The notes under the pieces: model-generated | Database searches by the model: none | Seen by the model: the letters and a program-made list of their open reading frames with translations, nothing else | What the model was told of the DNA's origin: nothing | Program-made: the position numbers and the translations under genes | Virus record (IMG/VR): IMGVR_UViG_3300042558_000080 | Location: 1 to 38,265 of that record | Source: a virus | Reading direction: 5' to 3' (one strand) | DNA: 38,265 nt | Shown here: positions 1 through 38,265 of the stretch, in pieces | Numbering within the stretch: the first letter of the stretch is position 1 | Layout: every line of letters begins with the position of its first letter

Positions 1-127
1 CTGCTTTGCGCTCATAGGCCGTTTGAAGGGCTTTGATACGTTTAATGGCGGCTTTTGCTTGTTCAGCATCTGACTCGCAATTGAGAACGTAGGCAGCGAC
101 AGCGTTTGCTTTGTTGCCGAGCATGAC
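1..127. repeat. Terminal direct repeat, left copy (assembly overlap of a circular genome)
   Basis: Bases 1-127 are identical to 38139-38265. An exact 127-bp end overlap is what a de Bruijn assembler leaves on a circular contig, and the reading frame of the Gp157 gene continues correctly across the join. I read it as an artefact of circularity, not a biological terminal repeat. Confidence 0.93.
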
Positions 128-229
128 CCGGAACTCATCAAACGCTGGCAAAGCCTCGCCAGTCTCAGGATCAAAAAGATCGTCAAGTTGTTCACGAAAC
201 GATGTTGCTAATTCGTAGAGACTGGTCAT
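1..229 (-). CDS. Siphovirus Gp157-family protein, N-terminal part (gene crosses the contig join)
   Basis: The gene starts at ATG 229-227 and leaves the window at base 1; it continues from the right end (37873-38265). Joined over the 127-bp overlap the product is 164 aa, the usual size for the family. The N-terminus reads MTSLYELATSFREQLDDLFD, followed by a helical, lysine-rich coiled-coil stretch encoded in the repeated 127 bp. The start lies 2 nt after the stop of the upstream gene with no strong ribosome binding site, suggesting translational coupling. Gp157 was linked to phage resistance in a streptococcal phage; its biochemical role is unclear. It sits in the leftward early operon beside an SSB-like gene, a common arrangement in recombination/replication modules. 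Confidence 0.8.
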   Translation of the reverse strand, partial: MTSLYELATSFREQLDDLFDPETGEALPAFDEFRVMLGNKANAVAAYVLNCESDAEQAKAAIKRIKALQTAYERKA

Positions 230-231
230 GG

Positions 232-873
232 TCAAAACGCTGAATCGTCCATATCGTCAAAACCACCAGAAGGTGTTTGACCAGAACTGTGACCTGCTGC
301 TTTGGCAAACTCAGGAGAACGCTTAATGGCATCCTTGAGCTTATCGTGGAAAGAATCAAACACAGCCCAATCAGGATTGTCCAAGTCAAACGTCACAACC
401 TCATGAATAGGTGCTGGCTTGCTGGCCTTCAATGCTGTTGGCAAAGGAGTCAAGTTAGCTACGTTGCTGTACGTCTTGCCGTTTGTTTCGCTGGTGGTCA
501 CGTTAACCATGCAATAAGCACCAATCAGTTTGCTGATGTCAAAGCCTTTAGCTTCTTCATCGGTAAACTCACGACCACGCCAAGACTGCAAGTCTTTACG
601 CAGTGATGCTTTCTCACTGAGAGACAGGGTGTATGACTTGCTGATGGTCATAGGCATCTCTTTACCGTCAAACTCAACGGTCAGTGGTTTGCCTTCCTCG
701 TCCTCGCCAAACAACTCCCAAGCAACACGAATCTTGTGCTGCAATTTTTCGCCATACTGACCACTAGACAACTGTGTGCCAAGGTCAATTAAAGAATAGC
801 AACGACCAATGTGTACCCCGGAAGGCACACGTTTAAAGTTACCACCACCACTGTCAGAAGCTACAAAGCCCAT
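232..873 (-). CDS. NGO0469-family phage replication/ssDNA-binding-like protein
   Basis: 213 aa. The N-terminus (GGGNFKRVPSGVHIGRCY, then IDLGTQ) and the acidic, aromatic C-terminal tail (DDMDDSAF) match what I recall of the NGO0469 family, annotated in databases as phage replication-related. An OB-fold-like body with an acidic tail ending in Phe resembles single-stranded DNA-binding proteins, whose tail recruits replication partners; the SSB role is inference. The ribosome binding site AGGAG lies about 6 nt before the ATG at 873 and directly follows the U-tract of a terminator-like hairpin (885-911), so expression may be attenuated. Gp157 follows after 2 nt. Together they look like an early recombination/replication pair. 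Confidence 0.7.
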   Translation of the reverse strand: MGFVASDSGGGNFKRVPSGVHIGRCYSLIDLGTQLSSGQYGEKLQHKIRVAWELFGEDEEGKPLTVEFDGKEMPMTISKSYTLSLSEKASLRKDLQSWRGREFTDEEAKGFDISKLIGAYCMVNVTTSETNGKTYSNVANLTPLPTALKASKPAPIHEVVTFDLDNPDWAVFDSFHDKLKDAIKRSPEFAKAAGHSSGQTPSGGFDDMDDSAF

Positions 874-884
874 TTCATTCTCCT

Positions 885-911
885 AAAAAAACAGCCGTTA
901 CAGGTCGGCTG
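885..911 (-). terminator. Terminator-like hairpin between the small-protein genes and the SSB-like gene
   Basis: Read on the minus strand, CAGCCG (911-906) pairs with CGGCTG (897-892) across an 8-nt loop and is followed by seven T (891-885). The AGGAG ribosome binding site of the 232-873 gene starts right after. It ends the 1383-918 unit or acts as an attenuator, since no promoter is visible between it and the next gene. Confidence 0.7.
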
Positions 912-917
912 AACACC

Positions 918-1067
918 TTATCTAAACCAAAGATACATGCCATGCAAAATCCCAATTGGGAACAGCAAAGCACCTGCAATCAAAAAGCCCCACAAGCCTT
1001 CTGCAAAACATGTAAAAACGTGTGTAAACCATGCGGCTATACAAGCCAATCCAATGATCGAGCCCAT
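918..1067 (-). CDS. Small two-helix membrane protein
   Basis: 49 aa, starting at ATG 1067 on the minus strand. Two hydrophobic segments are visible: residues about 3-20 and about 25-45 (GFLIAGALLFPIGILHGMYL), with a short terminal WFR. The ATG overlaps the stop of the upstream gene by one base (TAATG), a typical coupling. Small two-helix proteins with an FLIAGA-FPIGIxHG pattern recur in phage early regions; function unknown. A longer overlapping minus-strand frame (922-1173) is a shadow, because this frame has membrane-protein composition and exact junctions with both neighbours. The gene ends just before the terminator-like hairpin at 885-911. Confidence 0.72.
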   Translation of the reverse strand: MGSIIGLACIAAWFTHVFTCFAEGLWGFLIAGALLFPIGILHGMYLWFR

Positions 1068-1222
1068 TACTTAACTCGATTGATTGGTTTGGCAAGAAGC
1101 CATTTGTCACCAAGAATGCGGATTGATTTAATCCACTGTCGGCAATTGTGACGCTGTGTGCTAACTGGCACACCAGCTACGCAGTACAAGGTGCGTACTC
1201 GCGTAAGAAATACTGTGTTCAT
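1067..1222 (-). CDS. Small basic phage protein, hypothetical
   Basis: 51 aa, starting at ATG 1222. The sequence begins MNTVFLTRVRTLYCVAGVPV and continues with a basic segment rich in Arg, His, Gln and Trp (STQRHNCRQWIKSIR), then GDKWLLA. The composition resembles a short nucleic-acid-binding protein, and I recall similar proteins in Burkholderiales phages, but no function is known to me. The ATG overlaps the stop of the upstream gene in an ATGA junction and its stop overlaps the next ATG by one base, so the three small genes 1383-918 form a tightly coupled unit. Confidence 0.68.
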   Translation of the reverse strand: MNTVFLTRVRTLYCVAGVPVSTQRHNCRQWIKSIRILGDKWLLAKPINRVK

Positions 1223-1383
1223 TCTTGAACCTCTTTTGGCTCTGATTTCACCACTTCAATAGTGGCTGGCAGATCACGGTAAGTGGAAGAAACAACTTCA
1301 TTAAAGCCGTAACCTTCAACGACTTTGTTTGCGTAATCAAGAATAATTTTCTCAACTTCTTCGCGGGACAACGTGATTTTCAT
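1219..1383 (-). CDS. Small hypothetical early protein
   Basis: 54 aa, MKITLSREEVEKIILDYANK at the N-terminus. I chose ATG 1383 rather than the upstream in-frame start because CAGGAG lies about 6 nt ahead. The protein is charged and helical, with a C-terminal part rich in Val, Glu and Pro, and no membrane segment. It is the first gene after a sigma70-like promoter at 1410-1438 and is coupled to the next gene by an ATGA overlap. Function not recognised. Confidence 0.72.
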   Translation of the reverse strand: MKITLSREEVEKIILDYANKVVEGYGFNEVVSSTYRDLPATIEVVKSEPKEVQE

Positions 1384-1409
1384 GTGAACTCCTGTTTTGT
1401 TGAGCCTCA

Positions 1410-1438
1410 ATCTTATGACGCAACAAATAAATTGTCAT
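1410..1438 (-). promoter_or_regulatory. Putative sigma70-like promoter of the leftward early operon
   Basis: On the minus strand: -35 ATGACA (1438-1433, 5 of 6 consensus), a 17-bp spacer, -10 TAAGAT (1415-1410, 4 of 6). It lies between the stop of the AP2-HNH gene and the start of the 1383-1219 gene, so the early genes do not depend on read-through from the endonuclease. A related AAACCCTA element lies just upstream, at about 1444-1451. Confidence 0.5.
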
Positions 1439-1449
1439 TAGGACAAACC

Positions 1450-1947
1450 CTACGTTCTAGCAAATTCTTTGTGAATTTTTTTGGCAGCTTCTAAGTAAGC
1501 CTCTCCCGCTTCTTTTTCACTCTTAAAGCATCCTAAATAATGACGTTTTTTCATAAATGTAATTTCTGCAACCCAAGAGTTTTGATCTTTTACTTTATAT
1601 GTTCCTTTGTAATTGTTTTTTGTGTTTGCATATTTTTTTTTGTTCATCATGTTTTGTTGATGGGTTACTTCTCTAAGATTTGAAATTTGATTGTTAGTCC
1701 TATTTCCATCTATGTGATCTATGTTTTTTGGAGTCTTTCCGTAGACTATCACCCATATCAATCTATGAACTCCATAATTTTTTACTTTGCCTGACAATTT
1801 TGTGCAAACTTGAATGTATCCATACCTATCTTTTGCAGAAATTGGCTTTGACAAATTTGTTGTGTTCGATCTTTTAACCTTCCAGTAAAGATTGCCAGTT
1901 TTTTCGTCATACCTAAAATTTTCCAACAAAATTTCTTGAGTAAGCAT
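1450..1947 (-). CDS. AP2-HNH homing-type endonuclease, copy 1
   Basis: 165 aa. The HNH_3-type nuclease core covers residues about 55-92: H61-R62, then the IDHIDGN segment with D77/H78, and N87/N90 in the NQISNLR motif. An AP2-type DNA-binding domain follows at about 110-155 (WVAEITFMKKRHYLG, CFKSEKEAGEAYLEA). This is the standard build of free-standing phage HNH homing endonucleases, which cut unoccupied target sites and are copied into them. I chose ATG 1947 because TTGGAGG lies just upstream; the spacing is short (about 4 nt). It has its own promoter (2078-2106) and a structured leader RNA (1962-2071). Codon use is more AT-rich than the neighbours, consistent with a mobile insert. Confidence 0.9.
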   Translation of the reverse strand: MLTQEILLENFRYDEKTGNLYWKVKRSNTTNLSKPISAKDRYGYIQVCTKLSGKVKNYGVHRLIWVIVYGKTPKNIDHIDGNRTNNQISNLREVTHQQNMMNKKKYANTKNNYKGTYKVKDQNSWVAEITFMKKRHYLGCFKSEKEAGEAYLEAAKKIHKEFART

Positions 1948-1961
1948 ATGGCCTCCAAGCC

Positions 1962-2071
1962 AAAAAAAAGCCCAAGAGGACAGTCTCATCTTGCGATGTT
2001 GGAGGACATGGCTAGCACCATGCAGACTGCCTTCTTGGGCTTGCTAGATTGTATTATCGCCTCCAAGCGAT
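1962..2071 (-). ncRNA. Structured pseudoknotted leader/small RNA of AP2-HNH cassette 1
   Basis: Minus-strand RNA of about 110 nt with a predicted start near 2071. In 5'-3' order: pseudoknot strand UUGGAGG (2066-2060); outer stem 5' strand (2041-2024); hairpin P2 with CAUGGU/GCCAUG arms (2022-2007); a single U; pseudoknot partner CCUCCAA (2005-1999); hairpin P3 CAUC-GCAA-GAUG with a GNRA tetraloop (1998-1987); outer stem 3' strand (1986-1969), 18 bp with one A-C mismatch and one G-U; then a U-tract (1969-1962). The HNH ribosome binding site follows directly. The same architecture with different stem sequences precedes the second AP2-HNH gene (2737-2847). Possible roles are transcription attenuator, small RNA, or RBS regulation. 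No known RNA family is assigned. Confidence 0.72.
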
Positions 2072-2077
2072 GCAAAA

Positions 2078-2106
2078 ATTTTAAGGGTTTTCACCAATGT
2101 TTGCAA
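2078..2106 (-). promoter_or_regulatory. Putative promoter of AP2-HNH cassette 1
   Basis: On the minus strand: -35 TTGCAA (2106-2101, 4 of 6), exactly 17-bp spacer, -10 TAAAAT (2083-2078, 5 of 6). The predicted start near A2071 is 3-5 nt before the conserved CGCUUGGNGGCG element of the structured RNA. The spacer carries AAAACCCTTAA, resembling elements near other promoters in this genome. Confidence 0.55.
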
Positions 2107-2132
2107 TTTTTTTTTGCTGTAACCTTGCCAGC

Positions 2133-2333
2133 ATGACTACACCAGACCATCACGAAACCGTTGCAGCACAGGAGCTTTGCGTCCATGCAATCCAATCTGT
2201 AAAGCAATACACTTTTGACCCCGGCGACTTTGAAGCAGCTACCGTTGCTCTCTTTGCTCGCGCTATTGAACTCACCACAAAGAAGGAAATCACCCTGTGT
2301 TACCAGCAAAACTCTACTACCTTGAACAACTGA
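2133..2333 (+). CDS. Small hypothetical early protein
   Basis: 66 aa from ATG 2133 (MTTPDHHETVAAQELCVHAI). An upstream in-frame start at 2097 would add a low-complexity stretch encoded by a poly-T run, so I prefer 2133, although no good ribosome binding site is visible. The protein is acidic to neutral and helical, without membrane segments. It overlaps the next gene by 37 nt in another frame. It is the first rightward gene after the divergent control region and probably early. Function not recognised. Confidence 0.6.
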   Translation: MTTPDHHETVAAQELCVHAIQSVKQYTFDPGDFEAATVALFARAIELTTKKEITLCYQQNSTTLNN

Positions 2334-2716
2334 AAGATGGCCCTGTAAGCCATCGAATTATTATGAACAGGATGTCAACACGATTCCATGAGTCACCAGC
2401 AGCCATCAAAGACGCTTTGGTTGCTGAAGGCTACATTGTCTGCGTCAAGAAAGTTTTGCAAGGCAACGGCAAGTACGCTTACCATCACCAGTTAACAGGC
2501 AAATCATTTGTTGCACAAAAGCAACAGCCAAAGGTTTGTGTTGTGCAAGATCAAAAAATTGAATCTGATGCTTGGGAAGATGGCACAGCCAAGTCAACAG
2601 GCAATGCCTTCAACTGGCGCAACAAAGATCAAGCCATCTTTACAAAGCGTGAGGTAACAATCATGCAGCAGAACTACACGAACCATCCTCAAATCACTGT
2701 TTACAGTAGGGCTTGA
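2297..2716 (+). CDS. Hypothetical protein with winged-helix-like N-terminus (GTG start)
   Basis: 139 aa, starting at GTG 2297 with AAGGA about 10 nt upstream. Residues about 1-60 (LYYLEQLKDGPVSHRIIMNR, then a second helix and VAEGYIVCVKKV) look like a small helix-turn-helix/winged-helix module: a two-helix segment followed by a beta turn carrying GNGKYAYHHQL. The C-terminal half is polar and low in structure. Position next to the replication genes suggests a regulatory or replication-accessory role, which is inference. The promoter and structured RNA of the second endonuclease cassette overlap and follow its 3' end, as if the cassette had inserted immediately after this gene. Confidence 0.65.
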   Translation: MLPAKLYYLEQLKDGPVSHRIIMNRMSTRFHESPAAIKDALVAEGYIVCVKKVLQGNGKYAYHHQLTGKSFVAQKQQPKVCVVQDQKIESDAWEDGTAKSTGNAFNWRNKDQAIFTKREVTIMQQNYTNHPQITVYSRA

Positions 2717-2729
2717 GTGGTGGTATAGT
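2700..2729 (+). promoter_or_regulatory. Putative extended -10 promoter of AP2-HNH cassette 2
   Basis: -35 TTTACA (2700-2705, 5 of 6), 18-bp spacer, -10 TATAGT (2724-2729, 5 of 6) with an extended -10 TGG just before it (2721-2723). The predicted start is near A2737, four nt before the conserved CGCUUGGNGGCG element. The -35 lies inside the end of the upstream gene. Confidence 0.6.
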
Positions 2730-2736
2730 TTTACCC

Positions 2737-2847
2737 ATGACGCTTGGCGGCGTTTTCGTAGTGGGGTTACACATGCTGTCTGCTGGTACTACGCCAGTCC
2801 GCCAACGCTTTAAAAAGCGAGACAGCAGGTGTAGCCCCTTTTTTTTT
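2737..2847 (+). ncRNA. Structured pseudoknotted leader/small RNA of AP2-HNH cassette 2
   Basis: About 111 nt from the predicted start to the end of the U-tract. In order: pseudoknot strand UUGGCGG (2744-2750); outer stem 5' strand (2763-2781); single G; hairpin P2 CUGGU/GCCAG (2783-2797); single U; pseudoknot partner CCGCCAA (2799-2805); hairpin P3 CGCUU-UAAA-AAGCG (2806-2819); outer stem 3' strand (2820-2838), 19 bp with one mismatch and one G-U; nine U (2839-2847). Compared with the copy at 1962-2071, stem sequences differ but pairing, order and inner junctions are the same, and the middle pseudoknot pair changes from A-U to C-G. The endonuclease ribosome binding site (GGGGA) follows the U-tract at once. 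Confidence 0.75.
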
Positions 2848-2857
2848 GGGGAATTTT

Positions 2858-3331
2858 ATGGTGGAAAATTTGTGTCACAAAAGACTTACAGAAGTGCTTT
2901 TGTATGAGCCAGAAACAGGGCGATTTTATTGGAAGAAATCTGGTTCAGGCCGTAAAGTTGACGTACAAGCTGGAAGAGTTATGCAGAAAGGCTATCGACA
3001 GATTACCGTTGATTACAAGCCATATTTGGAGCATAGACTTGCATGGTTTTATGTTTACAAAACGTGGCCAAGATTTTTTATAGATCATATAAATGAAGTC
3101 AAATCTGATAACAGAATCTTAAATTTACGAGATGTTGACCAAACAACCAATCTTCTTAATCAATCAAAGCCTCAAAAAAATAACAATACTGGATTTAGAG
3201 GTGTTAGCTTTTTTCAAGGCAATCAAAAGTATCGTGCTCAATTGATGATTTCTGGAAAGCAATATCATCTAGGTTATTTTGACACGGCAGAAAATGCTTA
3301 TCAGGCTTACTTAACAGCAAAGTTGGCCTAA
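2858..3331 (+). CDS. AP2-HNH homing-type endonuclease, copy 2
   Basis: 157 aa. HNH core: H59-R60, then IDHINEVKSDN with D76/H77, N85 and N89 in the RILNLR motif. The AP2 DNA-binding domain is at about 110-152 (GFRGVSFFQGNQKYRAQL, then YHLGYFDTAENAYQAYL). I chose ATG 2858 because GGGGA lies 6 nt ahead; an upstream in-frame TTG at 2846 falls inside the U-tract. The C-terminus (AYLTAKLA) is about 8 residues shorter than copy 1, possibly clipped at the insertion edge. It is clearly diverged from copy 1 yet carries the same type of leader RNA. The next gene starts 2 nt after its stop, so the insert has left the downstream reading frame intact. Confidence 0.9.
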   Translation: MVENLCHKRLTEVLLYEPETGRFYWKKSGSGRKVDVQAGRVMQKGYRQITVDYKPYLEHRLAWFYVYKTWPRFFIDHINEVKSDNRILNLRDVDQTTNLLNQSKPQKNNNTGFRGVSFFQGNQKYRAQLMISGKQYHLGYFDTAENAYQAYLTAKLA

Positions 3332-3333
3332 TC

Positions 3334-4107
3334 ATGCACTACTACCAGTTCAGTATTGGCGACTATCGAGCCGCCACAGCGCATTTATCCAATGAAGAAG
3401 ATTTGGCTTACCGCCGACTTCTGGATATGTACTACGACACAGAGCAAAAGATTCCACTGGATACCCAGTGGGTTTCCAGACGCTTGCGAGTGGATGCCCA
3501 CGTGGTCAAGGATGTCCTAAACGATATGTTTGTTCAGCATGAAGATGGCTGGTATCACGCCAGATGTGCTGATGTAATTGAGCAATATCACGCAATGGCC
3601 GAGAAGAATAGGGCCAATGGTCGCCTTGGAGGACGTAAAAAGAACCCAGTGGGTTCCGACTCGCAACCCATCGCTAAGGCAACTATAAACCAAGAACCAA
3701 TAACCATTAACCATAAACCAAAGAGAGAGAGCGCAACTGTCGTTGCTTGCCCACTTGATGTTGGTTTACAAGAATGGCAAGATTGGTTGTCACTCAGAAA
3801 AGCCAAGAAAGCACCTGTAACGGAAACGGTGTTGAAGTCAGCTAGAAAAGAAGCGGAAAAGGCGGGTATTACCCTTAACGCATTTCTGACTATCTGGTGT
3901 GCAAGAGGTTCACAAGGGCTTGAGGCTTCTTGGCTAAAGTCTGATGAAAAGCAAAACCAGACAGAGACTGTTTACCAGCGATCAATGCGATTGAAGATGC
4001 AAGAAGCAGTGCCAAGCATTGCCAAGCAAGCACCTTACCAAGACGCAAGCGATTTCTTTCGCACCATTGACATGGACTCACAGAAAGCTATTGAGGTGAA
4101 CAAATGA
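3334..4107 (+). CDS. YdaU/DUF1376-family putative replication protein
   Basis: 257 aa. The N-terminal ~90 residues match the DUF1376 (YdaU) signature: HYYQFSIGDYRAATAHLS, EDLAYRRLLDMYYDTEQKIP, then a winged-helix-like region. A linker at about 88-100 (NRANGRLGGRKKN) is also typical of the family. The C-terminal half (EWQDWLSLRKAKKAPVTETV, then a helical region) resembles the second domain often fused to YdaU proteins. Family members occupy the replication-initiator position in many prophages; direct origin binding here is inferred. The next gene, possibly a helicase-loader-like protein, overlaps by 4 nt. Confidence 0.8.
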   Translation: MHYYQFSIGDYRAATAHLSNEEDLAYRRLLDMYYDTEQKIPLDTQWVSRRLRVDAHVVKDVLNDMFVQHEDGWYHARCADVIEQYHAMAEKNRANGRLGGRKKNPVGSDSQPIAKATINQEPITINHKPKRESATVVACPLDVGLQEWQDWLSLRKAKKAPVTETVLKSARKEAEKAGITLNAFLTIWCARGSQGLEASWLKSDEKQNQTETVYQRSMRLKMQEAVPSIAKQAPYQDASDFFRTIDMDSQKAIEVNK

Positions 4108-4442
4108 GCTTGCCTATGCCTTGGGTTGAACGCATTTTTACCAAGTTGACCATGATTTATGGCCGTGATTTTATTGGTCGTTGGGAAGGTTTGGACATTG
4201 CTGAAGTTAAAGCTGATTGGTCACATGAGCTAGCTGGCTTTAAAGATCATCCTGACTCAATTGCTTATGCTTTGAAAAACATGCCTGACAGCGGTAAGCC
4301 GCCAACAGTTCTTGAGTTTCGTGCGATGTGCAGAAAAGCACCCGAGCCTACTTTGCCAATGTTGGAAAATAAACTAACAGCAGAGCAAATGGCTGCGAAC
4401 AAAAAACGGATTGCTGAACTGATTGCAAGGGTAAAAAAATGA
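4104..4442 (+). CDS. Putative phage replication protein (P-like, paired with YdaU)
   Basis: 112 aa. It begins MSLPMPWVERIFTKLTMIYG followed by RDFIGRWEGLDIAEVKADW, a pattern I associate with short proteins placed right after YdaU-type initiators in betaproteobacterial phages and sometimes annotated as replication protein P. The C-terminus (KLTAEQMAANKKRIAELIAR) is helical. If P-like it would bring host DnaB to the initiator; no motif proves this. ATGA overlaps on both sides place it in the replication operon. Confidence 0.6.
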   Translation: MSLPMPWVERIFTKLTMIYGRDFIGRWEGLDIAEVKADWSHELAGFKDHPDSIAYALKNMPDSGKPPTVLEFRAMCRKAPEPTLPMLENKLTAEQMAANKKRIAELIARVKK

Positions 4443-4627
4443 CAAGAGTTTACGCACTCAAACGCCTACTTGAACACGGCGAACTGTCTAGCAAAGAGAT
4501 TGAAGAAATCACCTGCTGGACAACAAAACAAGTGTGGGCCAGCATTCAGCGTCTGCAAAAGACAAACATCGTTCGCAAGTACCCACAGATGAAGTGGGGC
4601 TTGATTCAACTTTGGCCTTACCCATGA
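4439..4627 (+). CDS. Small winged-helix-like DNA-binding protein
   Basis: 62 aa. The sequence MTRVYALKRLLEHGELSSKEI, then EITCWTTKQVWASIQRLQKT and NIVRKYPQMKWGLIQL, reads as helix, helix-turn-helix and beta wing, as in small MarR/GntR-like winged helices. It is coupled to both neighbours by 4-nt overlaps. It is likely a regulator or a DNA-binding accessory in the replication operon; the target is unknown. Confidence 0.62.
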   Translation: MTRVYALKRLLEHGELSSKEIEEITCWTTKQVWASIQRLQKTNIVRKYPQMKWGLIQLWPYP

Positions 4628-4830
4628 CACGCAGACAGATACAAGACGCTGGTGACAGATACATGATTGAGTTGGGCGAAGCAAGAGTATTGCTTTGCAC
4701 CTACCAAGTGACCAAGCAGAAAGTTCTTACGCAAGCAAGAATGGAATGGTTGGAAAAGAAGTACGGCACGGGTTCTGTAGCAAGAATTCGTAATTACATG
4801 AAGAAACTACAAGACGGAGAACTGGAATGA
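4624..4830 (+). CDS. Small hypothetical protein
   Basis: 68 aa from ATG 4624, which overlaps the previous stop (ATGA). An upstream in-frame start at 4534 would run deep into the preceding gene and is rejected. The protein is helical and charged (MTRRQIQDAGDRYMIELGEA, then EWLEKKYGTGSVARIRNYMK). No conserved family recognised. The C-terminal helix with several Arg/Lys could contact nucleic acid. Confidence 0.62.
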   Translation: MTRRQIQDAGDRYMIELGEARVLLCTYQVTKQKVLTQARMEWLEKKYGTGSVARIRNYMKKLQDGELE

Positions 4831-4937
4831 ACACATGGCCCTTCCCACCCCCATCAGGCCCAACACCTTGGACACGCAAGCAAATTCGTGAATACGAAAA
4901 GCAAAAGCGTGATGACGCAGGGGAGTCGCCGCTATGA
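4827..4937 (+). CDS. Tiny Pro/Trp-rich protein, translationally coupled
   Basis: 36 aa: MNTWPFPPPSGPTPWTRKQI followed by a charged helix ending ESPL. ATGA overlaps tie it to both the preceding and following genes, which argues that the frame is translated. Proline- and tryptophan-rich N-terminus, basic and acidic C-terminal helix, no known family. Short peptides of this style occur in early operons of related phages. Confidence 0.5.
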   Translation: MNTWPFPPPSGPTPWTRKQIREYEKQKRDDAGESPL

Positions 4938-5638
4938 CACCTTTAATAAAAGAAATGGTCAAGATGGTTTCAGTTTCTAATCTTGATCCAACAGAAATGC
5001 AATGGTTTGATATAACTGGTGCAATCAAAGAATATATTGGCTATGACCAACGTAAATATTTATTGCATCCAGCCCCATACAAAAACATGATGCTTTGCGG
5101 TCGCACAGAGCAAGGTGATTTCATGTTGTCGGTGTTAGCTGAGTCATCTGCTACTGTGGTAACAGGCTGGATTATGAAACCAACAGGATACAAAAGCCTT
5201 GGTTCTTTTCTTTTTGCCGAACACAATGGCGAACCAAAGGTTGGTGAAGTTGATGGGCCGATAGACCTTCAAGACCAATCAATGATGTGTGCAATTGTGA
5301 CAATGTTTTACGCATCGCTTGACATGAAAATTCAAGCGTATGTACCAACACCACACAAAGCCAACGTAAGCCGCAGCAAACGTGGATTAAAGCCACTGTA
5401 CGAATGGCATACCGTAGTCATTGAGCCATTAAAATTAAAACAAGAACATCAAGGCGGTACACACGCAAGTCCAAAAAGGCATCAAGCCCGTGGTCATTGG
5501 CGCACTTACAAATCAGGTAAGCGTGGATGGGTTAAAGAGTGTTGGCGTGGTGATGCCAGCAAAGGTACGGTATTTAAAGACTACAAAATAAAGGAGCAAG
5601 ATGAGATACGCAGCCCGAGTAGACGAAAATCAAGCTGA
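4934..5638 (+). CDS. Hypothetical protein with C-terminal RGHWR/RGD motif domain
   Basis: 234 aa. The N-terminal two thirds are mixed alpha/beta with no family I recognise. Residues about 186-222 form a compact basic motif: HQARGHWRTYKSGKRGWV followed by WRGDASKGTVFKDY. A similar RGHWR-x-GK-x-WV-RGD-x-G-x-DY tail is widespread in phage and bacterial hypothetical proteins of unknown function. The last 38 nt overlap the start of the nuclease gene at 5601. The position between replication and recombination genes suggests a DNA-metabolism role, which is inference only. Confidence 0.65.
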   Translation: MTPLIKEMVKMVSVSNLDPTEMQWFDITGAIKEYIGYDQRKYLLHPAPYKNMMLCGRTEQGDFMLSVLAESSATVVTGWIMKPTGYKSLGSFLFAEHNGEPKVGEVDGPIDLQDQSMMCAIVTMFYASLDMKIQAYVPTPHKANVSRSKRGLKPLYEWHTVVIEPLKLKQEHQGGTHASPKRHQARGHWRTYKSGKRGWVKECWRGDASKGTVFKDYKIKEQDEIRSPSRRKSS

Positions 5639-5864
5639 GATTGTTAAGGTTCTTAGGGATGCAGGTTGTTACGTTTGGGTAATCGGTCTGCCAGTTGACC
5701 TTTTGGTTGGCTACAAGAATCACACATTCCTAATGGAACTGAAAAGCGGCCCTACAAAGCGTTTAACGAGCCTACAGCAAGACTTTTTTGCAAAGTGGTG
5801 CGGTGGTACTTTGTGCAGGGTTGACAGCCCTGAAGCGGCTTTAAGAGCAATTGGGGTTATATGA
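5601..5864 (+). CDS. Small PD-(D/E)XK (VRR-NUC-like) nuclease
   Basis: 87 aa, ATG 5601 preceded by AAGGAG at good spacing. It shows the core of a PD-(D/E)XK nuclease: D33 in LPVDLLVGY, E46 and K48 in FLMELKSG, and a later Q60 in LQQDFF. The length fits stand-alone VRR-NUC/Holliday-junction-resolvase-like phage proteins. It probably cuts branched DNA during replication or recombination; substrate inferred from family. It is followed by NinB in a 4-nt overlap. Confidence 0.75.
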   Translation: MRYAARVDENQAEIVKVLRDAGCYVWVIGLPVDLLVGYKNHTFLMELKSGPTKRLTSLQQDFFAKWCGGTLCRVDSPEAALRAIGVI

Positions 5865-6184
5865 CACCAAGCCTTAGATCAGATCAACAAAACAAACTAA
5901 TGCACAGCATCATCGGTCAGATTGCTAAACAAGCAACATTGCACGGTAGTCGCTGGAATGCTGAGAGCTTTAAGCGATTTCTGATTGACCAATGGGCGCA
6001 TGAAAGCGGAGAGATGTCCAGCATCAGCAAAGTCATGCCAAGCATTGATGGTGAACGTGTTGTCCAGCTAGGCCATCAAAGCAGACGGTTTACCAAAGAG
6101 CAAGCCATTAGCTTTACCGAGTGGCTGTTGTATTGGGCCAACACCAATGGAGTCACGATTGACCAACCAAGAGAAAAAACATAA
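5861..6184 (+). CDS. ninB: NinB-family recombination protein
   Basis: 107 aa. It matches the NinB/Orf family: SDQQNKLMHSIIGQIAK at the N-terminus, RWNAESFKRFLIDQW in the middle, and SRRFTKEQAISFTEWLLYW near the C-terminus. In lambda, NinB (Orf) is a recombination mediator acting with SSB and recombinases. The ATG overlaps the nuclease stop by 4 nt, and a Ref-like HNH nuclease follows with a 38-nt overlap, forming a three-gene recombination module. Confidence 0.85.
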   Translation: MTPSLRSDQQNKLMHSIIGQIAKQATLHGSRWNAESFKRFLIDQWAHESGEMSSISKVMPSIDGERVVQLGHQSRRFTKEQAISFTEWLLYWANTNGVTIDQPREKT

Positions 6185-6440
6185 GCAAGCCGTAGCAAGC
6201 CTTGGCTGTGCGCTGTGCCATCACTTGCATGGCGACCATGATCCGGGGCCAGTGGAGCTTCATCACCTAAGAGCAGGGGGATGGGGCAAAGGCGGATATC
6301 TAACTTTGATGGGCCTATGCTACGAACATCATCGTGGCAATAAGGGTATTCACGGATTGGGGACTAGGGGCTTTGTGAAATATTATGGAGTCACTCAGCA
6401 AGAACTGCTTGAGTGGACACTAAACAAGATAGGAACATGA
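6147..6440 (+). CDS. Ref-like HNH nuclease (recombination enhancement family)
   Basis: 97 aa from ATG 6147. An in-frame TTG at 6159 would give a product starting at the conserved TNQEKKHKQAV segment and is a real alternative, because related proteins begin near there. Features: LGCALCHHLH (paired Cys), VELHHLRAGG, LTLMGLCYEHHRGNKGIHG. This is the Cys/His pattern of the P1 Ref (RecA-dependent nuclease) and NinG-like families, with HH as the likely metal and catalytic histidines. It likely nicks DNA in recombination intermediates. It lies directly after ninB. Confidence 0.75.
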   Translation: MESRLTNQEKKHKQAVASLGCALCHHLHGDHDPGPVELHHLRAGGWGKGGYLTLMGLCYEHHRGNKGIHGLGTRGFVKYYGVTQQELLEWTLNKIGT

Positions 6441-6441
6441 C

Positions 6442-6666
6442 ATGACTGAAGAAGAATTTTTAAAGCAAATTTCAGCTTTTCCTAGTGGTCAATACCAATT
6501 AGGCATGACTTTGCGCGATTACTTTGCAGCTAAAGCAATGCAAGGGCTGCTGGCAAATCCAAAGTTGGCAAATGAAATATTAAAAAATGGTGGCGCTCAG
6601 TCTGGTTGGATTGAAGATTCTGCTTGGGCTTTTGCAGACGCCATGCTGAAAGAGAGGAAAGCATGA
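6442..6666 (+). CDS. Small conserved phage protein
   Basis: 74 aa. It contains the segment MTLRDYFAAKAMQGLLANP, followed near the C-terminus by AWAFADAMLKERK. This LRDYFAAKAMQ-AxxxADAML pattern recurs in short proteins of many phages and prophages; function unknown. Mostly helical. It starts 1 nt after the upstream stop and is followed by an ATGA overlap. Confidence 0.72.
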   Translation: MTEEEFLKQISAFPSGQYQLGMTLRDYFAAKAMQGLLANPKLANEILKNGGAQSGWIEDSAWAFADAMLKERKA

Positions 6667-6917
6667 ACTACGCAGCAATTGCAGCGGCTATGAGAGCCGA
6701 GATTGAAGACAGCAAAAAGCTGTATATGCCCAACAGTCCCGGCGCATTTGTGCGTGACAGGTTGTTTAAGGATTGTTTGTGGGAAGAAGCGGCATGGGCA
6801 TGGGGATGCTTTTGTCGTGGCAACTTCAATATTCCTGAACTAGATGACCTGAACAATCAATTGAACGCACTTGCCGCTAACGAAAAGATGCCTGATTGGG
6901 GAGTTAAAGGAACATGA
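6663..6917 (+). CDS. Small hypothetical protein
   Basis: 84 aa from ATG 6663, which overlaps the upstream stop; an earlier in-frame start at 6624 is rejected. The N-terminus is a helix (MNYAAIAAAMRAEIEDSKKL). A central part rich in aromatic and acidic residues (CLWEEAAWAWGCFCRG) follows, then a Leu/Asn helix. No family recognised. Confidence 0.62.
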   Translation: MNYAAIAAAMRAEIEDSKKLYMPNSPGAFVRDRLFKDCLWEEAAWAWGCFCRGNFNIPELDDLNNQLNALAANEKMPDWGVKGT

Positions 6918-7012
6918 AACAACGAACAATCTTAGTGGCACTGCTGCTGGTATCGGCGGCAGTGTCTGTGTCAATCGTTTACGGCCTGTGGTGGCTGGCG
7001 GGGGTGGTATGA
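6914..7012 (+). CDS. Tiny single-span membrane protein
   Basis: 32 aa: a short basic start (MKQRT), a hydrophobic span at about residues 6-31 (ILVALLLVSAAVSVSIVYGL), and a WWLAGVV end. ATGA overlaps with both neighbours support translation. It could insert in the inner membrane; role unknown. Confidence 0.52.
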   Translation: MKQRTILVALLLVSAAVSVSIVYGLWWLAGVV

Positions 7013-7101
7013 CTGAATGCCAGCACCGTTGGGAACCTGTTGAAAGCCAGCCCATTTACAAATGCGCCCGTTGCGGTGCTTTTATGAGGATCATCAAATG
7101 A
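7009..7101 (+). CDS. Tiny zinc-ribbon-like protein
   Basis: 30 aa. C4-x-H6 near the N-terminus (MTECQHRW) and C19-x2-C22 (YKCARCGAFM) form a potential four-ligand zinc knuckle. Overlaps of 4 nt on each side place it in the coupled chain 6663-7750. It may bind nucleic acid or a protein partner, which is inference. Confidence 0.55.
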   Translation: MTECQHRWEPVESQPIYKCARCGAFMRIIK

Positions 7102-7295
7102 CAAGGCCAGATAGTCCTTGCATAGCAGTCTGTACGACTCTTTATGACACGGTTTGTAAAGGTTGTGGCCGAAGATACATGGAAGTTGTTTTGTGGAACT
7201 CTATGTCTCAAATAGAAAAAGAAGAAATTTGGCAACGCATAGACAAAGAAGCAACAGCTTGGCGGTACAACACTTACAAGGATAGAGTTAAATGA
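7098..7295 (+). CDS. DUF1289-family cysteine-rich protein
   Basis: 65 aa. It matches DUF1289: SPCIAVCTT at residues 6-14, CKGCGR at 20-25, then EVVLWNSMSQIEKEEIWQRI. The four cysteines C8, C12, C20 and C23 probably bind a metal or Fe-S cluster. The family occurs in proteobacteria and their phages; exact role unknown. Start at ATG 7098 by ATGA overlap; the in-frame start at 7062 is inside the preceding gene. Confidence 0.8.
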   Translation: MTRPDSPCIAVCTTLYDTVCKGCGRRYMEVVLWNSMSQIEKEEIWQRIDKEATAWRYNTYKDRVK

Positions 7296-7750
7296 GAAAG
7301 CAGTGTAAAAGGAAGGTTTACCAATTAATCAATCCTATATCTCACGCAATTGCTGGCGCTGGCATAACAACAGACGATTGCCTAAAGCAACTCAAAGACA
7401 AAGAGCTTGCCGCTATTGAAGCCATGCGTACAGGTAACGCAACCGTCTACACATGGCAAGAACTAGTAGACATGAACAACATCTGTCAGGTAATGTCGCG
7501 TCATGGCATAGGACCAGAAGCACTACCTGATTGCATGATGGCTGAGATTGAGCTTACACACGCCGCCAAACGATATGAGGCTACAGGTAGGATGCTGTTA
7601 ACCGGGACAGGTCTTAAGGCCATCAACGAAGTTTTAGAGTGGCATCACCTGCAAAGAACGTCAATCAGTCGGTCAGAGTACGAGCGCATGATTGCCAAAA
7701 CCCGTAACAAATTGCGCTCTCGCTCAAAAGACGTTACGGTTATACAATGA
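7292..7750 (+). CDS. Conserved hypothetical phage protein
   Basis: 152 aa. Basic N-terminus (MRKQCKRKVYQLINP), then mostly helical: ELAAIEAMRTGNATVYTWQE, LVDMNNICQVMSR, and a basic C-terminus (YERMIAKTRNKLRSRSK). Similar proteins sit late in early operons of betaproteobacterial phages. An antiterminator (Q-like) role is conceivable from position but no motif supports it. ATGA overlap with the upstream gene. Confidence 0.62.
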   Translation: MRKQCKRKVYQLINPISHAIAGAGITTDDCLKQLKDKELAAIEAMRTGNATVYTWQELVDMNNICQVMSRHGIGPEALPDCMMAEIELTHAAKRYEATGRMLLTGTGLKAINEVLEWHHLQRTSISRSEYERMIAKTRNKLRSRSKDVTVIQ

Positions 7751-7767
7751 CAACAGGAGAATCCACC

Positions 7768-8156
7768 ATGAAATTTAGCATCAAAGAAGCGCAAGAGAAC
7801 ATCATTGGCGACTTTGCCATGTGCCTTCTAAACTCGGTCACAGCAGCCCACATCCACCATTTGGCACTGATAGCTATGCTCAACACATGGCGCTTGGTGA
7901 GTTCTATGAAAACTTTGAAGACTTGGCTGACAAATTCATTGAAGCCTACCAAGGCAAAAAGTCGAAAATATTTTTCGCGGAAAAGGCACTTTTTCTGGGG
8001 GAAAATGGTTTGGAGCTAGTCCTGTACGTTGGCAAAGAAATTGCCAGATACCGCGAGATGCCCGGATTCCCACAAGATAGCGACCTGCAAAACATCGTTG
8101 ATGAACTGTCCGATCAAGTCGCATCTACACTTTACAAATTAAGATTTCTGAAATGA
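7768..8156 (+). pseudogene. DUF5856-like protein, frameshifted near 7863
   Basis: The N-terminal part starts at ATG 7768 (AGGAGA 7-12 nt ahead) and reads MKFSIKEAQENIIGDFAMCL to AAHIHHL (7861-7863). From there the homologous sequence continues in the -1 frame as GTDSYAQHMALGEFYENFED and so on to 8156. The combined product is 129 aa and matches what I recall of the DUF5856 family, with an AHxxHLxTxSYAQHMAL signature. No slippery heptamer is present at the junction (CCATTTGGCACTG), so a one-base loss, real or an assembly error in TTTGG, is more likely than programmed shifting. A +1 base there would restore one continuous frame. Confidence 0.68.
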
Positions 8157-8356
8157 CCCGACTCACAAAGAATCAAGCAGGTTGGTATTGGGGCTTAAAA
8201 GGCCCATATGCAACTAAAGACAAAGCGCAGCAAGTAGCCCAAACCGCATACGCAAACGGCTACAAACAGCAGAAAACTGACGTAATTTCCTTCAGAGTTG
8301 CTGAGAACACATGGATTCCACCGTCAAATTTGACCAAAAAATTTGAACAGGTTTGA
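8153..8356 (+). CDS. Small hypothetical protein, last gene of the rightward early operon
   Basis: 67 aa. Contains WYWGLKGPYATKDKAQQVAQ and AYANGYKQQKTDVISFRVAE; mixed helix/strand, basic. The start overlaps the previous stop by 4 nt. A terminator follows 35 nt after the stop. Function not recognised. Confidence 0.65.
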   Translation: MTRLTKNQAGWYWGLKGPYATKDKAQQVAQTAYANGYKQQKTDVISFRVAENTWIPPSNLTKKFEQV

Positions 8357-8390
8357 AGAAGTTTCTCTTGGTGCTAGGCTGAGAGCCTTT

Positions 8391-8418
8391 ATGCCCTGTT
8401 ACTCAGGGCATTTTTTTT
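8391..8418 (+). terminator. Intrinsic terminator of the rightward early operon
   Basis: ATGCCCTG (8391-8398) pairs with CAGGGCAT (8404-8411) across a 5-nt loop, followed by eight T (8411-8418). A smaller hairpin AGGCT-GAG-AGCCT lies just upstream (8375-8387). The T-run overlaps the stop codon of the leftward gene at 8417-8521. Confidence 0.88.
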
Positions 8419-8521
8419 AGTAAAAAAGCACATCAAAGTAGTGCAAAGCCAAAGCAGCTAAAGCTAAACCAATAACAATTGCAGCCAATGGATCTTGGTA
8501 TTTGATGATAAAGTTTGTCAT
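8417..8521 (-). CDS. Tiny membrane protein
   Basis: 34 aa: MTNFIIKYQDPLAAIVIGLA, then LAALALHYFDVLFY. One hydrophobic span at about 12-28. AGGA lies 7 nt before ATG 8521. It ends inside the T-run of the rightward terminator and follows the 8821-8561 gene on the same strand, 39 nt apart. Role unknown. Confidence 0.55.
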   Translation of the reverse strand: MTNFIIKYQDPLAAIVIGLALAALALHYFDVLFY

Positions 8522-8560
8522 GTTGTGTCCTTTGATGGGGCCGAAGACCCGGTTGATTGA

Positions 8561-8821
8561 TTAACGGCGAACCCACTTGGTTACATAACAAGCAACGCTA
8601 GACCCATACAAAACACGCACTTGTTTGTGTGTGCTGTTCTTTTTGTCAAAATCTTTTTGGCGAGCTTGCTGGATGGCAGCAAAAAACACTTCTGCGGAAA
8701 CAGGTTTGCCAGATAAAAAGAATTTTTGTTCGTCATCATGGTTTTGCCATTGGCTAGCCCAAACCCAATTGCTTTCTTCTACCGTGTGACCGTTGCTGTA
8801 AGTTGTTGCATAACGCTTCAT
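8561..8821 (-). CDS. Small hypothetical protein
   Basis: 86 aa: MKRYATTYSNGHTVEESNWV, then WASQWQNHDDEQKFFLSGKP, and a basic C-terminus ending KWVRR. CGGAG lies about 8 nt upstream of ATG 8821. It is transcribed opposite to its neighbours from the 8822-8945 divergent region, so it has independent control. No family recognised. Confidence 0.65.
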   Translation of the reverse strand: MKRYATTYSNGHTVEESNWVWASQWQNHDDEQKFFLSGKPVSAEVFFAAIQQARQKDFDKKNSTHKQVRVLYGSSVACYVTKWVRR

Positions 8822-8945
8822 GTCGTGTACTCCGTTGTGTTGTTGATGACTCTATTATCTACTTATCCACAATAAATTCCATAGGGAAAACCCTAAGATT
8901 GCACACTAAAAACCCTAATGGTTTTATATACAGTACATTGACAAA
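8822..8945. promoter_or_regulatory. Divergent control region with DnaA-box match and phased direct repeats
   Basis: AT-rich spacer between the leftward 8821-8561 gene and the rightward HNH gene. It holds an exact DnaA-box 9-mer TTATCCACA (8863-8871). It also has two direct repeats AAAACCCTAA (8887-8896 and 8909-8918), 22 bp apart, about two helical turns. A GATAAT -10-like hexamer is present on the minus strand, and TATATA (8925-8930) could be a weak rightward -10. Promoter positions are uncertain. Confidence 0.45.
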
Positions 8946-9368
8946 ATGCCATCAATACCTAAGACACAATGCGCTGAGTACCAATGCAAAGGCCCAAGCA
9001 TTAAGGGATCTGTGTACTGTGTAGATCACGCGCCAGCAGCTAAGACAACTGAAGACCGCAAGACCTTTAATGCCCATTACAACAACAAGGCTTGGCTATC
9101 AATACGCAACAGGCAGCTATCAACACAACCATTGTGCCAAGCATGTCTGTTAGATGGTCAGGTTATGTCAGCTAATCACGTTGACCATGTGTTCCCTTGG
9201 ACAGCTATAGGTGAACACGCATTTAGGCGCAACTTGTTCCAAAGCCTGTGTGAGACACATCACGGGGTCAAATCAGGGCTTGAAAAGAAGGGCGTGTACA
9301 GACACTACGTTGAGCCTGTTAAAGATTATAAATCTGAGGACTATGTTTATGTAATGTTGAATGCGTAA
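8946..9368 (+). CDS. HNH endonuclease of the packaging module
   Basis: 140 aa. N-terminal Cys cluster (C9, C14, C25, H28) and C64-x2-C67, then the HNH core: NHVDHVFPW (H78, D80, H81), N96, and SLCETHHGVKS (C102, H105/H106, K109). HNH proteins in this position, just before the small terminase, resemble HK97 gp74, which assists terminase cutting at cos. That role here is inference from position and family. Only a weak ribosome binding site is visible. A possible late promoter and a cos-like region follow. Confidence 0.85.
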   Translation: MPSIPKTQCAEYQCKGPSIKGSVYCVDHAPAAKTTEDRKTFNAHYNNKAWLSIRNRQLSTQPLCQACLLDGQVMSANHVDHVFPWTAIGEHAFRRNLFQSLCETHHGVKSGLEKKGVYRHYVEPVKDYKSEDYVYVMLNA

Positions 9369-9376
9369 TGAGTTAA

Positions 9377-9406
9377 CTGACAGACGCTTAAAAAATAAAA
9401 AATAAT
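9377..9406 (+). promoter_or_regulatory. Putative late promoter upstream of the terminase genes
   Basis: -35 CTGACA (9377-9382, 5 of 6), 18-bp spacer, -10 AATAAT (9401-9406, 5 of 6), in the A-rich stretch after the HNH gene. It would read through the G-run region into the terminase and head genes. Confidence 0.42.
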
Positions 9407-9552
9407 ACTTAGAAACTAATTCTATTTGGAACTGTTAAAGAGCAAGCGCGAACTCAATTACGGGGGGGTACAAAGTCAGAGGGGGGGAGTTTGCGTGGGA
9501 ATTCCCTAAATGTGCTACGCTTGCGTCAGACAAGACAAAAGGAACTCAACTT
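9407..9552. other. Gene-free packaging region, candidate cos/terminase-recognition site
   Basis: No ORF. The segment between the HNH and small terminase genes holds two G7 runs (9462-9468 and 9481-9487) separated by 12 nt, a perfect palindrome GGGAATTCCC (9497-9506), and a direct repeat TTGCGT (9491-9496 and 9521-9526). HNH-plus-P27-terminase phages typically carry cos here. G-runs and repeats are consistent with nick sites and terminase binding, but the exact cut cannot be read from sequence. Confidence 0.5.
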
Positions 9553-9924
9553 ATGGCAAAAAAACCTCGTCACATCCTTGGCTACTTAAACGATCCGTCC
9601 ACTTGGGACAAGGCTGCGTTTGAAACGGCTATTCGCGCAGAAGTCGAAGCCTCGACAGGAACACTCACGGCATCTGACGAACTGTTGGTTGGCGCATTGG
9701 TCATCACTGTTGACAGCTTGCTGACTGCTGAAATTAACATCCGTGAGAGGGGTCATGTCACGGTTTACGGCAACAACGAAGGCGTAACAGCTTGGTTCAA
9801 GATTCGCACTGAGATGGCTGACAAGGCTATCAAGATGCTGGCTGAGTTGGGGCTTGTTGCCCGTGGTCGCCCAAAGTTGAAGGCAAAAGTGAGTGATGTA
9901 GATGAGCTATTCGCCACTGCTTAA
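9553..9924 (+). CDS. terS: Terminase small subunit (P27 family)
   Basis: 123 aa; AAAGGA lies about 8 nt before ATG 9553. The middle of the protein (LLVGALVITVDSLLTAEINI, then VTVYGNNEGVTAWFKIRTEM) and the C-terminal LAELGLVARGRPKLK fit the P27-like small terminase family. It recognises phage DNA at the packaging site and delivers it to the large subunit. Overlaps the large subunit gene by 23 nt. Confidence 0.82.
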   Translation: MAKKPRHILGYLNDPSTWDKAAFETAIRAEVEASTGTLTASDELLVGALVITVDSLLTAEINIRERGHVTVYGNNEGVTAWFKIRTEMADKAIKMLAELGLVARGRPKLKAKVSDVDELFATA

Positions 9925-11581
9925 CCCTGCGTTTGAGTATGCGGTAGCGGTGACTCGGGGTGACATTCAGGCGTGTGAGGATGTCAAACTAGCTTGCCAA
10001 CGGTTCTTGGATATGGTCGAACGTAAGGATGCGCCTTACGAGTTTGTCCCTGCCAAGGCTGAACACATCCTCAAATTCGTCAAGTTTTGCCGCCATGTCA
10101 AAGGCCCGGATGCCGGGAAATCCATTGAGCTACAGCCGTTTCAGGTCATGTACTTGGCGGCTATCTACGGATTTAGGGACAGGCGTGACCACACATACCG
10201 ATATGTCACTGATGTCATTTTGTTCGTGCCTCGCAAATCTGGCAAGACAACCATTGCGTCCATCATTGCGCTGTATGAGTTGCAGTTTGGTGATGCTGGT
10301 GCTGAAGTGTTTACTCTGGCTACCAACAGGGATCAAGCGAGTATTTGCTTTGATTCGTCCAAGGCTATCGTAGAAAACATGAAGCCTGAGTTGGGGGCTA
10401 AGTTTATTGCTTACCGTAGTGAACTCAAGAAGGCTGGCGACTCAACCTCTACTTACCGGGCGCTGTCACGGGAGAACCGTAAGACAGGTGACGGTAAAAA
10501 CCCTTCTTGCGCCATGATTGACGAGGCTGCTCAGATTACTGAGAGACAGTCAATTGAGGTGTTGCACTCGGGTATGGGCGCTCGGAAGAACCCGCTGCGT
10601 ATGTACCTGACAACTGCCAGCTTCACTAAGGAAACCAAGTTCTTTGAAGACCTTTCCCACTTTCGTACTGTCTTGCGTGGCGCTTCTGCTGATAGCTTTC
10701 GCTGGTTTGGTCTACTGTATAGCATTGATCCCGGAGATAATTGGGCTGACCCTGCGGTATGGGGCAAAGCGAACCCGATGCTTGGGGTATCGGTCACGAC
10801 TCAGCACATTGCACAAATGGCTGAAGAAGCGTCTGCCAAGCCAGCAAGCCTGAACGAGTTTCTGTGCAAGCAGTTGAACATTTATGTGTCGGCTAACTCT
10901 GCTTGGGTTGACCGTAGGTATTGGGATGAGTCGATTGCGCCATTCCCGACTGACAAACCAGAATCGACATTTGTTGCGTTTGACTTGGCGCACACACGGG
11001 ACTTGAACGCTGTTTGCACTTTGCACAGGTACAGCGAAGAAAACTTCTATGCCAAGTTCCAATTCTTTTTGCCAGAAGAAAGCATTGAGCTAATCCCGAA
11101 CCACTACAAGAGCATTTTTTTACAGGCCAAGTCAACTGGCATATTGAGGCTTACGCCGGGTAACGTAACTGACCTGACCGAGATTCAAAATTACATCAAG
11201 CAAGAGTGCGAGAAGTACAACGTCAAAGAGATAGCGTATGACCCATACAACGCCGCTGCTTTAGTGGCAAACCTGTACGCTGATGGCTTGCCTGTAAAAA
11301 AGGTTGGTCAGGGCATGGCAATGCTGTCAAACCCTTCCAAGACCACTGAGCAACTGATTCTGAAGAAGGCGATTCACCATGATGGCAACCCGTTTGTTGG
11401 TTGGCAGCTAGGAAACTGCGAGGTTTACACTGATGTCAACGGCAACGTAAAGGTCAGGAAGAACGAAGCAGACCCGTCAGCCAAAGTGGACGGTATTATT
11501 GCCATGATTATGGCTTTGCACTGCCATTTGGATAACGTATTTGTCAGTGATTCATTTGGCTTTAGGTCGCTTGAGTGGTAA
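9902..11581 (+). CDS. terL: Terminase large subunit
   Basis: 559 aa. Walker A-like motif VPRKSGKTT (residues 109-117), Walker B AMIDE (204-208), and a coupling-type segment further on (MYLTTASF). The C-terminal RNase H-like nuclease has AFDLAHTRD, YDPYNAAAL and the late DGIIAMIMA segment with conserved Asp residues. Size and motif order fit the HK97-type terminase family. It is the ATP-driven packaging motor and cutter. Start chosen at ATG 9902 inside the end of terS. Confidence 0.93.
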   Translation: MSYSPLLNPAFEYAVAVTRGDIQACEDVKLACQRFLDMVERKDAPYEFVPAKAEHILKFVKFCRHVKGPDAGKSIELQPFQVMYLAAIYGFRDRRDHTYRYVTDVILFVPRKSGKTTIASIIALYELQFGDAGAEVFTLATNRDQASICFDSSKAIVENMKPELGAKFIAYRSELKKAGDSTSTYRALSRENRKTGDGKNPSCAMIDEAAQITERQSIEVLHSGMGARKNPLRMYLTTASFTKETKFFEDLSHFRTVLRGASADSFRWFGLLYSIDPGDNWADPAVWGKANPMLGVSVTTQHIAQMAEEASAKPASLNEFLCKQLNIYVSANSAWVDRRYWDESIAPFPTDKPESTFVAFDLAHTRDLNAVCTLHRYSEENFYAKFQFFLPEESIELIPNHYKSIFLQAKSTGILRLTPGNVTDLTEIQNYIKQECEKYNVKEIAYDPYNAAALVANLYADGLPVKKVGQGMAMLSNPSKTTEQLILKKAIHHDGNPFVGWQLGNCEVYTDVNGNVKVRKNEADPSAKVDGIIAMIMALHCHLDNVFVSDSFGFRSLEW

Positions 11582-11605
11582 AGTGTAGGGAATTGAGGAG
11601 AAATC

Positions 11606-13003
11606 ATGGCGATTTTTGACATTTTCAAGCGCAAAAACACTCAGTCTGAGAGCAATACTTTGTTCGGTCAGACAGCCCTTGGTAACAACATTGTTTATCA
11701 GGGCAGTGACAAACGTGGTGGTGTTAACACCCAAATCCTCTATGTGACCACTGCCAGCACCACAACTGCTGGTCGCCCGGTGGATATGTCTGTGTTGACT
11801 AGAAACAGCACAATCATGTCCTGCGTGGGGGTAAAAGCCCGTGCTTTGGCTCAGTTGCCAATCAAGATTTGCTGCGAAACGGCTGATGGTAAAACCGTTG
11901 ATGCAATAAAAGGCGAAGGTGTTGGGGCGCGTGATCGGGCAAAAGCCAAACAAGTTGCTCGATTGCTGAACACGCCAAACAACTTTCAGAGCAAGTACGA
12001 GTTTTGGTATCAATGGCTGATGTGGTACGAGTTGTCAGGTGAAGCCTTTACTTTGTGGTGGAGGAAGGACCAAAACAGCACTACCGAGACTCCGCTGGAA
12101 ATGTATGTGTTGGATTCAACGCTGATTGCCGTGACCATCACGCCTACACGTTATCCAACCTTCCGTTTGTCCACTCCTAGCTATGGTTTCAACAAAGACC
12201 ATGACTTTAAGTATTTCCAAGTGATGCACACAAAGGAAATGGCGTGGCAAGGCTCGGCTGGCTTTAACAAAGCGATTTTGGCGACTGAGTTGGTTGGCCT
12301 TGACCAAGATATTGACCTGTACGCCAACTTTGTCATGCAAAACGGCGCGAAGCCTAGCGGTATGTTTGTGACCGATCAGGTTATTCCTGATGGCAAGTAC
12401 AAAGAGATTGCAGCCCGTCTGAAAGAGGCGTGGAACAACATGACAGGCAGCAAGACCAGTGACCCAAGCAAGCCGGGTCAGGGTATGTTGCTTGACCAAG
12501 GCATGAAGTACCAGAAACTGGAAATGCTGACCCTGCAAGATACAGATGCTGCTGCTCTAAAAGCTCAAACAATGCGCCGCATTTGTGGTGTGTTTGGTGT
12601 GCCGCCATCAATGATTGGTATTTCTGATGGTAAATTTAACAATAGCCAAACAGCATTGGACGAGTTTTACAAAACTACAATGTATCCAACTATTGTTAAT
12701 GTGCAGCAAAAATTAACGCAACATTTGTTTGATGGCTATCCAAGTCTTTGTGTTGAGTTTGACACCAAGGATTTCTTAAAGGGTGCGCCTTTGGATCAGA
12801 TGAACTTTGCCACTTCTGGCGTAAAAGGTGGCATTATGACACCTAACGAAGCCCGTAACTACATGAATTTGCCATCAGTTGAAGGTGGTGATGAATTGGT
12901 AAAAGACGCAAAAGACGCTGAACCAATCCCCGGCTCAAGTCCACAAGATACGGGTGGCGGTGGTGGTAATCAGACCAGAAAAATGAACATTGGCACTACT
13001 TGA
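11606..13003 (+). CDS. HK97-family portal protein
   Basis: 465 aa, GAGGAG 8-13 nt before ATG 11606. Family hallmarks include the early SVLTRNSTIMSCVGVKARAL, the LLNTPN segment, WYQWLMWYELSGEAF, and the late FGVPPSMIG and DEFYKTTMYPTI. The dodecameric portal forms the DNA entry channel at one capsid vertex and docks terminase. The C-terminal ~25 residues are Gly/Pro-rich and disordered (QDTGGGGGNQ). Confidence 0.92.
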   Translation: MAIFDIFKRKNTQSESNTLFGQTALGNNIVYQGSDKRGGVNTQILYVTTASTTTAGRPVDMSVLTRNSTIMSCVGVKARALAQLPIKICCETADGKTVDAIKGEGVGARDRAKAKQVARLLNTPNNFQSKYEFWYQWLMWYELSGEAFTLWWRKDQNSTTETPLEMYVLDSTLIAVTITPTRYPTFRLSTPSYGFNKDHDFKYFQVMHTKEMAWQGSAGFNKAILATELVGLDQDIDLYANFVMQNGAKPSGMFVTDQVIPDGKYKEIAARLKEAWNNMTGSKTSDPSKPGQGMLLDQGMKYQKLEMLTLQDTDAAALKAQTMRRICGVFGVPPSMIGISDGKFNNSQTALDEFYKTTMYPTIVNVQQKLTQHLFDGYPSLCVEFDTKDFLKGAPLDQMNFATSGVKGGIMTPNEARNYMNLPSVEGGDELVKDAKDAEPIPGSSPQDTGGGGGNQTRKMNIGTT

Positions 13004-13009
13004 TATATC

Positions 13010-13222
13010 ATGCGTACTGATACACAATATCTGGTAGCATTAGCCAAACAGGTCAAACGACCTAAAAAGTTGCCTGTACTTCTAGGGCAACCCCCTAAAA
13101 TACAGGACAATAACCAATCAATTGCTTTAGGGGCAATCAATGAAGACATTGAATCTTATCTGCGAAGCCAAGCTGAATCTCAACGAGAAAGCCGACAACG
13201 GTCAACCGTCTGGACAGATTGA
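13010..13222 (+). CDS. Doubtful small ORF overlapping the protease gene
   Basis: 70 aa, ATG 13010, 6 nt after the portal stop and without a clear ribosome binding site. It is basic at the N-terminus (LVALAKQVKRPKKLPVLLGQ) and polar at the C-terminus. It overlaps the protease gene by 83 nt in another frame, and a hairpin (13073-13106) lies inside it. It may be a genuine short protein or just an open frame over a leader; I cannot decide. Confidence 0.3.
   Translation: MRTDTQYLVALAKQVKRPKKLPVLLGQPPKIQDNNQSIALGAINEDIESYLRSQAESQRESRQRSTVWTD
13073..13106 (+). promoter_or_regulatory. Two-step hairpin upstream of the prohead protease
   Basis: Outer arms CCTGTA (13073-13078) and TACAGG (13101-13106) enclose an inner hairpin TAGGG (13083-13087) / CCCTA (13093-13097) with a 5-nt loop. 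It lies 34 nt before the protease ATG and has no T-run. Possible RNA-processing or stability element. Confidence 0.4.
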
Positions 13223-13919
13223 GGCTCGTATTACGACCTTTGGCCCAAGAGAAGGTCAAGATGGTCGTAGGTTTTTTTACAAGCCAGAAGGCTTTATGCA
13301 GTGGGCTAAAGAGTTTGCCGAAATGGGCCGACCACTGCCTATGTACGTCAATCACAACGCTGATGCCATTCCTGTTGGCGAGTGGACAATGATTGAGATG
13401 GATGACGAGGGCATGAATGCTACTGGTCGTTTGTATCTGAACACCACTGCTGGCTCTGACCTGTACCAAGTGATGAAAGAAAGCCCCAATATGTTTGGCG
13501 GTGTTTCTGTTGGCGCTTACGCAGAAGAATATCAAATGGTCAATGCAGAAGGCGAACCAGACCAATCAGAAGACGCATATTTCCAGATTACCAAAGGTGG
13601 TCTGCGTGAGACTAGCGTTGTTATGCATCCAAATAACATGAAGGCAGAGATCAAGAAGTTGGAGTATTTCCGACCTGATGGCTCTGCTGATTTGAAAGTA
13701 TTGGAAGAAGCCCTGCGGGATGCAGGTCTGTCCAAGCAGATGTCGGTTGCCGCCGCATCTGTGTTCAAAACGGTAATTGAACAGCGTGATGCTGTTGAAA
13801 AGCCTATTGAAAATGCGCCAATTCAGAGTGATTCTGATGCGGAGGCAACCGCTGAAATTCTTGCTGCTCTAGAGCAACGTGAACTTCTGAAACTCCTTGA
13901 TAAACGTCTTAAAGGTTAA
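13140..13919 (+). CDS. HK97-type prohead protease (peptidase S78)
   Basis: 259 aa. The catalytic His is probably H72 in MYVNHNADAIPVG, and the catalytic Ser S123 in MFGGVSVGAYAEE; the RLYLNTTAGSDLYQ strand between them is typical. A GGLRETSVVMHPNN segment follows. The last ~70 residues are a helical, acidic tail (EEALRDAGLSKQMS and on) that may help scaffold. It should cleave the delta domain of the capsid protein encoded next. The gene ends 3 nt before the capsid ATG. Confidence 0.9.
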   Translation: MKTLNLICEAKLNLNEKADNGQPSGQIEARITTFGPREGQDGRRFFYKPEGFMQWAKEFAEMGRPLPMYVNHNADAIPVGEWTMIEMDDEGMNATGRLYLNTTAGSDLYQVMKESPNMFGGVSVGAYAEEYQMVNAEGEPDQSEDAYFQITKGGLRETSVVMHPNNMKAEIKKLEYFRPDGSADLKVLEEALRDAGLSKQMSVAAASVFKTVIEQRDAVEKPIENAPIQSDSDAEATAEILAALEQRELLKLLDKRLKG

Positions 13920-13922
13920 ATC

Positions 13923-15272
13923 ATGTCTCAAGTTATCCTCGAAAAATTGGATGCCATCGAAGCTAAACAAGCTGAAAGCATCGTGGCTGTAGAAGCCAAA
14001 ATCCCTGCTGCTGTTGAAGCTGTCAAAGCTGAATTCAGCGAAATGGTGTCTGCTCTGGAGGCCAAAGTTGCTTCTATCAATATGCCCGAGTTCATTCGCA
14101 CTCCTGCCAAGACTGTTCGCCAAGATGTGAACCGTTCGGTGCGTGAGCAACTGGCTACCTTTTACAAAGGCAACAACCGTTTGGAAAAAGAACTGCAAAT
14201 CTTTGCAGACGAAGCTCAGATGGATGCTTACCTGAAAGAAGCCTCTGCTCTGACTGCTGGCGGTGATGGCAAGGGTGGTCGTACTGCTTACGATCCAGTG
14301 TTTGCTGCTCTGCGTTTGGCTAACCCCATGCGTGGTTTGTCGCGCACTGTGGCTACCGATGGTTCTAGCTATCAGTTCCGTGTCAAAACTGGCAACGCTG
14401 GTGTGGCTTGGGGCTATGCAATTCAGAACAACGGTGCAAGCACTACTGAAGACACAAGCATCTGGCAGTTGGTTCTGCAAGACCTGAACGTGCAGTTCCC
14501 AATCCGTACTGCTGCTTTGGACGATATTGACGGCTTGGAAGCCAACGTGGTTGACGATATGCTTGCTGAGTTCGCTCAAGCTGAAGCTTTGTCAATGATC
14601 CAGAACAACGACCAAGCTGCACAGTCAAGTACTAACCCTTACGGTGGTACTAACGGTCTGCGCGGTCTGGATCAGTACGCTGGTTCTGCTGCTACCTACG
14701 CTGGTGGTACTTCTACCGCTGCTGCTTTCGGCACTTCTGGCACTGGCTCTACAAGCGGTCTGCATTCGCTGGCTACTTATGACCAGATCACTTCTAACGT
14801 CAACACTGTTGGTGCTAACGCAATCCAATACAAAGACGTTATCAACACGATCTACGCTTTGCCACAGCAGTATTGGACTCCTAACACCAAGTTTATGGTC
14901 AGCCCAATCTTGGCTCAGGCAATCCGTGGTCTGCAAGACACCAATGGACGTCCAATTTTCAACTCTGTTGAATCGTTGAACCCCGATGGCATTATTGGTC
15001 AACTGCTTGGCTTTGATGTTGTGATGAACAAGTATTTGGACAACCCAAGCCAATCTACGACTGGTACTGCTGGCACAACCAGCCTGTATCCAATGTATTT
15101 TGGTGATTGGAGCCGTTGCCACACCATCATCGACCGCCTGAACATGGTCATGCGCCGCTATGACCAGACTTTGCCCGGTTTCATCACCTTCTTTGGTGAG
15201 AAGCGTTTGGCAACTTCTGTGCGTGATCCAAACGCACTGGTGCGTTATCGCTCGACAGGTACAGCTACCTGA
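13923..15272 (+). CDS. Major capsid protein 1 (HK97 fold) with N-terminal delta domain
   Basis: 449 aa. Residues 1 to about 100 form a charged coiled-coil delta (scaffold) domain (ILEKLDAIEAKQAESIVAVE and on), expected to be removed by the adjacent protease. From about residue 110 (EASALTAGGDGKGGRT) the HK97-fold domain follows, with AALRLANPMRGLSR, NAGVAWGYAIQNNG, DDMLAEFAQAEALS and the C-terminal PGFITFFGEKRLATSV. It ends just before a strong terminator (15279-15305). A second capsid-like gene encodes a paralogue of the mature part only. Confidence 0.93.
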   Translation: MSQVILEKLDAIEAKQAESIVAVEAKIPAAVEAVKAEFSEMVSALEAKVASINMPEFIRTPAKTVRQDVNRSVREQLATFYKGNNRLEKELQIFADEAQMDAYLKEASALTAGGDGKGGRTAYDPVFAALRLANPMRGLSRTVATDGSSYQFRVKTGNAGVAWGYAIQNNGASTTEDTSIWQLVLQDLNVQFPIRTAALDDIDGLEANVVDDMLAEFAQAEALSMIQNNDQAAQSSTNPYGGTNGLRGLDQYAGSAATYAGGTSTAAAFGTSGTGSTSGLHSLATYDQITSNVNTVGANAIQYKDVINTIYALPQQYWTPNTKFMVSPILAQAIRGLQDTNGRPIFNSVESLNPDGIIGQLLGFDVVMNKYLDNPSQSTTGTAGTTSLYPMYFGDWSRCHTIIDRLNMVMRRYDQTLPGFITFFGEKRLATSVRDPNALVRYRSTGTAT

Positions 15273-15278
15273 TAAATC

Positions 15279-15305
15279 GGAGGGGCGTAACTGCCCCTCC
15301 TTTTT
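15279..15305 (+). terminator. Intrinsic terminator between the two capsid genes
   Basis: GGAGGGGC (15279-15286) pairs perfectly with GCCCCTCC (15293-15300) across a 6-nt loop, followed by TTTTT. It lies 6 nt after the stop of capsid gene 1 and 23 nt before capsid gene 2, so it probably lowers expression of everything downstream relative to capsid protein 1. Confidence 0.85.
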
Positions 15306-15328
15306 GTGCCAATAATTTAGGAACTGTT

Positions 15329-16357
15329 ATGACCATTACCGAACGCATCCTGTCTGGAATCAAGCAAACTTTAGAAACTGGCGATAAAGTCACAATCGAC
15401 TTGCGCGAGGCATCTGCTATCACAGGCTCTGGTGACGGGGTTGGTGGTCGCACTTTCTTTGACAACGCATTTGCTGCACTGCGTTTTGCAAACCCAATTC
15501 GTGAGATGTCGCGTGTTATCCCTGCCTCTGGCTCAAGCGTACAGTTTGTTGCTAAGACAGGTAATGCGGCAAACTCAACAAACCCGTTTGGATATACGTT
15601 CACGCCTGACAGCGGTTCGCCAAACATCAACACATCTATCTGGCAATTGCCCACTCGCGTCATTACTGCTCAACTGCCTGTTCGTTCAGCGGTTATGTCG
15701 GATGTGAATTACCTGAATGAAACGCTTGTTGAAGATTTGATGCTGGAATTTGCACAGATCGAAGGCGCTTCAATGGTTCTCAACAATGACCAAGCTGGCT
15801 CAACCACAACAATTAACGGTGGTACAAGCGGTTTGCGTGGTCTGAATATGTACACCAGTGCTGCTGCATCTGCTTTCGGTACAAGTGGAACAGCGATTAC
15901 CAACGGTATCCACTCCATTGCTACATTTACACAAGCAGCAGCAGCGGTTACATACTCTGATATTACAGACATGACCCGCTTGTTTCCTGCTCAGTATTGG
16001 AATCTTCCCGGTACGGCTTGGATGATGCATCCACAGACAATTCACGAACTGCGTAACTTGGGCGGTGCTAACGCTATTAAGCAATTTGCTGAAGTTGGTG
16101 ATGATGATGGTGGCGCTGTGACGCACATCTTTGGATTCCCTGTGATTGCTAACCCAAACATCCAAACTACTGGCGCTGGACGGTTTAACATTTACTTGGC
16201 TAACTGGCCTCGTTTTGTGACCATTGCTGATGTTGAAGAAATGACCATTCAAGCAATGGAGCAAAGCAGTCCCGGCTTTATCACGCTATATGCGGAAAAA
16301 CGTCTGGTAAGCACTGTGCGTGACCCGTTTGCTGGCATTCGACTTGTGGGTGTTTAA
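15329..16357 (+). CDS. Second major-capsid paralogue lacking the delta domain
   Basis: 342 aa; TAGGAA lies about 6 nt before ATG 15329. After a short N-terminus, from residue about 27 it aligns with capsid protein 1 to the end: EASAITGSGDGVGGRTFFDN, AALRFANPIREMSR, TSIWQLPTR, LEFAQIEGASMVLNNDQAGS, GGTSGLRGLNMY, and PGFITLYAEKRLVSTVRDP. It has no coiled-coil scaffold domain, so it may enter the capsid without proteolysis, for instance as a minor shell or vertex (pentamer) subunit or decoration. It sits downstream of a terminator, consistent with low copy number. Function inferred from homology. Confidence 0.88.
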   Translation: MTITERILSGIKQTLETGDKVTIDLREASAITGSGDGVGGRTFFDNAFAALRFANPIREMSRVIPASGSSVQFVAKTGNAANSTNPFGYTFTPDSGSPNINTSIWQLPTRVITAQLPVRSAVMSDVNYLNETLVEDLMLEFAQIEGASMVLNNDQAGSTTTINGGTSGLRGLNMYTSAAASAFGTSGTAITNGIHSIATFTQAAAAVTYSDITDMTRLFPAQYWNLPGTAWMMHPQTIHELRNLGGANAIKQFAEVGDDDGGAVTHIFGFPVIANPNIQTTGAGRFNIYLANWPRFVTIADVEEMTIQAMEQSSPGFITLYAEKRLVSTVRDPFAGIRLVGV

Positions 16358-16360
16358 ACC

Positions 16361-17032
16361 ATGAGCGTTGACAACTATCAATACGCTGCGCCCTTTGGCG
16401 CTCAGACGCGCAATCCGTTTAACTATGCAAAGGTTGAGCAGATTGGGCGTGATAGTGTCACTGCGTGGTTGACGCTTGATGAAATCACGCAACAGCTAAA
16501 CCTGTTTCAAGACGAAAGCCAAGATACCTATCTGTCTTCTCTTGAACTGGCAACACGACAAGCAATTGAAGACTACTTGGGAATGTCTATCTTCCCGGTA
16601 AGCTATCGGGTTTGGTATGGTTCTGAAAGCCTTGTGGCATCTCCTATCAGTCTTGATTTGCCAGAAGTTAGCCAGAATCTTTACAACAATCAGCCCGGTG
16701 TAACCATCAATTCGGTTGGTTACTGGAATGATGCTTTCCCGCCTGTGTTTACAACACTTGCAAGCACAAGCTATTACTACGATGCCTCGGGCAACAAAGT
16801 AATTGTCAACAACTTGCCGACTGACGTTAATTCGGTGATGACTGCGCCAATCATTGTGCAGTACACAACTGTTGCCAATCCTTTGGCGGCTTATCCTGTC
16901 ATCAAGCAAGCTGGTCTGTTGTTGCTTACGCACTTGTACAACAATCGTGCAAATTCAACAGCAACACAGCTTAAAGACATTCCGTTTGGTGTGACCACTT
17001 TGTTGCGGTCTTACAAACCATTGGTGATGTAA
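16361..17032 (+). CDS. Head-tail connector (gp6-like adaptor)
   Basis: 223 aa. The central WLTLDEITQQLNLFQDESQD, LELATRQAIEDYLGMSIFPV and the C-terminal AGLLLLTHLYNNR segment match the DNA-packaging/gp6-like connector family that forms the ring beneath the portal. It is longer than typical adaptors because of an inserted beta-rich middle part. Followed immediately by the next joining protein. Confidence 0.78.
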   Translation: MSVDNYQYAAPFGAQTRNPFNYAKVEQIGRDSVTAWLTLDEITQQLNLFQDESQDTYLSSLELATRQAIEDYLGMSIFPVSYRVWYGSESLVASPISLDLPEVSQNLYNNQPGVTINSVGYWNDAFPPVFTTLASTSYYYDASGNKVIVNNLPTDVNSVMTAPIIVQYTTVANPLAAYPVIKQAGLLLLTHLYNNRANSTATQLKDIPFGVTTLLRSYKPLVM

Positions 17033-17377
17033 ATGTCAATCGCTCGTTTTGAGAACATCAACATCAACAACCTGACTTTTACCAAGTCGGCGTTTGGTGA
17101 GTCTGCGACTGTTCAGGCATTGTGGTTTGCGACACGGGCGCGGGTATCTTCTGTTGCAAACAGTCTGAAGATTGCTGAGAAGTATCGGCTGTATCAAGAC
17201 ATGACCAACTTCACGCTGAACTACACGCCAAACATGAAAGAAATAGTGGATAACCAAAACCTCTATTCGATTACATGGCGTGGTAAAGATTGGCGTATTG
17301 ACAGCGCAAGAGAGACTGATGATCGAATGAATATCATCTTCTTGTGCTATCGTTCTGATCCAGTTACGGCGGTCTAA
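17033..17377 (+). CDS. Head closure / head-tail joining protein
   Basis: 114 aa, adjacent to the connector stop and overlapping the next ATG by one base. A small beta-rich protein whose end (ITWRGKDWRIDSARETDDRM, then NIIFLCYR) resembles head-tail joining proteins of the SPP1 gp16/HK97 gp7 type. Assignment rests mostly on size, predicted strands and position. Confidence 0.7.
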   Translation: MSIARFENININNLTFTKSAFGESATVQALWFATRARVSSVANSLKIAEKYRLYQDMTNFTLNYTPNMKEIVDNQNLYSITWRGKDWRIDSARETDDRMNIIFLCYRSDPVTAV

Positions 17378-17796
17378 TGGCAACACAATTAAACCCTGTT
17401 GTTTACGGTAAAGCCATCCAGTACCAATTGGCTAACATTGTCACGCCTGTGCCTGTGTATGCGGCTTTTAACCGTAACTTTGCTACACAGCCCAAGTTTA
17501 TTACTTGGATGCTCCGTAACGTGCATCAACCAGTCTATACCGGCACACAGCAAAGCAACAAAGGTATTGACCGTCCTGTATTTCAGATTTCTATTTTTAC
17601 TCAGCAGATTGAAGATGGTTTTACAATCTCAAATCAGATTCTGCAAGCCTTGCACGGGTATAGTGGGATTTTGGGAAGTCCGGCAGATGGCTTTTACATT
17701 TCTAAAGCTGATGTTATGTGGCTATACAACAGTTACAACGATGAGGAAAAAATGGCGCAAATCTTCTTAGATTGCACCATTGACATCCCGGCGTAA
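17377..17796 (+). CDS. Tail terminator/completion protein (DUF3168-like)
   Basis: 139 aa. The pattern FQISIFTQQIEDGFTISNQI plus the C-terminal KMAQIFLDCTIDIPA strand fits the tail terminator fold (lambda gpU-like), which caps the tail tube at the head end. Located between head closure and tail tube genes, the canonical position. Confidence 0.72.
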   Translation: MATQLNPVVYGKAIQYQLANIVTPVPVYAAFNRNFATQPKFITWMLRNVHQPVYTGTQQSNKGIDRPVFQISIFTQQIEDGFTISNQILQALHGYSGILGSPADGFYISKADVMWLYNSYNDEEKMAQIFLDCTIDIPA

Positions 17797-17833
17797 TACA
17801 AGACAATTGTTCAACTTTTGAAGGATACTCAAA

Positions 17834-18328
17834 ATGGCTTTACCAAACAAAGTTCTCCCCGGTTTTAGCGCAGCGTTGTACGCACAGCCCGGAGCCACAC
17901 CTACTCCTTTGACAATTGCTCAGTTGTCCTTGGTCGCTAGCGTGTCCCCACTTGCTGTTAGCGGAAACCTGATTCCTGTCGAAGCAATCCCTGCTTTCGG
18001 TCAAGATGATGCTGTGGCTAGTTTCAGCGTGGCGGGTTCGCGTCAATCTGACAAGATCCCCGTTCAGGCTGCTCCAACTTCCATGACCATTACTGCCGCA
18101 TGGAATCCTGCTGATACCAACTTGCTGTTGATGCGTTCTGATGCCTATTCTGGCGTGATTGACCGCACGTTTATCATCTCGGCTACAGAGGGAACAAACA
18201 TCGTTTATTACGCCTTTAACGGGCGCGTAGGCCAGTTTCAAATTGATTCTGCTCCCGGCGCAGAAGCCAAGGCAACATTTACCATCCATCCACGTGGCAA
18301 CCAGTACGGTTGGTCCAACAACGCATAA
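17834..18328 (+). CDS. Major tail tube protein 1
   Basis: 164 aa; GAAGGAT lies about 8 nt before ATG 17834. Features: VLPGFSAALYAQPGATPTPL, PVEAIPAFGQDDAVASF, DKIPVQAAPTSMTITAAWNP, then TIHPRGNQYGWSNN at the end. It has the size and beta-rich composition of siphovirus tail-tube subunits and lies in their usual place. A close paralogue follows 9 nt after its stop. Confidence 0.82.
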   Translation: MALPNKVLPGFSAALYAQPGATPTPLTIAQLSLVASVSPLAVSGNLIPVEAIPAFGQDDAVASFSVAGSRQSDKIPVQAAPTSMTITAAWNPADTNLLLMRSDAYSGVIDRTFIISATEGTNIVYYAFNGRVGQFQIDSAPGAEAKATFTIHPRGNQYGWSNNA

Positions 18329-18337
18329 GGAGTCATC

Positions 18338-18856
18338 ATGGCTATCCCTGCAAAAGTTCTTCCCGGTTTTAGCGCATCGCTGTTTATGCAATCAGCGGCT
18401 ACGCCAACACCTTTGACTACAGCAAACCTGTCTGTTTGGTCTGCACAAGTTGCTACGATTGTTGGTACTTCTGCTGGCGGTACAGGCGCTGCTGGTGTTG
18501 CTCTGCCTGTTGAAGCTATCCCTGCTTTTGGTATGGACGATGCTGTAGCAAGTTTTGGTGTTGCTGGCTCTCGTCAAAGCGACAAGATTCCTGTGCAAGC
18601 GGCTCCTACAAGCATGACCATTACGGCTGCTTGGAACCCTGCTGACGCAGCCTTGTTGCAAATCCGTGCTGATGCTTACTCTGGTGTTGTTGACCGCACT
18701 TTTGTAGTTGCAGCAGTGGAAGGCACAAACACTATCGCTTATGCGTTTAACGGTCGCGTGGGTCAATTCCAGATTGACGCTGCTCCCGGCGCAGAAGCCA
18801 AATGTATGTTCACAATTCATCCTCGGGGCAACCAGTACGGCTGGTCGAACAACTGA
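18338..18856 (+). CDS. Major tail tube protein 2 (tandem paralogue)
   Basis: 172 aa; AAGGAGT ahead of ATG 18338. It aligns with tail protein 1 along its whole length: VLPGFSASLFMQSAATPTPL, PVEAIPAFGMDDAVASF, an identical KIPVQAAPTSMTITAAWNPA segment, and the same NQYGWSNN end. The main difference is a Gly/Ala-rich insert (VGTSAGGTGAAG, about residues 43-54). No terminator separates the copies, so both should be made in quantity. It could co-assemble or provide a distinct tube segment. Confidence 0.82.
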   Translation: MAIPAKVLPGFSASLFMQSAATPTPLTTANLSVWSAQVATIVGTSAGGTGAAGVALPVEAIPAFGMDDAVASFGVAGSRQSDKIPVQAAPTSMTITAAWNPADAALLQIRADAYSGVVDRTFVVAAVEGTNTIAYAFNGRVGQFQIDAAPGAEAKCMFTIHPRGNQYGWSNN

Positions 18857-19062
18857 TGAAACTATCTGACGCAATTGAAGCAATTGTGACCAGCTACGGT
18901 GACATTGATCTTGTTGCCCGTGGCATGGTGGTGGACGCTAGTGAGCTTGCACAGGCTACTGCTCAACCCGACACAGCCGAAGCCATTGCTTTGGCTTTGC
19001 TGAAGAAGTACAACGTGACTGCTCCTGTGGTGGTCATTGAAGAAGTCGATACAACAGAGTAA
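18856..19062 (+). CDS. Small tail-module protein, hypothetical
   Basis: 68 aa from ATG 18856, overlapping the previous stop by one base. Helical N-terminus (MKLSDAIEAIVTSYGDIDLV), acidic C-terminus (VVVIEEVDTTE). An upstream in-frame start at 18802 is inside the tail-tube gene and rejected. Function unknown. Confidence 0.62.
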   Translation: MKLSDAIEAIVTSYGDIDLVARGMVVDASELAQATAQPDTAEAIALALLKKYNVTAPVVVIEEVDTTE

Positions 19063-19068
19063 CAAGAC

Positions 19069-19290
19069 ATGATAGTAAAAGACAGTAACGATCTTCTGAA
19101 CTTTCTTGTAGCCCAATCCGATTCATCAAAGAATTGGTTTGGGTTTCAGCAACAAAAGCTGACTGCCATTAGTCTTGCCCATGAAATAGCGGCTAGACAC
19201 GCCGACAAGATGACAGCAAATGAAATCGTAAATTTTGTTAGCGAGTTAAACAACGAGCTATATCAAAAAATTATCAAACCGAGAACATGA
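19069..19290 (+). CDS. Small hypothetical protein in tail module
   Basis: 73 aa: MIVKDSNDLLNFLVAQSDSS, then KNWFGFQQQKLTAISLAHEI and a helical end. No family recognised. It lies 6 nt after the previous stop and 1 nt before the gp10-like gene. Confidence 0.65.
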   Translation: MIVKDSNDLLNFLVAQSDSSKNWFGFQQQKLTAISLAHEIAARHADKMTANEIVNFVSELNNELYQKIIKPRT

Positions 19291-19291
19291 C

Positions 19292-19846
19292 ATGGGTGGC
19301 GTTACCATTAAGCTAGAAGGTCTTGGTGACGTTATCAAAGTCTTTGATGAGCTTGCCCAAGAAATTGGCGATAAAAAGGCTCGTAGCAAAATCTTGATCC
19401 CTGCGGCAAGGGATGCAATCAAACCAGTTTTAGCTTTAGCCCAACAAAACGCACCAGTGGATACAGGCGCTTTGCAATTGTTGTTGCAAGTTGAAGCCAG
19501 AAGACCCACAAGCCGCGACAGACGATCCAAATACATTACGGGCAACGATGCCGTAATTGCTGCTGTCACTACAGCCTCTGGTAAAAAGATGAAGGCCATG
19601 AGCGAAGGCAAAGGGCTAGAACGCACTAGAAGGCGCATGATTAAGCTAGGCTCAACCAAAGAACAAGCAGACACTTTTGAAGGCTTTAAAAGTGATGCAA
19701 GGGCCATTGCACAAGAGTTTGGCACAGGTAAAATGCCAGCACAGCCATACCTAAGACCAGCGTTAGAGAGTCAATCACAGGAAACCGTGAATAGGTTGGC
19801 TGAAGGTTTACGCAAATACATTTCAAAATTTAGGGCAAAAACATGA
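19292..19846 (+). CDS. HK97 gp10-like tail-completion protein
   Basis: 184 aa. Signatures of the HK97-gp10 family: IKLEGLGDVIKVFDELAQEI at the start, LAQQNAPVDTGALQLLLQVE in the middle, and AQEFGTGKMPAQPYLRPALE towards the end. Usually this gene lies before the tail terminator; here it follows the tail-tube genes. It probably acts in tail completion or the head-tail joint. Overlaps the next gene by 4 nt. Confidence 0.82.
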   Translation: MGGVTIKLEGLGDVIKVFDELAQEIGDKKARSKILIPAARDAIKPVLALAQQNAPVDTGALQLLLQVEARRPTSRDRRSKYITGNDAVIAAVTTASGKKMKAMSEGKGLERTRRRMIKLGSTKEQADTFEGFKSDARAIAQEFGTGKMPAQPYLRPALESQSQETVNRLAEGLRKYISKFRAKT

Positions 19847-20334
19847 CAAAACTCAGTTCTGCATTTGGCGCAACTTATGACAAGATGCGCCGCGAAATCT
19901 TGACTCGCAAATTTGAACTTGGCGGCTTTACGTTTAAAGTCCGTGTTCCTTTGGTTGCAGAGTCTGACGCGATTTACACGCGCATCACCAATCCTGACGA
20001 AGCAAAAATTGAAAGCATTTATCAATTGCTTGTTGAGCCTTTGCAAAAGTTTCGGGATTCATCTGAGGCCACTGAATCAGGCTTTGAGTTTTTGGAAAAC
20101 GATGTGTTGGTGCAAGGAAAGTCTTTGCGCGAAGCAGCCAGAAACAAAGCGTTGACTGAAGCTAGGATTGTTGAATACATCAAGTTGCTTGTTCCAGAAG
20201 ACCCTGAAGCAAGTTTAAGTGACGTTACATATGATGACATTGAGGCTGAGTGGCCTTTGAATGTTCAGTTGGCGTTGTGCGAAAAGATCGGTGAAGTTAT
20301 CAGTCCTAACTACAAGGAAACTCGGGGAAACTGA
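19843..20334 (+). CDS. Tail assembly chaperone (G-like), frameshift donor
   Basis: 163 aa, acidic and helical (KFELGGFTFKVRVPLVAESD, then YQLLVEPLQKF and YDDIEAEWPLNVQLALCEKI). It lies directly before the tape measure gene, the place of lambda G and T. Its last codons CGG GGA AAC TGA contain the slippery heptamer G GGA AAC (20325-20331), and the -1 frame continues open to 20699. So a share of ribosomes should make a 285-aa G-T fusion. The chaperone coats the tape measure during tail assembly. Confidence 0.85.
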   Translation: MTKLSSAFGATYDKMRREILTRKFELGGFTFKVRVPLVAESDAIYTRITNPDEAKIESIYQLLVEPLQKFRDSSEATESGFEFLENDVLVQGKSLREAARNKALTEARIVEYIKLLVPEDPEASLSDVTYDDIEAEWPLNVQLALCEKIGEVISPNYKETRGN

Positions 20335-20379
20335 TTGGCTCGTTAAAGACGCAAGTTGAAACAGCTTTAATCTTTAACG
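20325..20379 (+). promoter_or_regulatory. -1 programmed ribosomal frameshift signal of the tail chaperone genes
   Basis: Slippery heptamer GGGAAAC (20325-20331) sits one codon before the TGA stop. After a 9-nt spacer comes a hairpin with outer arms CGTTAAAGA (20341-20349) and TCTTTAACG (20371-20379), and an inner stem AAGTTG/CAGCTT (20353-20358, 20362-20367; one G-U). This mirrors the lambda G-GT signal GGGAAAG. Confidence 0.85.
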
Positions 20380-20699
20380 GGCATACACCCGAATCAATTG
20401 CGGCGCTGGATGGAATAACGATGGCGCGTCTTCAGACTATGTACGGGGACGGGGTTATTGGGAATCACAAGACAATTGAAATGCTTGGAACGCTTATAAC
20501 TGGTGTGTTTAATTATGTTCGTGATTCAAAATCACGACCTTATACACTAGCCAATGTAGCGGGTTCAGCCTATGATTACCTCTACCCTCCGCTGCCTCCA
20601 GAAGCGCAAAAAGAGGCGGCAAACAACAGCTTGCTTGCCTTCTTAAGCCAAGCACCGGGATTTGAAAAAGACAGGTTTAAGGTGAAAAACGATGGCTAA
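20331..20699 (+). CDS. Tail assembly chaperone T-like extension (made by -1 frameshift)
   Basis: Open in the -1 frame from the slippery site: after the shift the reading is LIGSLKTQVETALIFNGHTP and on, 122 aa. An internal ATG at 20421 gives 92 aa but lacks a strong ribosome binding site, and the upstream 30 codons look coding, so the fusion is the main product. The T part (GSAYDYLYPPLPPEAQKEAA) is expected to bind the tape measure and tail tube proteins. Its end overlaps the tape measure start by 8 nt. Confidence 0.8.
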   Translation: MIGSLKTQVETALIFNGHTPESIAALDGITMARLQTMYGDGVIGNHKTIEMLGTLITGVFNYVRDSKSRPYTLANVAGSAYDYLYPPLPPEAQKEAANNSLLAFLSQAPGFEKDRFKVKNDG

Positions 20700-22752
20700 T
20701 ATGATTGCCCGATTGGGCGTTTTGCTTGGTATTGACAGTGCTGAGTTTGTTCGCGGCATTGATGGGGCAACCAAAAAGTTAGAGCAATTTGGAGATGCTG
20801 CTCAACAGTATGGAAAGGTTGCGGCTACAGCTTTAACTGCGGCTGGAATTGCGGCTCTTAATTACGCAGATCAAATTGTTGACGTAGCCAAAGCCAACGA
20901 CATTGCTGTTGGATCAGTTTTAAAGTTGCGCAACGCTCTGCAAGATAACGGAGGCGAAGCAGACAACGCTGCAAAAATGCTTTCATCCTTTGTTGGCTTT
21001 GTTGACAAGGCGGCTGATGGTGGATTGGCTGCACAGCAAACAATGTCACGGTTGGGCGTTACTCTAAAAGATGTTGGCAATTTAAGCATTGATGAATTGC
21101 AAAACAAGTTAGTTAAGTCTTTGGCTAATGTCGAAGATCCAATAACTCGTAACGCAATGGCGATGGAAGTTTTTGGCAAGGCCGCAAAGGGCGTGGACTT
21201 TGTTGGTATGGCTGACAGCATGAGTGACTTGAGCACTATTGCTGATGAACAAGCTAAAGCCTTTCAAGATGCTGCTGATGTAATTGGAATCTTTGAAAAG
21301 CAATCTCGTGATTTGGCTGTTGTCTTGGTGACCGAGTTAGGACCGCCATTGCTTGAAACTATCAATTATTTTTCACAGTTAAGCAGTCAATCTAATTTAT
21401 TTGGAAGCGTTTTTAAAGTTGTTTTTCAAACAGTGGCTGTTGTTGCTGCTAACGTGGCATTTGTCATCAAGAGCATTGTTACTGAAATAGAACTGCTAGT
21501 TAAGCAGACAATTGCATTGGCAACCTTTGATTTTGCCAAGTTTAAAAATCTTGGTGAAGAAGGCCGAAAAGAAGCATTAGCTAATTTGGCTGCATTGCAA
21601 GCGTTTGAATTTAGAGTCATGGGTTCGCCAGATGGACGCAAAGGGTTAGACGATCCCCGTATTCCGCAATCTAGCAAACCAAGTGGCCCACTACGCGCAA
21701 CAAAAGTTGCTGTAGACCCTGAAGCCAAACGATTGGCTGCTGAAGCTGAACGCGAAGCCAAACGTATACGCGAAAACGATATAAAAATTGGCGAACTTAT
21801 GAATCGTCAAATTGACGAAAGGTTAAAAGCAGAACAAAAACTGCGTGATGAAGAAATAAAACTTGGTGAAAACAGAAACCGTCAAGTTGAAACGTATTTC
21901 AAAACCAACGAGCAAATCAAAGAACGTCAGACGCTTGAGTCTTTGTCAATTGATCGTCAACGAACAATTCTTGACTATGAACAACAGACAAGGTTGATGC
22001 GTGAAAAAGACAAGCAACTAGCACTAGACATTTTTAACATTCGCGCACAGCAGGAAGACAAGATAAGGGCTATCCAGCAAGAGACAAATTTGTTGGAAGC
22101 TGATCGTGAAGAACGAATTAAGAACCAAAACCAATTAGCTGAAAAAGCAATTGAGTTGGCAAAGGAGCGCAACCGTGTAATGCGCGAAATGCAAGAGGGT
22201 GACGAAACAAAAGGCTTTGGCAAACGTGCTGAAGAATTTTTTGCCTTTGCTCCAACAGCAATGGAGAACGGCGCTCAAATGTTTGATTCGTTAATGGGCA
22301 ACATGACCAGTGCGCTAGATAACTTTGTCAGCACTGGCAAGCTGTCTTTTAAAGACCTGACGCGCAGCATCATTCAGGACTTGATCCGCATACAACTACG
22401 GGCGCAAATGACAAGTTTGTTTAGCCGTATGTTTGGCATGAGTGGATCGCCATATCAACCTGCCGCTGTTATGGGACTGCCGGGATATGCTGATGGCGGT
22501 TCGCCTGAAGTTGGTCGCCCAAGTATTGTTGGCGAACGTGGCCCTGAAATCTTTGTGCCTCGCACTGCTGGAACAATCATTCCTAACCATGCTCTTGGCA
22601 ACATGGGAAGCACCACCAACGTAACAAACAACTACATTAATGCCATTGACACCAAATCGTTTGAAGACAGGCTTCTAGGCAGTTCTAACGCGATTTGGGC
22701 GGCTAATCAGTATGCCAACAAATCATTGGCAGTTAACAGGGGTCGTGCATGA
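20692..22752 (+). CDS. Tail tape measure protein
   Basis: 686 aa. Begins with the typical MANMIARLGVLLGIDSAEFV and helical heptads, has hydrophobic stretches at about 240-275 (VFKVVFQTVAVVAANVAFVI), a long charged coiled-coil at about 340-500, and the lambda H-like C-terminus with GYADGGSPEVGRPSIVGERG and PEIFVPRTAGTIIPNHAL. It sets tail length and is ejected with the DNA. At roughly 0.15 nm per residue the tail would be near 100 nm, an estimate. Confidence 0.92.
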   Translation: MANMIARLGVLLGIDSAEFVRGIDGATKKLEQFGDAAQQYGKVAATALTAAGIAALNYADQIVDVAKANDIAVGSVLKLRNALQDNGGEADNAAKMLSSFVGFVDKAADGGLAAQQTMSRLGVTLKDVGNLSIDELQNKLVKSLANVEDPITRNAMAMEVFGKAAKGVDFVGMADSMSDLSTIADEQAKAFQDAADVIGIFEKQSRDLAVVLVTELGPPLLETINYFSQLSSQSNLFGSVFKVVFQTVAVVAANVAFVIKSIVTEIELLVKQTIALATFDFAKFKNLGEEGRKEALANLAALQAFEFRVMGSPDGRKGLDDPRIPQSSKPSGPLRATKVAVDPEAKRLAAEAEREAKRIRENDIKIGELMNRQIDERLKAEQKLRDEEIKLGENRNRQVETYFKTNEQIKERQTLESLSIDRQRTILDYEQQTRLMREKDKQLALDIFNIRAQQEDKIRAIQQETNLLEADREERIKNQNQLAEKAIELAKERNRVMREMQEGDETKGFGKRAEEFFAFAPTAMENGAQMFDSLMGNMTSALDNFVSTGKLSFKDLTRSIIQDLIRIQLRAQMTSLFSRMFGMSGSPYQPAAVMGLPGYADGGSPEVGRPSIVGERGPEIFVPRTAGTIIPNHALGNMGSTTNVTNNYINAIDTKSFEDRLLGSSNAIWAANQYANKSLAVNRGRA

Positions 22753-23345
22753 GCTTCCAAACCATTTTTGAGAATCAGGAATCCATGACGGTGAACAACC
22801 GCCGCATGGTTGGTCAACAAGTCGCTAGGTCGGGCTTTATTACTGTGGCGCAGTACCTAACGGCTGTGCCTTGGGTGTTCACGGTCACGCCTAACAACTT
22901 TCTGTACTACCCAACAGCACGGGCAATAATTCAGGCGATTGACAACAAAGACCGCCAGTTGCCAGAAACGATTACGTTCAACAGTAGTCAGTTGTCGTGG
23001 TTCACTCAAAGGCTTGGAACGGCTACTACAGCCACTTTAAATGGTACGCCTACACCAAACACACAAACGCTTGCCTTGACCTCTAACGGGACGTTTAAGG
23101 CTGGTGATTTCATCATGGTAGGCGGCTATACCTACAAGATCACAGCAGACTCTGCTGGCTCGTCTGTGAACATTCACAGGCCGTTGATTGGTACGCCTAG
23201 CTCTGGTGCTACTGTGTCAATTGGAAACGCTTGCACATTTAGTGTTGTGGCTGAAGTTTGCCCAACGTATACTCTTACTCCAATGACAAACGGCGCTTTT
23301 GTCAATTGGGATCAACCGTTCGTTTTTCGGGAATACATCACATGA
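22749..23345 (+). CDS. Minor tail/distal tail protein
   Basis: 198 aa, ATGA overlap with the tape measure stop. The first ~90 residues (QVARSGFITVAQYLTAVPWV, FTVTPNNFLYYPTARAIIQA) and a beta-rich second half with GDFIMVGGYTYKITAD suggest a distal tail or baseplate component (lambda M/L position). No specific family recognised. Confidence 0.65.
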   Translation: MSFQTIFENQESMTVNNRRMVGQQVARSGFITVAQYLTAVPWVFTVTPNNFLYYPTARAIIQAIDNKDRQLPETITFNSSQLSWFTQRLGTATTATLNGTPTPNTQTLALTSNGTFKAGDFIMVGGYTYKITADSAGSSVNIHRPLIGTPSSGATVSIGNACTFSVVAEVCPTYTLTPMTNGAFVNWDQPFVFREYIT

Positions 23346-23992
23346 CAACAATCAATGCTGTATCTGGCCCACAGATTAACCATGCAGAGTTTGTGAGGCT
23401 GACAGTTGGCAATGCTGCTACTGTCTACACGTTCTGCAACGCTGCTGCGCCTATCACGGTTGGTGGCATTACGTTTAGCAACCTTGGCTCTTTGCTTAGT
23501 GTTGGAGATGTTCAGCGTGACATCAAGGCCACATCTGATGACATGACAATTCAATTGACGGGTATTGACCCGGCAAACATTGGCATCATCCTTGGCAACG
23601 ACATCAAAGGCTCATTGGTTGAAGTGTGGCGTGGATTCTTTGACGCAAACAACCAGATTATTACAACGCCTACAACGCAATTCTTTAAGCGTTATCAGGG
23701 GATCATCAGTGGCGTGTCAATTACTGAAGACTTTAACTCTGAACTGAGGCAAAGGATTGCTACTTGCTCAATTGCTTGTTCGTCTATGCGCCGCATTCTG
23801 GAAAACAGACTGTCAGGTGTAAAAACAAACAAAAGCAATTGGCAGTTTATCTATTCTGGCGATACCTCAATGAATCGTGTGTCTGAAATTTCAAACACAT
23901 ACTTTGACTTTGGGCAACCTCCAAAAACGCAAACGCAAGCCAGCGAGACTACTGTTGATGTAGACGTTAGTGTTTATGGCAACAGTAATTAA
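23342..23992 (+). CDS. Minor tail protein (DUF2163/DUF1833-like)
   Basis: 216 aa from ATG 23342 in an ATGA overlap; the in-frame start at 23258 lies inside the upstream gene. Features such as HAEFVRLTVGNAATVYTFCN and the later FKRYQGIISGVSITEDFNSE resemble phage proteins linking the distal tail to the central tip. Domain-level assignment is tentative. Upstream of the J-like tip gene. Confidence 0.66.
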   Translation: MTTINAVSGPQINHAEFVRLTVGNAATVYTFCNAAAPITVGGITFSNLGSLLSVGDVQRDIKATSDDMTIQLTGIDPANIGIILGNDIKGSLVEVWRGFFDANNQIITTPTTQFFKRYQGIISGVSITEDFNSELRQRIATCSIACSSMRRILENRLSGVKTNKSNWQFIYSGDTSMNRVSEISNTYFDFGQPPKTQTQASETTVDVDVSVYGNSN

Positions 23993-23994
23993 AC

Positions 23995-24441
23995 ATGATA
24001 AGACTAGCAACAAGATACGACATACCAAGACTGCTTGAGATTGTAGAAGCATATGCTTACGAAAATCCAATTAAAGTTCTTGGGCAAACGGCAAACCACT
24101 ATCCCAAATACGTTGAAGAACTGTTGTTTGGGATTATCAAAGGTCGTGGGTTTATCTTTATTGATAACAACATGACGGGAGCAATAATTGGCATTAAACA
24201 AAACAACATTTGGTGTCCACAAGTCAAAGAGTTGCATGAACTGTTGTGGTGGGTTGAGCCAGAGCATCGTAACGGCTCTATTGGCGGTAGGCTTTGGAAG
24301 GCTTACGACGAGGTTGCAAGCGTGATGCTAAAACAAGGGGAAGTTGATTGTGTTTACACATCAATTTCAGCATCAGGTCCGTTGATTGATTACACCAAGC
24401 GTGGCTACAAAGCTGTTGGTGCAAGTTTTGTGAAGGAATAA
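23995..24441 (+). CDS. GNAT-family acetyltransferase in the tail module
   Basis: 148 aa. The GNAT core is visible: [20 protein letters not shown] at the start, [16 protein letters not shown] strand pair, [20 protein letters not shown] with the acetyl-CoA-binding R-N-G-x-I-G-G loop, and [16 protein letters not shown] at the end. It lies between minor tail genes, where lambda has K and I. Substrate unknown; it could modify a structural or host protein. Similar GNATs occur in tail cassettes of other aquatic phages, from memory. Confidence 0.85.
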
Positions 24442-24443
24442 AA

Positions 24444-27400
24444 ATGGTTGCGACAATGATTGCTGCTGCGGGTGCTTCTCTTGCATCAGCTTTAGGGGTA
24501 AGTGTTGCCTTTGGAACTTTTGCGGTTAGCTTTGCGGTGTCCATGATTGTGACCCGCATTTTTGCAGACAATCCAGAGCAACAGCAAGACATGGGCGTTC
24601 GCCAGCAAGTACCGCCAAGCGCAGTTAACGCTATTCCTATTGTTTATGGCAATGCCTACATGGGCGGTACGTTTGTTGATGCTGTTTTGACAACAGATCA
24701 AAAGACAATGTATTACGTCTTGGCTATTTCAAGCATTAGCCCTAATGGACAGTTTACGTTTGATACCACCGATATGTATTACGGTGATCGCAAAATTGTT
24801 TTTGATAGCACAGACTTGACTAAAGTTATCAAGTTAAATGATGAGGCAACCCCTCCAAATGAAGACACAAAGATCAATGGTAATTTGTACATTAACCTGT
24901 ACAAATCAGACGATGCTGGCAATATTGTTTCATTGAACGGCGCTCCACCTCCAAGCACAGTAATGGGCGGCAGTGATATTCCTGTTGCTCAACGATGGAC
25001 AGGCACACGGCAGATGAACGGTCTTGGCTTTGCAATTGTGAAGCTGGTTTACAACCGTGATGCTGGTACTACCCAACTGTCTCCAATTACATTTAAGGTT
25101 TCTCACACATTGCATGGAACAGGAGTAGCAAAGCCGGGTGACGTTTGGGCTGACTACATTAGTAACTTTACCTATGGCGGCGCTGTACAGTCCGTTAATG
25201 TGGATGTTGCAAGCGCAATAGCATTGAATGCTTATAGCGATGAACTTATTACGTTCACCAATAGCAGTGGTACGCCTTCTACACAAGCCCGTTACCGCAT
25301 CAACGGCGTTTTAGATGCGGGTGAAACTGTGCTGTCAAACATTGACCGCATCATGTCTTCTTGTGATTCATGGATGACATACAACGCTGCATTGGGGCAG
25401 TGGGCTGTTGTTATTAACAAAGCAGAAACAACTTCCTATGCGTTTACTGATAACAACATCATTGGTGACATTCGCGTAAGTGCAACAGACATCACTAGCT
25501 CTATCAATCAGGTAGAGGCAAGATTTCCATTTAAAGAGAATCGTGACCAAGCAAACTTTATCAACATCAAAACACCAACTATTCTGTTGTATCCAAACGA
25601 GCCTGTTAACAAGTACAGCATCACATACGACTTGGTGAACGATTCTGTTCAAGCACACTACCTTGCAAACAGGTTGCTTGAGCAAGCCCGTGAAGATTTG
25701 ATTGTCAGTTTCAACACAACATATTTCGGCATTCAAGTTGATGCTGGTGATGTTGTTAGCGTAACCAACTCAGACTATGGATGGTCTGCTAAGTTGTTTC
25801 GTGTGATGAAGGTAAACGAAGCATCGTTAGCTGATGGATCGCTTGGCGCTCGTCTTGAATTGAGCGAGTACAACGCTCAGGTCTACGATGACCAAACAAT
25901 CAATCAGTTTGCGCCAGTGCCTAACAGCGGCTTGCCATCTGCTATATTTTTTAGCCCATTATCTGCGCCAACCGTTTCGGCAAGCAATCCCGGAAGTGCT
26001 ATTCCCAACTTCAACATATCCATAGCAATTCCAGCGACAGGCAGGGTTACTTATAGTGAGTTGTATTACACAACGGTTGCCGTTCCAAGTTCAAGTGATT
26101 GGAAGTTGTTGGCTACAGCAAACACGATTGATGGTGAGCCTGTCACGCCAAGCACCACATACGTTTTTGCCAATCAAGTATTGCCTACTGGCGCAAGTCC
26201 AAGTGCAACATACTATTTCAGTTACCTTGTTGGCAATGATTTGGCTAAGTCAGACCGCAGCCCAATCAGCGCATCGTTTACTTGGACACCTGTAGCAAAC
26301 GTAGGACCAACTGGCCCGACAGGATCGCTTGGCCCGACAGGAACAACAGGCCCGTCTGGACCTACAGGAAGTCTTGGCCCTACAGGTTCTCTTGGACCAA
26401 CAGGTAGCACTGGACCTACAGGAAGTCTTGGCCCTACAGGAGTATCAGGCAATAAAGTTGCAACTGTATTTTTGTATCAATGGGCAACATCTACCCCACT
26501 TAATCCATCAGGTCAATCAACCTATACATGGAACCCTCCCGGTAATGCTACATACACGGGCGGTAATGGATGGGAGGTTTCTGTTCCACTTAACCCCGGA
26601 ACGCCATTGCTGAAACTTTGGATTGCTTCAAAACAAATTACAGATGTGGCAACAGCGACAACTACAACTGTAAGTTGGACTTCTGGCTTTTCCGTTTATA
26701 TAGCAAGTGAAAACGGTTCAGACGGTGCAGATGGCGTTAAAACAGCAGAAGCTATTGTTTATCAGTGGGCAACAACAATTCCTACAATTTCAGGAAGTTC
26801 TACTTACGATTGGGCTAGTGATGCAGTTACATCAGCACCAACTGGATGGTTTACTACTATAAGTGACACGGCTACAGCAGGGCAAACATTGTGGAAGGCA
26901 AGCGTTGCTCTTACCGACTCTGTGACTGCAACAACATCAACAGTTAATTGGGCAACCGCAAGTATTTTGCCATTTGGATATGTTGGCTCAACAGGTGCTG
27001 TTGGTCGTATTGCTTATGCAGTGTCAAGCACAACATTAAGCACAACTCCAAACATATTTACGGTAACTGGCGATGCTTTGCCAGCAACTGGCTCTTGGCA
27101 AGCTGGTTTAGTTTGGTCTTATAGTGTTCCAGTTCTTACTGCGGGTCAATCTGTTTGGCAAAGTGATGGTGTTTACAACCCAACTAACAACCAAACAATT
27201 TGGGAAGTGCCTTATCTTTCGTCATTGAAAGTTGGCAATCTTTCTGCAATCAGCACTAACACTGGAAGTTTGACGGTTAGCGGCAACGTCACCATAGGCA
27301 ACTTTGGCAACATTCGCGGAGGTCAAACCGCATACAACACAGGAACAGGTTTCTTCCTTGGCTATAGCGGTAGTGCTTACAAGTTTTCTATTGGATCATC

Positions 27401-28298
27401 TACAGTAAATATGCTGTGGGATGGAACAGCGTTTACTGTCAATGGTGCGGCAATTAGAGGTGGAACCATTCAAATTGGCACAGGCAATACGCCAAGTGGT
27501 AATGTGTTTCAAGTCAATTCAGCAGGTGTTTTTTGGGTTGATAACATATTTGGTGGAGTAGGAACTTTTGACAATTTTTACTTTTCAGCTTCTGGAGCTT
27601 CTGCTGTCACTGGTTATACCAGTATAGATTCCACTGCAATTACAGGCATTGTTAATATTACAAACTCAGGTGCTGCTGCTCATGGTGTGCGTGGTCGAAA
27701 CAACTACAACGGCACTTCAGGTCTAGTTGGTGTTGCAAACGGATATGACTTTTACGCTGATGGCACAGGTACAAACTACGGTCCATTTACAGGCAACCAC
27801 GATATTTTGCTTCCTATTGCCCAAACACTTACAGAAGGAACAATTGTTGTTGATGTCCAATGTATCGCTCGTAACGATTGGTCAAACGCAATCTTTGAAG
27901 TTGCAGCGTCAACATCAGCAAATCAAGCTGGAGCAAGGGGCGTGTTTGTTGGACAGTTGAGGCCGTTGTCTAGCGTTAAACCACCAGCGTTTATTGACCA
28001 TTGGATTGAGGTAGACAATGTATCTATTCCAGTAATGACTGCTCAATATGATGCAATCAAAAACGATTATTGGTTTGGCTCCATGAACTCAATTGGTGAA
28101 GGACAAATTCAGGTTTGCGGAGAGAACGGCAACATATCTGTTGACACTTTGCTTGTGACCAGCAGCACCACAGGTGTAGCAATGGCACAATCTGATGACG
28201 TAATTCGCGGCAAGACCGTAGCAAAAGCCCGTGAAGCCATTGTTTTTGCATCACCAACTGAAGTTAAAATCGTTGCTTGCATCTATCTTGGCGGGTAA
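24444..28298 (+). CDS. Central tail tip / host-specificity protein (J-like) with collagen-like insert
   Basis: 1284 aa. Hydrophobic N-terminus ([20 protein letters not shown]), then J-like segments ([52 protein letters not shown], and [19 protein letters not shown]) and a fibronectin-like region at about 510-610. A Gly-x-y collagen-like tract ([13 protein letters not shown] repeats) lies at about 620-670. Beta-rich repeats follow, and a C-terminal part with [20 protein letters not shown], a pattern seen at the ends of phage fibre proteins. It probably forms the tail tip and contacts the receptor. Confidence 0.85.
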
Positions 28299-28327
28299 AA
28301 TTACCCCACACATGACAAAACCCGTAG

Positions 28328-28370
28328 CCCTGCCAGTAGGCGGGGAGCGTCACCACCTGAGATCAGGGAA
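28328..28370 (+). promoter_or_regulatory. Hairpin pair in the leader of the 28376 gene
   Basis: A GC-rich hairpin (28328-28334 with 28339-28345, 7 bp including one G-U, AGTA loop) is followed by CCTG/CAGG (28356-28359, 28364-28367), which overlaps the AGGGAA ribosome binding site at 28365-28370. It lies in the 77-nt gap after the J-like gene, where another hairpin, GGGTA/TACCC, spans the stop codon. No T-run. Possible translational control. Confidence 0.4.
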
Positions 28371-28375
28371 CTATT

Positions 28376-28858
28376 ATGGCTGTCTTCGCTCGTAACTCAC
28401 TCGCACAAGTGAGTGGTTTTGACAATCCAATTCTTGCTGGAGAACTCGTTTGGGATCAACAAACATATTGGAACTTGTCTTTCACATCTCTTGGCTTGCC
28501 TGTCAACCTTACAGGCGCAACCATTGATGCTCAGATTGTCAGGCGCAATGTCACAAACATTCAAGACACTCGAAATGGTCTGACGTTTGACATTGCAGAC
28601 TACACGCCTACTCCTGCGGCAATCCCTTTGACAATTACAAACATCGTTGCTGTTGCTGGCACTTGTACGCTAGTCATTGATGCTGGCGCATGGGGTTTGA
28701 TGGCAACTGATCCACAGCTAGACATTAACGCTCAAAACTGTGTTGGTTACTCTGGTCGAGTCAAAGTTTCTTTCCCTGCTTCTGGCGGCAATCCTGCGGA
28801 TGACATGATTATTTTCTTGTTGTTTCTTGTCCGTTCTGACGGTATTGTTGTTTTGTAA
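28376..28858 (+). CDS. Tail fibre-associated protein, hypothetical
   Basis: 160 aa; AGGGA before ATG 28376. Beta-rich: QTYWNLSFTSLGLPVNLTGA, TIDAQIVRRNVTNIQDTR, and the C-terminal IIFLLFLVRSDGIVVL. The layout recalls N-terminal domains of baseplate or upper-fibre proteins (BppU-like) that join fibres to the tip. Next gene is a collagen-like fibre. Confidence 0.6.
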   Translation: MAVFARNSLAQVSGFDNPILAGELVWDQQTYWNLSFTSLGLPVNLTGATIDAQIVRRNVTNIQDTRNGLTFDIADYTPTPAAIPLTITNIVAVAGTCTLVIDAGAWGLMATDPQLDINAQNCVGYSGRVKVSFPASGGNPADDMIIFLLFLVRSDGIVVL

Positions 28859-28867
28859 GGATTCGCC

Positions 28868-30412
28868 ATGAGCAATGTAACTGTCACTGTAATTGATGGC
28901 AACAACGTCAATCTTGAAGTAGTCCCACAACCTCGCGTAGAGGCTAGGATTGACCGTGGCGTAGCTGGCGCTGTTGGACCTACTGGCCCTGCTGGTAGCG
29001 GCCCTACTGGTCCACAAGGTATTGCTGGTCCTACGGGTCCAACTGGCGCTTTAGGGCCAACAGGAACTGGACCAACAGGCCCACAAGGTATTGCTGGTCC
29101 GACAGGTCCACAAGGCGTTCAGGGCATTCAAGGCGTTCAAGGCGTTCAAGGTGATGTTGGTCCTACTGGCTCACAAGGTGTGCAAGGAGATATTGGCCCA
29201 ACTGGACCTCAAGGAGTTCAGGGCGTAGTTGGACCTACAGGCCCACAAGGTGTTCAAGGCGACATTGGAGCAACTGGACCTACAGGCGCACAAGGCATTC
29301 AAGGTGATACTGGCCCAACAGGTTCGCAAGGTATTCAAGGTATTCAAGGCGAACAAGGCGTTGCTGGACCTACTGGACCGCAAGGCGTTACTGGACCGAC
29401 AGGACCGCAAGGCATCCAAGGCATTCAGGGCATACAAGGCGATTTAGGCCCAACTGGACCTACGGGCGCTACAGGTCAAGGCATAACCCTTAAAGGCGCT
29501 GTTGCAACTGTTGGTGATTTGCCATCTACAGGCAATACACCCGGTGATGCTTACATCGTTAATTCTGATGGCAATTTGTATGTGTGGGATGGCGTTGCTT
29601 GGGATGACGCAGGGCAAATTGTTGGTCCAACAGGTTCCACAGGTCCACAAGGCGCTACTGGCCCTACAGGTCCAACAGGATCACAAGGTGAAGTAGGACC
29701 GACAGGTCCACAAGGTATTCAGGGTATTCAGGGTGATGTCGGTCCGACAGGTCCACAAGGTGTGCAAGGCATACAAGGTATTCAAGGCGATGTTGGTGCT
29801 ACTGGACCAACAGGCGCACAAGGCGACACAGGGCCAACAGGACCACAAGGAATTCAAGGTAATACAGGGCCAACAGGTCCGCAAGGCATCCAAGGCGATG
29901 TTGGAGCTATTGGCCCGACTGGTCCGCAAGGCATTCAAGGAATCCAAGGCGATGTTGGGCCAACAGGACCACAAGGGATTCAAGGTATTCAAGGTGTACA
30001 AGGTGACACTGGCGCAACAGGCCCGACAGGTCCACAAGGTAATGTTGGTCCAACAGGCGCAACTGGTCCAACAGGTGCAATGTACGGCAGTCGCGTAGTG
30101 TCATATGCTGATGCAACAAGCATTACCATAAATGCTGATACAACTGACATGGCAACGATGGCAAACACACAGTCTGCTGGAACATTTACTTTAAATGCCC
30201 CTACTGGCACTTTGGTAAATGGTCAAAAGTTAATGTTTAGGATGACTAGCACAAACGTGCAAACTTTTAGTTGGAACGCTGTTTTTCGAGGTTCAACTGA
30301 TTTAAGTTTGCCAACAGCATCTTCTGGAACTAGCAAAGAAGATTACATGGGCTTCATTTATGACAATACTGCTGTCAAATGGGATTTGATTGCTAAGAAC
30401 TTTGGATTCTGA
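28868..30412 (+). CDS. Collagen-like tail fibre protein
   Basis: 514 aa. A short N-terminus ([20 protein letters not shown]) is followed by Gly-x-y triplets, mostly GPT, GPQ and GIQ/GVQ, at about 36-202. A small globular insert at about 203-250 ([15 protein letters not shown]) interrupts, then a second collagen-like block runs to about 400. The C-terminal ~110 residues are a beta-rich knob ([20 protein letters not shown]). It should form a trimeric fibre. Abundant GPT triplets are candidate O-glycosylation sites, and a glycosyltransferase gene lies 3.3 kb downstream. Confidence 0.85.
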
Positions 30413-30414
30413 AC

Positions 30415-30630
30415 ATGACCAAGATTGACTTTGAACGCGAAACAGCGCACGGCACTTACCGTGATGCCATCACATTGCCTGACGATCACACATTCAATCA
30501 AGAACAGATTGAGGCCATGAAGCAGCAGCGTGTGGACAATTGGGTTGCCTACATGGACAACCCTCCACAACCCGAGCCAGAACCTGAATACGTTGAAATT
30601 GATGGCGTTAAATATTTGAAGGCAGAGTGA
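30415..30630 (+). CDS. Small protein between fibre genes (possible fibre accessory)
   Basis: 71 aa, 2 nt after the fibre stop. MTKIDFERETAHGTYRDAIT, QQRVDNWVAYMDNP, then a proline/glutamate run and YVEIDGVKYLKAE. The pattern RxDNWxAYM with a PQPEPEPE linker occurs in short proteins next to phage fibres. Accessory or chaperone role is inference. Confidence 0.62.
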   Translation: MTKIDFERETAHGTYRDAITLPDDHTFNQEQIEAMKQQRVDNWVAYMDNPPQPEPEPEYVEIDGVKYLKAE

Positions 30631-30631
30631 T

Positions 30632-33600
30632 ATGGCAACACTGTATTGGGGTGGTGGTACTGGCACTTGGGACGGATTTACCGTAACCAACTGGTACACA
30701 GACTTTGCTCGACTAACGCCATCTACCCGTGCGCCTAGTGCTGAAGATGATGTAATTTTTGACTCAGTGTCAAATGCTACAGCTTACACGGTCACGATTG
30801 CTAACAGCACACCAGTTTGTCGTAACGTCACCATTGCTGGCCCCGCCTCTGGCAACTTGACACTGGCTGGCTCAGGTACTTTGTTTGTTTACGGAAACTT
30901 GACATTACCCTCCACAGGTTTAACGCGAACAGCCACAAACACAACTCAATTTTACGGCAGCGGAAGTCACACCATAACAACTAACGGCGTAGTTCTTTCT
31001 GGACTTGTGTTTTCTGGGGTTGGCACATATACGCTTCAAGATGCTCTAAACGCAGGTACATCCACTATATCTATTAACGCAGGCGTATTTAACACTGATG
31101 GTAAAAATTTGACCTGTGGAAACATTTCCGCTACTGCTGGTGCAACCGCTGGCACATTAACACTAGGGGCGTCCACTGTTAGTGCATCAACAATCAACGC
31201 AAATGCGCCCTTAACAATTAATGCCGGTACTTCCAACATCACACTGTCTCAAACAGGCGCAAGTATTGGTGGCGGTACAAACTACACAGGCAACACGTTC
31301 AACAACGTCACGTTCAGTTCTACCGCAATTACAACATCCAGTTTTCATGGTAACAACACATTCAACAACCTGACGTTTGCAGCAAAATCAGACGCAACTG
31401 TCTCAAACATTGTTTTATTTGGAAATCAAACTGTCACAGGAACATTGACTATTGCGGGGCAGTTGTCTGTTCGCAGATATTTTGTCCGATCAAACATTAT
31501 CGGCACTACACGCACACTGACGGTTGCGACTGTAGCCTCTTTGGTAGACGTAGATTTCCAAGACATCACAGTTGCAGGGGCATCGTCACCTTGGTCAGGC
31601 ACTCGTTTGGGCAACTGCGGCGGCAACACCAATATCACATTCCCATCACCAAAAACGGTATATTGGAACGGCACATCTGGGGGTGCTTGGTCGGGTGACT
31701 TTTGGGCAACAAGTTCTGGTGGCGCAAATAATGCCGCCAACTTTCCTTTGGCGCAAGACACCGCAATTATTGATGACACTGGTTTAAATACTGGGAGTTC
31801 AATTACAGTGTTTAACGGTTTTAACCTTGGTACACTGACATCTACAAAGACCAACGCCTACACATTGGCTGGTTCAAACCCTATTCTTTACGGCGACTTA
31901 ACGCTCACTGCTTCTACAACAGTTTCTAGTTTTACGCCTATTTTTGCAGGTCGAGTTACTCAAAACCTGACCAGTGCTAATAATACTATCGCCCTAATTA
32001 GTTGCCGTGGTTTTAGTTCATCTGTAAAACTTGCAGATAACACAACCGTTAGTACGTTTGTAATAGTCTCTGGTGGTTTTAATACGAACGATAAAAATTT
32101 TACGGCTAGTTCGTTTGACGCATCAAATATCAGCTTACCTTTCACGTTGACGCTTGGTTCTAGTGCTGTTTCTATTAATGTATTTACTTCTTCGTCTTTA
32201 TCAGCGCCTGTTATGACTGTTAACGCAGGAACATCAACAATTACCCTAACAAGCTCAGGTGGGGGTATTGGTTTCCCAGGTCAAACACTAGCTTGGAATA
32301 ACGTAGTTTTTTCAGGAAGCCCCGCATTTAGAGCTATTCAGGGAACAAATACTTTTAATAATTTGACATTTACAGCGCCAACCGGAACTGAGGTTAGTCA
32401 AATTTCTGTCAATGGTAATCAAACCGTCACTGGTACATTAGCGTTTGGTGGTGGTACATCGGCAACGCAACGTATGGGTGTGGTAAGTGGGACTCCCGGC
32501 ACACAGCGCACAATCACAGCCGCCGCAGTTTCAGGGTTGTCTGACATTGACTTCCGCGACATTGCAGCCGCTGGCGCATCTGCTCCGTGGTCTGGTACTC
32601 GTTTGGGTAACTGCTTGGGTAATAGCAACATCACGTTTAATGCTGGTACAAACAAATACTGGAACCTTGCCGGGTCGCAAAATTGGTCTGCTACCGCATG
32701 GGCTACATCCAGCGGTGGTACTCCTTCTGTCAATAACTTTCCGTTAGCTCAAGACACTTGTATTTTTGATGATGCGGGTAGTGTTGGTACTGTGACAATG
32801 CAGTCTTTCAACATTGGCACTATTAATGCGTCAAGTCGCACTAGCGCAATGACCTTGGCAGGGTTTGGTAATGCTTCTATTTATGGTGATGTAACTTATG
32901 GTTCTGGAGTTACATCTACTGCAACTGGTGGGTGGAGTTTTTTCGGCACGTCAACACAGACACTTACTACTGCTGGTAAATCTTTTGCAAATACGCTTAC
33001 GATAAATAATCCACTGTGTCTTTTTCAACACGGAGATGCTTATACAAGCACGGGGGGTATTACTGTAACTAACGGTAGTTATTCAACGCAAAACTATAAT
33101 ATTAGCGTAAGTGCTATATCAAGCACCAACTCTAATACTCGTAGTGTCACGTTCGGAACAAGTACTGTTACTTGCTCAAGTCCTAATCCTATGACTTTTA
33201 CAAACTCAGTAGGATTAACATTTAGTGGCGAATCATCCACTATAAACTTGTCTTCTACATCGACAAAATCATTTAACGGTGGTAGTCAAATATTTGGTAC
33301 AGTGTCTTCTACAGGCGGTACAATTAACCCGTTGACCATCACGGGCAGCAACACGTTTGGCACACTGACAAACTTTGCCAGAACCAATATGATTTGGACG
33401 GCTGGCACAACGCAAGAGATCACCACTTTCACCTATTCAGGAGCATCTGGTAACGTTGTTCGTTGGTACACCAGTATTCCCGGTCAAAGGGCTACGCTCA
33501 AGCAATCCGCAACAGGTGGTAGCTTGGCAGCAGTCGGCACAAACTCTGTAAATGGCGGCAACAACAGTGGCCTGACCTTTACAGGAACATCACCAGACTA

Positions 33601-33673
33601 CTTCTACGTTAAAGACATTGCGTATAGTCCAAACGTAATTCTTGGCAACAGCAACTTTTTTATGTTCTTTTAA
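30632..33673 (+). CDS. Large repetitive beta-helix-like tail adhesin
   Basis: 1013 aa, rich in Thr, Ser, Asn and Gly. Three modules of about 335 residues begin at W-rich segments: residue 5 (YWGGGTGTWDG), 344 (YWNGTSGGAWSG) and 676 (YWNLAGSQNWSA). Modules 2 and 3 share WATSSGG, NFPLAQDT and IDD/FDD, and the two module ends before them share WSGTRLGNC. Between lie strand-turn repeats such as NNTFNNLTF and NQTVTGTL. It fits a beta-solenoid surface adhesin or tailspike; no enzyme motif seen. Confidence 0.75.
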   Translation: MATLYWGGGTGTWDGFTVTNWYTDFARLTPSTRAPSAEDDVIFDSVSNATAYTVTIANSTPVCRNVTIAGPASGNLTLAGSGTLFVYGNLTLPSTGLTRTATNTTQFYGSGSHTITTNGVVLSGLVFSGVGTYTLQDALNAGTSTISINAGVFNTDGKNLTCGNISATAGATAGTLTLGASTVSASTINANAPLTINAGTSNITLSQTGASIGGGTNYTGNTFNNVTFSSTAITTSSFHGNNTFNNLTFAAKSDATVSNIVLFGNQTVTGTLTIAGQLSVRRYFVRSNIIGTTRTLTVATVASLVDVDFQDITVAGASSPWSGTRLGNCGGNTNITFPSPKTVYWNGTSGGAWSGDFWATSSGGANNAANFPLAQDTAIIDDTGLNTGSSITVFNGFNLGTLTSTKTNAYTLAGSNPILYGDLTLTASTTVSSFTPIFAGRVTQNLTSANNTIALISCRGFSSSVKLADNTTVSTFVIVSGGFNTNDKNFTASSFDASNISLPFTLTLGSSAVSINVFTSSSLSAPVMTVNAGTSTITLTSSGGGIGFPGQTLAWNNVVFSGSPAFRAIQGTNTFNNLTFTAPTGTEVSQISVNGNQTVTGTLAFGGGTSATQRMGVVSGTPGTQRTITAAAVSGLSDIDFRDIAAAGASAPWSGTRLGNCLGNSNITFNAGTNKYWNLAGSQNWSATAWATSSGGTPSVNNFPLAQDTCIFDDAGSVGTVTMQSFNIGTINASSRTSAMTLAGFGNASIYGDVTYGSGVTSTATGGWSFFGTSTQTLTTAGKSFANTLTINNPLCLFQHGDAYTSTGGITVTNGSYSTQNYNISVSAISSTNSNTRSVTFGTSTVTCSSPNPMTFTNSVGLTFSGESSTINLSSTSTKSFNGGSQIFGTVSSTGGTINPLTITGSNTFGTLTNFARTNMIWTAGTTQEITTFTYSGASGNVVRWYTSIPGQRATLKQSATGGSLAAVGTNSVNGGNNSGLTFTGTSPDYFYVKDIAYSPNVILGNSNFFMFF

Positions 33674-33688
33674 CTAACACAACACGAC

Positions 33689-34807
33689 ATGACAAAAAAA
33701 CTCAAGATAGCAGTTTACGCAATCAGCAAAAACGAGGAGCAATTTGTGCAGCGGTTTTGCGACTCTGCTAAAGAGGCTGATCTTGTTTTAATTGCCGATA
33801 CTGGTTCTACCGATGACACGGTAAAATTGGCGCTTGAATGTGGCGCAAAGGTCTATGACATTTGCATCAAACCGTGGAGATTTGATAAGGCACGTGACAC
33901 TGCTTTGGCGCTAATCCCCGGAGACTTTGACGTTTGCATATCGCTTGATCTTGATGAGGTGCTAGAACCGGGATGGCGTGAAGAAATTGAGCGTGTGTGG
34001 AGTGAACAGACTACACGGCTGCGCTACAAGTTTGATTGGGGATGCGGCATCAGTTTCTTCTACGAGAAGATTCATCATCGCAATGGCTACCATTGGCATC
34101 ATCCTGTTCATGAGTACCCAAGGCCAGATGGCAGGATTAACGAGGTATACGCACACACCGATATGTTGCTTGTTCGGCATCTGCCTGACAACACAAAGTC
34201 GCGTGGTCAATATATGCCGTTGCTTGAACTGGCAATCAAAGAAGATCCGCGATGCCCTCGTAATGCTTTCTATCACGCCCGTGAACTGACGTTTTATGCT
34301 CGGTGGGATGAGGCTATTGTGTATCTCAAAAAGTACCTTGAGATGCCAGAAGCTAATTGGCCCAATGAACGGGCTTATGCCATGAGACTATTGGGTAAGT
34401 CGTACTCTGAAAAAGGTAACGCTACAGAGGCTTTAAAGTGGTTCAGGCTGGCTGTTGCTGAAGCACCGGGAACCCGTGAGCCTTGGGTTGAGTTGTCGGT
34501 TCAATGCTATCGGTTGTCAATGTGGGCTGAATCGTATGCTGCGGCTAAATCTGCCTTACAGATTATTGACAAACAGGCTGTGTACACAATGGACCCGTCA
34601 GTCTGGACTGAAAAGCCTTGGGATTTTGCCAGTATTGCAGCGTGGAATCTTGGCTTAAGGGATGAGGCTATTCAGCTTTGCCAGAAGGCTTTAGAATTAG
34701 CCCCGCACGATAAACGCATTGTGCAAAACCTACACTACATGACAACAGGAGAGTTCCCCAAAACCTTTGACCATGCAGTAACCCATGACCACGATAGACA
34801 AAACTGA
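33689..34807 (+). CDS. Glycosyltransferase family 2 with TPR repeats
   Basis: 372 aa. GT-A features: N-terminal KIAVYAISKNEEQFVQRF, ADTGSTDDT (residues 36-44, nucleotide binding) and SLDLDEVLEPGW with the D87-x-D89 metal site. From about 185 helical TPR-like repeats follow (YMPLLELAIKEDPRCPRNAF, LLGKSYSEKGNATEALKWFR, and WNLGLRDEAIQLCQKALELA). Located right after the fibre genes, it could glycosylate fibres or host surface components; substrate inferred. Its 3' end overlaps a small gene by 23 nt. Confidence 0.86.
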   Translation: MTKKLKIAVYAISKNEEQFVQRFCDSAKEADLVLIADTGSTDDTVKLALECGAKVYDICIKPWRFDKARDTALALIPGDFDVCISLDLDEVLEPGWREEIERVWSEQTTRLRYKFDWGCGISFFYEKIHHRNGYHWHHPVHEYPRPDGRINEVYAHTDMLLVRHLPDNTKSRGQYMPLLELAIKEDPRCPRNAFYHARELTFYARWDEAIVYLKKYLEMPEANWPNERAYAMRLLGKSYSEKGNATEALKWFRLAVAEAPGTREPWVELSVQCYRLSMWAESYAAAKSALQIIDKQAVYTMDPSVWTEKPWDFASIAAWNLGLRDEAIQLCQKALELAPHDKRIVQNLHYMTTGEFPKTFDHAVTHDHDRQN

Positions 34808-34964
34808 CGCAAGACTATCAACACACGAAGAAGTTTGCGCTCTTAGATATGAGCAGATCAATGCAAGACTAAAACGCATTGAAGGCATCATGCTGAAAAC
34901 TGCTGGTTTAATGATTGTTTCAATGGCAGGAACAATTTTTTCCGCTGTGTGGATTCTTAAATGA
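34785..34964 (+). CDS. Small single-span membrane protein
   Basis: 59 aa, ATG 34785, overlapping the glycosyltransferase end. N-terminal polar helix (RLSTHEEVCALRYEQINARL) then a membrane span at about 36-57 (LKTAGLMIVSMAGTIFSAVW). The arrangement of coiled helix plus C-terminal anchor resembles haemolysin XhlA-like or other lysis-module proteins. Its stop overlaps the next ATG. Confidence 0.62.
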   Translation: MTTIDKTDARLSTHEEVCALRYEQINARLKRIEGIMLKTAGLMIVSMAGTIFSAVWILK

Positions 34965-35059
34965 AAGATTGGGCCGTTAGCTTCATTGCAGCGGCCCTTG
35001 TTGTTGGAGTCATTGTCTACTGCGTCAAAGTTTTAATTTGGGCTTTTTATGTTGGCTGA
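34961..35059 (+). CDS. Tiny single-span membrane protein
   Basis: 32 aa: MKDWAVSFIAAALVVGVIVY followed by CVKVLIWAFYVG. Nearly all hydrophobic, one span. ATGA overlap upstream and an 11-nt overlap with the next gene. Could belong to the lysis cluster. Confidence 0.55.
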   Translation: MKDWAVSFIAAALVVGVIVYCVKVLIWAFYVG

Positions 35060-35495
35060 ATTGATGGCGGCAAATGCCGCATTTAATGTCATCAAGCAAG
35101 CCTTAGCAAATGGCAAAGATTTGTCTGCGCTTGGCTCTCGGGTGTTTGACTATTTTGACAACAAAGCAGCAATCCAAGAAAGAGCTACCAAAAAGGGTGG
35201 CGGCTCTGACCTTGAAGAATTCATGGCGCTGGAGCAACTTCGGCAGCAAGAAGAAGAACTTCGTGAGCGCATGGTTTACGCTGGCAGACCGGGAATGTGG
35301 GGGGATTGGCTCAAGTTTCAAGCCACCGCCGCCAGAAGGCGCAGGGAGGCCAAAGAAGCTGCTGTACGCGAGGCCATTAGGCGCAGGGAAAGGCTTGAAC
35401 AGATTGCTGAGTACATTGCTATTGGTATGGCATCCTTGGTCTTGGCTGCGCTGATGATTGGAGGCCTCATCATTTACATGAAGCACCTAAGATGA
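35049..35495 (+). CDS. Membrane-anchored coiled-coil protein of the lysis region
   Basis: 148 aa from ATG 35049. A helical N-terminal region (MLAELMAANAAFNVIKQALA) is followed by long charged helices (EFMALEQLRQQEEELRERMV; RRREAKEAAVREAIRRRERL) and a C-terminal membrane span at about 122-144 (IAIGMASLVLAALMIGGLII). Orientation is probably N-in or tethered to the membrane. Role unknown; similar proteins lie upstream of endolysins in other phages. Confidence 0.66.
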   Translation: MLAELMAANAAFNVIKQALANGKDLSALGSRVFDYFDNKAAIQERATKKGGGSDLEEFMALEQLRQQEEELRERMVYAGRPGMWGDWLKFQATAARRRREAKEAAVREAIRRRERLEQIAEYIAIGMASLVLAALMIGGLIIYMKHLR

Positions 35496-36100
35496 GTGAC
35501 AAACCAGTAACCGTAATTGATAAGGTGCTGACTTATGTGGACTCACCATTCAAGCTGTTTGCTATCGTTTTGATGGGTGTGCTGGCTTTTTCTGGTTACT
35601 TCCTGTGGCAAAACCAAGAGTTCATGTTTGATGCCTACAAGGAATCTAAGAAATTACCCGAGATAAATACATCAAGGGCTGATGACGCAAGTTCAATGCT
35701 GCTTAAAAAAACAGGCGCTTCGGTCGTTGCAGTGTTCAAGGTCAATCCTTTGTTCAACAGTCGTGTGCTGTATAAAGCATATACCAAGGATGGTAGAGAC
35801 AAGACCATTGAAGATATTGATGTTGGGCTGTTCAGTCAGAACACTGCCAACAATGCTGATGTGGTCAAGCTGATGACCAATGAGATTCCTTGTGGAGAGT
35901 ACCGCTTTGCTCAGTCTGAGGTTGGGCTTTGGTACTTGGAAAAAGGTGTTGGGTTTACCTGTCGAGTAAGTGTTCCACCTGACTCACATAGGTTTGTAGG
36001 CCAGATCACGGTTGGATGGGCTGAACAACCAGAGAACCTACAACAAGTTCGTTTTATGCTGGAAATTGCCAGTGCTATGTTAACCAAAAGGGGTAATTGA
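35492..36100 (+). CDS. Membrane-anchored hypothetical protein, lysis region
   Basis: 202 aa, ATGA overlap with the upstream gene. One membrane span at about 19-41 (LFAIVLMGVLAFSGYFLWQN), then a soluble domain of about 150 residues with two Cys (IPCGEYRF and GFTCRVSV) suited to a disulfide, suggesting a periplasmic domain. It could take part in lysis timing or host takeover, but no family is recognised. Confidence 0.65.
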   Translation: MSDKPVTVIDKVLTYVDSPFKLFAIVLMGVLAFSGYFLWQNQEFMFDAYKESKKLPEINTSRADDASSMLLKKTGASVVAVFKVNPLFNSRVLYKAYTKDGRDKTIEDIDVGLFSQNTANNADVVKLMTNEIPCGEYRFAQSEVGLWYLEKGVGFTCRVSVPPDSHRFVGQITVGWAEQPENLQQVRFMLEIASAMLTKRGN

Positions 36101-36603
36101 TGCTTTCACTATTTTCAACTCTTGGGGGTCTGCTGATCTCTGGCTTGCCTAAACTGCTGGAATACTTTCAGAACAAGGCCGACCAAAAGCATGAACTTGC
36201 ACTAGCTGCTGTGCAAACAGAACGAGAATTGGCACTTGCTGCTGCTGGTTTTGCTGCACAAGCCCGTGTAGAAGAAATTCGCACTGAGCAAGTCCAAATG
36301 CAAACTGATGCTCAGATGACTGAAGCTGCTTTGGAACACGATGCCAAAGTGCTTGAAAAGGCGTCTAAATGGGTTTCTAGCTACGTTGGCACAGTCCGAC
36401 CAACAGTAACTTACATTTTCGTAATTGAACTTGTTTTAATCAACGCTTTTATGGCTTGGTACTTGTGGAATCATCCCGGCTTAATTACCAGCATTGATGA
36501 TGTCATCAAGTATTCCGATGTCATTTTTAGCTCTGACGAAATGGCAATGCTTGGCGGCATTATCGGTTTTTGGTTTGGATCTCGCGGCTGGAGCAAGAAG
36601 TGA
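36100..36603 (+). CDS. Holin-like protein (3TM holin type)
   Basis: 167 aa from ATG 36100, preceded by AAGGGG; a TTG at 36097 is less likely. Short N-terminal hydrophobic part (MLSLFSTLGGLLISGLPKLL), long charged helix at about 25-95, then two hydrophobic segments at about 103-127 (YIFVIELVLINAFMAWYLWN) and about 146-162 (MLGGIIGFWFGSRGW). This matches Holin_3TM-like proteins placed just before endolysin. It would permeabilise the inner membrane. The GTG start of endolysin overlaps its stop. Confidence 0.75.
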   Translation: MLSLFSTLGGLLISGLPKLLEYFQNKADQKHELALAAVQTERELALAAAGFAAQARVEEIRTEQVQMQTDAQMTEAALEHDAKVLEKASKWVSSYVGTVRPTVTYIFVIELVLINAFMAWYLWNHPGLITSIDDVIKYSDVIFSSDEMAMLGGIIGFWFGSRGWSKK

Positions 36604-37109
36604 AATTATCTAAAGCTGGCGCAGACCTAATGCACCGTTTTGAGGGGTGCAGAAACAAGCCCTACCTTTGCCCCGCCCAAATCTGGACTATTGGCTACGG
36701 TCATGTGCTTTACCAAGAGCAGATCAGGCTACCTATGGCACGGGTTGAGGGCAAAGAGACACCCATGATCCGCAAAGAGATGCCACTGAGACAGGAGGAT
36801 GCCCGTGTCTGGTCAAAAGAAGAAATCGAAAAACTATTCGCTGATGACGTTGCAAGTTTTGAACGTGGTGTTCTACGACTTGTTCCCGGCTGTGTTGGGC
36901 GTCAAGGCAGCTTTGACGCTCTTGTCTCTATATCCTTCAATTTTGGACTAGGCAACCTCCAACGCTCTACCATCCGTATGAAGGCTAATAGAGGCGATTG
37001 GGAGGGTGCTGCTGACGCTTTCAGGGCTTGGACCAAGGGTGGTGGCAAAGTCCTGCCCGGACTTGTTAAACGGCGGGAAGCTGAGATTGCTTTGTTTCTT
37101 ACTGCTTAA
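36600..37109 (+). CDS. Endolysin, GH24 lysozyme with Cys variant of the catalytic triad
   Basis: 169 aa from GTG 36600 (overlapping the holin stop as GTGA); the in-frame start at 36570 lies within the holin gene. The catalytic pattern E-8aa-C-5aa-T is exact: E15 (RFEGC), C24 (YLCPA), T30 (WTIGYGH). Family members carry D or C at the middle position. A SFNFGLGNLQRSTIRMKANR segment and AFRAWTKGGGKVLPGLVKRR close the domain. No signal-anchor is evident, so release depends on the holin. Its 3' end converges with the leftward MazG-like gene by 11 nt. Confidence 0.9.
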   Translation: MKLSKAGADLMHRFEGCRNKPYLCPAQIWTIGYGHVLYQEQIRLPMARVEGKETPMIRKEMPLRQEDARVWSKEEIEKLFADDVASFERGVLRLVPGCVGRQGSFDALVSISFNFGLGNLQRSTIRMKANRGDWEGAADAFRAWTKGGGKVLPGLVKRREAEIALFLTA

Positions 37110-37413
37110 CAAATTGACCGTTCTTATTCATGTAGCCTTGCCTTGGCTCAATGACTTTAAACGCCTTGTAAAAGCACTGCCGTAAATCCATGTCGCACAG
37201 CACGGCTACGTTAACCAGCGTAACCATCACATCGCCAAGCGCATCTTCAATTTCAGCACGGTCATTGCTAGCAACAGCAGCAAGCAACTCGCCAGCTTCT
37301 TCAAGCGTTTTCTTGGCTTGACCTAATGCTGTGCCGTTTTCGTAGATGCCACGGTCACTAGCCCACTTCATTACTTGAAATTCTGTCATGCCAAACGATT
37401 GTGTTTCTTTCAT
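37099..37413 (-). CDS. MazG-like nucleotide pyrophosphohydrolase
   Basis: 104 aa from ATG 37413, overlapping the upstream stop (ATGA). An all-alpha MazG/HisE core: EFQVMKWASDRG, KKTLEEAGELLAAVA with E38, E39 and E42 as metal ligands, then IEDALGDVMVTLVNVAV with D57/D61. It hydrolyses (d)NTPs to NMPs and may modulate nucleotide pools or the host stringent response. Last gene of the leftward early cluster. Confidence 0.85.
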   Translation of the reverse strand: MKETQSFGMTEFQVMKWASDRGIYENGTALGQAKKTLEEAGELLAAVASNDRAEIEDALGDVMVTLVNVAVLCDMDLRQCFYKAFKVIEPRQGYMNKNGQFVKQ

Positions 37414-37721
37414 ACTGTCCACTCTCTTTCATTACGTCCACTGTTTGATTTAACTTTGTTGCCTGTTAAGAACACCATGTTCATAACTTTCATTTCGTTC
37501 ATGCGCCGAGCAACTTGATTGCCATCAAGACCAGTTAGCTTTGCAATGCCATCCTTGCCAAGCGGTCCATGTTCTTTTAAGCATTCGGAAATAACATTCC
37601 AATGCTTTGCAGTCATGTCCTTAACCGAATCTGCCGCCTCAAACGACTCAATTGGATCAGTCGCCCGAACACGAGGAAACTTGATGTCAAAGAAGTCTTT
37701 AAATGTCTTTGCGTAGTTCAT
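37410..37721 (-). CDS. Winged-helix-like putative regulator
   Basis: 103 aa from ATG 37721. The N-terminal half is polar; residues about 38-85 (HWNVISECLKEHGPLGKDGI, then LTGLDGNQVARRMNEMKVMN) read as a winged helix-turn-helix with a beta wing (MVFLTGNKVKSNSG). This looks like a transcriptional regulator or DNA-binding accessory. A palindrome (37739-37753) just upstream is a candidate self-operator. Confidence 0.7.
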   Translation of the reverse strand: MNYAKTFKDFFDIKFPRVRATDPIESFEAADSVKDMTAKHWNVISECLKEHGPLGKDGIAKLTGLDGNQVARRMNEMKVMNMVFLTGNKVKSNSGRNEREWTV

Positions 37722-37872
37722 GTTTTGTCCAAGTTATAAAGGTTAGCAACCTTATTAAATTTCAATAACATTGCTAACTTAATTAAAGTGGGCCTTACTC
37801 GCTGCACTGGTGTCTCTCTGTAGTCTCAGGCAGCTTTCCCCAATAACCAGCATCTGCTTTCAGGCCCGTTAA
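37722..37872. promoter_or_regulatory. Intergenic region with palindromic operator candidate
   Basis: A 151-bp spacer upstream of the wHTH gene. It contains the palindrome AAGGTTAGCAACCTT (37739-37753, 6-bp arms). An 8-bp inverted pair, GTTAGCAA (37742-37749) and TTGCTAAC (37771-37778), shares half of the palindrome. These lie 20-60 bp before the ATG, the position expected for repressor binding. No confident -35/-10 pair could be fixed. The right half is GC-richer and may extend the Gp157 frame after its TGA. Confidence 0.45.
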
Positions 37873-38265
37873 TCATTTGATCGTTAACCTATCCTTGCGA
37901 ACAATGTAAGCACCAGCTATAGGCTCACCAGCAAGAATGGCAATCTTGATCTTGGTTTTGCTTGGCTCTGGTGGCTTGGGGTCAGCGCACAATTCCACAG
38001 GAAACTTAGCGCCATCCTCAATCACAACAGACTCGTCACGGTCAACATACAGCTTGACAACGAAAGACCCGTCAGCAGCCTTTATTTCGTGGATTCCAGC
38101 GGTCTTCATGTTCTCCGCAAGGTAATCCCTTAACTTTTCTGCTTTGCGCTCATAGGCCGTTTGAAGGGCTTTGATACGTTTAATGGCGGCTTTTGCTTGT
38201 TCAGCATCTGACTCGCAATTGAGAACGTAGGCAGCGACAGCGTTTGCTTTGTTGCCGAGCATGAC
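37873..38265 (-). CDS. Siphovirus Gp157-family protein, C-terminal part
   Basis: Continuation of the gene whose start is at base 229. It carries residues 36-164 of the joined 164-aa product: a coiled-coil helix (AEQAKAAIKRIKALQTAYER, KAEKLRDYLAENM), then the family core DGSFVVKLYVDRDESVVIED, and the C-terminal AYIVRKDRLTIK. The beta-rich second half after an N-terminal helix pair is typical for Gp157. An internal ATG at 38262 is not the start. Confidence 0.8.
   Translation of the reverse strand, partial: VMLGNKANAVAAYVLNCESDAEQAKAAIKRIKALQTAYERKAEKLRDYLAENMKTAGIHEIKAADGSFVVKLYVDRDESVVIEDGAKFPVELCADPKPPEPSKTKIKIAILAGEPIAGAYIVRKDRLTIK
38139..38265. repeat. Terminal direct repeat, right copy
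   Basis: Identical to bases 1-127; see the left copy. Removing one copy gives a circle of about 38,138 bp. Confidence 0.93.

Follow-up and report, generated by a model that had tools for sequence, protein, structure and literature searches.

The window, a virus record of 38 kb analysed over its whole length of 38,265 nucleotides, carries two copies of a folded RNA that belongs to an undescribed family, with elements of about 105 letters each and two pairings between a loop and a strand; that the structure and the family are real is nearly certain. The family comprises at least 208 instances, which collapse to at least 145 distinct elements, and the 208 listed come from IMG/VR viral contigs (200), one named phage record, five genomes or MAGs and the window (two). 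From the surrounding signals and genes we infer that the RNA is a cis-acting leader, placed between a promoter-like box and the first gene of phage early operons, most often a replication gene and sometimes one for a homing endonuclease. We put at roughly one in two the probability that it works as a transcriptional on/off switch, in which early loop-strand pairings would compete with a terminator stem and so gate entry into the replication operon. Leaders that terminate conditionally are a known kind; as far as tested, what is new is the family, its two loop-strand contacts and its site before phage replication genes.

A family of RNAs with two loop-to-strand pairings

From 5' to 3', each element consists of a -10-like box, a hairpin (P0) whose six-base loop, K1, is mostly UUGGNG, a short spacer, the strand K2, the 5' strand of the outer stem P1, one base, hairpin P2, one U, the strand J, hairpin P3, the 3' strand of P1, a U-tract, the ribosome-binding region and the start codon. 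J, mostly CCNCCAA, is complementary to K1, and K2, mostly 6-7 nt long, is complementary to the loop of P2. The two copies in the window point away from each other (Table 1). An earlier note on this DNA had described two copies with a shared order of elements, junctions of 1, 1, 0 and 0 nt in both, and a pseudoknot whose middle pair is A-U in one (copy A) and C-G in the other (copy B), and all of this is borne out. Its anatomy stands for P1, P2, P3 and the K1:J pairing; it had missed P0, the contact between K2 and the P2 loop, the promoter and terminator framing and the likely switch, and the motif that it gave as CGCUUGGNGGCG is present but is a stem-loop, P0, with the pseudoknot strand K1 as its loop. 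The span from 1962 to 2847 that it had marked covers both copies and, between them, unrelated coding sequence.

Table 1. Features of the two leader copies and neighbouring genes (positions in the window).
Feature	Position	Strand	Remark
Copy A, promoter-like sequence	2078-2106	-	TTGCAA - 17 - TAAAAT; -10 position kept across the family
Copy A, whole element	2071 to 1962	-	P0 to U-tract
Copy A, P0 (5' hairpin)	2056-2071	-	K1 loop UUGGAG at 2061-2066
Copy A, K2	2042-2047	-	CUAGCA; partner of P2 loop
Copy A, P1 5' strand	2024-2040	-	
Copy A, P2 hairpin	2007-2022	-	K2-complementary loop at 2012-2017
Copy A, J strand	1999-2005	-	CCUCCAA; partner of K1
Copy A, P3 hairpin	1987-1998	-	
Copy A, P1 3' strand	1970-1986	-	Lower part is the terminator-like stem
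Copy A, U-tract	1962-1969	-	
Copy A, ribosome-binding-site hairpin	1950-1961	-	GGC-UUGGAG-GCC; second complement of J
AP2-HNH endonuclease gene led by copy A	1450-1947	-	Including stop; start at 1947 chosen
Copy B, promoter-like sequence	2700-2729	+	TTTACA - 18 - TATAGT
Copy B, whole element	2739 to 2847	+	P0 to U-tract
Copy B, P0 hairpin	2739-2754	+	K1 loop UUGGCG at 2744-2749
Copy B, K2	2757-2763	+	CGUAGUG; last base doubles as first base of P1
Copy B, P1 5' strand	2763-2781	+	
Copy B, P2 hairpin	2783-2797	+	K2-complementary loop at 2787-2793
Copy B, J strand	2799-2805	+	CCGCCAA; partner of K1
Copy B, P3 hairpin	2806-2819	+	
Copy B, P1 3' strand	2820-2838	+	Lower part is the terminator-like stem
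Copy B, U-tract	2839-2847	+	
AP2-HNH endonuclease gene led by copy B	2858-3331	+	
DUF1376/primosomal O-like replication gene	3334-4107	+	Kind often directly behind the leader in other phages

Both copies fold better than their shuffles, with z-scores of -4.3 and -4.1 and none of 200 shuffles as good in either case, and none of 100 shuffles contained the two-part motif, which the window has twice. A covariance model gave two strong matches in the window, of 101.8 and 78.6 bits, with the next at 17.5 and with both copies in its training set. Since the model finds one strong copy in each of 50 records searched whole, many of which are fragments, the presence of two copies in the window is unusual.

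A first pattern scan of viral contigs yielded at least 120 loci, which a structural test blind to the sequence of the outer stem split cleanly into scores of at least 38 and of at most 18. The strict form of the test passes 62 of the 120 loci listed and fails 56 others, so the search pattern alone is weak; L060 and L119 are true members that were dropped by the strict test (contig ends or a different P3/P1) and recovered by the model. Two more scans with parts of the same motif contributed at least 56 and at least 31 members among the 57 and 41 new loci listed. When K1 was left out of the pattern and J was forced to differ at its fourth base, 50 of 100 loci proved to be members; a similar scan at position 6 of J gave one (L400) in 53 loci, and the non-member candidates of these K1-free scans scored at most 16. 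Two loci that repeat L041 (L119 and L132) and those fetched a second time (L121, L122 and L157-L187) are not counted among the 208, nor are L060, which failed the strict rule, and L406, which was found later.

The conserved, covarying pseudoknotted RNA that the earlier note had read from a single genome extends to 39 non-redundant and 145 distinct sequences. In the alignment of the 39 (A1, from 62 distinct elements, with near-duplicates and L072 omitted), 97.2% of cells pair; shuffling the partners lowers this to 75.3%, and sliding them by 1-3 columns to 36-44%. Both sides change in 26 of 37 pairs. Covariation is found in P0, P1, P2, P3 and K1:J. These shuffles ignore relatedness; better protection against its effects comes from the wide range of pair types. 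For P0, whose stem was partly fixed by the first pattern and whose innermost C-G pair is still fixed by the search, the loosened pattern recovered CGC/GCG, CAC/GTG, TGC/GCA, CTC/GAG and, twice, TGC/GCG. The single base before P2 and the absence of any gap between P3 and P1 recur in all high-scoring matches except L060; both lengths were free (0-2, at a small penalty) in the first structural search, and all four junctions were fixed later.

Across the four stems there are 173 G-U cells and 63 A-C cells, an excess in line with the sense-strand RNA as the acting form. This excess, and the fixed orientation of the promoter-like box and U-tract, make it scarcely conceivable that the element acts as DNA, for instance as a replication origin with hairpins formed in the DNA itself, even though it often adjoins replication genes.

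The K1:J pairing is complete (6/6) in 207 of the 208 listed instances. Most loci came from patterns that contain K1, and its constancy is therefore partly imposed; it is the changes in K1 seen in spite of those patterns that constitute the evidence for pairing. Compensatory changes occur at three positions, namely the N position, the fourth base of J (UUGACG/CGUCAA), and a third (UUGGUC/GACCAA) seen in a genome that was found by a model without any pseudoknot. The pairing is also upheld where the 5' strand had no part in the pattern: in the K1-free scans the P0 loop is fully paired to J in 50 of 51 members, and L363 pairs at five of six positions. In the second contact, K2 and the P2 loop form a mean of 6.21 contiguous pairs over the 145 elements, versus 3.58 with shuffled spacers and 4.20 with loops swapped between elements, and the number falls below five in four elements; there are 50 distinct K2 strings among the 145, some differing in length alone. 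K2 lies 0-2 nt from P1 in 133 of the 145, overlaps it by one base in 11 and is once 4 nt away. Median energies are -10.7 kcal/mol for the lower P1 helix, -6.0 for K2:loop and -7.5 for K1:J.

Counted to the first T of the U-tract, P1 is 16-19 bp long. Its mismatched cells sit almost only at positions 9-10 from the top (129 of 138, in 43 and 86 of the 145 elements listed), so that its lower 6-9 bp make a regular terminator-like stem. A stem of this length, with its mismatches so confined and a U-rich stretch right before the ribosome-binding site, might also belong to an unregulated structured 5' leader or processing site, in which P1 would block nucleases, or RNase III would cut at the mid-stem mismatch, and the U-tract would aid ribosome binding. 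We think this unlikely: it leaves the two separate covarying loop-strand pairings unexplained, and the U-tract stands directly on the base of the stem, in the style of a terminator.

Position between a promoter-like box and early phage genes

In 119 of 144 distinct upstream regions the sequence most like a -10 box ends 7-13 nt short of the P0 core, whereas one shuffle of each region leaves 22 such cases in 144; with the box so placed, transcription would begin at P0 or slightly ahead of it. For copy A, a search for such promoter-like sites found four in 1 kb, where 1.0 is expected by chance. At the other end, a run of 4-9 T's directly follows P1 in 142 of 144 elements (L072 outside the count). 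Measured from the first base of the U-tract, or from the corresponding site in three elements that lack one, an open frame begins with a start codon 10-23 nt further on in 143 of 145 elements, and 16-23 nt further on in 138; the exceptions to the wider range are L028 and L149. The three that lack a U-tract (L072, L188 and L189) keep the fold and all lead HNH-type genes, and the protein behind L188 scanned as HNH_3 plus AP2. A start codon so near the U-tract leaves no space for another promoter, and the gene would therefore need read-through. In terms of sequence, the arrangement is that of an attenuator, with a predicted intrinsic terminator between promoter and gene start.

The same signals could frame a stand-alone small phage RNA that acts in trans, with its own promoter, a 5' end capped by P0 and a 3' end made by the terminator, in which K1, K2, J or the P2 loop would pair with other RNAs while the downstream gene depended on leaky read-through. 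The conserved -10-like box, the nearness of P0 to the predicted 5' end and the terminator-like 3' end all suit such an RNA, K2 and the P2 loop diversify together (the 50 distinct K2 strings) as self-recognition would have them do, and the two window copies carry different K2/loop pairs. A trans-acting RNA would, however, have no need of the start codon that 143 of 145 elements place 10-23 nt from the U-tract, and K1 and K2 each have a partner inside the molecule in nearly every element. We allow it an appreciable but small probability and retain the cis-acting leader as our reading.

Upstream of the leader, 92 of 131 elements have an ORF of at least 45 codons whose end is no more than 30 nt from P0; for random points the figure is 10 of 131. 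Among 38 upstream proteins (A3), 20 match YdaS and 13 match P22_Cro, which is not a rate, since the 38 were hand-picked from 62 with a leaning to recognisable ones. The ORFs on the other side were grouped by BLAST for 144 of the 145 elements (no ORF was found for L227) into 63 replication- or primosomal-like, 15 ParB-like, 24 small ORFs in two groups, 23 HNH, about 11 more of HNH, GIY-YIG or endonuclease-VII type, and 8 others, with unscanned ORFs labelled by cluster membership. Domain scans of 64 of the 65 downstream proteins (A2; the wrongly placed ORF of L072 was omitted) found DUF1376 in 14, HNH_3 in 10, NUMOD4 in 6 and GIY-YIG in 3, and 22 of the 64 match a PHROG named primosomal protein.

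In the window, copy B heads the replication side, with its HNH gene sitting between the leader and the DUF1376/primosomal gene. The gene led by copy A shows HNH_3 plus AP2, and further left on the same strand lies a 213-aa gene without known function; on a circular genome, Gp157/Gam-like and MazG-like genes would also be found there.

The earlier note had tied the RNA to mobile endonucleases, a link that holds for the roughly 34 of 144 downstream ORFs that are endonuclease-like but not for the family, whose largest group of downstream genes (63) is replication-like. Most members lead replication-like, ParB-like or small genes, and an HNH-specific RNA is accordingly rejected; the family is a general early-gene leader of these phages, not an HNH accessory. 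One feature does follow the HNH genes. In 8 of 145 elements, against 0 of 145 shuffled, the ribosome-binding region contains 6-7 contiguous bases complementary to J, and all eight lead members of the 23-strong HNH cluster (hypergeometric 1.3e-7, uncorrected for the kinship of five). Five, namely copy A, L013, L085, L216 and L232, carry the K1 sequence there in a hairpin, GGC-UUGGAG-GCC, and all lead genes of that cluster. These second copies of K1, together with the endonuclease-like ORFs, are what speaks for the lean of the earlier note, that the element belongs to a mobile HNH unit, as its RNA or as the end of its DNA, and travels with the endonuclease. The majority of phages with the leader nevertheless have no endonuclease gene behind it, the HNH gene of copy B is an extra item between leader and replication gene, and there is one strong copy in each of the 50 records searched whole; we consider that reading very improbable. 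The gene arrangements suggest that endonuclease genes took over a leader from the phages, with a possible translational lock added in some lines.

Two named phage records hold the element, MW202462 and MW202544, which are equally long, both from Manatee Spring and probably one phage. Among genome contigs, 4 of 33 pattern matches are members: L128 and L141, from Burkholderiales MAGs, L132, from a Betaproteobacteria MAG, and L149, from the isolate Polynucleobacter sp. UK-Kesae-W10. Searched with the model under stricter filters, the genus of L149 gave 1 of 186 genomes, its family 3 of 398, its order 2 of 399 and its phylum 1 of 398, with the genome of L149 counted in each. As far as sampled, this is a phage element that is rare in sequenced hosts and that occurs only in Betaproteobacteria where a host is named. 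In L149, whose gene order was read partly by eye, the element is preceded by a helix-turn-helix repressor-like gene on the opposite strand and a small ORF and followed by a replication gene (PHROG match) and a helicase-loader-like gene.

A candidate switch at the terminator stem

We suggest that the two loop-strand pairings act on the terminator through the order in which their strands are made. RNA polymerase would start just upstream of P0, at the predicted start set by the conserved -10-like box, and as the RNA emerges K1, in the P0 loop, would meet J, and K2 would meet the P2 loop, all four partners being made before the 3' strand of P1 exists. K2 abuts the base of P1, that is, the part next to the U-tract, and as long as the P2 loop is bound to it, P1 should not be able to close fully in its lower half. 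With lower P1 open, polymerase would pass the U-tract and reach the start codon, usually 16-23 nt on; if the early pairing were lost, P1 would close, bringing its lower 6-9 bp beside the U-tract, and transcription would stop. Candidates for the trigger include polymerase speed, a phage or host factor, and a ribosome at the upstream stop codon, since a ribosome there would cover P0. In some HNH leaders, the second copy of K1 at the ribosome-binding site might let J block translation as well.

The case for mutual exclusion of the two states is a geometrical argument. With a helix rise of 2.8 Å per bp, the P2 loop, which lies beyond the far end of P1, would be about 45-53 Å from K2 for a stem of 16-19 bp. 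Because K2 adjoins P1 at one end and the loop is at the other, K2:loop and full P1 should exclude each other unless the base of P1 opens.

Folding with ViennaRNA, which considers nested structures only and no pseudoknots, is consistent with such an order of events. When transcripts are cut after J, the nested folds contain K1:J in 129 of 145 elements and K1:J together with K2:loop in 90, the combined fold being absent in the other 55. When transcripts extend 8 bases into the P1 3' strand, the combined fold persists in 30 of 145; the complete transcripts have P0 and P2 but neither early pairing in 143 of 145. The early fold of copy A has K1:J with P2; that of copy B has both pairings after J and gives way to a different fold once P3 is added; the full-length folds of both contain the complete P1 stem. 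In these models the terminator fold wins at equilibrium, and read-through must therefore be kinetic or factor-driven.

A pseudoknotted RNA that itself binds RNA polymerase and carries it past its own and later terminators would be another way to read-through. HK022 put, which is described in outline as an RNA working in cis on the early genes of a phage (PMC9378689), has the same setting, and the leader adjoins promoter-like sequence. In such an antiterminator, however, the adjacency of K2 and P1 would play no part, and the leader RNA itself holds the terminator-like stem; we regard it as rather improbable. Within the switch reading, a more specific version may be offered as a speculation that we would not rate highly. 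The K2-loop contact would close the 5' strand of the terminator into a loop, around which the 3' strand, anchored to polymerase, could not wind. Read-through would then be the default in fast transcription, opening of the contact would stop the replication operon, and the K2/loop codes of different lineages would be orthogonal between co-resident phages; homing endonucleases would have captured this switch, some adding a translational lock.

Comparison with known RNAs

The earlier note recognised no named family, and Rfam agrees. A scan of the window with Rfam 15 gave 0 matches at the family gathering cut-off, a scan of ten relatives gave four matches, none at the element, and when the window region and L098 were scanned permissively, all matches fell below threshold, the best E values being 0.61 and 0.48. 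Titles and the opening parts of abstracts in the literature searched contain no description of the leader RNA. Named phages searched with three further element types gave no match; the copy-A region found five records, in each of which about 4% of the query matched, inside endonuclease genes. The family is well supported, matches no Rfam model and is found almost only in metagenome-derived viral contigs.

HEARO and omega RNA are HNH-linked RNAs with a consistent link to a nuclease gene, whereas about 34 of the 144 ORFs behind the leader are endonuclease-like. Polynucleobacter-1 RNA (RF01718), listed in outline as a likely cis-regulatory RNA of Burkholderiales in fresh water and estuaries (PMC2864571), resembles the leader in that listing and in that putative role. 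Its model gave 0 of 16 records and genomes above cut-off, with nothing in the window or in 11 other viral records, and it is rejected; three weak matches (E 3.6-7.6) lay in host genomes on contigs other than that of the element, and 6 of 14 controls gave the like.

A formal parallel is to HDV-like ribozymes, which have a nested double-pseudoknot strand order, with an outer helix, an inner hairpin, a strand back to a 5' segment, a second hairpin and the outer 3' strand, and a catalytic C in the joining strand J4/2. The leader has this nested order, as K1-P1-P2-J-P3-P1, but its 5' pairing strand lies in a hairpin loop and its joining strand before the outer 3' strand has zero length. With P3 abutting the P1 3' strand (0 nt in all high-scoring matches but L060) there is no J4/2, and an HDV-like ribozyme is rejected; the Rfam ribozyme models gave no match to the element.

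Riboswitch-type attenuators such as crcB and pfl, described in outline as having overlapping terminators (PMC2864571), share with the leader a structured RNA and a terminator ahead of the gene. Compared with that description, the leader is without a ligand or a known aptamer consensus, and its covarying contacts are the two loop-strand pairings. It is also carried by phages, and the genes behind it are of replication-like, ParB-like and endonuclease types.

We know of no terminator that belongs to the put RNA itself. HK022 put is a cis RNA of early phage transcripts that affects termination, as the leader would; P0, the three-way junction and the two pseudoknots are absent from the abstract on put (PMC9378689). 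If the switch is real, it would be an RNA-level gate on phage replication in which a single terminator stem is opposed by one contact of 6-7 bp, and neither an N-like protein nor a metabolite has so far turned up as part of it. Homing endonuclease genes may sit behind the leader because they share there an early promoter and a brake that are already in place. The leader's place is where a temperate phage decides on replication, and here the comparison is with lambda, in which the terminator tR1 lies between cro, a cro-like gene in our terms, and the replication initiator gene O. The leader too can lie between cro-like genes (the YdaS and P22_Cro matches among the hand-picked proteins) and replication genes. 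In contrast to lambda, it adds a promoter-like box, and its terminator is pseudoknotted rather than simple.

Elements that lack the U-tract

Three instances of the pseudoknotted leader RNA keep the fold without the U-tract that normally adjoins the 3' strand of its outer stem, P1. In two of them, L072 and L188, the stretch that separates P1 from the start codon of an HNH-type gene holds, on inspection by eye, a short hairpin (GGUCU ... AGACC).

Positions of the U-tract-less variant of the leader element
Locus	Positions
L072	2036-2145
L188	1501-1620
L189	1501-1603

Frames and RNAs near other instances

The deposited annotation of a phage record from Manatee Spring (MW202462.1; locus L156, 817-1059) places a hypothetical protein across the element, on the opposite strand; this is probably no real gene. 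In the isolate genome of Polynucleobacter sp. UK-Kesae-W10 (L149), a short open frame seen by eye at 3203-3290 follows the U-tract and overlaps the start of the replication gene; it is a possible leader peptide. The viral contig L104 carries a match to the Betaproteobacteria-1 RNA (Rfam RF02932; 10563-10680, plus strand; E = 1.3e-17), with the leader element lying 3.4 kb upstream.

Other reading frames of the window

A plus-strand ORF at 6147-6440 matches a RecA-dependent nuclease family (PF16786), and a long one on the same strand (28868-30412), in which collagen-like Gly-Pro-Thr repeats were recognized by eye, perhaps encodes a tail fibre.

Follow-up and report, generated by a model that had tools for sequence, protein, structure and literature searches.

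Organization of the capsid locus

The window analyzed here is a virus record of 38,265 bases, taken over its whole length. On its plus strand, the genes encoding the terminase large subunit, the portal protein, an S78 prohead protease, two capsid proteins (hereafter P1 and P2) and a head-tail adaptor follow one another in that order. The features considered, with their coordinates in the window and their strand, are as follows:

11606..13003, plus strand: portal protein (PF04860, E = 7.4e-60; phrog_12)
13140..13919, plus strand: prohead serine protease, S78 (PF04586, E = 9e-9; phrog_3244, head maturation protease)
13923..15272, plus strand: P1, major capsid protein, 449 aa (PF05065, E = 4.3e-31; ATG start)
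13923..14234, plus strand: N-terminal delta/scaffold-like region of P1, residues 1-104 (helices in the AF2 model; absent from P2)
15279..15305, plus strand: intrinsic-terminator-like hairpin, GGAGGGGCG-TAAC-TGCCCCTCC, followed by TTTTT, between P1 and P2
15317..15323, plus strand: TTAGGAA, a Shine-Dalgarno-like sequence 5 bases 5' of the P2 ATG (from the sequence)
15329..16357, plus strand: P2, second HK97-fold capsid protein, without a delta domain, 342 aa (PF05065, E = 4.9e-20; ATG start)
16361..17032, plus strand: head-tail adaptor, directly 3' of P2 (phrog_40; PF05135)

The boundary of the P1 region spanning residues 1-104 was placed according to the motif YLK-EASALT, which is common to P1 and P2. 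Upstream of the terminase genes, the window also contains a 140-aa ORF (8946-9368) that resembles an HNH endonuclease by eye.

Homology and predicted fold of P1 and P2

A preliminary description of this DNA had proposed that two adjacent genes encode HK97-fold capsid proteins. This proposal was borne out, as both ORFs are present and they are homologous along most of the length of P2. A search of the window with P2 recovered P1 (E = 3.4e-68, 46% identity over P2 residues 23-338), the full joint alignment of the two proteins gave 40% identity across 337 aligned columns, and profile-profile comparison of the P1 and P2 families gave a probability of 100 (E = 6e-87, 316 columns). On the basis of these sequence comparisons, the resemblance is homology, chance being excluded. 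Both proteins scored above the gathering cut-off of the Phage_capsid family PF05065 (108.8 bits for P1 and 72.5 bits for P2, with a cut-off of 24.2), and both matched PHROG major head families. PF05065 was the only Pfam family matched at E ≤0.01, and neither P1 nor P2 matched the T4-type capsid family in Pfam.

According to sequence profiles, the closest solved relatives are the Rhodobacter capsulatus GTA (RcGTA) capsid protein Rcc01687 (6tb9, 6tsu) and HK97 gp5, the GTA capsid being the nearest for both copies (E = 7e-9 for P1 and 0.003 for P2). The predicted structure of P2, for which AF2 model confidence was medium (pLDDT 66), also matched HK97-fold capsids, with that of RcGTA scoring best (Z 21.5, 248 residues, rmsd 3.9). 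The P1 model gave weaker matches (Z 12.9 over 200 residues, rmsd 18.0; Z 12.2 over 149 residues, rmsd 5.5); its confidence was poor (pLDDT 57), too poor for comparison at domain level. In the joint alignment, fixed differences between P1 and P2 lie before the last strands (P1 352-367, P2 257-273), in a region that we take, from our reading of the HK97 fold, to be part of the A domain.

N-terminal regions

The N-terminus of P1 is about 79 residues longer than that of P2 and is predicted to be helical and delta/scaffold-like; AF2 places helices at residues 2-51, 65-82 and 97-108, with low to modest confidence (pLDDT block means mostly between 51 and 72). P2 begins with a single short conserved helix (residues 3-17) in its own AF2 model. 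A delta/scaffold domain is, as originally suggested, a feature of the first copy only. The motif EASA(L/I)TxG is found in both proteins, preceded by about 26 residues in P2 and about 105 in P1, and in both EASA(L/I)T leads into a glycine-rich segment that ends with GGRT. The S78 maturation protease presumably acts on P1, and may act on P2 as well; we infer a cleavage site close to EASA(L/I)T in P1, and possibly another in P2. The term “mature-length”, previously applied to the second copy, is apt insofar as the delta region is missing, but not strictly so, given the residues that still precede the motif.

Occurrence of the pair in relatives

Relatives were gathered by scanning viral contigs with P2, P1 and both copies from the cultured Methylophilaceae phage P19250A (KX815270), which yielded >300 loci. 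Profile HMMs identified P1 followed by P2 in 291 loci, and none of the >300 loci lacked P2 while having P1 and 1.2 kb or more of sequence beyond it. This number was also zero for the loci found by P1 queries alone, which constitute a fair test of absence. As loci from repeated scans overlap, the 162 non-identical complete pairs provide a safer count than the 291 loci; protein lengths within these pairs were narrowly distributed (326-360 aa for P2 and 442-477 aa for P1). The relatives sampled range down to an identity of roughly 59% in P1. The pair was also present in all five of the phage contigs from bacterial genome bins with sufficient room for it.

Within the phage collection, close relatives of P1 or P2 were found in no record other than that of P19250A, which has the same gene order, with a hairpin between the two copies. 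Its P1 homologue (60.5% identical) is annotated as a “gene transfer agent capsid protein”, and its P2 homologue (53.8% identical) is labelled “hypothetical protein”. No published description of the pair was found in the literature searched, a set that did not cover the original P19250A paper. The phages carrying the pair are a widespread group of small viruses of lake and ocean bacteria. Five contigs of this group (L316-L320) were binned with bacterial, and even archaeal (Nitrosotalea), assemblies, probably through binning errors.

Selection and age of the pair

Median dN/dS at dS values of 0.2-0.5 (pairwise, Nei-Gojobori) was 0.107 for P1 and 0.104 for P2; by this measure, both copies are under purifying selection. 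The rate of change of P2 is similar to that of the protease and the adaptor, and somewhat higher than that of P1. The preliminary description had argued that the second copy is kept because it is used, and had envisaged a survey of relatives and dN/dS estimates for each copy. Both analyses agree with that argument, which is strongly supported by the universality of P2 in the relatives sampled, its near-fixed length and purifying selection. The opposite possibility, that P2 is a decaying or neutral duplicate, could call on a single contig (L199, positions 5395-6348) bearing a deletion and a frameshift in P2, the sole broken copy encountered and one that may be an assembly error. This explanation has a negligible probability and is refuted by a dN/dS of about 0.1, the ancient split between the copies, the near-constancy of P2 length and the presence of P2 in all other relatives with enough sequence to contain it.

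In a quick tree, all P1 sequences were separated from all P2 sequences by one branch with 100% support. The duplication or joining that gave rise to the pair is therefore older than every sampled member, with no conversion since, and a recent duplication or gene conversion was rejected. Beyond its own family, each copy finds its nearest relative in the other copy (E = 3e-68); with P1 as the query, the next annotated phage capsid came at E = 3e-3 (from databases of different sizes). This difference favours a duplication within the P1-P2 lineage. Several potential outgroups were discarded. The head module in the deposited record of OM43 phage Venkman is T7-like, with a single annotated capsid gene, and is not comparable. 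The phages with similar terminases, Marinobacter AS1, Vibrio K256 and Morganella IME1369_02, also have one annotated capsid gene each, and their capsids are too distant for rooting of the P1/P2 split. The correlation between P1 and P2 distances (0.68) was no higher than that between P1 and the protease (0.74) or P2 and the protease (0.67). It therefore gives no sign of specific co-evolution between P1 and P2, and no extra support for contact between them.

The intergenic hairpin and expression of P2

The hairpin at 15279-15305 was the top-ranked terminator-like site found in positions 9300-24500. A GC-rich hairpin followed by a T-run lies between P1 and P2 in 130 of 133 distinct intergenic regions from the relatives, with stems of at least 7 bp in 126 of the 133 and 61 different 5' arms. 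In dinucleotide shuffles, a hairpin with a T-run was obtained in 195 of 665 cases (29%) and stems of at least 7 bp in 37 of 665 (6%). Applied elsewhere, the same test gave a positive result for 27 of the 141 stretches immediately downstream from P2 and for 2 of the 121 immediately upstream from P1. The more distant relatives have a quite different stem sequence and still possess the hairpin and T-run; it is therefore the structure, rather than the sequence, that is conserved. Detection in individual sequences, with comparison to shuffles, was chosen because MAFFT sets the stems out of register, so that alignment-based covariation was weak. A TTAGGAA/GGAA-like site occupies the same place before P2 in most relatives. 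In one contig (L072), the hairpin and P2 are separated by an insert with an ORF (positions 4413-5000) that, by eye, looks like a GIY-YIG homing endonuclease; neither capsid gene is disrupted.

In 151 of the 162 pairs, P1 showed the stronger codon bias (ENC of 39.0 vs 48.3 for P2 in the window). P2 and the connector genes lie downstream from the hairpin, a probable point of attenuation. Considered together with the ribosome-binding-like site proper to P2 and the weaker codon bias of this gene, this arrangement suggests that P1 is made in large amounts, and P2 and the connectors in smaller amounts, with termination predicted from sequence features.

Possible roles of P2 in the capsid

We consider P2 to be a sub-stoichiometric subunit of the shell, most likely the pentamer (vertex) protein, functionally similar to gp24 of T4, and we assign a probability of about 0.52 to this reading. 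P1 is the major capsid protein, and its N-terminal delta region would drive prohead assembly and then be removed by the upstream S78 protease. P2 would be an old, functionally specialised paralogue co-assembling with P1, as a minor subunit, in the same shell. Transcription would mostly end after P1, with low-rate read-through yielding P2 at a fraction of the P1 level. P2 would then most likely form the 11 non-portal vertices, corresponding to about 55 copies, versus about 360 copies of P1 if T=7, and would make use of the scaffold of P1 while carrying none of its own, like gp24 beside gp23. We infer placement at the vertices because the pentamer is the site that would need a minor full HK97-fold subunit in a small isometric head. 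The gp24-like role evoked in the preliminary description is the most economical reading and draws support from the conserved hairpin, from the lower codon bias of P2 and from its short propeptide, the five-fold placement being the more conjectural part. The hairpin would also lower expression of the downstream connector genes, and therefore fits any low-copy role in the head. Moreover, in most tailed phages, pentamers and hexamers are built from one and the same major capsid protein, T4 being the textbook exception, and a separate vertex protein is therefore not required. Another role suggested previously, decoration of the shell, is less likely, given that P2 has the complete HK97 fold of a shell subunit and is neither Ig-like nor a small cement protein. 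The minor vertex protein of Vibrio Peru-2 was dismissed as a parallel, as it is an Ig-fold decoration on a shell with a single major capsid protein.

The T4 proteins gp23 and gp24 are about 20% identical, unlike P1 and P2, which have 46% identity and belong to a phage of about 38 kb. T4 gp24 forms 11 vertices and is thought to be derived from gp23 through duplication (PMC9958956; PMC3012670). It loses 10 N-terminal residues, versus 65 for gp23, and some of the mutations bypassing gp24 lie within the A domain of gp23 (PMC9958956). The fixed differences between P1 and P2 in their putative A-domain region are in keeping with this precedent. The two systems thus resemble each other in having a paralogous HK97-fold pair with a much shorter prosequence in the second member, of about 26 residues in P2 versus about 105 in P1 if cleavage occurs as predicted. 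P2 would, if our reading is right, work like gp24, but it lies outside the T4 capsid family as defined by Pfam. To our knowledge, the shells of the solved RcGTA and HK97 heads consist of one capsid protein, with no second paralogue.

Alternatively, P2 may mix with P1 in the hexameric lattice, randomly or in a pattern, and tune the size or stability of the shell, as in two-component encapsulins. The Family 2B encapsulin of Streptomyces lydicus likewise has two HK97-fold shell proteins, and these can co-assemble; HK97-fold shells of variable mixed composition do exist (PMC12407261). The fold of P2 is complete, and its model matches both S. lydicus shell proteins (Z 15.3 and 14.9). Nevertheless, the attenuating hairpin and weaker codon bias point to lower expression of P2, and the strictly fixed pair and P2 length are better suited to a defined position than to a variable mix, making such mixing unlikely. 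The S. lydicus encapsulin is a cellular compartment without portal, terminase or protease, whereas P1 and P2 are encoded in a phage head operon: two-component encapsulin genes would be expected outside such an operon, with cargo, and here the pair sits among terminase, portal, protease and adaptor genes. This setting, with P1 and the adaptor on either side of P2 in relatives also, argues against the idea that P2 assembles outside the main virion, into a capsule of its own or into a second kind of small particle resembling an encapsulin or of satellite size. Although an HK97-fold subunit without a delta domain resembles encapsulins, which are among the structural matches of P2, there is no linked cargo-like gene and P2 expression is probably below that of P1; we regard this possibility as very improbable. 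A location at or near the portal vertex, or a function as an assembly initiator or size determinant, with a handful of copies and no regular place in the lattice, would accord with the position of the P2 gene between the major capsid and head-tail adaptor genes, and with its sharing of an attenuation point with the connector genes. However, the HK97 fold of P2 is retained in full, spine helix and P-domain strands included, which exceeds the needs of a connector, and we know of no portal-vertex adaptor with this fold. We therefore view this role as doubtful, if less so than a separate particle.

Returning to P2 as a vertex protein, we tentatively propose that an obligate shell made of two HK97-fold proteins may have arisen independently in this lineage of siphophages of about 38 kb with GTA-like capsids, the vertex subunit having no scaffold and a dose set by a conserved leaky terminator, and the main capsid protein having lost the ability to form pentamers. 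If true, this would constitute an independent, lineage-wide case of a two-protein shell in a small phage. As the copies are still 40-46% identical and vary across >100 relatives, the residues fixing five-fold versus six-fold position would become testable, as would the way in which RNA termination sets subunit dose. A conserved “hypothetical” gene of widespread aquatic viruses would also gain a candidate function.

Tandem duplication of a tail-protein gene

The window contains a second tandem duplication, of two genes resembling those for major tail proteins (17834-18328 and 18338-18856; 72% identical). Unlike the capsid pair, this duplication varies among relatives, with two copies in 30 and one copy in 27 of the 57 with enough downstream sequence. 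P19250A differs from the window in this respect, having one tail-tube-like gene rather than two.
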